Of a stretch of DNA of 64,000 nt, positions 1-64,000 are shown piece after piece; positions within the stretch are counted from its first letter, which is position 1, and each line of letters starts with the position of its first letter. The DNA is from Antedon mediterranea (Eukaryota > Echinodermata > Crinoidea > Comatulida > Antedonidae), in the NCBI RefSeq assembly GCF_964355755.1, contig NC_092675.1:24778412-24842411 (forward strand), in the 5' to 3' direction. The notes below the pieces were generated by a model, which worked only from the letters and a program-made list of their open reading frames with translations, did no database searches and was not told the origin of the DNA. Position numbers and translations under genes: made by a program.

Positions 1-830
1 ACACATTCATCTACAAACAACTAAGTCATGAATTTTCCATATAATTATATGATATAAAAAATTTAGTAGTTAGTCATGCCGTACAGATAGCTACTGCATC
101 AGTACTTCTATGAATGGATGACTAGTTGGTGATAAGTACGCTAGTTGGTCATACCCAGTACCGTTTTGATTTTACGATCAATCGGGAAACCACCTCACGA
201 TAGTAAAATAGAAACCGTCAAAGATCTCAATTATCTAATAGCAGAGAATTTGTGAGATAAAGAATTGGGAGTTTAGTAACATTTTAAAGATTATCCATCT
301 TACTTCTGCATACCCTCTCGCAGCATCATGCCGTGAGAGGTTTCAGCTGTATGAAGAGACCATAATAACTGGGAAACATAGTGAAGTGAATGCAGGATAT
401 TGCAAAAACCTAAATAACAATCTATGGTAATGGAGAAAAATTTTAAATATGGAAACTATTCCTTGCCTACCTCGGCGGGCAAAAGCTACGAGACGTGATC
501 TTTTCATTTTAATTAATCACTCTGTATGAAGGGCAAATGAAAGCCAAATGTTCACACCAAAGAGTGATCCAGACAGTGCTGAACATCTTTGCCTCTTCTC
601 ATTTCTTCTACATATTTTCATGGACTTTTGTTTCTTTGACATAGGCCAAATAAAAAAAAACATTCTTAGTAGTAGGCCTAGACTTTATTTAATAGTAAAT
701 ATAGGCTTATTCTAAACACAAATCTCACAAAACCTTCTTTGGTTTTACACGTTCGATTCACACGTGTTTGAACGTATGTCAGGGAGAGAGCAGTGTGCCA
801 GCGATCAAAATAAAAGTATGCTAGGTGGCA

Positions 831-1135
831 GCACAAAATTATGTAGATTATGCCAAAGACTATCTTTTATTATGCCAGACACAATTAATGTAACACAATG
901 TATTAGAGGGCGGTGTGTATGTTTTATGTATCATAAAGGTGGAAAGAAAAAAATAAGGTCTTCAGGTTTTCGGCCAAATTATGCTAGATTGTGTGTAAAT
1001 TATGCCAGATTTTTTCGAAAAAATGCCAGATAATATACTAATCCGTGGTGAATATGCTGTAGAATTGTGTTTTCCAAAAAAAATGCTAGATGCCAGATGG
1101 GTCAAACTATTATGCCAAATACCATAATTATGCCA
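831..1135. repeat. Degenerate TTATGCCAGA-like repeats
   Basis: Words of the form TTATGCCAGA, TTATGCTAGA, AATGCCAGA and TTATGCCAAA recur about ten times at irregular spacing. This looks like a decayed simple repeat or fragment of a mobile element. I see no coding potential. Confidence 0.4.
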
Positions 1136-2584
1136 CGGGAGAGTAGGCGTGAATCGCGATAAAAAGACACTCACAAGACAATCAGAGAGTATGAATAAAT
1201 AAAACTACCGTACCGGGAAGAGGGGAAGGCTCATATTTTTGGGTGTTTTTTGTTGGCCAGAAACTAAAAGAATTTCGAAATCAAATGAAAAGTGGCTCAA
1301 GTAAAAATAGTATGGGAAAGAAAGATTTTGACTAATTTCTGTGCTGTTGTGAACAACTGTCCTCGGATTTGACAAGATTTTGTAACCATAGAAATCTAGG
1401 GCAATCAGATGCATAATTATAAATAGGCATTTATTCATTTACAAACAAAGACACATTTTAACTGTTGTGCAGTGCAAATAAGCCTGATTAGCTTATAGCC
1501 TATTGTGAAATATATCTTATTCTCTTTAGCGATTGGCCTACTGCAGTTACTATTGTAGTGGTTGACATCCTTTTGTATCAGAATTTTAATTGTAAAGAAA
1601 TTAAAAGCAATTTTAATTTTGCTACAATTTTGCTTAGGCCTATAAGTACTTAATACGCAAAACACTAAATTTATGGTTTTCGGAACTTCTCGTATCCGGT
1701 TTCCCCAGTTAAACATTTACGAAATAATAAATATAGCCTATGATTGCAAATTACTTTACATGTTGAACCATGGTTTATTTTTTCCATAGGATGATTTGTA
1801 TTAAAAAATATTAGGCCTACTTATTTTTGTTAATGTAATCTGTCATTTATAGTAACATCAAGGTTACTTCGGGAAAAGTATATGAATTATGGTCATGTTT
1901 TAATTATAAGAATTAAACTGAAACAGTATGTCATAAACAAACAGGAAATTGACAAAAGTCACGTAGCTTTATTTAATGTTTGTTAAACACTCATTACACT
2001 ATTACCGGGCCTATTGTTTAGTGTTAAACTGACATCGTTTGCGGTCAATTTCCAGATAAAGCTAGACGTGCAAAACAGTTTCCTTTGTCAATAATGACGC
2101 AATGTATAAAAACGCACTAAAATGATGACATGTAGAAAGCACCGGTGTAGAAAGAATTTAACTATTGTGTATACGGGTCATCATATCAAAATAAGGAGTT
2201 ATGTACTATGCTTTTGAGTGACAATACATCTTTAACCTTTCTGTATAATATATTTATATGTTTGTGTGAGAATACCTGTATGTTGTCCCTCTGAAAAATG
2301 ATACACATAATAATTATAAATTTTGACCAAAATTTTGATCGGAAAAAATTATTTACCTGAAAAACTGTCATTTAGAGCAAAACAATAGTCAGTCAGACGA
2401 TTAGTTTTTGTTTCACTTTAAAGGAAGTGAAGTCTGATCTTAATTTTCATTTTTTATGTTTTTTAGGGACAAGATAACATGGTATAGACAATTTTATTGA
2501 ACAATCTATTTTGTATCAGAGGCACACGTTTAATGTAAACACACACAACAAAATAGAAATTCATTTTCATTCATCTTTTTATAG

Positions 2585-2587
<3 letters not shown>

Positions 2588-2621
<34 letters not shown>
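2588..2621. repeat. (AT)n microsatellite
   Basis: An uninterrupted AT dinucleotide run of about 34 bp in non-coding DNA. Confidence 0.95.
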
Positions 2622-2624
<3 letters not shown>

Positions 2625-3971
2625 GGAGCGAATTATACAATAAAATAATCTCCAGACAGTACTGTATATAAAATACTTTTATGATGACGTGTGTAGGTCT
2701 ATATCTTAAACTCTTTCCCTAATTACTTTTAAACGTTGTAATTAACCATTTTGAAAAGCAGTACTATACGTTACTGGAAATGTAATTTAGTCAAAAGAAA
2801 GAATAAATAAATATTTTAATAATCAATAAGCAGAAAGTAGTAAAACAAAACACAATCCGTTCATAAATCCAGTGTTCCGGTTCATCTCGTACGTGACTGT
2901 GAAATGAAAATTCCCCAATTTATCATGTAACTGACAATGTTTGTTATGTTATTTAGTGTAATAATGGAATCCCATTGAGATGAGATAGGACACCCTCATG
3001 CTTAATATTAATATAAATATAAATAAATAGATTATCTTATTCGTTTATCTCTATTCGCAATACCATTGTCGTTTATCAAATAATAATATTCATATCAATG
3101 ACAGATTATTATTCTAAACTATATCAAGCAACCAGCATTTATACATGTTGACAATCGTGTGTTTGGTTATACTGTCATTTAAAATAAAGAGCGCAGACAC
3201 ACAGATAAACATCGATATTGAGCAACAACTTCGTGACAACCGGGTTGTTTAATGACATTGAATTTTAGTATTTATTTTGGTGATTCAGATTCACATTTTC
3301 AAATACTTATTAACTTTATATTAAGATAAGGTAAGGTAATGACGAAATAAGTTGATAAAAGCCTCTGCTTGGTCAAAGTGCTATTATTTAGAAAGCATTG
3401 TTCAACAACAGAAGACAATTTTTTGTTCATTCTATTAAAATTTAGTAACTTGCAATGGAGCCAGGTAATTATTGAATTTTCGTATAGTAATTATTGTATT
3501 TTGATATAGTAAGTATTGTATTTTTGTCTGAATTCTTCACTTTTGTCGGCTGTCAGAGCCCTAATTTGTCTATTGATGTCAAACTGCTTAACTGATACTG
3601 GAAATAAATACGTGTAGGCCTACATTCGATACGTAAACTTCCTTACCAAAAAAAATCAGGCTATATAGCTATTTTGTAAAAAATCATTAGGCGCGCCTTT
3701 ATAGAGTACACAAATTAGGGATGAATATTTTGACTATTGAGTAGGCATTGATGGAATATTGCTATACGTCAACCGTTTGATTATTCATTGAGTTCCTACA
3801 AGACAAACTTGACCATATTTAATTTCAGCATCAGCATTTTTTGTTCATTAGTTGGCGTCTTTCTATACCTTTAAAAGGAGAGCAACGCAGATCCGATATT
3901 ACAGAAAATGGCTTGCTTGGTCGTGTATTCTCGACATCTAAATAAATATTTTATTATTAATACATATAGAC

Positions 3972-6052
3972 ATGAATCAAAATACTGAAGTGGACTTGTA
4001 CAAGGTCAAGCCGGATGATGTTGATGGTCTAACACCAAAATTCCGAACGTAAGAATTTGGTTATATAAAACAAATTTTTATATTTTGTCTTAGTCAATTA
4101 GATCTTTTGAATATGTTTATTATTATGATCGTAATTTTCTAGGAATGTATTAAAATAGTTCTAATTTATAACAATACTGTTAAAATAATTGTATTTCTTC
4201 ATTTCATGAAAGCAGTATGGCTCTTGAAAACCAAACAAAGAAGCAGAAAAAATGGATCGAAAAAATTCAGACGAACCCCTGGAAATTTGAATATAATATG
4301 GAGAAAAAAGGACGAGCATTTATCTTCAACAACATAATATTTGACATGGAAGCAACCGGAATGCGAGATCGAAATGGCGCAGACAATGATGCTGACGGTC
4401 TATTTGATGCCTTCAGGAAAATTAACTTTAAAGTCAGTACCCATCTCAATTGTACTGTGGCAACAACTACTCACATCCTAGAACAAGGTTTGTATGCATC
4501 CATTTGTTGATTTATGTTATTGTATAGGTTATATTTACTTCTTCTTACTCTAACTTCTTCTTACTAATTTCAAGCTCTGGATAATTACTAACTATTTCAT
4601 TATTAATATTTTTTATTTAATATATTTAAGTTATTTGTTTATAATTTGTATATGTATCTATTAGATATATGTATTAAATTGACTGTTATTGTAGTGTACA
4701 CACAATCATTGTATAATTAATGTTAACCACCACATCCTCTCGGACGATTATACTTTTCCTCACATACCCCAGCACACGTCACCCTTACACAGCTAATGCT
4801 ATTGAATAACGTTAAAGGCTCTTGTAATACGTGGTAGGCATAGGTGTCTCCATTTAAGTCTAGTATTCTATGTTGGCATTCACACACATTTTAGATTGAA
4901 GTTGATTTGATTAAATATTTCAATGAAGTATATATAAATATTTATTTCCATTAGGTAGTATTCATTTTAGGTTAGATAAAAAACAAATTAAAATGTGTTT
5001 CCCTTAGTCAAGTGTACGTCCAACTGGTGGTGTCACAGTGATGTGCAGAGTCTTGATATACAGTAATTGTATAGACCTACATTATTGTTAATGATAATAT
5101 AGTAACTTATTATCGTTTTATTTTATTTAGCTGCTCGAGTTGATTATTCACAATTCTCCTGTTTGGTTATTGTATTTATGAGTCATGGTGATGACGGCGT
5201 TCTCTACGCTACTGACGGCCATTTACCTATTGGAAATTTGACAGCTCCATTTAAGGGCAACGCATGTCCATCTCTTGTGGGGAAACCTAAACTGTTTTTT
5301 ATACAGGTACTATTTTATCATTATGGTCAATCAATCAATTTATTTGGAAATTGCACCTTTACATCAGTGGCACACACAGGAAGTGGTGCATCCATATTGA
5401 ACACAATTAACATAAAATGACGGATACGGATACTCCCGCGGATACTTAAGCTAATTTAAATTAAAATTAGTACTATATACTGTGGCAATAGTTGTCTGTC
5501 TATATAATAGTCAATGCAGTAGGCCTAATTAAAACAATTTGTCCATTGGTCTTATAATAAGTACATTGAGTAAATAAGTAATATTCTTTAATATAGGCTT
5601 GTCGAGGACAACGATTTGACGAACCAGTTGAGATTGATGATGCCGAAGATGAGCCAGATTCTAGGCTCCAAGAACCACGGCAGAGAATTCCAGCAGAAGC
5701 TGATGTCCTGCTTGCATACGCCTGCCCACCAAGTAAGTATTATATCAATGTTTCAATATATTATATAACCCATTCAATTCAGTAATGTTTTCTTCATTTT
5801 GTTTTTCTCCACACAGACTATTACTCATTTAGGAGCACGGTGGACGGGGCATGGTTTATTGAAGCACTGGAATTTGTTTTAAAAACATATGTACCAGACG
5901 GACTTGACATTCACCAGATACTCACAAGAGTATCTCACCTTGTTGCCTATGAATACGAATCGAGAACCGACCGTAAAGAAACATCGGGGAAAAAACAAGT
6001 GCCATACATCGTGTCCACGCTTACTAAAACAATGTATTTAAAAAGTTCATAA
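3972..6052 (+). CDS. Caspase, short-prodomain (effector-like) cysteine protease
   Basis: Five coding exons: 3972-4048, 4216-4487, 5131-5306, 5597-5732 and 5817-6052, summing to 299 codons (298 residues) in one frame. The protein is a C14 caspase, which cleaves after aspartate during apoptosis. The large-subunit start reads KKGRAFIFNN; the catalytic histidine lies in FMSHGDDG (exon 3); the catalytic cysteine lies in QACRG, split across the exon 3/4 junction; the small subunit carries SFRSTVDGAWFIEAL, the usual S1-S4 pocket region. The linker after QACRG is acidic, with candidate processing aspartates in VEIDD and DEPD. Only about 55 residues precede the protease domain and no CARD or DED is visible, so an executioner role (caspase-3/6/7-like) is inferred. 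The start at 3972 is the first ATG in the exon; orthology to a particular vertebrate caspase is not resolved. Confidence 0.9.
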
Positions 6053-6870
6053 AATAGATTATAAGGAATTTATTTGTAAGGCTTAACCGGTCATTTATCA
6101 GAGTTATAATATAACATTATTTATTTTACATTCAATAAGGTTCTTAAAGACATGTTAATTGTGGTTTGAAAGCAATTTGAGATGTTTCATTTGTTTTACA
6201 ATGTAGGCTAGATTTGGGCAAATCAAAAACAAAAGACAATAGACCTACCATAGGGTATATAAAGTAGGCCTATGTCATGTCACTGAGTTACAGTGTTGGT
6301 TTTTAAATGGTGACTTGACATTTTATAAGTATGGTATCTATTAATTTACTTTTTTTTCTCGATTGATTTTAAAGTCAATAATAACTATCTCCACCATACT
6401 ACGATACCAAACGAAGTTCGGAAGAAGCAAGATGTTATGTTCTAAATGTTCTTACCTTAAAATACAATCTAGGCGGTAATTATAAGCTAACATAAATAGA
6501 TTGTTTCTTGACGATAATTATAAACTCTTAGTTGAATATATTTTTTTGGACATTTTGTTAATTAAATGTTAAACATTAAATGTGTACATCTTGTATGTTA
6601 CTTTTTGAAAACCGTTGATTATCGTTTCAAGATAAATAGTATCATCATCAGAATCCTTATGAAATCCCGAAGAAATTGAAACGGGATATTTGGTATAGCC
6701 TGATGATGAAAGTTCATCTAGTTATTGAGGCAGGCAATAGGCAGGCAAGATCTTATTAAATTATCATTAATTATCTATATATTTATTATCCCTTCAAAAC
6801 AAAAATTACAAGTGCAATTTCCCGATACCTAGACGTCTATATTATTATTCTCAAACTGTCTTACCTCAGT

Positions 6871-6907
6871 TTAATCATGGAGCTATAAAATTAGCTCCAT
6901 GGTTTAA
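6871..6907. repeat. Short hairpin with CATGGAG arms
   Basis: Inverted arms TTAATCATGGAGCTA and TAGCTCCATGGTTTAA are separated by only a few bases. A related hairpin with CATGGAGGTAT arms lies at 7831-7870, and a weaker one at 43851-43886. This could be a tiny foldback or MITE remnant. Confidence 0.5.
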
Positions 6908-7830
6908 TAATAACCCGAAACACAGCAGTTGACTCATTAGGCGCGCCATAGCTGCGACCAGGTGTTGTTGTGTTGTTGTTTTATGCAGCGCATGTGTGAA
7001 TCGCCAGTTCTAATTCCAGGTGGTTTAGAGGATACTGTGTAGTATTTAGCAGATTTCGAACTACTAAAGATCACGCATGTATGTACAGTGTGTTTTATTA
7101 AGCAAAAATAATAGCTAGGCTTAGAGTGTGCCAAGAAGCACGGGTCTAGGCTAGGCTATCGATTGTGTCAGATTCGTGTGGACGATCGGGCTACACTTGA
7201 CTTTAGTCTTTGTTGTGGACGTTTTGGCCCCACTTGAGGATGTTCGGGTCTCTAGGCCTAGCCTAATAAATTTGCAATTTACGAGAAGATTTATTATAAT
7301 TATTAGTGTGAAATTATGTTTGTTAAACTGGCCCTAGGCATTAAACATATTTGCCTATGCCATAGTATGCAATAGGCTCCTGAATCTAGGATTTGAGTGG
7401 GAGAAACGTGTAGGTTTTTCAGTTTTAAAATAAATGTTGTCCCGTCCTGAGCACTCCTGTCATCCACCATATGCAAATGAACATAAATATGCAAATTAGC
7501 TAAACAAATTTTTCACGATATCTCCTAAACGAATAGCCCATTTGTTACAATTTTTTGTGGCAAATCCTATGTTTTTATACCTACTATTACTAAATAATTA
7601 TGATGGACTCATTTAAAGCATTTCCAGTGAAAATCAGGTGAAAACGCAATTTAAGTCATGCGTGAGTGATTTTTGTCCAAAAATTCACTTTTTTTCTTAC
7701 AATTTAGGTTCTAGATAGCAGGGTTTATTTTGGGAGTGGCAATGCTATTTTTACCTACTCTCTCAGCCTATCAATAGTAGAGACTGAGGAATGTAGATCT
7801 TTGGAAAAATTTTACTCAAAAAATACCACT

Positions 7831-7870
7831 TAATCATGGAGGTATAAAAATAGTATACCTCCATGACTTA
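7831..7870. repeat. Short hairpin with CATGGAGG arms
   Basis: TAATCATGGAGGTATA is followed, after a few bases, by its near reverse complement TATACCTCCATGACTTA. It resembles the hairpin at 6871-6907 in sequence and arrangement, which argues for a common repeat origin. Confidence 0.5.
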
Positions 7871-8346
7871 ATCATATTAAAAAAAAAAAATATTGTTGTC
7901 AAAAATAAGCTTGAGCCACCTCGGTTATGCAGTCCCTGGAATTATTGATCGCTGGCTTCTTGATAAGATTTAAGATCTGTTTTATACCACGACAATTAAA
8001 TTTAATTTTGCGATTATTTTAAAAGTGAAAGGCTACCCCATGAGAGCTTTCATTAGGATACCTAAAAATAATGTTCTACAATAAAATGAAGAAAGTAGTA
8101 TACAAATATTTATAATTTAACACGCATTCTTTCGTTGTATCAGTGTAACAATACAGTACGTAAAATGCGTGACGTGACAACAAAAGATGCCGTCTAAATG
8201 TGCCCCTGTTTTTCTGAAAATTCGTTTAAGGTTTATCAACTACTTGCTCTATCTATTTGAAATTGCTGAAAATTAAATATTTTAAACTTTGTTTTCTTAC
8301 AGAGTACATACAGTACAATCAGAGAAAGTTTAGAATATCATTGTAT

Positions 8347-11094
8347 ATGATGATAAGGTCTTGTTCATCACATTTAATTCTACCAAGGTTCTTTTTGTTT
8401 AAAAACAATATTTCTAAATATGGAATAAAAGCTGCAAACATTTCTAGTCTTGTATCACAACATTCAATTGTATGCATCAGAAATGAATTTAAGCATACAA
8501 AACATTTATGCATATCAAATAGTTACATGGTTAAAAGGAGCAATTCATCAGAGGCTTCAAAAAGTGTATACGAACATATTTTATCTTCCAAACCAATTCA
8601 TTTTGCTCAGAGTGTGTTAGAGTATGGGCATACAATCACAGGGCTTCCATGGTGGGCCAGTATTGCTGTGACAACAGTTGCGTTAAGAGCGTTGCTCACA
8701 TTACCGCTTGCAATATATTCTCAAAAAATTCAAGTAAGGATAGAAAACTTGCATCCGGAGATTTTACACAATGCAAGGGTAATGTTCCAGCAGAGGTTTG
8801 CTTCACAAGCTACACAAGAAAAGTGGAATGAAGCAAAGATGAAGAAGGTCATAACTAAGATGGTAAGGTAATCAAATTAGATCACATTAATGTTGAGTTT
8901 ATACAAAGTAAAGCTTACATCTTATCTTGTACTGTGTATTCATTTAAAAGCAACATCAAAATATCGGATTGTCTAATACAATTTATTGTTTCTAAACATA
9001 TGCTGCATGACTAGAATAAGCATATTCGATACTATACTGTACATTGAAAAACCGGTTCCCGTCAGATCACCGAAGTTAAGCAACGTTGGGCCTGGTTAGA
9101 GCTTGGATGGGAGACTATCCCATTAGGCATTTGAAATCAGCACTGCTGACTCTTATGGCATTGGCATCCCCTGCATCTAGTATCTGCCTCAAATGTATTG
9201 GCTTATGCCTCTCCTCTGGTTAAGGTGGGCACTTGACGAGAGAAGCCCTTCGTCAATGTTGGGACCAACCAGAGGTGTTTTAAAACAGTCATGGCTTAGT
9301 CATCATTCAGATGAATGTAAGACTAACTGACATTGTCGATTACGACAGAAGTCGGCCATTATACTATACATTCAGTAATGTTCACATTAAGTTTCTATTG
9401 ATTATTTGGGGGATGGGAGGGGAAAGCTGTTTGAGAGATTTTACACTCACATGGACCAATCTTAATGCATTTGATGCCTGTTTATTACTGCAAAAGTTTC
9501 TTTCTTAAATCATTTGATGTTTATTAAATCTTCAGATGAAGAATTCAGCAAAGCAGATATATGTTAGAGATAACTGTCATCCAGCTAAGGCTAGCATTAT
9601 GATCTTAACTCAAATACCTCTGTGGATATCTGTCTCACTATCACTCAGAAACATGACAGGAGCTATTTCATCCAACTTTTATTTAGGTAAAGATAAAAAA
9701 AATGTGTTACAGTATTATTAAGAAAGGCATAGATTTAATATATAATACTGTACTTAAAATGGATGTTGTATGGTTGAACAATTTAAACAAATATATAATA
9801 GGCATGTACATACCATAAACAAGAAATAAGGGATACCCAGATCTTCTGAAACAAATACACTGTCTGTTCTATTTTTACATTTCAAGGGGTACACTAGGGG
9901 CTGATCCACCCGGCCTTTTATTACTGTATAACCTAATTGTTTAGCCCTTACCCTGCCTACAATATAATTAGAAAGAGATATTATATGTTTAAAAATTACT
10001 TTTGACACAATAAAGATGGTAGTGTACTAAGAATATTAATCATCTTCACTATTTCAGATCCAAACTGTGTTGTGCCTACATTATCTGATGGTGGTACATT
10101 GTGGTTTACAAATCTTGTGTTACCTGACCCATTATATATTTTACCTTTGGCTGTTGGACTGCTGAATTTAATCAACATTGAATTACAAACACTGAATGTT
10201 AGGGAAGGATCAAAGTTTCCAAAATTGGTTACAAATATGCTGCGAGGTCTTTCTATTATCATCATACCAATTGCAGCCTACATGCCTTCAGTAAGATTAC
10301 TTATGTCAATCAATCAACTAATAAATATTACATGCTTTGTAATCATACTATAACGTATAGTTCAAATCACATGCACAGATTTCAATATTCTCGTGACAAC
10401 TTTTAAATGTTTAAATACAAGTATGCATTCCATAGTATTAATATGCATCTGTCCATATTTGTGCTGGGTTTCCAATTATGGACGTTCCGTAGTACTGTAC
10501 TTGAGAATTCTAGCAATGTGCCCATACCCAACACATATTAGTTTATAAGTACTGTATAATAATGCTGTCTCAATTCCATACCGATTGACCATAAAAGCTC
10601 ATCTTGGAATACCTTGTCATATTTCTAGTATACAACACAGGCAAGAACTCGACTTTGTATATAGACCATTAGTCTGGGTTCCAGACTGAGTTTTGTCTTA
10701 ATATTAATAAAAGATAAATATTTTGTCATATATGGCGTTTCATACGTATACATGATCTTGGAGACAAAAATCAAAATAAATAAATAAAGACAATGAATCC
10801 CGCAATGAATACAGACTTAGGGCAAGTCTAATAGACCATTAATTTGTTGTTTGATCTTTTTCTTTCCAAATTCATTTTTCACAAATTATTTTGATTTATT
10901 TTCAGGCAATTACCCTTTACTGGATGACATCTGCCAGCTACAGTGTTGCTCAGAATTTATTTCTTAAGCTACCGAAAGTTCGTCTCGCCTTGAATCTTGT
11001 TCCTAAAAGCACTATGAATGATGGTCAAATAAAAAATATAAGAACACTTATTAAAGATAAGTATTCTAGCTCCAAGACTAATAAGGTGAAGTGA
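8347..11094 (+). CDS. COX18: COX18, mitochondrial inner-membrane insertase (Oxa1/YidC family)
   Basis: Four coding exons: 8347-8862, 9536-9686, 10058-10290 and 10906-11094; total 363 codons, 362 residues. COX18 exports the C-terminal tail of cytochrome c oxidase subunit 2 across the inner mitochondrial membrane. Family landmarks in order are TGLPWWASIAVTTVALRALL, the amphipathic loop with ENLHPEI, YVRDNCHPAKASIMILTQIP, LWFTNLVLPDPLYILPLAVG and SIIIIPIAAYMPS-AITLYWM, each matching the metazoan COX18 order. Five hydrophobic segments are evident. The N-terminus is rich in R, K, S and hydrophobics with few acids, as expected for a mitochondrial presequence. The frame is open back to an ATG at 8257, but an acceptor-like AG sits near 8301, so I chose the ATG at 8347. 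A 5S-derived SINE lies in intron 1. The gene is convergent with ALG6. Confidence 0.93.
9054..9290 (+). mobile_element. 5S rRNA-derived SINE (SINE3-like)
   Basis: About 9064-9135 resembles the 3' two-thirds of 5S rRNA: the stretches GAAGTTAAGCAACGTTGGGCC and CTTGGATGGGAGAC correspond to the internal A-box and C-box promoter of 5S genes. The first quarter of 5S is missing or unrecognisable and a non-5S body of about 150 bp follows. It lies in COX18 intron 1 in the sense orientation. I infer a 5S-promoter SINE rather than a functional 5S gene. Confidence 0.7.
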
Positions 11095-11129
11095 TCATGT
11101 AGATGCAAGTTTTCTAAAATTATGGAATG

Positions 11130-11135
11130 AATAAA
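11130..11135 (+). promoter_or_regulatory. COX18 polyadenylation signal
   Basis: AATAAA, 36 bases after the COX18 stop codon. Confidence 0.6.
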
Positions 11136-11213
11136 ACACATAAAGTACAGTACTTTTCAAATACAGTTTTATTGAATAAATCATGTATGGTTCCACCAAA
11201 CTGTCCAGATAAA

Positions 11214-11390
11214 ATCACGATTGTAAGCATTTGATAAATAGGCAAACTGCCTTAAAATGTCTTGACATGTTTTGAGAAATGCCTATAATACTAATAGGAC
11301 AGGTTGTATGTAAATGAGGAAGTAATTAGCATGTTGAAACACCAAGGAATGTAGACAACAAACAATCATATGGCTAGCGTGGTGCCTATT
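11214..11390 (-). mobile_element. Fragment of MITE family B
   Basis: About 175 bp matches the reverse complement of the right part of the complete copy at 48532-48833, including the terminal words ACGATTGTAAGCATTTG and AATAGGCAAACT and the internal TTAAAATGTCTTGACATGTT. The other end is missing, so this is a truncated copy. Confidence 0.7.
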
Positions 11391-11924
11391 AAAGTAATAA
11401 TGTATACAACCAACATGATCTTTATGGAAAAAAATGCGTATCATTTTTTATTTAAAACATCCGGCTTTGTCCATACAGGAATAGTATTTTCAAGATGATC
11501 AGCAGTGCTTTTTTTTATTATTTTACAATCTGTTAAAGACATGTGTTGTGCTATATTAAAAGTTATATTTTAAAGCCCATCAATACACATCAAACATTCT
11601 GGAAATAAAATTCAATAAAATGTATTTTTTTTAAAAAGGATAATTAACTTGAACTCATTTTTCATTTGAATTTTTATCATCCTTCCTGGTGTTATTTAAA
11701 ATAATGAAAATATTAAAGGAATTTGTTATCACAGTTCACCTATGGCAATTATTATTTTGGATTTTAATAGTAAAAAACATTATTATTACAATGTTCCTTC
11801 AATGAATATAAATCTTCATTTTTCGTTTTCAGACAAAATTAATTATTGGGTGTTAGAATGAATTTTATAAATTCTGCTATTGCTCATACAGTATGATGAA
11901 CTAATTAATAACAGTTTCGAACTG

Positions 11925-14900
11925 TTAATCAGCCACACTTGTAAACTGTAGGTAATGACAATACACAAAAAACACCAAAAAATGAGCACACGAGTATGCT
12001 GATATAAGCAGTGGATAAATATCAGGATATCTTGCAGGCGGTGGTACAAGCAGATGGCTTATACACAGAATTGACATTCCAAGCATTGATAGCCAGAACT
12101 GTAAAAAAAGAATAATTATATAGATTTGTTAGAGGATGAAATGTCTGGGAATTCCTCCATGGGTAGACAAAACTCAACAAATGAAATATTCAAACATTTT
12201 ACGAAAGCATGTTTAAACTATAGAGGGTGCTACAACATTTTGAAAATATATCAATACTGTATTTAAAAAAAAATATTTGCCTCAATAATAGTATAATAAT
12301 AAAAAAAGATTTTTCAAGATTTATAACATTGGTTTTTAGTGGTTGCAAAAATGATCTTGGATAGCACCCCATTCCCAAAAATAAAACAAAAAAATACATC
12401 TAAGGTTCATAAAGAAAACCAAATTTTACGGCAAATGTTAAAAACTTACAATTATTTGTATATGTATTGTTTTCTTTAACTTCTGTGAATTGAGCAAGAC
12501 ATTTGAGGCCATTAAAAACAGAAGACATAATACTGTTGTGGAAAGGAACTGGCCATCTTTGATCAGTAGAGGAAACATACTGTACATGATATAGAAATAA
12601 AAATACATAATTTTATAAAAAATAATGAAATAAAGAAAAACCGATATTATTTTAGTAACATCATACAATGTCTAATCACGAATTACAGGAGAAAAACTAA
12701 AGCCATTCAGTCAACTACGACTTTGTAGCAGGACATTTAGCTTAATTTTGGAATTATTCAATCAATCATGTTATAAATCTGGTAGCTATAGCTAAGGAGG
12801 GTGTGCACTGAGCAGTATATATTGACTAGAAATTACAAATGTGAGTGGTGCGAGCAGATCTTTAGATATAGACCTACAAATGTCCTTGAATAAATATTTG
12901 AAGGTACAGATCTTAAGGGGATAGAGGGGAGAGATTTGCAATCTGTGCCCTACAAATAGCTGCCTGGGAAATTGATTTTTTAGTTCAAACATCACTAACG
13001 TGTATATTAAAAGTGGGATGTTTTGGCCTGAAAGTTGGACATCATTCAGCTGGAATGTTTCACATTGTGTAATGTAAAATTTGTTTCGGATGTTACCATT
13101 GTTATATGATGGCACCATATATTATGATGTCGCCCTCTATAGTATGTAGGATACCCATAAGGGAAGAGACCTCTAAAACATGGCTTCAGTATAGAAGACC
13201 TCACGAATGATTGTGATAACAATGATGTCGAATAACTAAAGAATAAAAGCATTGTGTTACTAGAAACGTCTCTCATGTATTTAAAGAATATTACATGGTG
13301 GCAACGGTAGGATTGAAATATATAATAAAGTCAATCGATAAGCTATACTAGGCTAGAAGAATAAATAGGCTAGCGTACACGCCGCCGCACGAATAGATTA
13401 GTAAAACGTGTTGTTGAGAGTACACACGTGCGGAGAGAACTGAATTTGATTTTGTATTCGGATAGCAGAAGGCAAAAAATAGCCCATACACATTTTGTTA
13501 CCACTGTATACAACAACTGACAATATTAAAAAATTAATGTTGATCATGGCGAACCTAAATCAGCCAGAACCATTAAATATATCGACAGGCAACATATCAG
13601 AGAATTGGAAGAGATTCAAACAGAGATTTGAACTATATAACATTGCCAGTGGAATGTCACGAAAACCAAGTGAAACGCAAACGTCATTACTACTCCATAC
13701 TATTGGGCAACAAGGCTTAGATGTATATAACGCATTTAAATTTGAAAATGAAGCTGAGAAGATGAGATTAAACACAATTATGCACAAATTTGAGGAATAT
13801 TGCAACCCCAAGAAAAACATTACATTTGAACGACACACTTTCTTTTCACGAAACCAGATACCAGGTGAGAAGATAGACCAATATGTGACCGACCTAAAGA
13901 ACAAGAGCAAGACATGTGAGTTTGGTGAAATTGAGAAATCCCTCATCAGGGATAGAATTGTTTGTGGACTATTGGACAATCAATTGCGTGAACGATTGCT
14001 TAGAGAAGATGATTTAAATTTAGATAAGTGCATGAAAATATGTAAGGCATCAGAAGCGTCGAGAAACTTAGGGAAAGAGCTCAAAGCTGATCACCAAGTA
14101 GCGGTAGATCAATTAGGTATGTCTAATAATTATAAACATGATAGAACCAAAAATAGAGATAAAAGTAAACCATGCTCAAGATGCACTAGATCACATGAAT
14201 ATGGTAAATGTCCAGCTTTTGGCATGTCCTGCAATAATTGTGGTAGGAAAAATCATTTTAGTAGAGCATGTAGGTCAAAACGTAATGACAAACAAAAGGG
14301 CAAATATATAAATGCACCTAACAGAAGTAAGAGAAACGTGCATGGTATAAACAAAAGCAATGATAGCGATTGCGACAGTGAAGATGAATCTAATATTACA
14401 TTTGAAGCAATTAAAATAAGCCAGATAAACGCTAAAGATGGTGACACAGAAGTGTTCACAAATGTCAAAATTGAAATAAACCGTAACAAACCAACTTTCC
14501 TGAAAGTAAAAGTAGATACAGGTGCAGAGGGTAATATATTACCACTGAGAATGTATAGAGCTATGTTTCCTAAAAACATGAGCAATAATGTACCTAATGA
14601 TAGATATGTTAACAAATCTAATGTAAAAGTCACAGCGTATAACGGAGCACAAATCAAACATTATGGTTACATACACATCCCATGTTACTTCAATAACTTA
14701 CACACAAATGCAAAGTTTTATATTGCAGAGGTACAGGGACCAGCTATAATGGGACTACCGACGCTAAAGACTCTGAAGATAATACAGATAAACTGTGCAG
14801 TCGAAGTAAATGACAAAATCAAGGATGTAGAGGACATAAAAAGACTCTATCCAGACAGATTTGAAGGCATTGGCAAGTTTGAGGGTACGTACAAAATAGT

Positions 14901-17900
14901 TATAGACGAAACGGTACCACCTGTCATACACGCACCAAGGTCATGTCCATTAGCGATAAAAAATGACATAAAGGCTGAGTTGGATGAAATGATGAGATTA
15001 AATGTCATACAGAAAGTAGAGAAACCAGTGGATTGGGTTTCAAGTTTGGCCTACTCACAGAAACCAAATGGGAGATGGCGGATATGTTTAGATCCTAAGG
15101 ACTTAAACAAAGCTATAAAACGCACATACCATCACACACCAACCCTAGATGAGATAACACATAAATTTAGTGGGGCAAAGTTTTTCTCTAAACTAGATGC
15201 ACGACATGGATATTGGTCCATAAGACTTGACAAAGAATCCAGTTATCTTACCACATTTAACACTCCAGGGTTTGGAAGATTCAGATTCCTAAGATTACCA
15301 TTTGGACTGAATGTCAGCCAAGACGTTTTTCAACATAAGATGGATCAAATATTGGAGAAATGCATCGGAGCCACAGGCATCGCAGATGACGTTGCTGTAT
15401 TTGGGAAAACAGAAGAAGAACATGATCGAAACTTAATGGACCTGATGGAAACCGCTAGAGAATATGGGCTTGTATTCAATGCAGAGAAATGTGAAATAAA
15501 GCGACCGCAAATAAATTTCTTTGGTATGATATATGATAAAGATGGAGTACATGCTGACCCAAAGCGCATTGAAGCCATCAGCAAAATAAAACCACCAACG
15601 AATGTTAAAGAGTTACAAAGTTTCCTAGGCATCGCCACGTATATGAGTCCCTTCTGTCCCAAGCTGTCAGACAAAACAGCACCCCTCCGAGAACTTCTGA
15701 AAAAAGATAATGTATTTGAATGGAATGGCTCACAACAAAAAGCATTCGAAGAGATAAAGTCAACAATATGTAACCAGACAACACTGACCTATTTCCAACC
15801 TAACAAAAAGTTGAAACTACAAGTGGATGCATCCCTGATTGGAGTGGGAGCAGCACTCATACAAGACGAAAAAGTTGTTGCGTTTACATCAAAGGCATTA
15901 ACAGAAGCGGAACAAAGATATGCGAACATTGAAAGAGAACTACTGGCGGTAGTGTACGCAGTAGAGAAGTTCCACACATATGTGTATGGAAACTCATTCA
16001 TTGTGGAATCAGACCACAAACCGTTAGAGATGATCCAACTAAAAAATCTAATGTGTGCACCACCAAGACTACAAAGACTACTAATGAGACTACAAGGATA
16101 TGATCTGACAATCAAGTATAAACCAGGCAAAGAAATGGTCCTGGCAGATGCCATGTCTAGATTAAACCCTATAAATGACAGCCAAATTGAAGAAGAAGTA
16201 AAGATACAACTGTCATATTTCTCAGAGTCCAAAGAAGAAGAAATAAGGCAGAAGACCAAGGAAGACCCAACTCTCATAAAATTGGAAAGTATAATACAGC
16301 AAGGCTGGCCAGACAAACTAAAATCTGTACATAAGACAATAAGACCATACTTCCCATACAGGGATGAACTCACAACAGAGAACGGAATAATACTAAAGGG
16401 TAACAGAGTAGTGATCCCAGAAGTCATGAGACAGGACATCCTAAAACAACTACACACATCCCACTTAGGCATAACCAAGTGTCAACTGATGGCTAAAACA
16501 TCAATCCATTGGCCCAGTATTAATGAGGAAATAGAAAACATGATAAAGGCATGCCCATCATGCCAACAACACAAACACAAACAACAACATGAACCAATGT
16601 TGAAGAGAAAAATCCCTACCAAAGAATGGGAAATACTCGCAGCTGACCTATTCTACATAAATAGAGTAGAATACCTCCTAATAGCAGATTATTACACCAA
16701 ATATCCAATCATAAGAAAACTACCGGCAGACCAATCAAACAGTGAAACAGTTATATCGATAATAAAAAATGTCTTCTCAGAGTTTGGGATGGTTCAAGAA
16801 TTGATTACCGACAACGGACCAACAGTGAACAATTCAAACAGTTTAGCAAAGATTGGAAATTCATACACACAACCACAAGTCCTCACCACCATGAAGGAAA
16901 TGGATTCATCGAACGAATGGTTCAAACAGTAAAGTCAACCATCATCAAAGCTCAGCACAACAACACAGATGTTGATAAAGCTTTACTATACATGCGAGCA
17001 ACTCCAGTCGACTCAAAACTTGCCTCACCCGGAATGATGATATTTCACAGAGGACTAAAAACAGAACTTCCAACAAACAATGAAAAAATGCCAACCAGAA
17101 AAGAAATAAGAAATCGACTAAAAAACCGACAAGACAAACAGAAACAATATCATGATGAAAATACAAAACCACTTCAACCAATAAAGAGAGGAGAAAGCGT
17201 GAGAATCAGACACTCTGACAAAAACCCACAGTGGTCCCCAGCGAAGATACTAAACAAAACAAGTCCACATTCGTACAGAGTACTGACAGAAAACCAGAAA
17301 ACACTAAGAAGAAACCGAACACACATCCGCAAAACAAACGAACACTTTACACACATAATACTAGAAACACCACTTACTCATTACAAGACTATAGAACACA
17401 AACCATCATCATGCTCTAGCAGTGGCAGAAAAATTAAGAAACCAAATAGATTAGATTTGTAAATAAAACTTATAATTGTTTTATTATGATTGTAATATGA
17501 TTGATAAATGAGACCCACAGTTTAATTATATTTGTACACCATTATGAGTAATTAAAGAAGAGGGATGTTTAATATGATGGCACCATATATTATGATGTCG
17601 CCCTCTATAGTATGTAGGATACCCATAAGGGAAGAGACCTCTAAAACATGGCTTCAGTATAGAAGACCTCACGAATGATTGTGATAACAATGATGTCGAA
17701 TAACTAAAGAATAAAAGCATTGTGTTACTAGAAACGTCTCTCATGTATTTAAAGAATATTACACCATTTTCTCAAATCAAATATCAGATTAATACTCTGA
17801 TAAAATGTTAACAAAAAATATTCATTACCTTAGTACTGATGTCAATAGAAACCAGGTACATTCAAAAGGTTTTTCTTGTAACAAAAGGCAGACCGGTCTA

Positions 17901-20900
17901 AACAAAAGCAGATATTAAAATATATCAATAGACAAATCCCGTGAGAGCCAGACATTTTGTGGGATAATTAACCTATTAATTTCTGGAACTTATTTGATGT
18001 CAAAAATGGTGATTATTATTATATTCTAATATGTATTTTATATTGTTTACAATTCAATCATTGGACAAGGTATTGAATTGAAATTTATATTTATACTGGG
18101 TAACCTCTTCAGTCAAAGACTGGTCTCCCAGAGGGCCCAGTTGGTGATCAGTGGCTGTGATGTACTAATACACCGGGGTAACCCCCTACTCGTCTCGAAA
18201 GATGTACTAGGTTCTTTAAAGTGCACACGAGCTAGATGTGTACACTGGACCTACGGTTTATAGTCCTTATCCGAGAAGACTCGTTCTACCACCAGAACCA
18301 TGGAGTGAGTGAGCCTCGAACCCCTGCCGATGTTATGGCTACGTAATTACGGTTCCACTGTCTTAACCGCTCGGTTAATCTTCAATTTTTTAAATAAAAT
18401 GTGCCGTATTCAGGCCAAAGACTATGTATTATTGCAATCATGGGATTTATACATGCCTCTCATGTATTAAGAATTATACTTACAGGGTAACCAACAAAAT
18501 TGATTTTTCATGTACTTGAAATGAAAACAGGAAAAATGCTAATGAAGAATTTATCTGAAATATAAGGTTAGATAACATGAAAACACATTTTTCGGTGGTT
18601 TAGAGGTATTTTCAAATGTACTTAGTATGAAGTACAAATTACGTCAGAGTAGGGCAAACATCTGACCAATTACTCAACTCCCTGACTCCACAGTAGTTTA
18701 ATACAATTACAACTCTGTTGGTGCAGTACCCGCTGCTTACTTAGGCTCGAATCTAACCACTAGCCATCAGCGCAAGCTCGGTAGTCTAGAGGTATGAACG
18801 CCAGTCTAGTGATCTGGAGGTCGTGGGTTTGAGTCCCACACGAGAATTACTTACAAATTTTTTCGCAAGTATTCTCAAATGTACTTAGTATGAAGTACAA
18901 ATTATGTCAGAGTACGGAAAACATCTGACCAATTAAAACACAGTTTCCTACACATTTTTGTATATATTTTTTTCTTGCTGATCATGTCATTTGATTGAAT
19001 TAAAACAATTATTATTTTTGTCAAAGACAGCATAAATGGTTATCCTAGAATTAAACTTCTCTAATTTCTGTTGTTTAATGTAAGAAAAATGTATTGTCGA
19101 TTGTTATTGTACTGTACTAGTATAAAAGGGCTTATGACTTACTAGTGCTAATCTAAAGCAGCGGATTGTTGGTTTAAAAAGTAGATGAATTGCTGATGGT
19201 AATAATGCTAACAAGGTTGAAGCCAAAGCTATCTTTATTACTACATCTTGTGAAAGCCTTTCTCTTGTTCTTATTATAGGTTCTATAGAGCACCAAACAT
19301 TTGCAACTTTATCCTACAAAACAAAATAATTGAAATCATTGCACAAAATTGGTTTGAAAAGATTAGTAACAGGACAGGTATATTATGCAATCTGGGACAT
19401 ATTTATACCACTTGCCAGATAGTGTGCGTTAAGGCATACATTGGTCAAGCAAAATGAAATTAGTTTGTGTTGTATGGAGGTTAATTTCAACTAAACCCCA
19501 CTCTACTGCTCACACCAATGGGACCTGACCCTGACGGAACAGAAAGGGTACATTTACAAAATACAGTGGTAAATGCGCCAAATGATACATTTCTTCAATA
19601 GTATGGAGGTGATTTGGTAGAACTAAGCTGCATATCACTATGGCAGGCCTGACTATGGTCATAGGTCACGTGGTTTGTACCTTAAGACTACATTTATGTA
19701 AAGAGTTTTATTAACAATTGTCAACATCTTAGCAAATAACTGAATCTTGCCTCATAAAGCCCTCTTGCAAATGGGAAGAGACGATGTAATACTTGCAGAA
19801 CAGATTCAACACTAGTCAAGAATGGCAGCCAACAAATAAGAAACGACACAACCACAACTAATCCAATTTTTATTAGTTTCCATATTCTGTAAGTAAACAC
19901 ATGTTATAGTGTTTTTGGAAGATGTGTTACTAATAATACAAGCGTATCTCATATACTGCATCTAGTTCCTTACCTATTCTCGTCAGACCCCCAGAAACAT
20001 CTTCCAAGTAGGTAACAGAAGAATGGCATAGCATGATATAACTCCATTTGTTTGTAATTCAGTGCTAAAACAAATAATATTGACCCCCAAAGATCATGGT
20101 TCGTTGACAGTGCAATGGTTGCCAGTAATGCAAATCCAAGACTTGCATTGTTATATCTGTATACAACTGTGTAAGGAAAATATTTTGGCATATTTTTCCT
20201 CAACCTCCAGCATAGTGGTTATTCAGTGTATTTTAAAATGGTACTACTGTACTTTGTAAACACAGACCTCCCACTCCCAATCACTACTTTTTCGACCACG
20301 AGAACAAAAATCTCCTTTGCTTTAGCTTTTCATGAGGTAGGCCTAGCCTAGTGCACATTGTTACCCTACTGTTTATATTAATTTGCAAATATTCGGCGAT
20401 GAACGAACTTGTTTATTTAAAAAAACGATGAACAGCATGCAACAATGCCGGCCCAAAGAATGCCTTGCATAAGGTTTTGTTATCGCAAATAGCGTGCGCG
20501 ATGCATGGTGGGAAGGGTTTGGGAGCAATAGCGCCTGCGAAACTCCTGCGAATTGACTTTTTGAACTTGGGACCCCTGTAAACATTTTAGTCCTGGTGAT
20601 GTTGCATGTTCAAAAAGTCAACCTGTAGTGCTAAGGCCAAAGTCTGGATATTCTCATTATTTATCCTTGTCATTTGGTTAATTTTGTAATCAAAACTGTG
20701 CTTAAATTTACTTTGGTTTGTTATTATTCATATTCCTTTGTTCTATATCTATTTATGTTATAAATTGCTCAAGCAGCTTAGTGAATTCAGTTGTCTAAAT
20801 AAGTCATTTCATTTCAAAAGGATACTGAAAATGTCCGTGATCAATAACAATGAGTCCTGGGTACAATAGTATGATCATTGCAACCCTCAACCAATCAAAA

Positions 20901-23900
20901 CTGAATATTTTCTTAGAACTTTCGAACCAGCAAAAAAGGAGGACAGCTGGTATATACAGAAGAACATCTATTGCAAGGACTACAGAAGCAAATATAATCA
21001 GTAACTATCTCAAACATAAATATTACAGCATATTGTGATTTTGCTATGAATAGATATTTATGTAACATTCTTGGGAATTGGCTTTGTTTATACACTCGTT
21101 GCTTTCAAAATTGTGAATGTGTAACTTTTAATTTGTGTTTAATCTTTTACCTGAATACCTCATAAAAAGTTTGTGTTCATAACTTTCATAACCATGAGAG
21201 CTATCAAGCTCTACCCAGTCTGCATTTAGAAAGGATGACCTAACAAAAATAGAATGGTATCATATTTAAAAAATAATATAAAAAGCAAATATATTTAGAG
21301 ATCATTTTTTTACAAGTGGAACAAGAAGAAAAATCAACAATACTTTTTTTTTGGTCAAATTTTCCTCTAATACATTTCTACATGAGTTATAAATACCATT
21401 TTATAAATACAATATATTCAGAAATTGCTTTATACAGTAGGCAAGAAATAAACAGAAATGGTAATTTGGAAAAGGCCAAAAATAAACTTACACTTTTCCA
21501 CAAATCCAACTGTGGTATGCTGTTAATGGTGGATAGTCTAAACCCCAATACTCGAGATTATTACCTGTTCCATTCGTGTACCTAAAATATGAATATGTAT
21601 ACATGTACAGTATAGATGAGTATAGTGTCACAAACAACATGCATACATTGTACTCAGAATGTGCCTAGTTCTACTTAAAGGTCCTGGTCGGTTCATTGTG
21701 AAGAGGCCGGAGGAAAATCCATTGAGGCAAGCGCACATCCAGTGTTACGAAGATAGATTCAATGACTACATAGTAGGGCCGAAGCCAGGACAAAGCAGAT
21801 GAGGCGATTGCCACCGCACCCCAATTCCCCAGCTCAGATCGTCATATTATATATTAATATTTATATTTAAAGCATCTTTGCATAATAATTGTTAAGAATA
21901 AACGTTTTGTCAGAAATGGTTTGTTTTGGATAGGTGAGCCGGAATAGGGTTCGCTATAGTTAAAGGGGAGGCGGCCAGGGATTGCTGTAAAAGGGGGATT
22001 GACCTGAGACCTGGTTCTCAATAATCAGGCACTCAGCTTAATGCTTGTGTACAGTACATACCATTGACCAATTGGAAGGTTGGTAGTAACTTCCATCCAA
22101 TGTCTTTGGGCTTCATAATCTCCAAACATTGGTGGTTTTCCAGCACCTGTTACAAAATATATGGTTACTATTATTTTTTTTTTTTTAAATTAATAAAGGC
22201 TACTTGTTTAAAGATGGATGAATTGTATCGCTGAAAAAAAATTTCCTAAAATTTTAATTTTAACATTTTATTTTAATTAAGTCCCATAGTTATTCACTTT
22301 TTTTTCCTACAGAAGTGATTAACTTTATAAAAAACTATTAACACTAAAACTTTATTTACTAAAACCTTTAGTTTATAAAGTCTGATTCAGTTAATGTTTT
22401 TTTAATATAAAGTGGCAACCAGAATTAAAGGTTAAACTCAGTTAACATCAGCTGTTCTCTAAGGGCAAGTATCACCCATCGTATCCGGATATTCACCCCC
22501 TGGACATTTACCACCCGGAAAACTACCCCCCGGACAACCACCACCTGGACCACTACCCCCTTAGGACAACTACCCCTTTAGGACAACTACCCCTTTAGGA
22601 CAACTACCCCCCGGACAAATACCCCCCTGGACAAATACCCCCCCCTGGAACAACTACCCCCTAGGAACAACTACCCCCTAGGAACAACTACCCCCTAGGA
22701 ACAACTACCCCCTAGGAACAACTACCCCCTACGGACAATTACCCCCCCCCCCCGGACAATTACCCCCCCCCCCCCCGGACAATTACCCCCCGGACAATTA
22801 CCACCCGGACAATTACCACCCGGACAATTACCACCCGGACAATTACCACCCGGACAATTACCCCCCGGACAATTACCCCCCGGACAATTACCCCCCGGAC
22901 AATTACCCCCCGGACAATTACCCCCCGGACAATTACCCCCCCGGACAATTACCCCCCGGACAACTACCTCTGACACATTACTCCCCGTAGGACAACTACT
23001 TCCTGGACAATACTCCGAGGGCAAATAATCTTTTAGGACAACTACCTCCGTAGGACAACTAACCCCTGGACAACTACCCCCCGGACAATTACCCCCTAGG
23101 AACAATTACCCCCTAGGAACAATTACCCCCTAGGAACAATTACCCCCTGACAATTACCCCCCCCCCCCCCCCTGGTAATTACCCCGCGGACAACTACCTC
23201 TGCCACAATACTCCCCGTAGGAGAACTACCTCCTGGACCTGGACAATACTCCGAGGGAAAATAATCTTTTAGGACAACTACCACCCAGAAAACTATCCCT
23301 TTACAACAACTACCCCCGGACGGACAACTACCACCCGGACCATTCAACAACCTGACTCTGCAACAGTGTATAATAGGAATTAATAACTATATTTTAATTC
23401 GTTACTTTGACGAATTACTATTCATTATTGTAAACAAAAGTAAAAGATTGAACATAAATATAGCCTGGTTTAAACTGAAGATTGTCACACATGATCATAG
23501 GATAGTCGAACGTATTACTATTATATAGTACTCCCTGTATTTACTGTAAAGACTGGGTTCGCTAATAATAATAATAATTTTTGCGTCAGGACAATGCTTC
23601 GATAACCACTGGTCTTAAAAGAATTAATTTTTGTCTCAAATTTGTCATATATGTATTTTTGTACACTTGAAGAATAATATCACTTTTGATATTTGACCTC
23701 AATGTTCACTCACCGAATAAACGGCGATCTTTAAATAAAATTCCCCTCAAATAAACGGCAATCATGTCACTCCCATGAAACATCATATGGAATTAATAAT
23801 CGGTGTCTATTTCCATTAGATTATACCCCCTCCCATTGAATAAACAACTTTCTTCCAATAAATGTCCACCTAAAAAATAAACAGCCCAGGCCGTTTTGTC

Positions 23901-24937
23901 AATAAATACGGTACTTTAAATCTAGCACATCTAGGGTCTAGCGTGCTGTTAAACAGAATAATCGGTTAAAAACGGGTGTTTCGAAACTAGAGACCCGAGA
24001 CCAGAGACCCAATACGAAAAGGGAGACCTAAATATACGAAAAGGGAGAACCACGTACGAAAAGGGAGACCCCACTATACAAAAAGGGAGACCCCACTATA
24101 TACGCGAAAAGGGAGACCCTAATATACGAAAAGGGAGACCTAAATATACGAAAAGGGAGACCCAAATATACGAAAAGGGAGACCCAAATATACAAAATGG
24201 GAGACCCAAATATACGAAAAGGGAGACCCACTATAAGAAAAGGGAGACCCCACTATACGAAAAGAGAGACCACACTATACGAAAAGGGAGACCCTAATAT
24301 ACGAAAAGGGAGACCCAAATATAGGTCTCCCTTTTCGTATTGGATCTCATGTCAGGTCTCTGGTCTCGGGTCTCTAGTTTCAAAACACCCGTTAAAAACA
24401 GATGATTTCATTTTTACAGAAACCGGTCCTATATATTTGTCTACTTTTGGATTGGGGTGGGGGGGGGGGGGGTAGTTGACCGGGGGTTAGTTGACCTGGG
24501 GGTAGTTATCCTAAGGGGGTAGTTGTTCCGGGGGTAGTTGTCCCGGGGGTAGTTGTCCGGGGGGTTGTTATCCGGGGGGTAGTTGTCCTAAGGGGGTAGT
24601 TGTCCGGGTGGTAAACATCCGGGGGGTAACTGTCTAGGGGGTAGGTGTCCTAGAACCATCACCCATCCATCATATGAGGCATTTTGGCCTTGTTGGCGCA
24701 CCATGAATAGGGTACATTACCGATATAGGCATGATGCAGTATGCACTGTGGGAACCAGGCGCGGCGACTCGGAGCGCGTAAGCTAGGCCATGTCTAGTTC
24801 GCGTTTAGGTCCTAATTAAGCCAACAAGAGGCCTAGGCCCTAATGTCTAAAGACATCGTGAACATACCAGAGTATGGATTTAAACTAACTGACCAACGAA
24901 CTACAACTGCTACGAGGACGACGACACATATTTGCAT
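11925..24937 (-). CDS. ALG6: ALG6, dolichyl-P-Glc:Man9GlcNAc2-PP-dolichol alpha-1,3-glucosyltransferase
   Basis: Twelve coding exons on the minus strand: 24937-24868, 22146-22062, 21581-21492, 21239-21151, 20979-20826, 20156-19974, 19886-19751, 19313-19143, 18554-18484, 17897-17829, 12579-12450 and 12098-11925; 474 codons, 473 residues. ALG6 adds the first glucose to the lipid-linked oligosaccharide in the ER membrane. The N-terminal exon gives a hydrophobic segment ending in [11 protein letters not shown]; exon 2 gives [17 protein letters not shown] with the luminal acidic residue of this GT-C family; later come [34 protein letters not shown] and [15 protein letters not shown]. Intron 7 begins with GC (GAG|GCAAGA at 19751/19750) and ends in AG. 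The penultimate intron carries a whole Gypsy element in antisense, inserted about 65 bp inside the donor. Intron 1 carries two minisatellites and a MULE-like element. The family assignment is firm. Confidence 0.94.
13100..13295 (+). repeat. 5' LTR of Gypsy element
   Basis: Starts TGTTATATGATGG and ends AAAGAATATTACA; matched base for base by 17566-17763 apart from two bases missing near the start. Confidence 0.95.
13296..13313 (+). promoter_or_regulatory. Primer-binding site candidate
   Basis: TGGTGGCAACGGTAGGAT directly abuts the 5' LTR. A leading TGG complements the CCA end of a tRNA, and GTAGGATT resembles the complement of a tRNA T-arm. The primer tRNA is not identified. Confidence 0.6.
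13546..16932 (+). CDS. Gag-Pol polyprotein of Gypsy element, truncated by frameshift
   Basis: One open frame fuses gag and pol; it is open from 13495, but [11 protein letters not shown] at 13546 looks like the natural start. Domains in order: gag capsid-like region; two CX2CX4HX4C zinc knuckles ([13 protein letters not shown] and [14 protein letters not shown]); retropepsin with VDTGAEGN; reverse transcriptase with [11 protein letters not shown] and the catalytic IADDV box; RNase H with [13 protein letters not shown] and [18 protein letters not shown]; integrase HHCC zinc region (HTSHLGI...CPSCQQ) and the first two aspartates of the DDE core (the second in ITDNGP at about 16810). After about 16821 the frame loses register with the integrase family and ends at 16932. 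Codon use and domains are typical of Ty3/Gypsy. The aspartic protease, RT and RNase H motifs appear intact. Confidence 0.9.
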   Translation: MANLNQPEPLNISTGNISENWKRFKQRFELYNIASGMSRKPSETQTSLLLHTIGQQGLDVYNAFKFENEAEKMRLNTIMHKFEEYCNPKKNITFERHTFFSRNQIPGEKIDQYVTDLKNKSKTCEFGEIEKSLIRDRIVCGLLDNQLRERLLREDDLNLDKCMKICKASEASRNLGKELKADHQVAVDQLGMSNNYKHDRTKNRDKSKPCSRCTRSHEYGKCPAFGMSCNNCGRKNHFSRACRSKRNDKQKGKYINAPNRSKRNVHGINKSNDSDCDSEDESNITFEAIKISQINAKDGDTEVFTNVKIEINRNKPTFLKVKVDTGAEGNILPLRMYRAMFPKNMSNNVPNDRYVNKSNVKVTAYNGAQIKHYGYIHIPCYFNNLHTNAKFYIAEVQGPAIMGLPTLKTLKIIQINCAVEVNDKIKDVEDIKRLYPDRFEGIGKFEGTYKIVIDETVPPVIHAPRSCPLAIKNDIKAELDEMMRLNVIQKVEKPVDWVSSLAYSQKPNGRWRICLDPKDLNKAIKRTYHHTPTLDEITHKFSGAKFFSKLDARHGYWSIRLDKESSYLTTFNTPGFGRFRFLRLPFGLNVSQDVFQHKMDQILEKCIGATGIADDVAVFGKTEEEHDRNLMDLMETAREYGLVFNAEKCEIKRPQINFFGMIYDKDGVHADPKRIEAISKIKPPTNVKELQSFLGIATYMSPFCPKLSDKTAPLRELLKKDNVFEWNGSQQKAFEEIKSTICNQTTLTYFQPNKKLKLQVDASLIGVGAALIQDEKVVAFTSKALTEAEQRYANIERELLAVVYAVEKFHTYVYGNSFIVESDHKPLEMIQLKNLMCAPPRLQRLLMRLQGYDLTIKYKPGKEMVLADAMSRLNPINDSQIEEEVKIQLSYFSESKEEEIRQKTKEDPTLIKLESIIQQGWPDKLKSVHKTIRPYFPYRDELTTENGIILKGNRVVIPEVMRQDILKQLHTSHLGITKCQLMAKTSIHWPSINEEIENMIKACPSCQQHKHKQQHEPMLKRKIPTKEWEILAADLFYINRVEYLLIADYYTKYPIIRKLPADQSNSETVISIIKNVFSEFGMVQELITDNGPTVNNSNSLAKIGNSYTQPQVLTTMKEMDSSNEWFKQ
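16821..17462 (+). pseudogene. C-terminal integrase remainder in another frame
   Basis: From about 16821 the integrase-like reading continues in a different frame from the main gag-pol frame, overlapping its last 110 bases, and reaches a stop at 17462. It includes the third acidic residue of the DDE triad (in the GNGFIER-type region) and a basic C-terminal domain with RRNRTHIRK. The first in-frame ATG is at 16917. I read this as a small deletion close to 16821 shifting the frame, not as a separate gene; programmed frameshifting there would be unusual because it is inside the catalytic core. Confidence 0.7.
17554..17565 (+). promoter_or_regulatory. Polypurine tract
   Basis: AAAGAAGAGGGA immediately upstream of the 3' LTR, the expected plus-strand primer position. 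Confidence 0.8.
17566..17763 (+). repeat. 3' LTR of Gypsy element
   Basis: Starts TGTTTAATATGATGG, ends AAAGAATATTACA, and is followed by CCAT. Otherwise identical to the 5' LTR. Confidence 0.95.
18093..18385 (-). mobile_element. tRNA-derived SINE (Ser/Leu-like head), minus strand
   Basis: On the minus strand the segment starts with CCGAGCGGTTAAGACAGTGG, close to the A-box region of class II (Ser/Leu) tRNAs, and has GGGGTTCGAGG about 45 bases on, a B-box. A body of some 200 bp follows. Much of the body recurs at 39276-39413 (shared words include GTACTAGGTTCTT-like and ACCACCAGAACCATGGAG), which shows it is a repeat family. It lies in an ALG6 intron. Confidence 0.75.
18604..18937 (+). mobile_element. 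tRNA-derived SINE, two adjacent copies
   Basis: A body of about 68 bp (CAAATGTACTTAGTATGAAG ... ACATCTGACCAATTA) occurs at 18612-18680 and again at 18873-18940. The second copy is preceded by a tRNA-like head at about 18777-18847 with an A-box-like GGTAGTCTAGAGGTATG and a B-box-like GGGTTTGAGTCCC. The first copy keeps only GGTGGTTTAGAGGTAT before its body, as if most of the head were deleted. This looks like a SINE dimer or a nested duplication in an ALG6 intron. Confidence 0.6.
22475..23345. repeat. C-rich 15-bp minisatellite in ALG6 intron 1
   Basis: Units of the form CCCCCCGGACAATTA repeat many times, most regularly at 22790-22970 (15-bp period), with variants such as CCCCCTAGGAACAACTA on either side. 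The minus strand is G-rich (GGGGGG runs every 15 bases). A reverse-oriented relative lies at 24451-24652. Long Gly-rich or Val-rich open frames on the minus strand are a by-product of a period divisible by three. Confidence 0.9.
23965..24399. mobile_element. MULE-like non-autonomous DNA transposon with 9-bp target duplication
   Basis: The element proper spans 23974-24390 (417 bp). Its ends are inverted: the left begins GGGTGTTTCGAAACTAGAGA and the right ends with the near-perfect reverse complement, an inverted repeat of roughly 60 bp extending into GACCCGAGACCAGAGACC. GTTAAAAAC occurs directly before and directly after it (23965-23973 and 24391-24399). A 9-bp duplication with long terminal repeats fits Mutator-like elements. 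The interior is filled by a minisatellite and has no transposase. Confidence 0.8.
24011..24325. repeat. Minisatellite inside the MULE-like element
   Basis: Units like ATATACGAAAAGGGAGACCC repeat about 15 times with slight length variation and a few substitutions. The unit is derived from the inner edge of the terminal inverted repeat, which itself contains ACGAAAAGGGAGACCT. Confidence 0.9.
24451..24652. repeat. G-rich minisatellite, inverted partner of the C-rich array
   Basis: Units such as GGGGGTAGTTGTCC are the reverse complement of the C-rich units at 22475-23345. The two arrays face each other across about 1.1 kb that includes the MULE-like element. Confidence 0.85.
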
Positions 24938-26575
24938 CCACTGGTTACTCACAACACGGCTAATTTTCCCCATTTTTAATTAGGAAAAATGCCGGGTTCT
25001 CCCAGCAGCTCGATCCCTTTCTCACGTGTCAACTTTTTGTATGGAAGGCAAACAACGCACAAATAAGCAATAAGCCCAGAGAGCTTTATACAATTTTTTG
25101 ATTGAATAGGCAATTTTTATGTCACATAATGTTTTGATAACAAATTAAAAAAAAAACAATAATACCATATAAAAGAGTAATTTAAATTTTTTTAAATACA
25201 CAGGAAGGTAAGCAAAATCATTTTTTGTTGTGGAAAAAGTGAATACTGTACTTTATATTTCAGTAAATTAAAAATAGTGTTTTTTTAGATGCCTGTATGT
25301 ATTTTATAAAATTAATATCACACAGTCACATTTCACGTATACAATGTTTTATTTCATCAATCTTCTAACGAAGACTGCACTATACACATTTTGTGAGTGA
25401 AGTTTACTTCCCCTTGGTGGTGAAGGATGTGGTAATTTTTAGTCATTCCAGTGCATTTCAAATTATTTATTATTTTATTTTTTATGTTCCCGGGAATATC
25501 TCATTGATATTGTATCCGTTTCATATTTGTATGTTTATGAAGACACAGTTTCTTAGCGAGTGCCACTCATGTAAAGGTGTAGTTTCAATAAATAAATATA
25601 TTATTACACTTTGATGATAAAAAATGCATAGCCCAATTTTTTTTTTTTACCATTCGCACACAATACTTATTTACCTATATTACCTCTTAGAATTTTACAC
25701 AATAAATAAAATATTAAACTTGTAGGCGATTGACTTTCCAGCCATAGCAGAAATCAGAGGCCTAATAAAATTAACGCAGTTTCACTGGATCTAGCTAAAC
25801 AATTTTCCTACATTCATTGCGACACAGTTCTTATTCATCAGGAACTTTTATGATATAAAATTACCTGGCCTTTTAAAAATTACTTTTTTTTCATGCATAA
25901 TTATGTCCATAACACGGTAAATTTTTTCTTTTTTAACTTTAACAAGGAACTTTCTTCATGTAGCCTATCACTTAAATCCCTTCTTACTGGACACATAGTT
26001 GAGCCCATGTGGGTATGTCAAAAGGCAACCTGTATGTCAGTGTATGTATGCATGTGAACCTTCAAGACTATAGTTATCCATGCTTCAATCAAAATTTGTA
26101 TGTACATACAATGTACATATGTTCTACTACCTCTTTGTATAGATGAACACCATGAATTATTCACAATAACCAAATTGAGTTTTTAGTAGATATTCATCAC
26201 AGCTTAATACTTTTAAATAAATACACTGTCTTTTAAATAAATAATCAGTCTTATACAGTTCCTATCAAATATCAAAGTATTTATCAAAGTTATAAACATT
26301 ACAATATAAAATTCTAATTCTTCCTTTCCAACATTTCATTGACTAAAATGTATCTATTTTCGTATGGTATACTTTGCATTCGAGTCTACATTATTATTAT
26401 AAATTGTTGGTATGATTTTAACACTATTTCTCTTCCTGTAAATTGGATAATACAGTTCTTATTCATGTGTGTATAACGGTACATGTGGTGGAGGAACTCC
26501 TCTTACAGCACACATGATAGCTGTCATATTGACAAATACTATTTTCTTGTTGGTCATCATTATTCACTGTACCAA
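24938..26575. other. Intergenic region, ALG6 5' end to PARG 3' end
   Basis: Both genes are on the minus strand, so this holds the ALG6 promoter (near 24940-25100) and the PARG 3' UTR. Open frames here, for example at 25393-25614 (+), show no family motifs or exon structure. No gene recognised. Confidence 0.6.
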
Positions 26576-33885
<7,310 letters not shown>

Positions 33886-34383
33886 TTCTTCTTGAAACCC
33901 ATTCCAACTTCTGCAAAGAAATAGGCTTACTATAGAAAAAAAAACAGAAAAAAAGTTTCCAAAAGTGGGCCGAATCGTCTAAACTTAGGGCCGAATCGTC
34001 TCCGAATCCAATGTATGTCATTAATATGCATTAGGTTAGGCCTAGGCTATATCCTAGTAGACTAGTAGGGCCTAGGCCTAGCATAGTTTATAAGGAACTT
34101 AACTTAAACAAATCTGTTAATTTACAATATACTACAATGAACAAATTATGCCTATTTAATTCAACATTAGTTATATGCTTATCATCAGTACCTATCTTCT
34201 TTACATCAATTAAAATAACTCATTGACCGCGACTTTAGACTCCTTCACAAGGAAAAGCTTTAGTGGTGGTGAGTGTGTGACGACGACGTGTGTGGCGGCC
34301 GCTTCTCGCAATTGGGCCGCAGAGATCAGACTCTTACCTGGCCCACAGCAGAGAGCGCGTGGTTTAACAAAACTAAATTAAAA
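33886..34383. promoter_or_regulatory. Shared PARG/USP39 divergent promoter region
   Basis: The two start codons are 498 bp apart and point away from each other. The USP39-proximal end is CpG-rich (CGACGACGTG, GCGGCCGC) compared with the surrounding AT-rich DNA. No TATA box is evident at a fixed distance from either gene. Bidirectional activity is inferred from arrangement only. Confidence 0.55.
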
Positions 34384-37300
34384 ATGGCTTTATCTCCCAA
34401 AAAGCGAACAAATGATGATATTTCTGATGACGAAGAAGAAGGTGGTAATTATTTCATTGTCAATCGTTTATAATTTTATAATCTCTTATCACCGGCTATC
34501 ATAAATAAGGATATAAAAATAAATGTGTAGGCCCAAGATAGTTTTTTTTGTGTTATTTTGGTAACGTTGTACCGGACCTAAAAAGAATGAAAATTACTTG
34601 AAATCACGACTAGAAACTATTCGGTCGCGCCCTAACTTTTTAAATCAAACATGAGATTAACAGAAAAGGAGGAGGAAAGCCGGATTGTAATTGTAGGCCT
34701 ACTACCTACAGTACTAAAGGCCTAGGCCTAGGCCTATATTATTATTAATGAATTTTTGGATCAGTTTACACTTACAGTTTTTGGCCTCCTACTACTAGCC
34801 TAGACTAGGCCTAGACCTTTTTGGACTAGGCCTAGGCTATACCGTTATGATATGATAGAGGGGTGTGGTGTATATAATTATACAAAAGTAACAAATGAAT
34901 GAATGTTTATGAGTTGGATGGTGAGAATATTTCTATTCTCTATTTTTTATAACAAGACAGAGCAGTCAATTTTTCATCGAGTCAAATATCTCTATAGTAC
35001 TAACTAGGCTTATACCATCTGTATAAATCTTTTTTTCTATTTTTATAGATAAAGCAAAACATTTGAAACTTGAAATGAGTCGAAATTGTCCATATTTAGA
35101 CACAATAAACAGGTAATAGTATAAATTTATAATTACATGTTCAGTAATAACACTACAAAATACACAATCTGCCATACCATTTTTGTATTGCACAATGCTT
35201 CTAAGCGCTTCACATTATTACCCCAGTCATTATTTTTTACCAAAACAAACATGATGTATTCATTTCGGTAAAATCTGTATTACATAAAAATGCATGCATA
35301 TCTGAGTGTGAACAGAATGATTCTTTGACACTTGACAGTATAGTCGTCTGTGCGACCTGGAAGCAGAATTTTAGGAAAAATTTGAGTTTTGCATAGTTTG
35401 TACCTGTAGGTATGCATGCATTTCCGTAATATTTATCTACAGTACTTTTACAATACAGATTTTACCATATTAATAACTTTTGTACACAATTTATCACACA
35501 TTGTAACAGTTCACAATTCACTTTCATTCATCCTCTTTAAAATGCGTCTAGAATCAGTTATCAACTTAAGATGTGACGATCATTGTTGCTGCATTTATTC
35601 TCAAATTATTTGAGGGTTATAAAAGAGTTGTAGTTATATTTTAATTGGTTCCATATCAGGTGTTATTAATGCACTTGTCAATTGTATGACCCACTATACG
35701 ACCCCCGGGAGAGGTGTGTCATTTGTCCGATGTGCGTCATACCTTTGAATACCATGACGCACCCGTGCGTCAAAAATGTGACTTACTTTTAGGTGACCAT
35801 GACGCACCCATTTTGACGCACTGTGACCATGTTGTTTATGATATGGTGGGTGGTAAAGTGACGGACATTGACGCACCTTGTTCATTGATGTGACGTACCA
35901 TCTAGGTTTTTTGACGCACCCCTGCGTCAGTAATTATTTGTAAATGACTCACCCATGACGCACTTCTCCCGGGGGTCGTATAGTGGGTCATACAATTGAC
36001 AAGTGCATAAATGCAAATTTGCACAGTTGACACACAGTTCAAGTTACTGTAGGTAATTATAAATCTTAATATTTGAATTATTATTTCTAACAGGCATCTA
36101 CTGGACTTTGACTTTGAGAAACTCTGCTCTGTGTCTTTGTCCCATTTAAATGTTTATGCCTGTCTTGTTTGTGGAAAGTACTTTCAAGGTAAGTTGTCTC
36201 AATGCTGAACAAAATACTATCCAATTTTCATTTAGGCCTACCATAGAGATATTATACTATAATATTTCTATGGGCCTACATAGTAATACTTGGACTTCTG
36301 GCTTACGAGCTATAGAGCTTTACTGCCTCTTTAGAAGCCCCAGACGTTTTTGTCAAATAAGTGAATGAAACTACTGTTGTAGATGATACAGTATTACCAA
36401 ATGTTTCTAAAGAGATAACTGCTAAATGCATCGAAACACACATGTTACAAAGTGCATGCCTTCAAAGTTAGTACTGTATGATTGGAGTTACCGATTATGT
36501 ACAGTACGATATTACATTATTGAATATATTATTATAATGATTAATAATCACGAAATAATGTAGTGTACAGGGAAAAATTTCATCTTAAAATTTCGTTTAG
36601 CAATATTGCTAATAAAACTGATGTTTGAGTCGAGAAACATAGTTTTCTATAGTATATTTTGCTACACAATTGTAGAATTGTGTAGCAAGAAGGTTGTTTT
36701 GTATAGCTTTTTGCTATGCTACACTGGCGAAATTATTCCCTGGTGTAAGTCTAGAGAGTGTTGCATTCAACTATTTACTCAACTCGGAATACAGTATGAA
36801 CAAAAAATGTACAATGCTTGTAAATAATAGAGTATAGGTAAATAATAATGTTTGTCTATAAGGGCTAAGAAATATAAACTTTCATTATATTTTACCTTAG
36901 AATCTCACATAGTATTACTATTATTTGTTTGTTTATATTTCAGGTCGTGGACAGAAGTCACATGCATACACACATAGTGTGCAAGTAAACCATCATGTGT
37001 TTCTTAATCTTCACAATCTTAGATTTTACTGCCTTCCAGATAACTATGAGATCATTGATTCATCCTTAGATGATATCAAGGTTTGTTATGGATTGTAGTC
37101 ATGTAAAAATTACAGTAGATAGAACCCTTCCGTTGGGACAACCATATTCAGGGGACACTCGAAACTGTGCCACCACTAGTTAAGCCTGCTCAAACCATGC
37201 CCATGTTTGCGTTTGCTTCGGTCTATCCTACAACCGAATTGCATGGAACGGTATATAAAACAAATATTTACTGGGCTTTTATCAGAGCACAGTCAAAAAT

Positions 37301-40300
37301 ATAGCTCGAGACATACAGTACTACACTGTACCTCAAATTCTTCTCTGGATACAGTATAGTCTAAAGATCACCTTGGGCTTTATTTTTAACCATGCCCTTC
37401 AGCCCAGTATATATTTGTATAATATGTAACAATATACAGTAGCTGACACCTAAGATGATACTTTGTTGAGTTTCAAATTAATTATTTAAAAATAAACAAT
37501 TTTGACATATCAGTGATTGCAAATACAGTTGTTCAAAGGAATATGAATCATGTGTACTAATGTATACTGTAAATGAAGTTTATTTTATTATAAAAAAATT
37601 TACTCTGCTATTTGGACATCAGAAAATATAATAATGTAATTTACCTACTTATTTATCTACTTGTAGTATGTCTTGAGACCAACATTTACTGAAGATCTAC
37701 TTAAGGCTTTAGAAACAAGTTCCAAAATGTCAAGAGCCTATGATGGTACAACGTATCTACCAGGAATTGTGGGATTAAACAATATCAAAGCCAATGACTA
37801 TTGCAATGTGCTACTTCACGTAAGTTGCAATATTATTATGGCATTACAAAAATATTCTTTACTGTGGTAAGGCTCAAGACATTGAGAAATTAAGTTAAAT
37901 GTTATTATTGAGACAATTTTCTTTCACAAATTGTGGTCAACAATTTGAAAATACAGACTTTATCAAATATCATAAAACTTAGTCTACGCAATAAAACTTT
38001 ATGTGACAAAAAGTGTGATATGCCCAAATGTGGTGATGATATGCCCAAATATGGTAGTGATATGACATCATGATGTCCATATATGGGCACATCACAATTT
38101 TTGTGACAGAACTTTACAAAGTGTACTTCTCCATTGCTATAGGCTTTATGAAATGTAGCACCCTTACAACTGTACTTGTCCATTCCTATAGACTTTATCA
38201 AATGTGACACCCTTACAACTGTACTTCTCCATTCCTATAGGCTTTATCAAATGTGACACCCTTACAACTGTACTTGTCCATTCCTATAGGCTTTATCAAA
38301 TGTAACACCCTTACAATTGTACTTGTCCATTCCTATAGGCTTTATCAAATGTGACACCCTTACAACTGTACTTCTCCATTCCTATAGGCTTTATCAAATG
38401 TGACACCCTTACAACTGTACTTGTCCATTGCTATAGGCTTTATCAAATGTGACACCCTTACAACTGTACTTGTCCATTCCTATAGGCTTTATCAAATGTG
38501 ACACCCTTACAACTGTACTTGTCCATTCCTATAGGCTTTATCAAATGTGACACCCTTACAACTGTACTTCTCCATTCCTATAGGCTTTATCAAATGTGAC
38601 ACCCTTACAATTGTACTTGTCCATTCCTATAGGCTTTATCAAATGTAACACCCTTACAACTGTACTTGTCCATTCCTATAGGCTTTATCAAATGTGACAC
38701 CCTTACAACTGTACTTGTCCATTCCTATAGGCTTTATCAAATGTGACACCCTTACAACTGTACTTGTCCATTCCTATAGGCTTTATCAAATGTGACACCC
38801 TTACAACTGTACTTGTCCATTCCTATAGGCTTTATCAAATGTGACACCCTTACAACTGTACTTCTCCATTCCTGTAGGCTTTATCAAATGTGACACCCTT
38901 ACAACTGTACTTTCTTCAAGAGAAAAACTACATTCACATAAAGCGACCTCCAGGTGACATTTTGTGCCTTCTATCACAACGATTTGGTGAATTGATGCGA
39001 AAGATGTGGAACCCACGGAATTTCAAAGCTCATGTCAGCCCGCATGAGATGTTACAAGCTGTTGTTTTGTGCAGTAAGAAGAAATTTCAAATCACTCAAC
39101 AAGGTTTGTTATTTTGAACAAGTAAAAAGTACTATTACTGAATAATAATATTTTACATTTGTATAGTGCCATCCCAACGATCACTGTGAACTTTTCAATT
39201 ACATTCTTCATCACGTCAGGTCAGTGCTGCAAATTCTAGCGCTCTCGTCTGTCCATGACAGTGTCTGCATGAACTAGTAATCCTCTACTCGTCTCTAAAG
39301 ATGTACTAAGTTCTTAAAGTACACACACTGACTACCGGACCTGCAGTTTATAGTCATTACCCAAGAAGACCCAATCTACCACCAGAACCATGGAGCGAGT
39401 GAGCCTCAAATCCATTGCAATATGGATGTGATTTTTATCACTGGTGCTGCAATAACAACCTGAAACTAAACATAAAGAAAACAAAAGAAATGCAAATTGA
39501 TTTTAGGAAAATTAAAGAACCCTTAGAACCTCTGATTATAAATGAAAATGAGATTGAAGTAGTAAATGAGTACAAATATCTGGGTTGTATAATTGACAAT
39601 AAGCTAAATTGGATAAATAATGTAAATAAAGCCACATGCAAAGCAAACCAAAGGATGTTTATTTTAAGAAAAATGAAGTACCTACAAATTGACAAAACTA
39701 TACTTAAATTGTTTTATAACTCTGTAATTCTCAGTGTAATACTTTTTTGTAATGTTTGTTTTTATGGTAATACAATGCAAAAAGATAAAATTAAACTTAA
39801 TCGAATAGGAAATAGAGCAATTAGACTAGTAGGAGAGCACTTACCTGATGTTGAATCCTTGTATAAAGAAAATGTGTTAAAAAAAGTAAAAAGTATCATT
39901 GATGATGAAACACATCCTCTTCACAAACAATTTGCTCTCATGAATTCTGGCATAAGACTACGTGCACTTAATACCAAAACAAAACGGTTTAGGTGCTCGT
40001 TTGTACCTAATGCTATACACTTATATAACTCCAGAGTACAAAGGTAAAATGTAACCGATAATTTTTATCTAATTTTAACAATTTTTAGCCTCTTAACTTT
40101 TTGTGTGTGTTTTTGTAAATTGTATTTTATATTTTTGTATTTTGCCAGTTTTCAAATCACATTTCTGTTTTTTTAAATGGACAATAAAGTATATATGACT
40201 ATGACTATGACTATTAAGATTTCACAGTCTTGTCACTCGCTCAACATGTATCACTTCTATTAGGATATTGTACATATGATATACATTGTGCATCATCTTC

Positions 40301-43182
40301 ATCTATTGTTATTTTTATCTTTCAGGAGACCCAGTAGAATTTCTGTCTTGGTTTTTGAACACGCTTCATATTGCATTAAATGGGACCAAAAAGAAGAGCA
40401 GTAGCATTATTTACCAAGTGTTTCAGGGTTCTATGAAGATATTCTCACGTAAGGTTTTACCAGTAGATATAACAGAAAAAGATAAGGAAGAGTGTTTAAA
40501 GAAAGAGGAATACAAAGGTAGGTTTTCGTCTTGATTAGGAAAAGGCTCACAGAAATGAGCACTGCAGTAGGTATAGCTTATTCTAGGTGTATGTGTGTAT
40601 TATTAGGAGCACTGCAGTAGGTATAGCTTATTCTAGGTGTATGTGTGTATTATTAGGAGCACTGCAGTAGGTATAGCTTATTCTAGGTGTATGTGTGTAT
40701 TATTAGGAGCACTGCAGTAGGTATAGCTTATTCTAGGTGTATGTGTGTATTATTAGGAGCACTGCAGTTAGGTATAGCTTATTCTAGGTGTATGTGTGTA
40801 TTATTAGGAGCACTGCAGTTAGGTATAGCTTATTCTAGGTGTATGTGTGTATTATTAGGAGCACTGCAGTAGGTATAGCTTATTCTAGGTGTATGTGTGT
40901 ATTATTAGGAGCACTGCAGTAGGTATAGCTTATTCTAGGTGTATGTGTGTATTATTAGGAGGTTAAACCTTTTGTGGCAGAGCATGATGGAGGTTAAATT
41001 TTGACCACACTCCTCCCCTAGTTATTCTAAACATAAATTCTTTTGAGCATAAACTTTGGGCAGTCAACCTGACTACCCTGACCCAAACCCTTGCTGCAAC
41101 AAGTTAGAGCCCTCAGTTTGTCAAAATGGTGTAGTTACTAACAATTAAACTGATATTTATTCTAGTTAAGTCATCCTTAACCTGCAGATTACATAATTAC
41201 TCTAGTTATTTTGTTATGTTGATTATCTTGCATCGATCTTTATTTATAGAGACATCAATAGAATCACCATTCCTGTACTTGATGTTAGATATCCCAAGAG
41301 CTCCTCTGTTTCGGGATGAGTTAGAACAAAACATTATTCCACAGATTCCTTTGGCAACACTTATGGCTAAATTTGATGGCACCACAGAAAAGGTAAAGAC
41401 AATTCAGATAAGATAAAATTTAATCCTTACTTACTCAAACATAACACAGTAAATATTGATGTTAAACTACAGTGTAAAAAAAAAGGTCCTGCTTTAGTGG
41501 TATACCAAGTAGTAGCGACTCATCTACCTCACCAACTAACATAAATTTTGTTTAAACAAAGTTTAAAAAAACAAGACTACAAATTATTATATACTAAAGC
41601 AGTTATTTGTTTTCAGGAATACAAGACATATAAAGACTCTACCATTAAAAGATTTGAGCTTACCAGGTTACCTCCGTACCTTATACTTTGTCTCAAACGT
41701 TTCAACAAAAATACGTTTTTTGTAGAGAAGAATCGAACCATTGTTAATTTTCCAGTCAAGTAAGTGAATCAAATTGTTATTTGTTCTAGCCAGGTGCAGA
41801 TCCAGCATTATAGATTAGGGGGGCGGGGCGCGGCGCTAAATATTTCATAAATGATGAAAACGATCCGTCAGGTTGCAGAAAAATAAAAATAGTCATTATT
41901 TTATTTTAAAAAGTTACATTTTAGGGGGGTGGGGCTAAAGCCTGTTTAGCCCGCGCCTCCTACCTGCAGTCATTAATTAATAAAACCGTTTTACTGATGT
42001 GTCAAAAAAAAAAGATGGTACCACTTTATGTCATATTGCTCTCTTAACATGTAACTGATAAAATGTTTTCTATACCTAAATAGGAATATTGATTTAAAAG
42101 AGTATTTATCAGCTGATCCTGCTGTACGTAATGCTCATCCACATACTAGCTATGACCTCATAGCAAACATTGTACATGACGGTGAACCCAACAAAGGCAC
42201 CTATCGTGTCCACATTCTACATAAGGTAATAAGAAATATTTATTTATTAGAAAATAATTTTGTAAATTAAGATAATTTGTAAATAGTTTGAATGAGGGGA
42301 AAATTTTCCCTTACTCCAAAACAACAAAAAAACCATTCAAATAAAAAATGTTCCAACATGTAACAGAGCATGTCAGCAAACTTTATGTTTGTACCAATGT
42401 AAAAATCATGTACACATTCATTTCATCTAATCTAAAGCTCTGCCTACACTATCAAAATTTATGTGAATGTGATGTGCACATATATGGACATGATGATGTC
42501 ATATCACTACCATATTTGGGAATTTCAATACCATTATTTGGGCACATCACACTTTTTTTGGTCCAACTAGTTTGATAGTGTAGACAGAGCTTAAGGTCGC
42601 AGATTATTACATATTTTGCCCTACGAAAGTAGTTGTTTTAAGTATTCAAAAACCTCTCAATCTACAACTGAAATTAAAGGTACTGTTATAAAGAGATTTT
42701 AATGTTTTGTACAATCATCAGGGAACTGGAAAGTGGAACGAGATTCAAGATCTGCATGTGTCTGATATTCTGCCACAAATGATTGCCCTGTCTGAGGCCT
42801 ATATTCAAGTAAGTTGTAGTCAACAGAGTTCAACCCAATTGACATAAAAAATAATTGTACCATACAACTACTGATTTTGCTCATAAATTTTCATGCTCTA
42901 CTTGATAGATTCCGTGAATAATTTAGGAACTCTCGGAATAATTCTTGAGAATATCAAATGTAAAATATGGATTACTGAGCAGCCAATGACATTTTTATTT
43001 GAAAAATAAAGCTGGGGGAACAAAAATGTGTGGAATAGTCATTTTTGAATTTGATCTTACCTAATAATTTTAAAACTAAATATTTATTGTGTATTTGAAA
43101 ATGTAGTAGATAAAAATATTTAATCAATGGTTTTTTTTTGTAGATTTGGGAATTAAAAAAAGAAGCACAAACCAAAACATGA
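34384..43182 (+). CDS. USP39: USP39, U4/U6.U5 tri-snRNP protein (inactive ubiquitin protease fold)
   Basis: Twelve coding exons: 34384-34444, 35049-35112, 36094-36188, 36944-37080, 37667-37819, 38878-39103, 40326-40517, 41250-41392, 41617-41759, 42084-42225, 42722-42808 and 43144-43182; 494 codons, 493 residues. USP39/Sad1 stabilises the tri-snRNP in pre-mRNA splicing. The ZnF-UBP part reads CPYLDTINR, SHLNVYACLVCGKYFQGRG, HSVQVNHHVFLNLH; the USP-like part reads YDGTTYLPGIVGLNNIKAND, KRPPGDILCLL, FGELMRKMWNPRNFKAHVSP, VFQGSMKIFSRK and SYDLIANIVHDG. At the cysteine-box position (NNIKANDY) aspartate replaces the catalytic cysteine, as in known USP39. The acidic N-terminal extension is shorter than in vertebrates; an in-frame upstream ATG at 34273 exists but looks like 5' UTR. 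Exon 6 is preceded by 15 extra tandem copies of its own acceptor. Firm family assignment. Confidence 0.95.
35671..36006. mobile_element. MITE with 50-bp inverted ends and GACGCACC repeats
   Basis: A 336-bp element in USP39 intron 2. Left end GCACTTGTCAATTGTATGAC, continuing through CCACTATACGACCCCCGGGA, is mirrored at the right end. The interior is unusually rich in TGACGCACC words (about ten). No coding capacity. Confidence 0.85.
37979..38116. mobile_element. MITE family A, copy 2
   Basis: Has AACTTTATGTGACAAAAAGT and GTGATATGCCCAAAT on the left and the inverted GGGCACATCACAATTTTTGT on the right. It directly abuts the start of the splice-acceptor array in USP39 intron 5. Confidence 0.7.
38117..38912 (+). 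repeat. Tandem array of the USP39 exon 6 splice acceptor (16 x 49 bp)
   Basis: Each unit carries CCATTCCTATAG followed by the first 35 bases of exon 6 (GCTTTATCAAATGTGACACC and on to GTACTT). The first AG is at 38141-38142 and the last, functional one at 38876-38877, exactly 15 x 49 bases apart. The first two units are the most diverged; inner units differ at only a few positions (CTTGTCC or CTTCTCC, GTGACA or GTAACA). The last acceptor reads CCTGTAG instead of CCTATAG. Because 49 is not divisible by three and one frame contains TGA, only the last acceptor keeps the reading frame open. Confidence 0.95.
39276..39413 (-). mobile_element. tRNA-derived SINE fragment
   Basis: About 138 bp is clearly related to the body of the SINE at 18093-18385 (shared CTACTCGTCTC, AAGATGTACTA, TTTATAGTC, CTACCACCAGAACCATGGAG). 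It stops at the B-box end where a LINE fragment begins, so the head is missing. Confidence 0.75.
39414..40215 (+). mobile_element. 5'-truncated non-LTR retrotransposon (LINE) in USP39 intron 6
   Basis: An open frame at 39415-40047 encodes 210 residues matching the region downstream of the reverse transcriptase palm in jockey/CR1/Rex-type LINEs: WCCNNNLKLNIKKTKEMQID, then NEYKYLGCIIDNKLNW. The palm with its catalytic aspartates is absent. A 3' UTR with AATAAAGTATATATGACTATGAC and a short ATGACT tail follows, typical of 3' ends of these elements. Fragment only; sense to USP39. Confidence 0.85.
40557..40960. repeat. 50-bp minisatellite in USP39 intron 7
   Basis: Eight nearly identical copies of a unit beginning ACTGCAGTAGGTATAGCTTA; two copies have one extra T. 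It starts about 40 bp after the exon 7 donor. Unlike the exon 6 array it contains no recognisable exon sequence. Confidence 0.95.
41795..41972. mobile_element. Possible hAT-type MITE
   Basis: CAGGTGCAGATCC near the left and a right end GCGCCTCCTACCTG, with GGGGGGCGGGGC on the left and GGGGGGTGGGGC near the right. Inverted ends are imperfect and the target duplication is not clear. Confidence 0.35.
42434..42592. mobile_element. MITE family A, copy 3
   Basis: Left AAGCTCTGCCTACACTATCA and right TTGATAGTGTAGACAGAGCTT are inverted, and TAA flanks both sides. This is the best-preserved copy of the family. USP39 intron 10. Confidence 0.85.
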
Positions 43183-43595
43183 TTGTAAATATTGGGATAC
43201 ATTTGGATTCAATGGATAGCTACTGATTCTGCTACTGTAATAGTCATTTAATTTTTAGTTGTTAATCTAGTTTTGTATTTTAATAATGCTTTAATTACTT
43301 TTTGACTGTAATTTGGCATTGTATATTTTTCACCATCCTATATAACACAGCAAGTAAATTAATTGTAAGATAATTTTTTTTTGGCACCTATGATCTTGCA
43401 TTACACAATTCAAATAATTACTGTATTGAGAGTACAACTATGTATATCCGATTGCCTTGCAAACACGTATAACATTATTTAGTTTTTACTCATTTATATA
43501 TTGTAGGCACTGTTGCTGAGTAGTTTCATTTTGCCTGAAATGTATACAAAAATGATGTATGAATACCATTTAAAATCCTATGTTAAAAAGCTATT

Positions 43596-43601
43596 AATAA
43601 A
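43596..43601 (+). promoter_or_regulatory. Candidate USP39 polyadenylation signal
   Basis: AATAAA about 410 bases after the USP39 stop codon. Confidence 0.4.
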
Positions 43602-44156
43602 CAGTGAACTTAGTCTCTCTTCACTCGCCATATTACCAACAGCAAAATGCAGTGATGATTTTATCCTGGCAATCCTCTATTAACTGCAAAGATCTTCTAT
43701 TTCTAACCTTTGTTTTATAGCAACTTCCTGTTGCTAATGGGTAGAAGTTCAGGGGAGGATTGCTTTAAGCGGTCTATAAACGGTCTTAGTGCTTAGTCGG
43801 CCATTTACGACTGTTTTATAGCAATCCGCCACAGGACGAGTTAAAATGCTTTTACCATGGAGGATATTTTTCCTCCATACTTTTACATATTGCATGGAAG
43901 TTGCTGTTAAGTTCATATAGAACTTGGGATGATCTTGCATGCATTTGTTTATATTGTTTATTCTTTACTGTGCAAATTATCCAGTTAATAATGTATAACA
44001 CATTAGTTGATAGTTAAATATTTCATTGTGTTTGAATGCATTAGAAAACTGTCAATACAAGTTCACAAATCTCTTGTAATATATTTCTAGAAAATGAAAT
44101 TGTCTGTGTTTTTGTTATTGCAAACAAATCATTACAATAGAACAATAAATCCACTA

Positions 44157-44312
44157 AAGTTTGGTTCCCACTAGGATGCAACGCAAGGAAGTAAAAGCAA
44201 CGCAAGCGTCTTAACCAATGACAAGCGACAGTTCAAATAATCCATCGCTTGTGATTGGTCAACTCACGTTGCGTGTATGTCCTTGAGTTGTGTCCTAGTG
44301 GGAACCAAGCTT
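44157..44312. mobile_element. MITE with GGTTCCCACTAGGA ends
   Basis: Left AAGTTTGGTTCCCACTAGGA and right TCCTAGTGGGAACCAAGCTT are inverted; the interior has CAACGCAA and TTGCGTG words. A single related end, AAGCTCAGTTCCCACTAGCG, is at about 53339. Confidence 0.8.
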
Positions 44313-44391
44313 AATAATAATAGACACCATGTAAATTAGATTACAATACTCTACTACAGTATATTTGATCCACTATAAGAGAGAGTATTGA

Positions 44392-44588
44392 AGACCAATT
44401 CACACAGACGGTAACGGTAAGTAGAAAACCGTGTGCTTGGCCCATGTAGAATCTGTATTTATCCTGAGCAGGTTTCCAATCAACCTCCCGTCCCTTCCAC
44501 GTTTTGTATAAATGGTCATAAGAATAATATTATATATTATATTTCTGTTTTCCGCTTACCGTTAATGTTCGTATGTGTAAATTGGCCT
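44392..44588. mobile_element. MITE with AGACCAATTCACACA ends
   Basis: Left AGACCAATTCACACAGACGG and AACGGTAAG are mirrored on the right by CTTACCGTTAATGTTCGTATGTGTAAATTGGCCT. About 197 bp, no coding capacity. Confidence 0.7.
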
Positions 44589-45147
44589 AGGAGCACGTTT
44601 TATAACCGCATATACTGCGTGTAGTACCCATAACAGGCACTTGTGGCGCTCCATACAATATCGCGTCCAAACTTTGTTTGTTGACACGATACCACCGCTC
44701 TGCACCGTTCGCTAAGCATCACCACCGACAAGCCGCTTTTTATTTCCCAAAAATGTAAGTTTGGGGTAGAATTTGCATCATTATAATGTAGTAGTAGGCT
44801 ACGCGAGGTAGTGTGACCACTATTAGGTCTATTTTTATTAGTAGGTAGGGCCTAGGCATACCCTTAGGGCCTTAGTCTAGACTAGAGCCTACCAACCACT
44901 TCACTGGTCCAGGCCAGTTGAGCTAGTCCTAGGCTAAACCAGATTCGCTAAACCATCTCGGTGGTCAGGCGTCAACTCCAGACTCTAGTCAACTCGTCCC
45001 AAAAAGTATGGAATGCCATAAGTGCAAATAAAAAATCGATAAAGTATAGGACATCTACTACTACTACTCGCCATTCTAGAAAATGTTTCCCAATCAATGT
45101 TAGAGTAGTAGGCCAGATGCTTGAGTCTTGTTTCATCCCAAAATACA

Positions 45148-45250
45148 ATATTTGTTACAAAAAAGGTGTGATCTGCCCAAATATGGTATTGGTATGATAT
45201 CATGTCGATATATGAGAACATCACATTTTTTGTCATATTAAGTTTGATGA
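45148..45250. mobile_element. MITE family A, copy 4 (partial)
   Basis: TTACAAAAAAGGTGTGATCT, GCCCAAATATGGTATTGGTA and ATATTAAGTTTGATGAG match the copy at 47466-47612; the outer left end is missing. Confidence 0.65.
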
Positions 45251-45421
45251 GAAAATGTTAATAATTAATTGTAAAATATTTATTTTACAATATTATTAGG
45301 CCTAGTAAAAGAATACTTTTTGCCACACTGGTGTTAGGTAAAATTACGTTTTACTGAAGCAAAGAAAAACATATTTTGAAAATTGTGTAGTTCATAATTT
45401 GGTTTTTTTTTACATTAACAG

Positions 45422-48400
45422 ATGAACTCCATATGGGATCGCTCAACAACAAACAATGGTATACCATATTTCATAAAGTAAGTACAAAGCGTTCAAAAAA
45501 TGGTCAATCAACTGATATTGAAATGAAATGCTTACAGTGGCTCATTTAGTTCACAACAATATAATATTTTGCTATTAATCAATACAAAAAATATATTTTG
45601 AAATTATTTTACAAATTATTTTTGTTCTACCAAGTATTCAGTTTTTTATTTCAGTGTATACAATACACAGTTCCAGCATTTACAATTGAAATTTGTTTTA
45701 TTGATGAGTGTGGATTACCAATTTCAATTTGATTTTCAGTCACTCTACTGAGCAAACTCAATGGGATCATCCAGATTTAGTGAAAGCCATGGATCATTTG
45801 GGTAAGTAATTTTTTTTTTTCTCAGGTTTTTAAAATCTTTAATTAAGTATTGTTTGGTGTGTTATTATTATTATGTTTTATTCATGTTCAGAGGAACTTG
45901 GCGGAATTCGATTTGCTGCTTACCGTACTGCGATGAAGCTACGAATGCTACAAAAAGAATTGTGTTGTAAGTAACTTAATACTACTACTGTTAAATGTTA
46001 TTAAACAGCAAATACATAGCATTTAATCATCAAGACCATCAATATAATCTCTAAAACAATATCATCATTTCCATGGTATTCACAATTATCATTTTTATAT
46101 TAACTTTTCCACATTTTTTAACTCAAAATACTGAAAACTAATGTGATGGCATGTATTTGCATTTTAATTAATACGTTTTACTAATACTGTTACAAATAAT
46201 GAATGTTTATGAGTGCGATGGTACTGAACAAATAATTTCATGGGGTGAAAGTTGGAATTTAATATTGCACCGAATGAAATTATTTGTTTTATAACACACT
46301 AGCTACCTATTAATTTATGTCAACAACTGAAATATATTCATAGGCAAAATATATTTTTGTGCGTTATAATATGCCATACCATACCATAGTTTTATTGTTT
46401 ATTTCATATAATAATTGTAGTGCATTATGTGGAAATGCGTTATATTTATTATCGTATGTCATACCATACCATAGTTTTATTATTTTATTTCATATAATAA
46501 TTGTAGGGCATTATGTGGAAATGCGTTATATTTATTATCGTATGTCATACCATACCATAGTTTTATCATTTATTTCATATATAATAATTATAGTGCATTA
46601 TGTGGAAATGCGTTTTATTCGCATTGCCTTTGATCAGTATGGCTTTCGGCAAATTAATAACACTGTGATGGATGTAGTACAGCTTTACAATATTATCTAT
46701 GATATTTTCACAATGTGTCGTGACAGAGGACACCCAGATGTAAGAGTTGACCACTGCACTGATCTTCTGCTTAACTGGATTCTAAACCTTTATGACAGGT
46801 ATTCTACAAACTATTGTGTTTAAAGTGTCTAGGAACACCAATTATGAAATTTCAATTTCACGTTTTCATGTATAGCTGTGTTTAAGGTCTACACTATAGT
46901 CAGTAAAAACCTTCTAATTTAATTGATCCACATTAGGTCTAGGACTGGATGTCTTCGAGTGATCTCTGTGAAAATTGGAATTGTCTGTTTGTGTGCTGCA
47001 CGTATTACTGAAAAGTATAAATGTAAGTACTATAAATCAACTACAACCTATAAAATCTTTTTCCATTTAATATCTGTTTGGAGATCATGTGAATTCATTT
47101 TTAGATAATAGTGCATAAGTTATTTCTCAGTTGCATGTTTGTACTGAAAAGACCTGTGTGTTCCGCCATACCATGAGAGTGTTAAAATATTGCTATCCAG
47201 TCAGACTTGATCATACATGAAAGTCCCTGTGATCTAATAGTGGGATGTCTGTAATATCAGCAAGTTTTGTTTTTACACTATCAAACTTTATGTGACAAAA
47301 AAACGTGATGTGCCCATATATGGCATATCACTACCATATTTGGTCATATCACGACCATATTTGGGCATATCACTACCATATTTGGGCTTTATATTTTTTT
47401 CGTACTTTGCTGAGTGGGTTAGAATTTGTATTGTTTCATTTAGAATGTATTATAATATTATTTAAAGCTATGTTTACACTATCAAACTAGTTTTACAAAA
47501 AAGGTGTGATCTGCCCAAATATGGTAGTGGTATGATATCATGTCGATATATGAAAACATCACATTTTTTGTCATATTAAGTTTGATAGTGAGACAAGGCT
47601 TGACACTTGATAATGATTTGTTTACAAACTATTTTTTCCAGATTTCTTTGAACAGATAAGTGACAAGACAGGACATGTTACCCGTAAATCATTGAATATA
47701 CTTTTACAAGACATGATGGAGGTAAATTTACATTTGATTTAAATGATCATTTTAAATTTAAAATATGCACATTGTTGTAATTATATAGATTTAAAGGTAT
47801 ATAGGAATTATAAACCACCCAGTGATATACTGGATAATATTTTATAAACTATGAGGAAATCGATTAGAATGACCTGCATCAATTGAGATTCGAAACTGGA
47901 ATCTTCGGCTTGATATTCAGATGTCTTACATCACAATCCCCTTCATATCTTTCTGACCTTCTTCCTGTTCACATACCTCCCCGTCGCCTTCGCTCATCTT
48001 CCAAAAATCTCCTTTCCATTCTGACTTTTAACACTAAAACGTATGGTCTAAGCACCTTTACTCCTGCTGCCTCTTGCTTATGGAATGACCCACCCGCCTC
48101 TATTAGATCATGCTTTTCTACTATCGCCTTTAAATCTGCCTTAAAACCTCATCTTTTTCTTTCAAATTGAGCTCTCTCATACTTCGATCACTTTGATCAC
48201 TTACTGCTGGAATTTGCGCATTACAAGTTTGCATTGTATTTTCAAAACAAATCTTTACTGTAGTTATGCCTTTTCTGGTATTTGTGCTTTAAAGTCTGTC
48301 TTCACACAAGTAGTTTCTAGTAATACATATTGCAATAATACAATATTAAGATTTTGTAACACATTATTTTCATTATATTGTTTACTATTTGTGTTGATCA

Positions 48401-51400
48401 GATTACTAATGTAATTGTTGAAAGTGAAGCTTTTGGCAAAAACATCTTGGCTGCAGTGGAAAATTGCTTTTCAAATGTAAGTATATGTTAGATAAATCAT
48501 GAATGATTTCACCAAACTTTCAAGTTAATATAACGATTGTAAGGCATTTGATGAATAGGCAGACGAGAAGCCCTCCACATCACGTGGAGTAAACGTTCCT
48601 TGAACAAACAAATCTATAACTTAGGTGTCACGCTTGCCATTATGATTGTTTGTTGCCTATGTTCCTTGTTGTTTTATCATGCTAATTACTTCCTCACTTA
48701 CATACAACCTGTCCTATTGGTATATAAGTACTCTAGGCATTGTTTTCTGTTCTGATTATGAGAATAGTTTCTTGAAACATGTCAAGACATTTTAAGGGAG
48801 TTTGCCTATTTATCAAATGCCTCACAATCATTATTTTAACTCGTATATGTATAGTAGGTTTAGCTCCTAAATATCAACAAGTGGTCAACTTCATCTACTC
48901 AGATTTGTACTTTGTCCCATAGTTAGGGGAAAAAAGATCCTATATTGTTTGATGTTGTATCGATTAATACTGATGAATGAGGTTCTGTTGTCCACGTTAA
49001 AATGTAAGGATGACTCTTAAACAGCACGTTTTCAGTAATTCTATAAATTACAAAAAGTAGTGTATTGTCAATTGTGGACAAATTTCACTCAACCAGTCAT
49101 CTTGTCTGTTTCGTAAACTCACTACACATTAATTCTTTTTGTAGAACTTTGGAAATACAGTTGATTCGCAGCACTTTATGTCTTGGATGTTGGCGGAACC
49201 ACAGACCATCGTATGGCTTCCTACATTGCATCGCCTTTCTGCATCTGAAACAAGTGGGTTGTTATGTTAGGAATAGGGTTACCCTGTATATTTAAGTTAT
49301 GATTTTATCTAAAACATTCCCAAAAGAGGTAAAAATAAATATAAATAATTTAATGCATCCTTTCCAATAGAAAAATATTCTATTTAAAAAAAAAATCTTC
49401 TATTAACCAGTGGTCATCAAGGGTTGTTCCACACTATTGTAATGTTATTATTTAGTCTAACTGTGTATTAACTAAAGCCAACGTTTACAAGTTCTTCAAA
49501 ATTAAGCGGAAGGAATAATATGTGGGGCATCATGGGATATCCCAAGTAATAAAGGCAGAAACCAACTTAATTCGAAAACATTATATGTTATTATTAATAT
49601 TATTGTTTTTTCTTATCCAAATTTCTATTTTTCTTAATTTCAGTTAAGCACCAATCAAAATGTTGCATCTGCAAGGCTTACCCAATTGTTGGCTTGCGTT
49701 ATAAATGCCTCAAATGTATAAACTTTGACCTTTGTCAAGAATGTTTTTTTACTGGACGAACAAGCGGTAAACATAAGTATACTCATCCAACACAAGAGTA
49801 TTGTTTGGGGGTCAGTTTTTAATTGATTTCTATATTTTTTAGACTAAATTACAAATTTACTTTATCTTTGTAATTTGTGTGTGTGTGTATTTTTAGATTA
49901 TAATGGTTTTTATTATCATACATAAAAGAATCACAAATGAGTTAATTAATAAATAATAATTAATATACATTTAATACATTTTCCAGTAGTTAATTATTTC
50001 TCTGTAATTTGTTTTTGTTGTTTAGAGTTCGTCTAAGGATGATGCCCGAGCCTTTGGAAAGATTATTCGTAACAAACTGAGCAAAAAACGAGGGAATAAT
50101 ATAAAACAGAAATATTTGTCAATAAATGGTGCAACAGAAGCAGATATTGGATTTGCAGACACTGAACTCAGACCAGATATAGGAACTCACTCAAACATGA
50201 ACAAACTTACCCAAAGGTACAAACACTAAACTTTAGTATAGTGTATATATACTACAGCAATTTAATTGTCAGTGTACAATGTCTTAATGTTGTAGAATGT
50301 ATAGACGTGGTGGAAATTTGGATTAAATGCAGACTTTGTTGATGGAGAGCATCTTGTGTATGTTGAGTAATTGCATCGATCTTACAATATTTTAATTAAT
50401 AATTTAATGAGTGCGCTTAAGACACATCTGCTGTCGGCTGCTTTTGGCAATTTGTTTTGCTAGATACCCACATCACTGAGAACACCTGTGAGTTATGTAC
50501 TGGCTGGTCTATGAACCTTAAATTGCTGGTAAACGGAAGCAGTTATGTGGGTTCGATTGGTCTTGTTTTTATTTCGGTTTTTCTCAAAATTATCAGTTGT
50601 ATTTAGGTTTAAGGTCAAATTGTTTCATGGTTTTCACAAGCGCCTTGAGCACTTTTGTGGATATGTGCGCTGTATAAATCTTATTATTATTATTATTAAT
50701 GATATTACTTATTTATTACTACAATAAATAGTTATATTATTTTTAGGTTAGCTGAAGTAGAAACATTTACACCACCTCTTGCTAAATCAAAGAAGACCTC
50801 ATCATCCAAACTGACCAGTGAAGATGAAAATATACTTGAAAAGGAAAGGCTGCAAAAAGCTATTAACATATTAGAAAGAGAAAATGAGTAAGTTGAAGGT
50901 GAATGCACTGTCATGTTGACAGTGCTGACGGGAGCTGTGGCCGAGTATAAAGTCCGTTCACACAGCACATTTATCCATATCAAGTTGCCTAAAACCACAT
51001 AATGCATTCATTTTAATTACATATAAGCCAAGAAAGTCTGAGTGGAGCTTCCTTTTAATACTGTATACAGTACTGTACTGCTTTAATGTTTGTGTTTGAA
51101 GGGAACTCCTTCAACAGATTGAGGATCGACATTTCATTGGTACTGGAAGTGAGGGTTCATCTGAGTATGACTGGCTTCAGTTACAGCGTGAAGAGATGCT
51201 TGCACGACAAGAGGTCCTTGAGGAACGGAACAAACAGTTGGAATTACAGTTAAGACGTTTGCGTCTAATAACAAAAGTATGTACATCTGTGATCCATTGG
51301 TCATACTTTAAGTGAAATACTTCTCTTAGTTCTCAGCATTTTACTAAAAGGATTTCCGTTTAATGATATACAAAATAGGTTAAGTGATTTCTAATTGAAG

Positions 51401-53101
51401 TTGCAAAGGTGAATATGACCACTGATCTTCAGTTACATTATTAAACAAATTATATGTACTATATATGTGTACTTAGGTACAGTATAATATAACTTATAAT
51501 TAATGACTAAATAAATGTGAATAAATGACATATAAACTCATAAAACATTTACTAAGGCTTATAGATCATATTTGTTATAGGTACAACCAACGTCACTTTC
51601 TCCACAACACCTTGAGAGATTGTCTTTACCATCAACACAACATAGCAGAGTAGCTCCTCCTAGTTTGTCTTCATTCCAGCACACTGACCAAGCATCGCCG
51701 GGGATTGATATGGTTGACAGAGCTGATAAGACACCATTACAATCTACATACAGTCATGTACCTAGTCCTCAATATCAACCTCCAATTATCGCCAATTCAC
51801 TACAACCAAATAGGCGTCGCCCGTTTCATGTACCTAGTCCTCAAGATCAACCTCCAAACCTTGACAATTCACTACAACCAAATAGGCGTCGCCCGTTTCA
51901 TGTACCTAGTCCTCAAGATCAACCTCCAAACCTTGACAATTCACTACAACCAAATAGGCGTCGCCCGTTTCATGTACCTAGTCCTCAAGATCAACCTCCA
52001 AACCTTGACAATTCACTACAACCAAATAGGCGTCGCCCGTTTCATGTACCTAGTCCTCAATATCAACCTCCAAACCTTGACAATTCACTACAACCAAATA
52101 GGCTTCGCCCGTTTCATCTTTCTGACCAATCAGAATTGGTTTTTCCCTCTGCTAATGCTACCAGATTTTATCCATCAGAGGAAGCACAACTTCAGGATTT
52201 GGTTCAAAAGTTAGAGGATGTTTTTCCATTAAATGTCAATCATGGTAAGAGATACTTATCAAATGTTTTTCATTTTGAATTTGAACTTGATAGGATAGGA
52301 ATTCACAAAATGGCACGTATGTCACATGACCTTAGATGCAAGTCTCTTTTCCAGGTTACAAGAATATGGCTTTTACCATGACAAAATCACAAATGAATGA
52401 AACAATAGCAATGAGTGATAAGCAATATATTGCCTATCACGAATATTTTCAAATTTTATCAAAGTTATTTTATAATAGCCTATTGATTTAGACACAAAAC
52501 TGCAGTGTATCTGAAATTATCTCAATTTGATGCATGTTACACCTTTTTTCATAGTGAGTTAGAACTATTCATGGCTATTTTTAAAGGTCAAGTGACTTAT
52601 ATCACAGTTGCAGCATTTTTTGCCACAAATGTGACTCTGCATGCAGCCCATTTCTATCTTTAATATAAACTATGACTTTTTTTGCACTACAACTTTTCTT
52701 CTCAGAATATTCCCAGCATGCTCCTTTAGATTTGACCTCTGACATGGCTGCTGAATATCACCAAGATGGACTAGGTTTGTATTTTTATGCATTCACATTA
52801 ACCACCTGTTTATGACAGTCAATTTCACTCTTCTCTAGTTTCAATTTACATACCATGTACAGTACAATTCTTGCATATAATGATTATTTTTAATTTATTA
52901 TAATTATATCTGAATTATTCAATTGTTATAGAAATATAATTACAAGGAAAAAATTATATTAGTGAAAAATGATTATGTTGATGGTACAATTCTTTTTATT
53001 ATATACTTTTAGGTTCTCGTAGTGACTTGAATAAAATGTTATCTGCTGCCACCCGTGTTGGAAATGCTATGTCTTCATTGGTGTCAAAGGTCACTATATG
53101 A
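45422..53101 (+). CDS. Short dystrophin-family protein (WW, EF-hand-like, ZZ, coiled coil)
   Basis: Fifteen coding exons: 45422-45477, 45740-45801, 45892-45966, 46594-46798, 46937-47022, 47642-47721, 48402-48476, 49145-49253, 49644-49810, 50026-50216, 50747-50887, 51102-51276, 51581-52244, 52706-52774 and 53013-53101; 748 codons, 747 residues. It starts directly with a WW domain ([17 protein letters not shown], then [11 protein letters not shown]). Next come the helical EF-hand-like regions ([38 protein letters not shown]), a ZZ zinc finger ([27 protein letters not shown]-rich end), two coiled coils ([40 protein letters not shown]) and five 24-residue Pro/Gln repeats. In dystrophins the WW-EF-ZZ unit binds beta-dystroglycan and the coiled coils bind dystrobrevin. 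The actin-binding domain and spectrin repeats are absent. ATG 45422 follows an acceptor. Exon 4 begins after two extra copies of its acceptor (exon at 46594). Dystrophin/utrophin kinship is clear; dystrotelin is less likely because of the WW domain. Confidence 0.9.
46371..46616 (+). repeat. Triplicated splice acceptor of the dystrophin-like gene
   Basis: A unit of 86-87 bp (CATACCATACCATAGTTTTA ... TTGTAG, then GCATTATGTGGAAATGCGTT) is present three times. Acceptor AGs end at 46420, 46506 and 46593. The third leads into the exon at 46594-46798. The second is in frame with it with no stop between, which would add 29 residues. Each of the first two exon-like pieces is followed 33 nt on by a donor-like GTATGT (46454 and 46540), so each could be a phase-neutral 33-nt microexon. 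Confidence 0.92.
47270..47400. mobile_element. MITE family A, copy 5
   Basis: Starts TTACACTATCAAACTTTATG and contains ACGTGATGTGCCCATATATG and three ACCATATTTGG words; the right terminus is not preserved. Confidence 0.6.
47466..47612. mobile_element. MITE family A, copy 6
   Basis: AAGCTATGTTTACACTATCA on the left against TTTGATAGTGAGACAAGGCTT on the right; the interior matches copy 4 closely. Confidence 0.75.
47883..48400 (+). mobile_element. 5'-truncated L2/CR1-type LINE fragment
   Basis: An open frame at 47883-48170 encodes [40 protein letters not shown] and [10 protein letters not shown], the C-terminal end of L2/CR1-type reverse transcriptase proteins. The palm is missing. The element's 3' tail runs to within a few bases of the acceptor of the exon at 48402. 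Confidence 0.8.
48532..48833. mobile_element. MITE family B, full copy
   Basis: Left ACGATTGTAAGGCATTTGAT (to AATAGGCAG) and right TTTGCCTATTTATCAAATGC (to CTCACAATCATT) are inverted over about 30 bp. 302 bp, intron of the dystrophin-like gene. A truncated reversed copy is at 11214-11390. Confidence 0.85.
50406..50698 (+). mobile_element. 3' end of an L2-type LINE with (TTA)n tail
   Basis: Begins with codons for [11 protein letters not shown], the terminal residues of L2-type ORF2, then a 3' UTR containing GCGCCTTGAGCACTTTTGTG and GTGCGCTGTATAAATC, ending in (TTA)n. Intron of the dystrophin-like gene. Confidence 0.8.
51755..52114 (+). repeat. Coding minisatellite, 5 x 72 bp
   Basis: Five exact 72-bp units within one exon encode [24 protein letters not shown]-type repeats (24 residues). 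Units 2-4 are identical; unit 1 has QYQPPIIAN and unit 5 has QYQPP and a Leu for Arg change. The +1 frame is also open through the array. Confidence 0.97.
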
Positions 53102-55127
53102 GTGAGTAAACATTTTTTAACACAACATCGGACAATAAATCTCTCAGAAACTATTCTCGCATAATGCTTTTATAAATTATTATGGTACTGACATCAAAAT
53201 ACTACATGACACACCTTGTTAATCGGCAACAGCCCAAGCGTTCAATGACTTTCGACATTTAGATATGTAATATTGACCTATTTTATTAGAAGAATAACCT
53301 GGTTTCATAATAGGCCTACAGTAGAACATTCTCCTTTAAGCTCAGTTCCCACTAGCGACGCAACATAACACAACCTACATAACGTAAGAAAATGCCCTTT
53401 AATAATTTTGTTTTCCCCTGCCTGCGTGAGAAATCAAACCTGGATTGTTTACAGCACTGTTGCATCGTCGGTTTCAACTTGTGATTATAAAATACAGCCC
53501 TTTTTGTCGATACGTTGTTGCGTGGAAATCACAAGTTATAATTTACTGTATTGCAATCTTGTCTTATTACATTTGTTAATATAATAGTGTATTAGATCTT
53601 AGTAAATGTATTATTACAGCAAAACAAACTATACCACAGCTATAATAGTTTAAATTTCTTTTTACAGGTGTTATGCAAACAAGAACAGCTTAATACCATT
53701 TGTTGATCTTTGATTCTTGATACAAGTTTTAAAGCAAATTAAGGAAGAAAGAATTCAGAATGTTCAAGCATACAGTTGTGTTTGAATTTGAATGAGTATC
53801 CCGTTGTAGGCTTAATTCATTGCTTTTTTTTAATGTATCAAATTTTAGTTTTTATATTTAATTTATAGAGTTTACCAAATATGTTCTAAAACAATTGCAT
53901 ATGTCATGATGGCAGTCATTTCATTGTGAAAAATCATCTTTTGAAGGTAGATAGTTGAAAAGTTCAAAGATGCTTGACAGAAGAAATAGGAATAAAGATT
54001 TAGTGATCCTTTTGAAAAAATCTTGTTATAACATTGTTGTGAGCATCATTTTCTGTAAAATAATTATTTTGGATGGGATTATACCAATGTTTATTACAGT
54101 GTGCCCATACAGAAAGCAACCACCTTGTTTTTCTCTTTTGTGGGGACACCCCACTTTTATTAAACTGTAAATAAAATATGTATAAAATATACAGTATTAA
54201 AAGTATAACATATATATATATTTATAAATCCAAGGCAAATTACTGAAAAAATGACAATGCTGTGGGTATCAGTGGATGGATCTCAATGGAGATACAAAAT
54301 AAAAGCGAAAAGCTAAATCAAAACGAGTAAGTAAAACAGCCAGAAAAGTTAGCAGAGCTTTCGGGCAACACTAGCCCTTCATCAGTGCAAGTGATATATA
54401 TATATTTATAGTTAAATGAATGTTCTTTCACATTAGCCCATTTCTTTGGGGCCTTATTTATATTGCTAACATATTGATTTTCTAATAAATTTGAAAGTTC
54501 CAAAAGTTCAAGACCACTGGCAATTTTATTTTTGTATATTTTTCTTATGTGATAACATTAATTCATACAATCTTAATTAATTAATCATAATTAATTGACA
54601 TTTTCACTTGTTCTTCCTGTTCACTATCAACATCTAGCCATTTGCTATTTGAAAGCTGTTTCATAAGTTAACATTGAAAAAAAATAGAGTTGAATTTGTT
54701 GCATGTAATTTTTACAAAAAAACGTTTTCCCTAATTTATTTTCAATAATTCTACATGGGAAAGTACTGTACTGTAGTTCATCTTGTAATGCGCTTAACCA
54801 GCCCCAGGCTGTCAACTAAGATGATAGTACAAACAAAATCATAATTATAAAAATACAAATAGAAAAATACAAAGAAAAAATGGAAACGTTTGTCGGAGAC
54901 TGGATTTTGTTAGTTTTAGTAGGAATGTCCCTGTCAAGGATGTTATTGTCTTTAATCCACCAGTCAGTGTTGCGATTTTTGTCTGAAAACTATGCGAGCT
55001 CAAGTATTATACATATGAAACGCCAAATGTGCCAAAATATTTATCTTTTTACTAATTTTGGTCTACAACCTAGACTAATCATCCTTCACAAATTACAATC
55101 GCTTAGTGATAGTAAATAGTATCATGT
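53102..55127. other. Convergent intergenic region, dystrophin-like/FUT
   Basis: The stop codon of the dystrophin-like gene is followed at once by a donor-like GTGAGT, with an acceptor-like TTTACAG before 53669, so a 3' UTR intron is possible. AATAAA at 54170-54175 is a candidate polyadenylation site. At about 54344-54385, AGAGCTTTCGGGCAACACTA and CCTTCATCAGTG resemble ends of Penelope- or LINE-like elements. No other gene was recognised. Confidence 0.5.
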
Positions 55128-56628
55128 CTAATCATTTTCAATATCTAAATTATTAATCTTAGCATAAAACTCAGTCCTTGTAAAGTTTTTGCCTGATAAT
55201 ACAAATTCTTTTAGAGCTTTTGCTTTTGGTATTGACGTTTCATACATCCGTAACCACATATTTGGCAGTACTGATATATCAGAATATAGTTGTGGTTTTG
55301 GGCAGTCCAGATGTTCTGGGCTAGCAACATGCTTTCTATATCGTTTACGGTTTAAAGCTTCTCTATCATCATGTAGGGCATTACAGACCATACATTCAAA
55401 TCCATCAATGAAATTCATTCGGTTGTAGTCGTCAACACCCCATTCCCTTTTCTGCATCGTCTCAATCAACATAGAGTTCGTAATTTTCCCGGTTTGTTTT
55501 AGTTCTAAATACTTATTATACTCATCATCATTGTTATCAAGATAGGTAAGATATTTGGCAAGTTCCTTCGGGCTTTTAAAATCATCAATTAAAATTGCAC
55601 TTCTCTCCGTGGGGAACCAGTCTTTGATCGTGCTTGAACCTTTGTATATTGGTACTGAACCTAACATTAATGGCCGCCAGAATTTCTCTGTAATGTAATC
55701 ATCGCATAAAGCATTTTCAAGAGCTAAAGTGAATTTGTATTTAGCTAAAATGTGTTTAAAACCATCTTTATCCATAGTTAATGGATCTTGAAATTCTACT
55801 GGAAGATCTTTATTATGTAGACATCTACCAAAAGAATCTACTTGAATGTATTGCATAAGTTCTTTAACATAAGAATCACGATCTGATGGTGGGTTGCAGT
55901 CTGAGTGCACAAACACCACTGGAGCATTTCTGCCTTTTGCTTGTGTTGATGCCAAGAATTTCTTAGTTGTTAGATCATCTAAAGATGCCAGATATTGGGT
56001 TGTTATTGGATAATCAGATTTGCGCTTAAATGTAGAAGTAAAATTGAAGAGTTGTAAGCATTCTGGCTGGGTAAGAATATAATTATTTTTGGGCGATTCT
56101 TCATGTAACAATGCCCATTGGTGATTGGTTTTTCTCGGCAGCGGTAAATCCTTGATTTTAAAATCTGTTCCATAAAACATAAACACTTTCATCAATGGAT
56201 GATTTTTCAAACGGCGGTCAACAGTAAAATAACACTTGTTTGCACCACATTTCTTGACTTTACCTTGTTCCCCAGTAAATCCTGTCCACCATAGTATGAT
56301 GGGATACTTTATATTACTCACTACCCATTGAAAGTTATTACCTTTAACAAAAAAATGTAAAATATATCAATGTAATGGTCCCTAAAACTGTTTGCTTAAA
56401 TATTTTATCTTGGTTACGTATTTTTACTAGGTAGTGATTTTCCACCACTATTGAGGATAACAGCTCATATCATGAAATTAGCTTAATTTTTAGGGATTGT
56501 ATGTTTTTTCTTGTTCAATAAATGAGTTTACCTTCAGGATATAATTTTCCACCATAATCTATGTTCCTGTCCACCCAAACCGCACCATCTTCCATGAAAA
56601 ACATTTCCTCATCATAATCCCAAACAAA
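55128..56628 (-). CDS. FUT10/FUT11: FUT10/FUT11-type alpha-1,3-fucosyltransferase (protein O-fucosyltransferase)
   Basis: Two firm exons on the minus strand, 56628-56532 and 56341-55128, encode 436 residues in one frame; the 5' end is unsettled. The protein is a GT10 fucosyltransferase of the ER FUT10/FUT11 (POFUT3/POFUT4) group, which modifies EMI-domain proteins. Landmarks are YPIILWWTGFTGEQGK, KVFMFYGTDF, ALLHEESPKNNY, HSDCNPPSDRDSYVKELMQY and the alpha-1,3-FucT motif DDYITEKFWRPLMLGSVPIY, with a C-terminal Cys-rich piece GFECMVCNA. It is an ancestral-looking member: some segments favour FUT11 (DDFKSPKELAKYL) and others FUT10 (DDYITEKFWRP). A candidate first exon is 57646-57548. The gene is convergent with the dystrophin-like gene. 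Confidence 0.9.
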
Positions 56629-57547
56629 CTATAAAAAGACATTAAATGATGTATCAGGTACAACCAATTAGTGGCGCCAGGATGGATGGGCTGAAGTCCC
56701 TCGACATTCAAGGGGAAGCAAGCATCGAAGGGGGAAGGGAAGTCACCAGAAACTCTAAAAATATTTTAGATATATTATTAAGAAGGGTATTTTTAATCAG
56801 ATTCACTTGAAACCCACCCGGACCAAGACGGAATAAATAGCACAAAATGTTAGAAGGCCTATGTCTAACGAGTTTGGAAAAAAAATCCCATAAATACTTC
56901 TTAATTTAATATCAACAATTATATATTATTTTTAATTTATTGTACTATATATTCATATCCTTTCCTTGATGACTAATAATAATATAAATAAATAAAATAC
57001 TAGCCAGGCTAATTAATAAGTGTTGTACTTACTTGTACTGTAGATATATTAATACTGAAAAAGGTTTAAATAACAATATTCAATAATAAAGGCAAACATA
57101 AACCTAGCCAAGGATTTTAGAATAGTCTAGTCTAATAAGATAGAATACGTACGTCCTTTAAGTAGGCCTAGCCTACCTATACTTATTATGTCTACACTAC
57201 AACACTCCCACCAGCACTTTCCGCACTGTTCTATTCCAAAATAAAATAAAGCTTAGTAGGCCTAGGCCTAGGCCTACCTTAAAAAGTAACAATAGTAAAA
57301 AACAAACTAAAGTTACGCAAATTATGTAACGTTTTCTTGATATTCGCATAATACTCTTTTAAAGTTAATTGTTGGTTGCAAATAACATATTTATAATCAT
57401 TTATTGTAGGCGGAACTGTTTTTTAGTAGGGTGGTACATGTTTGTTGTGTTGAGAAGGAATGAATGGGAAAGTCCCAATAGGTATGGCAGGCCAGTGGGG
57501 CATATTTGATTAGACGAAGCAAAACTGTCAATATCATATTCCTTCAC

Positions 57548-57646
57548 CTGTCTAGATGAAATGACGTAGGTATATTCAGTGAGAAGCGCATCCAAATCCA
57601 AAATAATGTGACTTTTTTTATTTTTTATTAAAACCGATTCAGGCAA
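57548..57646 (-). other. Candidate first coding exon of the FUT10/11-like gene
   Basis: An ATG at 57646 opens 33 codons to a donor (AGACAG|GTGAAG) in exactly the phase needed to join 56628, giving a 469-residue protein, close to the family length. It has no hydrophobic signal or anchor, which the family normally has, so the true first exon may lie elsewhere. Confidence 0.3.
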
Positions 57647-58017
57647 CTGTGACTGCCTCCACTAACATTAACAAACGTTAGTTGGAAGAAGGATTATACA
57701 GACGTAGACTATAATTTAATAGTAGGCCTATAATTGTTTTATAACACTTCGGCCTAAATTTGCTTTAAAGAAGATAATTAAAGGGCGCACGTTTTAATTG
57801 TTGTCATGTCAGACCACGATCAAAGACGCACTCTAAATGCGATTACGGTCAAATTTGACCTAAATTAGTTCAAAATTGACTCAAATTAAGTTAAAAACAG
57901 ACCCCCATAGTATTCTGGGTCAAAGTATAGGGTCATGTAGACCGGGTTTAATTTGCAACCACAGAAAAAACTCACATTTTTCCTCAGTGCCACCAAGTTC
58001 CGTCCTCCCCAGCAAAC

Positions 58018-58690
58018 ACATAACGTTCAGCTAACGTTATATTTGGGTTAGCGTTTGGTTAGGTTTACTACGAACGTTCGTATAACATTCAAATAACGTT
58101 CATTCATAGAATATTTTTTTCATAACATCGTTTAAACGTTATAAGAACGTTCAGAATAACATTCAAAATATGTTATTTACATAACATTGAAGATAACATT
58201 TTCCTATAAGAACGTTCAAAATAACGTTAAAAAATGATATTTACATAAAGTTATTGATAACATCTATCTAACGTTATAAGAACGTTCAGAATAACATTCA
58301 AAATATGTTATTTACCTAACATTGATGGTAACATTTTCCTAACGTTAGAAAAACGTTCAAAATAACGTTGAAAATGATATTTACATAACGTTATTGGTAA
58401 CATCTACCTAACGTTAAAAGAACGTTCGGAATAACATTCAACATATGTTATTTACATAACATTTAATAATAACATTTTCCTTACGTTAGAAGAACGTTCA
58501 AAATAACGTTTAAAATTATGTTTACATAACTTTATAGGTAACACCTACCTAACGTTATAAGAACGTTCCGAATAATATTCAAAATATGTTATTTATATAA
58601 CATTAATGATAACATTTTCCTAACGTTAGAAGAACGTTCAAAATAACGTTAAAAGTTATATTTACATAACGTTATGAATAATAACGTACT
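58018..58690. repeat. AACGTT-rich satellite, about 138-bp period
   Basis: AACGTTC and TAACGTTA palindromes recur throughout. The phrase AGAACGTTCAGAATAACATT and close variants recurs at about 58143, 58279, 58419 and 58560, a period of 136-141 bp with a half-period sub-repeat. No coding capacity. Confidence 0.9.
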
Positions 58691-61600
58691 GTTATAGTGA
58701 CGTCTAGACGTACTGTTATGGTGACGTCTAGACGTACTGTTATGGTGACATCTAGAGACGTACTGTTATGGTGACGTCTAGACGTACTGTTATGGTGACG
58801 TCTAGACGTACTGTTATGAGGACGTCTATCATAGTGTCATAGTGACGTCTAGACGTACTGTCATAGTGACGTCTAGACGTACTGTTCATAGCGACGTCTA
58901 GACGTACTGCCATAGTGACGTCTAGACGTACTGTCATGGTGACGTCTAGACGTACTGTCATAGTAATGTCTAGACGTACTGTCATAATTACGTCTAGACG
59001 TACTGTCATAAGTGACATCTGGACGTACTAGTATTGTGACGTCTAGACGTACTATTATGTGACGTCTAGACGTACTATATGGTAACGTCTAGACGTACTG
59101 TTATGGTGACGTCTAGACGTACTGTCCTAGGGACGTCTAGACGTAATGTTATGGTGACGTCTAGACGTACTGTTATGGTGACGTCTAGACGTACTGTTAT
59201 GGTGACGTCTAGACGTACTGTCATAGTGACGTCTAGAGGTACTATTATGGTGACGTCTAGACGTACTATTATGGTGACGTCTAGACGTACTATTATGGTG
59301 ACATCTAGACGTACTTTAATGGTGACGTCTAGACATACTGTTATGGTGACGTCTAGACGTACTGTTTGGTGACGTCTAGACGTACTGTTATGGTGACGTC
59401 TATACGTACTGTTATGGTGACGTCTAGACATACTGTTATGGTGACGTCTAGACGTACTGTTTGGTGACGTCTAGACGTACTGTTATGGTGACGTCTATAC
59501 GTACTGTCATAGTGACGTCTAGAAGTACTATTATGGTGACGTCTAGACGTACTATTATGGTGACGTCTAGACGTACTATTATGGTGACATCTAGACGTAC
59601 TTTAATGGTGACGTCTAGACATACTGTTATGGTGACGTCTAGACGTACTGTTTGGTGACGTCTAGACGTACCGTTATGGTGACGTCTATACGTACTGTTA
59701 TGGTGACGTCTAGACGTACTGTTTGGTGACATCTAGAGACGTACTGTTATGGTGACGTCTAGACGTACTGTTATGGTGACGTCTAGACGTACTGTTATGG
59801 TGACATCTAGACGTACTGTTTTGGTGACATCTAGACGTACTGTTATGGTGACGTCTAGACGTACTGTTATGGTGAAGTCTAGACGTATTATTATGGTGAC
59901 GTCTAGACATATTATTATGGTGACATCTAGACGTATTATTATGGTGACGTCTAGACGTATTATGGTGACGTCTAGACGTATTATTATGTGACGTCTAGAC
60001 GTACTATTATATTGACGTATAGACGTACTATTATGGTGACGTCTAGACGTACTATTATGGTGACGTCTAGACGTACTATTATGGTGACGTCTAGACGTAC
60101 TATTATGGTGACGTCTAGACGTATTATTATAGTGACGTCTAGACGTATTATTATGGTGACGTCTAGACGTATTATTATGGTGAAATCTAGACGTATTATT
60201 ATGGTGACGTCTAGACGTAATATTATGGTGATGTCTAGACGTATTATTATGGTGACATCTAGACGTATTATTATTGTGACGACTAGACGTATTATTATGG
60301 TGACGACTAGACGTATTATTACCTTTTTTTGTGACGTCTAGACGTATTATTATGGTGACGTCTAGACGTATTATGGTGACGTCTAGACATATTATTATGG
60401 TGACGTATAGACGTACTATTATGGTGACGTTTAGACGACGTACTATTATGGTGACGTCTAGACGTACTATTATGTGACGTCTAGACATACTATTATGGTG
60501 ACGTCTAGACGTACGGTTATGGTGACATCTAGACGTACTGTTATGGTGAAGTCTAGACGTACTGTTATGGGGACGTCTATCATAGTGTCATAGTGACGTC
60601 TAGACGTACTGTCATAGTGACGTCTAGACGTACTGTTCATAGTGACGTCTAGACGTACTGTCAATAGTGATGTCTAGACGTACTGTCATAATTACGTCTA
60701 GACGTACTGTCATAAGTGACATCTGGACGTACTAGTATGGTGACGTCTAGACGTACTATTATGTGACGTCTAGACGTACTATTATGGTGACGTCTAGACG
60801 TACTGTTATGGTGACATCTAGACGTACTGTCCTAGGGACGTCTAGACGTAATGTTATGGTGACGTCTAGACGTACTGTTATGGTGACGTCTAGACGTACT
60901 GTTTTGGTGACGTCTAGACGTACTGTCATAGTGACGTCTAGAGGTACTATTATGGTGACGTCTAGACGTACTATTATGGTGACGTCTAGACGTACTATTA
61001 TGGTGACATCTAGACGTACTTTTATGGTGACGTCTAGACATACTGTTATGGTGACGTCTAGACGTACTGTTTGGTGACGTCTAGACGTACTGTTATGGTG
61101 ACGTCTATACGTACTATTATATTGACGTCTAGACGTACTGTTTGGTGACATCTAGACGTACTGTCATAGTGACGTCAGACGTACTGTCATAGTGACGTAT
61201 AGACGTACTGTCATAGTGACGTCAGACGTACTGTCATAGTGATGTATAGTGACGTCTAGACGTACTGTCATAGTGACGTCTAGACGTACTTTCATGGTGA
61301 CGTCTAGACGTACTGTCATAGTGACGTCTAGACGTATATATGGTGACATCTAGACGTATTATTATGGTGACGTCTAGATGTATTATTATGGTGACGTCTA
61401 GATGTATTATTATGGTGACGTCTAGACGTATTATTATGGTGACGTCTAGACGTATTATTATGTGACGTCTAGACGTATTATTATGGTGACGTCTAGACGT
61501 ATTATTATGGTGACGTCTAGACGTATTATTATGGTGACGTCTAGACGTATTATTATAGTGACGTCTAGACTTATTATTATGGTGACGTCTAGACGTACTG

Positions 61601-61770
61601 TCATGGTGACGTCTAGACGTACTGTCATGGTGACGTCTAGACGTACTGTCATGGTGACGTTTAGACGTACTGTCATGGTGACGTCTAGACGTACTGTCAT
61701 GGTGACGTCTAGACGTACTGTCATGGTGACGTCTAGACGTACTGTCATGGTGACGTCTAGACGTACTTTC
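58690..61770. repeat. 24-bp palindromic satellite (TGACGTCTAGACGTACTG units)
   Basis: Roughly 125-130 units of GTGACGTCTAGACGTACTGT plus TATG span 3.1 kb. Each unit contains the 12-bp palindrome ACGTCTAGACGT. Sub-families alternate in blocks (ACTGTTATGG, ACTATTATGG, ATTATTATGG, ACTGTCATAG). A block from about 58800 recurs from about 60550 with landmarks such as GGACGTCTATCATAG and CCTAGGGACG, showing higher-order duplication at about 1.7 kb. Long open frames on both strands are artefacts of a 24-bp period. Confidence 0.97.
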
Positions 61771-62900
61771 GTGAGTGTTGATCTTCTGAACTTTCTCTCC
61801 GTGTCATCTTCGCTGGCTTCAAACATCATTTGGCAAGCCATCCATTTTGCCTTTAAACACTACTTTTTGCAATTATGTTAGAGATGCTTTATATAACGTC
61901 TCTGTATGACTATATCTAATACATCAATAGCTGAGAATATTCATATTCAACTTGCATCATCAGTAGCCATGGTATTCTTTTTATAATTTTCTATTCTAAA
62001 AACTACAATAACACAACAACAAAATAAAACAAAAACTATTCATTATTGTGATAAATTTTGCTTTTAGATCATCTATCGGCCTTGGCCTACTTTAATTTTA
62101 ATGTTACAGTGTTGAATAGTAAACAACTAAGGATCGTTATAATGATAGTAAACAATTTGGAAATAGGCCTAGGACGAATGTTTTACAATTTTTGAAGTAG
62201 GCCTAGTTTATATCTGCTTCTGCTTTTATGGATTTTTTTCGAGAGGTTTTCCAACTTTCGTATTTTAATTTTGTTATGCTGTCGGAAGTTCGGCAACATA
62301 ATTCACGATACCACCTTTAAACACTTCGGTGTCAATCAAGGACTTACGAAAGTTGGAAAAGCAGAGCGTTATATAAACTTTCTTAAAAAATATAGTTAAC
62401 AAGTTTAATTATCTACATTCATCAATATAAGTAATTTATTCATAGTCACAAAAATAGCACTGTGGGTTAAAAAAATAGTCATTATAGGCTATTGCAATGC
62501 CTACTCTAAGACTGATCAATGTTTCCAGTATTCTACGAGGTATTCTTTTTGTTTCCTATCTTTTATTCCTACACGAATACAATACACATAGGATACATCT
62601 CAGGCCATACTCTGTAGTACCAAGAAAATAAAAAAAATAATATATATATATTTACAAAATTGAAAACATTGAGGATCGAGTAGTTTCATTTAAATTGAAC
62701 TTGCGAGTTTTATTAGCTAATCAAATAAGTATAGAAAATAACTGTAACTGGAAGTTTCCAAACAACCCTTGTTTAAATGGTTGAAATATGCCTTCTGTGT
62801 GGAATGTAATGCAGAAAATCACAATTAAACACCTACAGGTACGTATGTTGTTGCTTTAAACTTTGTATTTTTTATATAATAAATACATAGTCCGTTAGTT
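61771..62900. other. Intergenic region
   Basis: AT-rich DNA between the satellite and the membrane-protein gene. No gene, tRNA or element recognised, apart from a possible inverted pair around TTTCCAACTTTCGTA (about 62248) and TACGAAAGTTGGAAA (about 62346). Confidence 0.5.
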
Positions 62901-63891
62901 CTAGCTTGAAGATGAGAAAATATCAAGTGGATCCCCACTGTCATCAACTGATTTTTTTTCAGGTCTGAAATGAAATAAAGTTATTTTTGTAATTGGAATT
63001 GTATTTCATTAATATAAATAATATATAAAGTCACTAAAAGTCTATTAGAGCCATAAGTAGTATATTGTAAAGCTCAAACTAGTTTGACAAAAAAAAGTGA
63101 TGTGCCCAAATAAGGTAGTCAAATACCCAAATAGTAATATGACAACATATGTCCATATATGGGCACATTTTTGTTCACATAAAGTTTGATAGTGTAGACA
63201 GCTTAATTGAACGGAATTCCTTTGTACGGATTACTATTTTTATTTGTACGTTTAATTTCATTCGTACAACAGATTATTCTACATATTTTTATCTGCTCAC
63301 TCTGTCGGTCGGATGGTCGGTTGGTCGGTAAACACTAACTAAAATTTGAGCACGCGACTGCAGCCATGTATATGGCCTTGTTATAAATTGTCTTGTTTGT
63401 GCTATTCATTTTTATTGCTCATTGTACATTGTGTGCAGACTTTTAGCCCTTGACTGCTTTCTGTTTTTAATGTAATTTTCATTAATAAATATACATGAAT
63501 ATATCATTAATATTTTTTATAAGAATACTAATAGTAGTTGTACAAATTAGCAATTTGTAAAAATGAATTAATAATCGATTTAGCAATATAGGCCTATATA
63601 AAAACTAATTACGCACTAAACTTCAGGTTTGGTACCACCATAACGTTCGAAGAGTGAATTTAGCATGTGTTACAATTTCTTAGTATTTGTATTGGTATTG
63701 TAAGCGAAAGCACAATGTTAATTAAAACTTTTGCTCATACCGTCGCTTTCGAAGTTTGACAATTACGGCGGCCAGTATAATAATGACCAACAACGTAAGA
63801 AGTCCGAGTCCAATGGCAAGACCGGTTACGTTCGAAGAATCGTCTGTATCTTTTTGTTTAGTTCTTGATCCTGTTTTTGGTAACTCGTTTC
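62901..63891 (-). CDS. 3' part of a single-pass membrane protein gene (unrecognised)
   Basis: Two minus-strand exons, 63891-63741 and 62964-62901, join in phase and end at TAG. The first encodes a short polar stretch with an N-glycosylation sequon (SNVTG), then a transmembrane segment (LAIGLGLLTLLVIIILAAVI) followed by the stop-transfer cluster KLRKRR. The second adds a 20-residue cytoplasmic tail, PEKKSVDDSGDPLDIFSSSS. Topology is probably type I (extracellular N-terminus). The remaining exons lie beyond the right edge, so the family cannot be named. A MITE lies in the intron. Confidence 0.65.
63073..63206. mobile_element. MITE family A, copy 7
   Basis: AAGCTCAAACTAGTTTGAC on the left, AAAGTGATGTGCCCAAATAA inside, and AAGTTTGATAGTGTAGACAG with CTTAA on the right. 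Lies in the intron of the membrane-protein gene. Confidence 0.7.
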
Positions 63892-64000
63892 CTACAAACA
63901 AACAAACAAAAAGCGTGTTACAATGTTACAATTTTAATATTACCAATACATAGTTTACCCAAACGTATGTAACATCTGTGTCTCGTAACGGGAAGGGAAT

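Follow-up and report, generated by a model that had tools for sequence, protein, structure and literature searches.

The stretch of Antedon mediterranea DNA analyzed here (64,000 nucleotides, called the window) contains a complete coding region for USP39 on the forward strand, at 34384..43182. The gene model has 12 exons (34384-34444, 35049-35112, 36094-36188, 36944-37080, 37667-37819, 38878-39103, 40326-40517, 41250-41392, 41617-41759, 42084-42225, 42722-42808 and 43144-43182), is open throughout, has GT..AG introns and encodes 493 residues. With exon 6 starting at 38878, its translation is identical, letter for letter, to the NCBI protein 'ubiquitin carboxyl-terminal hydrolase 39-like isoform X1 [Antedon mediterranea]' (P0001), whose gene is placed on a 31.7-Mb contig. 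Use of an alternative donor 3 bases upstream in exon 1 gives a model that is one residue shorter. P0001 has the Pfam domains zf-UBP and UCH, and these domains, the PDB chains matched by exon 6 and the homologues place the gene in the USP39/SAD1 group of spliceosomal proteins with a UCH fold.

Exon 6 matches human USP39 (tri-snRNP-associated protein 2) over 75 residues, without gaps and from its first codon. The spacing across the exon 5/6 junction is kept in 114 of the 120 homologues listed from 4365 passing, P0001 included. No crinoid other than Antedon was recognized among the same 120, and the matches listed from the literature contained no paper on the A. mediterranea nuclear genome. Given the human match and the conserved junction spacing, exon 6 most likely starts at 38878. 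The deposited model may itself be based partly on homology. An earlier reading made from the sequence alone had assigned this exon to USP39 exon 6, and P0001 and the human match agree with that assignment.

The exon 6 start lies in a tandem array at 38114..38912 that spans the intron 5/exon 6 acceptor. Tandem Repeats Finder (TRF) reported a single array there, with a period of 49 bp, 16.3 copies, 96% matches, 0% indels and a score of 1470. Short units of this kind, arranged head to tail, make it a minisatellite, a class whose units are given as 15-100 bp (PMC3618361). Each unit consists of 14 intron bases (consensus GTCCATTCCTATAG) followed by 35 exon bases (GCTTTATCAAATGTGACACCCTTACAACTGTACTT). 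There are therefore 16 AG acceptors at 49-nt spacing, with the first exon base running from 38143 in unit 1 to 38878 in unit 16, and the junction reads AG|G in all units except unit 2, where it is AG|A. The 15 upstream units (38129..38863, acceptors at 38143 + 49n), which we call decoys, are followed by unit 16 (38864..38912). This last unit carries CTGTAG|GCTTTA, with which the true exon 6 begins, keeps the frame where no other does, and is the one used by the deposited protein. The sequence-only reading had described the array in these terms, as 16 copies of a 49-bp unit made of the 3' splice site and the first 35 coding bases of exon 6, and its unit composition and copy number both stand. 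None of the 14-mers of the consensus unit recurs outside the array in the window, on either strand, and we rejected the idea that the unit is a repeat dispersed within it.

The units are very similar, as had also been claimed for the inner ones, with a mean pairwise identity of 96.4% over all 16 and 97.6% over units 2-15. Unit 1 differs from the consensus at five positions and unit 16 at two, and seven of the 16 units do not differ at all. Near-identical repeats are prone to misassembly, and the copy number, read from one assembly, could in principle be an assembly or haplotype artefact. We regard this as very improbable, since the variants are distributed as a mosaic in which no long block is duplicated. 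Over the 799 bases of the array, exact matches extend to at most 167 bases between units one apart and to 149 bases at lags of 2-11 units, and on these lengths simple duplication of a large block through misassembly was rejected. The opposite error, collapse of the array to too few copies, may have occurred. Neighboring units were no more alike than expected in random order (P = 0.36). The mosaic, in its run lengths and its lack of a neighbor effect, is compatible with later homogenization, and together with the near-identical interior it makes the earlier suggestion of homogenization plausible. Variants were found at 8/560 exonic and 8/224 intronic positions (P = 0.09). Both exonic variants present in units 3-15 are silent in the original frame (chance 0.07, or 0.18 counting transitions only), which is a hint, though not evidence, that these units formerly served as the coding copy.

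All 15 upstream acceptors lead to a premature stop if used. The unit length of 49 is not divisible by 3, and decoys that add a multiple of 3 fail as well, because a unit is then read in a closed frame. Splicing to unit 1 gives a TGA at codon 173, and splicing to any of units 2-14 gives a stop at codon 208 (TGA in 11 units, TAA in two). From unit 15, 49 bases are added and a TGA is reached in exon 6, at codon 213. A stop also results when intron 5 is retained in full or when exon 6 is skipped. We therefore rejected the decoys as frame-keeping alternatives, in accord with the earlier claim that only the last unit keeps the frame while the others run into TGA or TAA. Protein conservation and the deposited gene model make it probable that the 16th AG is the one picked, as the earlier reading required. 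Every decoy stop precedes the last exon junction by 853 nt or more, so nonsense-mediated decay (NMD) of the corresponding mRNAs is expected. Established rules predict NMD for stops this early.

We looked for truncated products among known proteins. One protein search, made with words from the last 45 residues, returned no candidate whatever and so had no working control. A second search (162 proteins) yielded no truncated product among the 120 listed. When two array tails were tested against these 120 together with the 120 homologues listed above, none of the 240 proteins matched at E ≤ 1, while the exon 5 peptide matched 240 of 240. The absence of truncated products is weak evidence, because NMD and coverage would both hide them.

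To compare the acceptors we used a matrix built from the ten other USP39 acceptors, which is small and crude. The real acceptor scored 6.70, and 12 of the 15 decoys scored 6.71-6.72, within 0.02 bits of it; the weaker decoys were units 1, 2 and 7 (3.42-4.95). Of the 40 AGs scanned from about 37840 in intron 5 to the end of exon 6, the 16 in the array outranked the other 24, and each unit thus holds a plausible splice site. Of 3331 AGs in the rest of the window, 65 score at least as high as the real acceptor, so a score of this size is fairly selective without being unique.

The array acceptors of units 1, 2, 7, 15 and 16, the five examined, all have a match to the branch-point motif yTnAy 26-27 nt upstream, and four of them have a second match at 44 nt. 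For unit 16 the putative branch point is CTTAC at 38849..38853, with its A 26 nt upstream of the exon, and the second match is TTTAT at 44 nt. Both lie in the exon-derived part of unit 15. The branch point of the functional acceptor is therefore probably a copy of coding sequence. The earlier proposal that branch-point use is confined to the last unit does not fit this arrangement, in which the nearest matches fall one unit upstream.

These results bear on the possibility that the array is ordinary intron sequence, an inert minisatellite whose upstream acceptors are never used. The deposited protein takes the last acceptor, truncated products were not found among the listed proteins (one of the searches being without a control), and tandem arrays abound in the window (25 TRF rows, some overlapping), all as this reading would have it. 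Against it stand the scores, which in all 16 array acceptors exceed those of the remaining 24 AGs scanned over intron 5 and exon 6, and the branch-point match 26-27 nt upstream of each of the five acceptors examined. We consider it unlikely.

Because 12 of the 15 decoys score like the real site, context must decide among them. The exon defined from the last acceptor is 226 nt long and is the shortest, as this acceptor is nearest to the exon 6 donor (AAG|GTTTGT, 39104..39109; U1 pairing -6.0); from the decoys the exon would be 275 to 961 nt. The best GT in 38100-38900 has a U1 pairing of -4.2 kcal/mol, compared with -5.1 to -10.6 for the 11 real donors, in a scan that left out GTs within exon 6. 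With every array GT weaker than each real donor, the decoy units are unlikely to act as separate exons, and we rejected mini-exons or tandemly duplicated exons as a description of them. A purine run, AAGAGAAAAA, lies in exon 6 at 38918..38927 and is a possible splicing enhancer. Among the eight of 16 acceptors examined for this feature, only the last is followed within 80 nt by a purine run longer than 4 (10 nt).

The predicted unpaired fraction of the pyrimidine tract is 0.63 for unit 16 and 0.19-0.37 for the five units before it (11-15), which carry a G variant. Over all 16 units, the five C-type tracts range from 0.53 to 0.67 and the 11 G-type tracts from 0.19 to 0.43; the two types separate cleanly at two of four folding settings and overlap at the other two. 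The value for unit 16 is nothing special, as the tracts of the ten other USP39 acceptors span 0.25 to 0.72. Its C variant is shared with units 1, 3, 6 and 10 (five of 16 units in total), and is therefore not unique to the last unit and could be there by chance. In a reporter library in human K562 cells (Mikl et al. 2019), equal tandem acceptors 2-59 nt apart showed no order preference and an unpaired tract was preferred (PMC6783452).

The reading that we favor, and hold to be probable though well short of certain, is that tandem duplication created a 16-acceptor minisatellite in which the last site is chosen by context and leakage is cleared by NMD. A short tandem duplication over the exon 6 3' splice site would have expanded to the present 16 units. 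Unequal exchange between units would always leave a complete last junction beside exon 6, and since each unit ends in a complete acceptor and exon start, the array could grow without damage to the coding sequence. The last acceptor would be chosen mainly by its context, namely the nearest donor, a purine run close downstream and an open pyrimidine tract, the tracts of units 11-15 with their G variant being predicted to pair. Exon definition would thus operate at the last acceptor with some leakage to upstream units, and NMD should remove the early-stop mRNAs that result.

A different use of the same features would be a regulatory rheostat, in which the decoys are heavily used and regulated and most USP39 pre-mRNA goes to NMD; USP39 output would follow from copy number, and a shortage of USP39 would in turn act on the choice of acceptor. 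The near-equal scores of 12 of the 15 decoys and the stops that all 15 give, 853 nt or more ahead of the last junction, fit such a scheme, and by simple arithmetic equal use without order preference would leave about 1/16 of the transcripts productive. Such a loss would presumably be costly for an essential factor. The human ABCA7 intron 18 VNTR (PMC5954066) has a 25-bp unit whose first two bases form a splice donor, and retention of one unit shifts the frame to an early stop. That retention amounts to only about 2% and stays the same whatever the array size, an argument against a simple copy-number rheostat; exon 19 skipping correlates there with VNTR length, and expression does so inversely. 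Loss of USP39 affects 5' splice sites in the available text of a USP39 degrader paper (PMC12851022), where feedback on acceptor choice finds no support. Such feedback is speculation. We judge the rheostat quite unlikely. Less likely by a little is the specific form in which USP39 output is naturally set by skipping of the 15 decoys, with array length, the C/G variant and the USP39 level jointly tuning the productive share.

How the first duplication under our favored account arose may be indicated by the left flank of the array. A MITE-like element with terminal inverted repeats lies at 37975..38125 (no strand assigned), identified from a self-inverted blastn match, and its right end overlaps the left edge of the array. 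It matches a relative at 42425-42600 (blastn, 77% over 155 columns). Further members of this family of short inverted-repeat elements occur near 27010, 45150, 47250-47630 and 63040-63210; several members have 21-bp internal repeats, and two lie in USP39 introns. The last bases of the element at the array, TTTACAAAGTGTA, resemble the exon-side edge of the array, CTTACAACTGTAC. A match as good was obtained in 4 of 3000 random pairs, although array edges match partly by construction. The element may have seeded the first duplication. Its insertion would have created a short homology to a stretch of exon 6 lying about 49 bp away, and slippage or unequal exchange between the homologies would then have produced the duplication.

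Minisatellites that supply splice sites have been described on the donor side. Turri et al. 1995 describes, by its title, a minisatellite giving multiple splice donor sites, reportedly in the gene IFI6/6-16 (G1P3). In both that case and ours a minisatellite supplies multiple splice sites to one transcript, but the sites are donors, to go by the title, and those of the USP39 array are acceptors. The ABCA7 and USP39 loci are alike in having an intronic minisatellite at an exon boundary, a splice site in each unit and a frame-breaking early stop. In ABCA7, however, the repeated site is a donor and no coding sequence is described in the unit, whereas the USP39 unit combines an acceptor with 35 coding bases and the last site is used. 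The USP39 array does not belong to the donor type of IFI6 and ABCA7, as its repeated site is an acceptor and its best GT falls below the 11 real donors. These donor minisatellites are the nearest known kind, and the USP39 array is their acceptor-side counterpart. No other such counterpart was found among the matches listed from open-licence PMC papers, which does not prove its absence. In intron gain by tandem genomic duplication, as set out in another paper (PMC3443670), segmental duplication likewise copies splice-site sequence and places extra copies beside an exon; at USP39 there is no new intron, and an existing one has been lengthened by repeated duplication of the acceptor junction. Tandem acceptors of the NAGNAG type also compete as neighbors for one donor, but the USP39 sites are 16 in number and 49 nt apart, each with its own pyrimidine tract and, in the decoys, a frame-breaking outcome.

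Choice among equal 3' splice sites has usually been studied with few competing sites. The library of Mikl et al. 2019 used two competing acceptors (PMC6783452). The USP39 array offers a natural test of such choice, with 16 acceptors at fixed spacing in a gene of the spliceosome. Use of each acceptor has a distinct readout, an exon extension of 49n bases, and the C/G tract variants are built in. The array also points to a way in which sequence of coding origin can turn into a minisatellite and leave the protein unharmed, because exchange between units would rebuild the last junction.

A second array lies in USP39 intron 7, at 40557-40961 (50 bp x 8.1, 99%), starting about 40 nt after exon 7. 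Each unit scored there has a donor-like GCA|GTAGGTA (U1 pairing -7.2, against -10.3 for the true donor) and an acceptor-like TTATTAG|G (score 6.43, against a leave-one-out 3.60 for the true intron 7 acceptor). Intron 6 contains a 214-codon open frame at 39403-40047 that by eye resembles the terminal part of a LINE reverse transcriptase and has no Pfam match. Outside the gene, a 1149-codon open frame of a retrotransposon at 13483-17462 encodes reverse transcriptase, RNase H and integrase zinc-binding domains, and its end is overlapped by a second open frame in another frame. Two further tandem arrays coincide with open frames. That at 51754-52117 (72 bp x 5.1) lies within a 266-codon open frame without a Pfam match and would, if coding, specify a repeated 24-residue peptide; that at 58684-61767 (24 bp x 128, about 3 kb) has open frames on both strands. 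On the reverse strand, at 55128-56366, a 412-codon open frame contains both glycosyltransferase family 10 (fucosyltransferase) domains.
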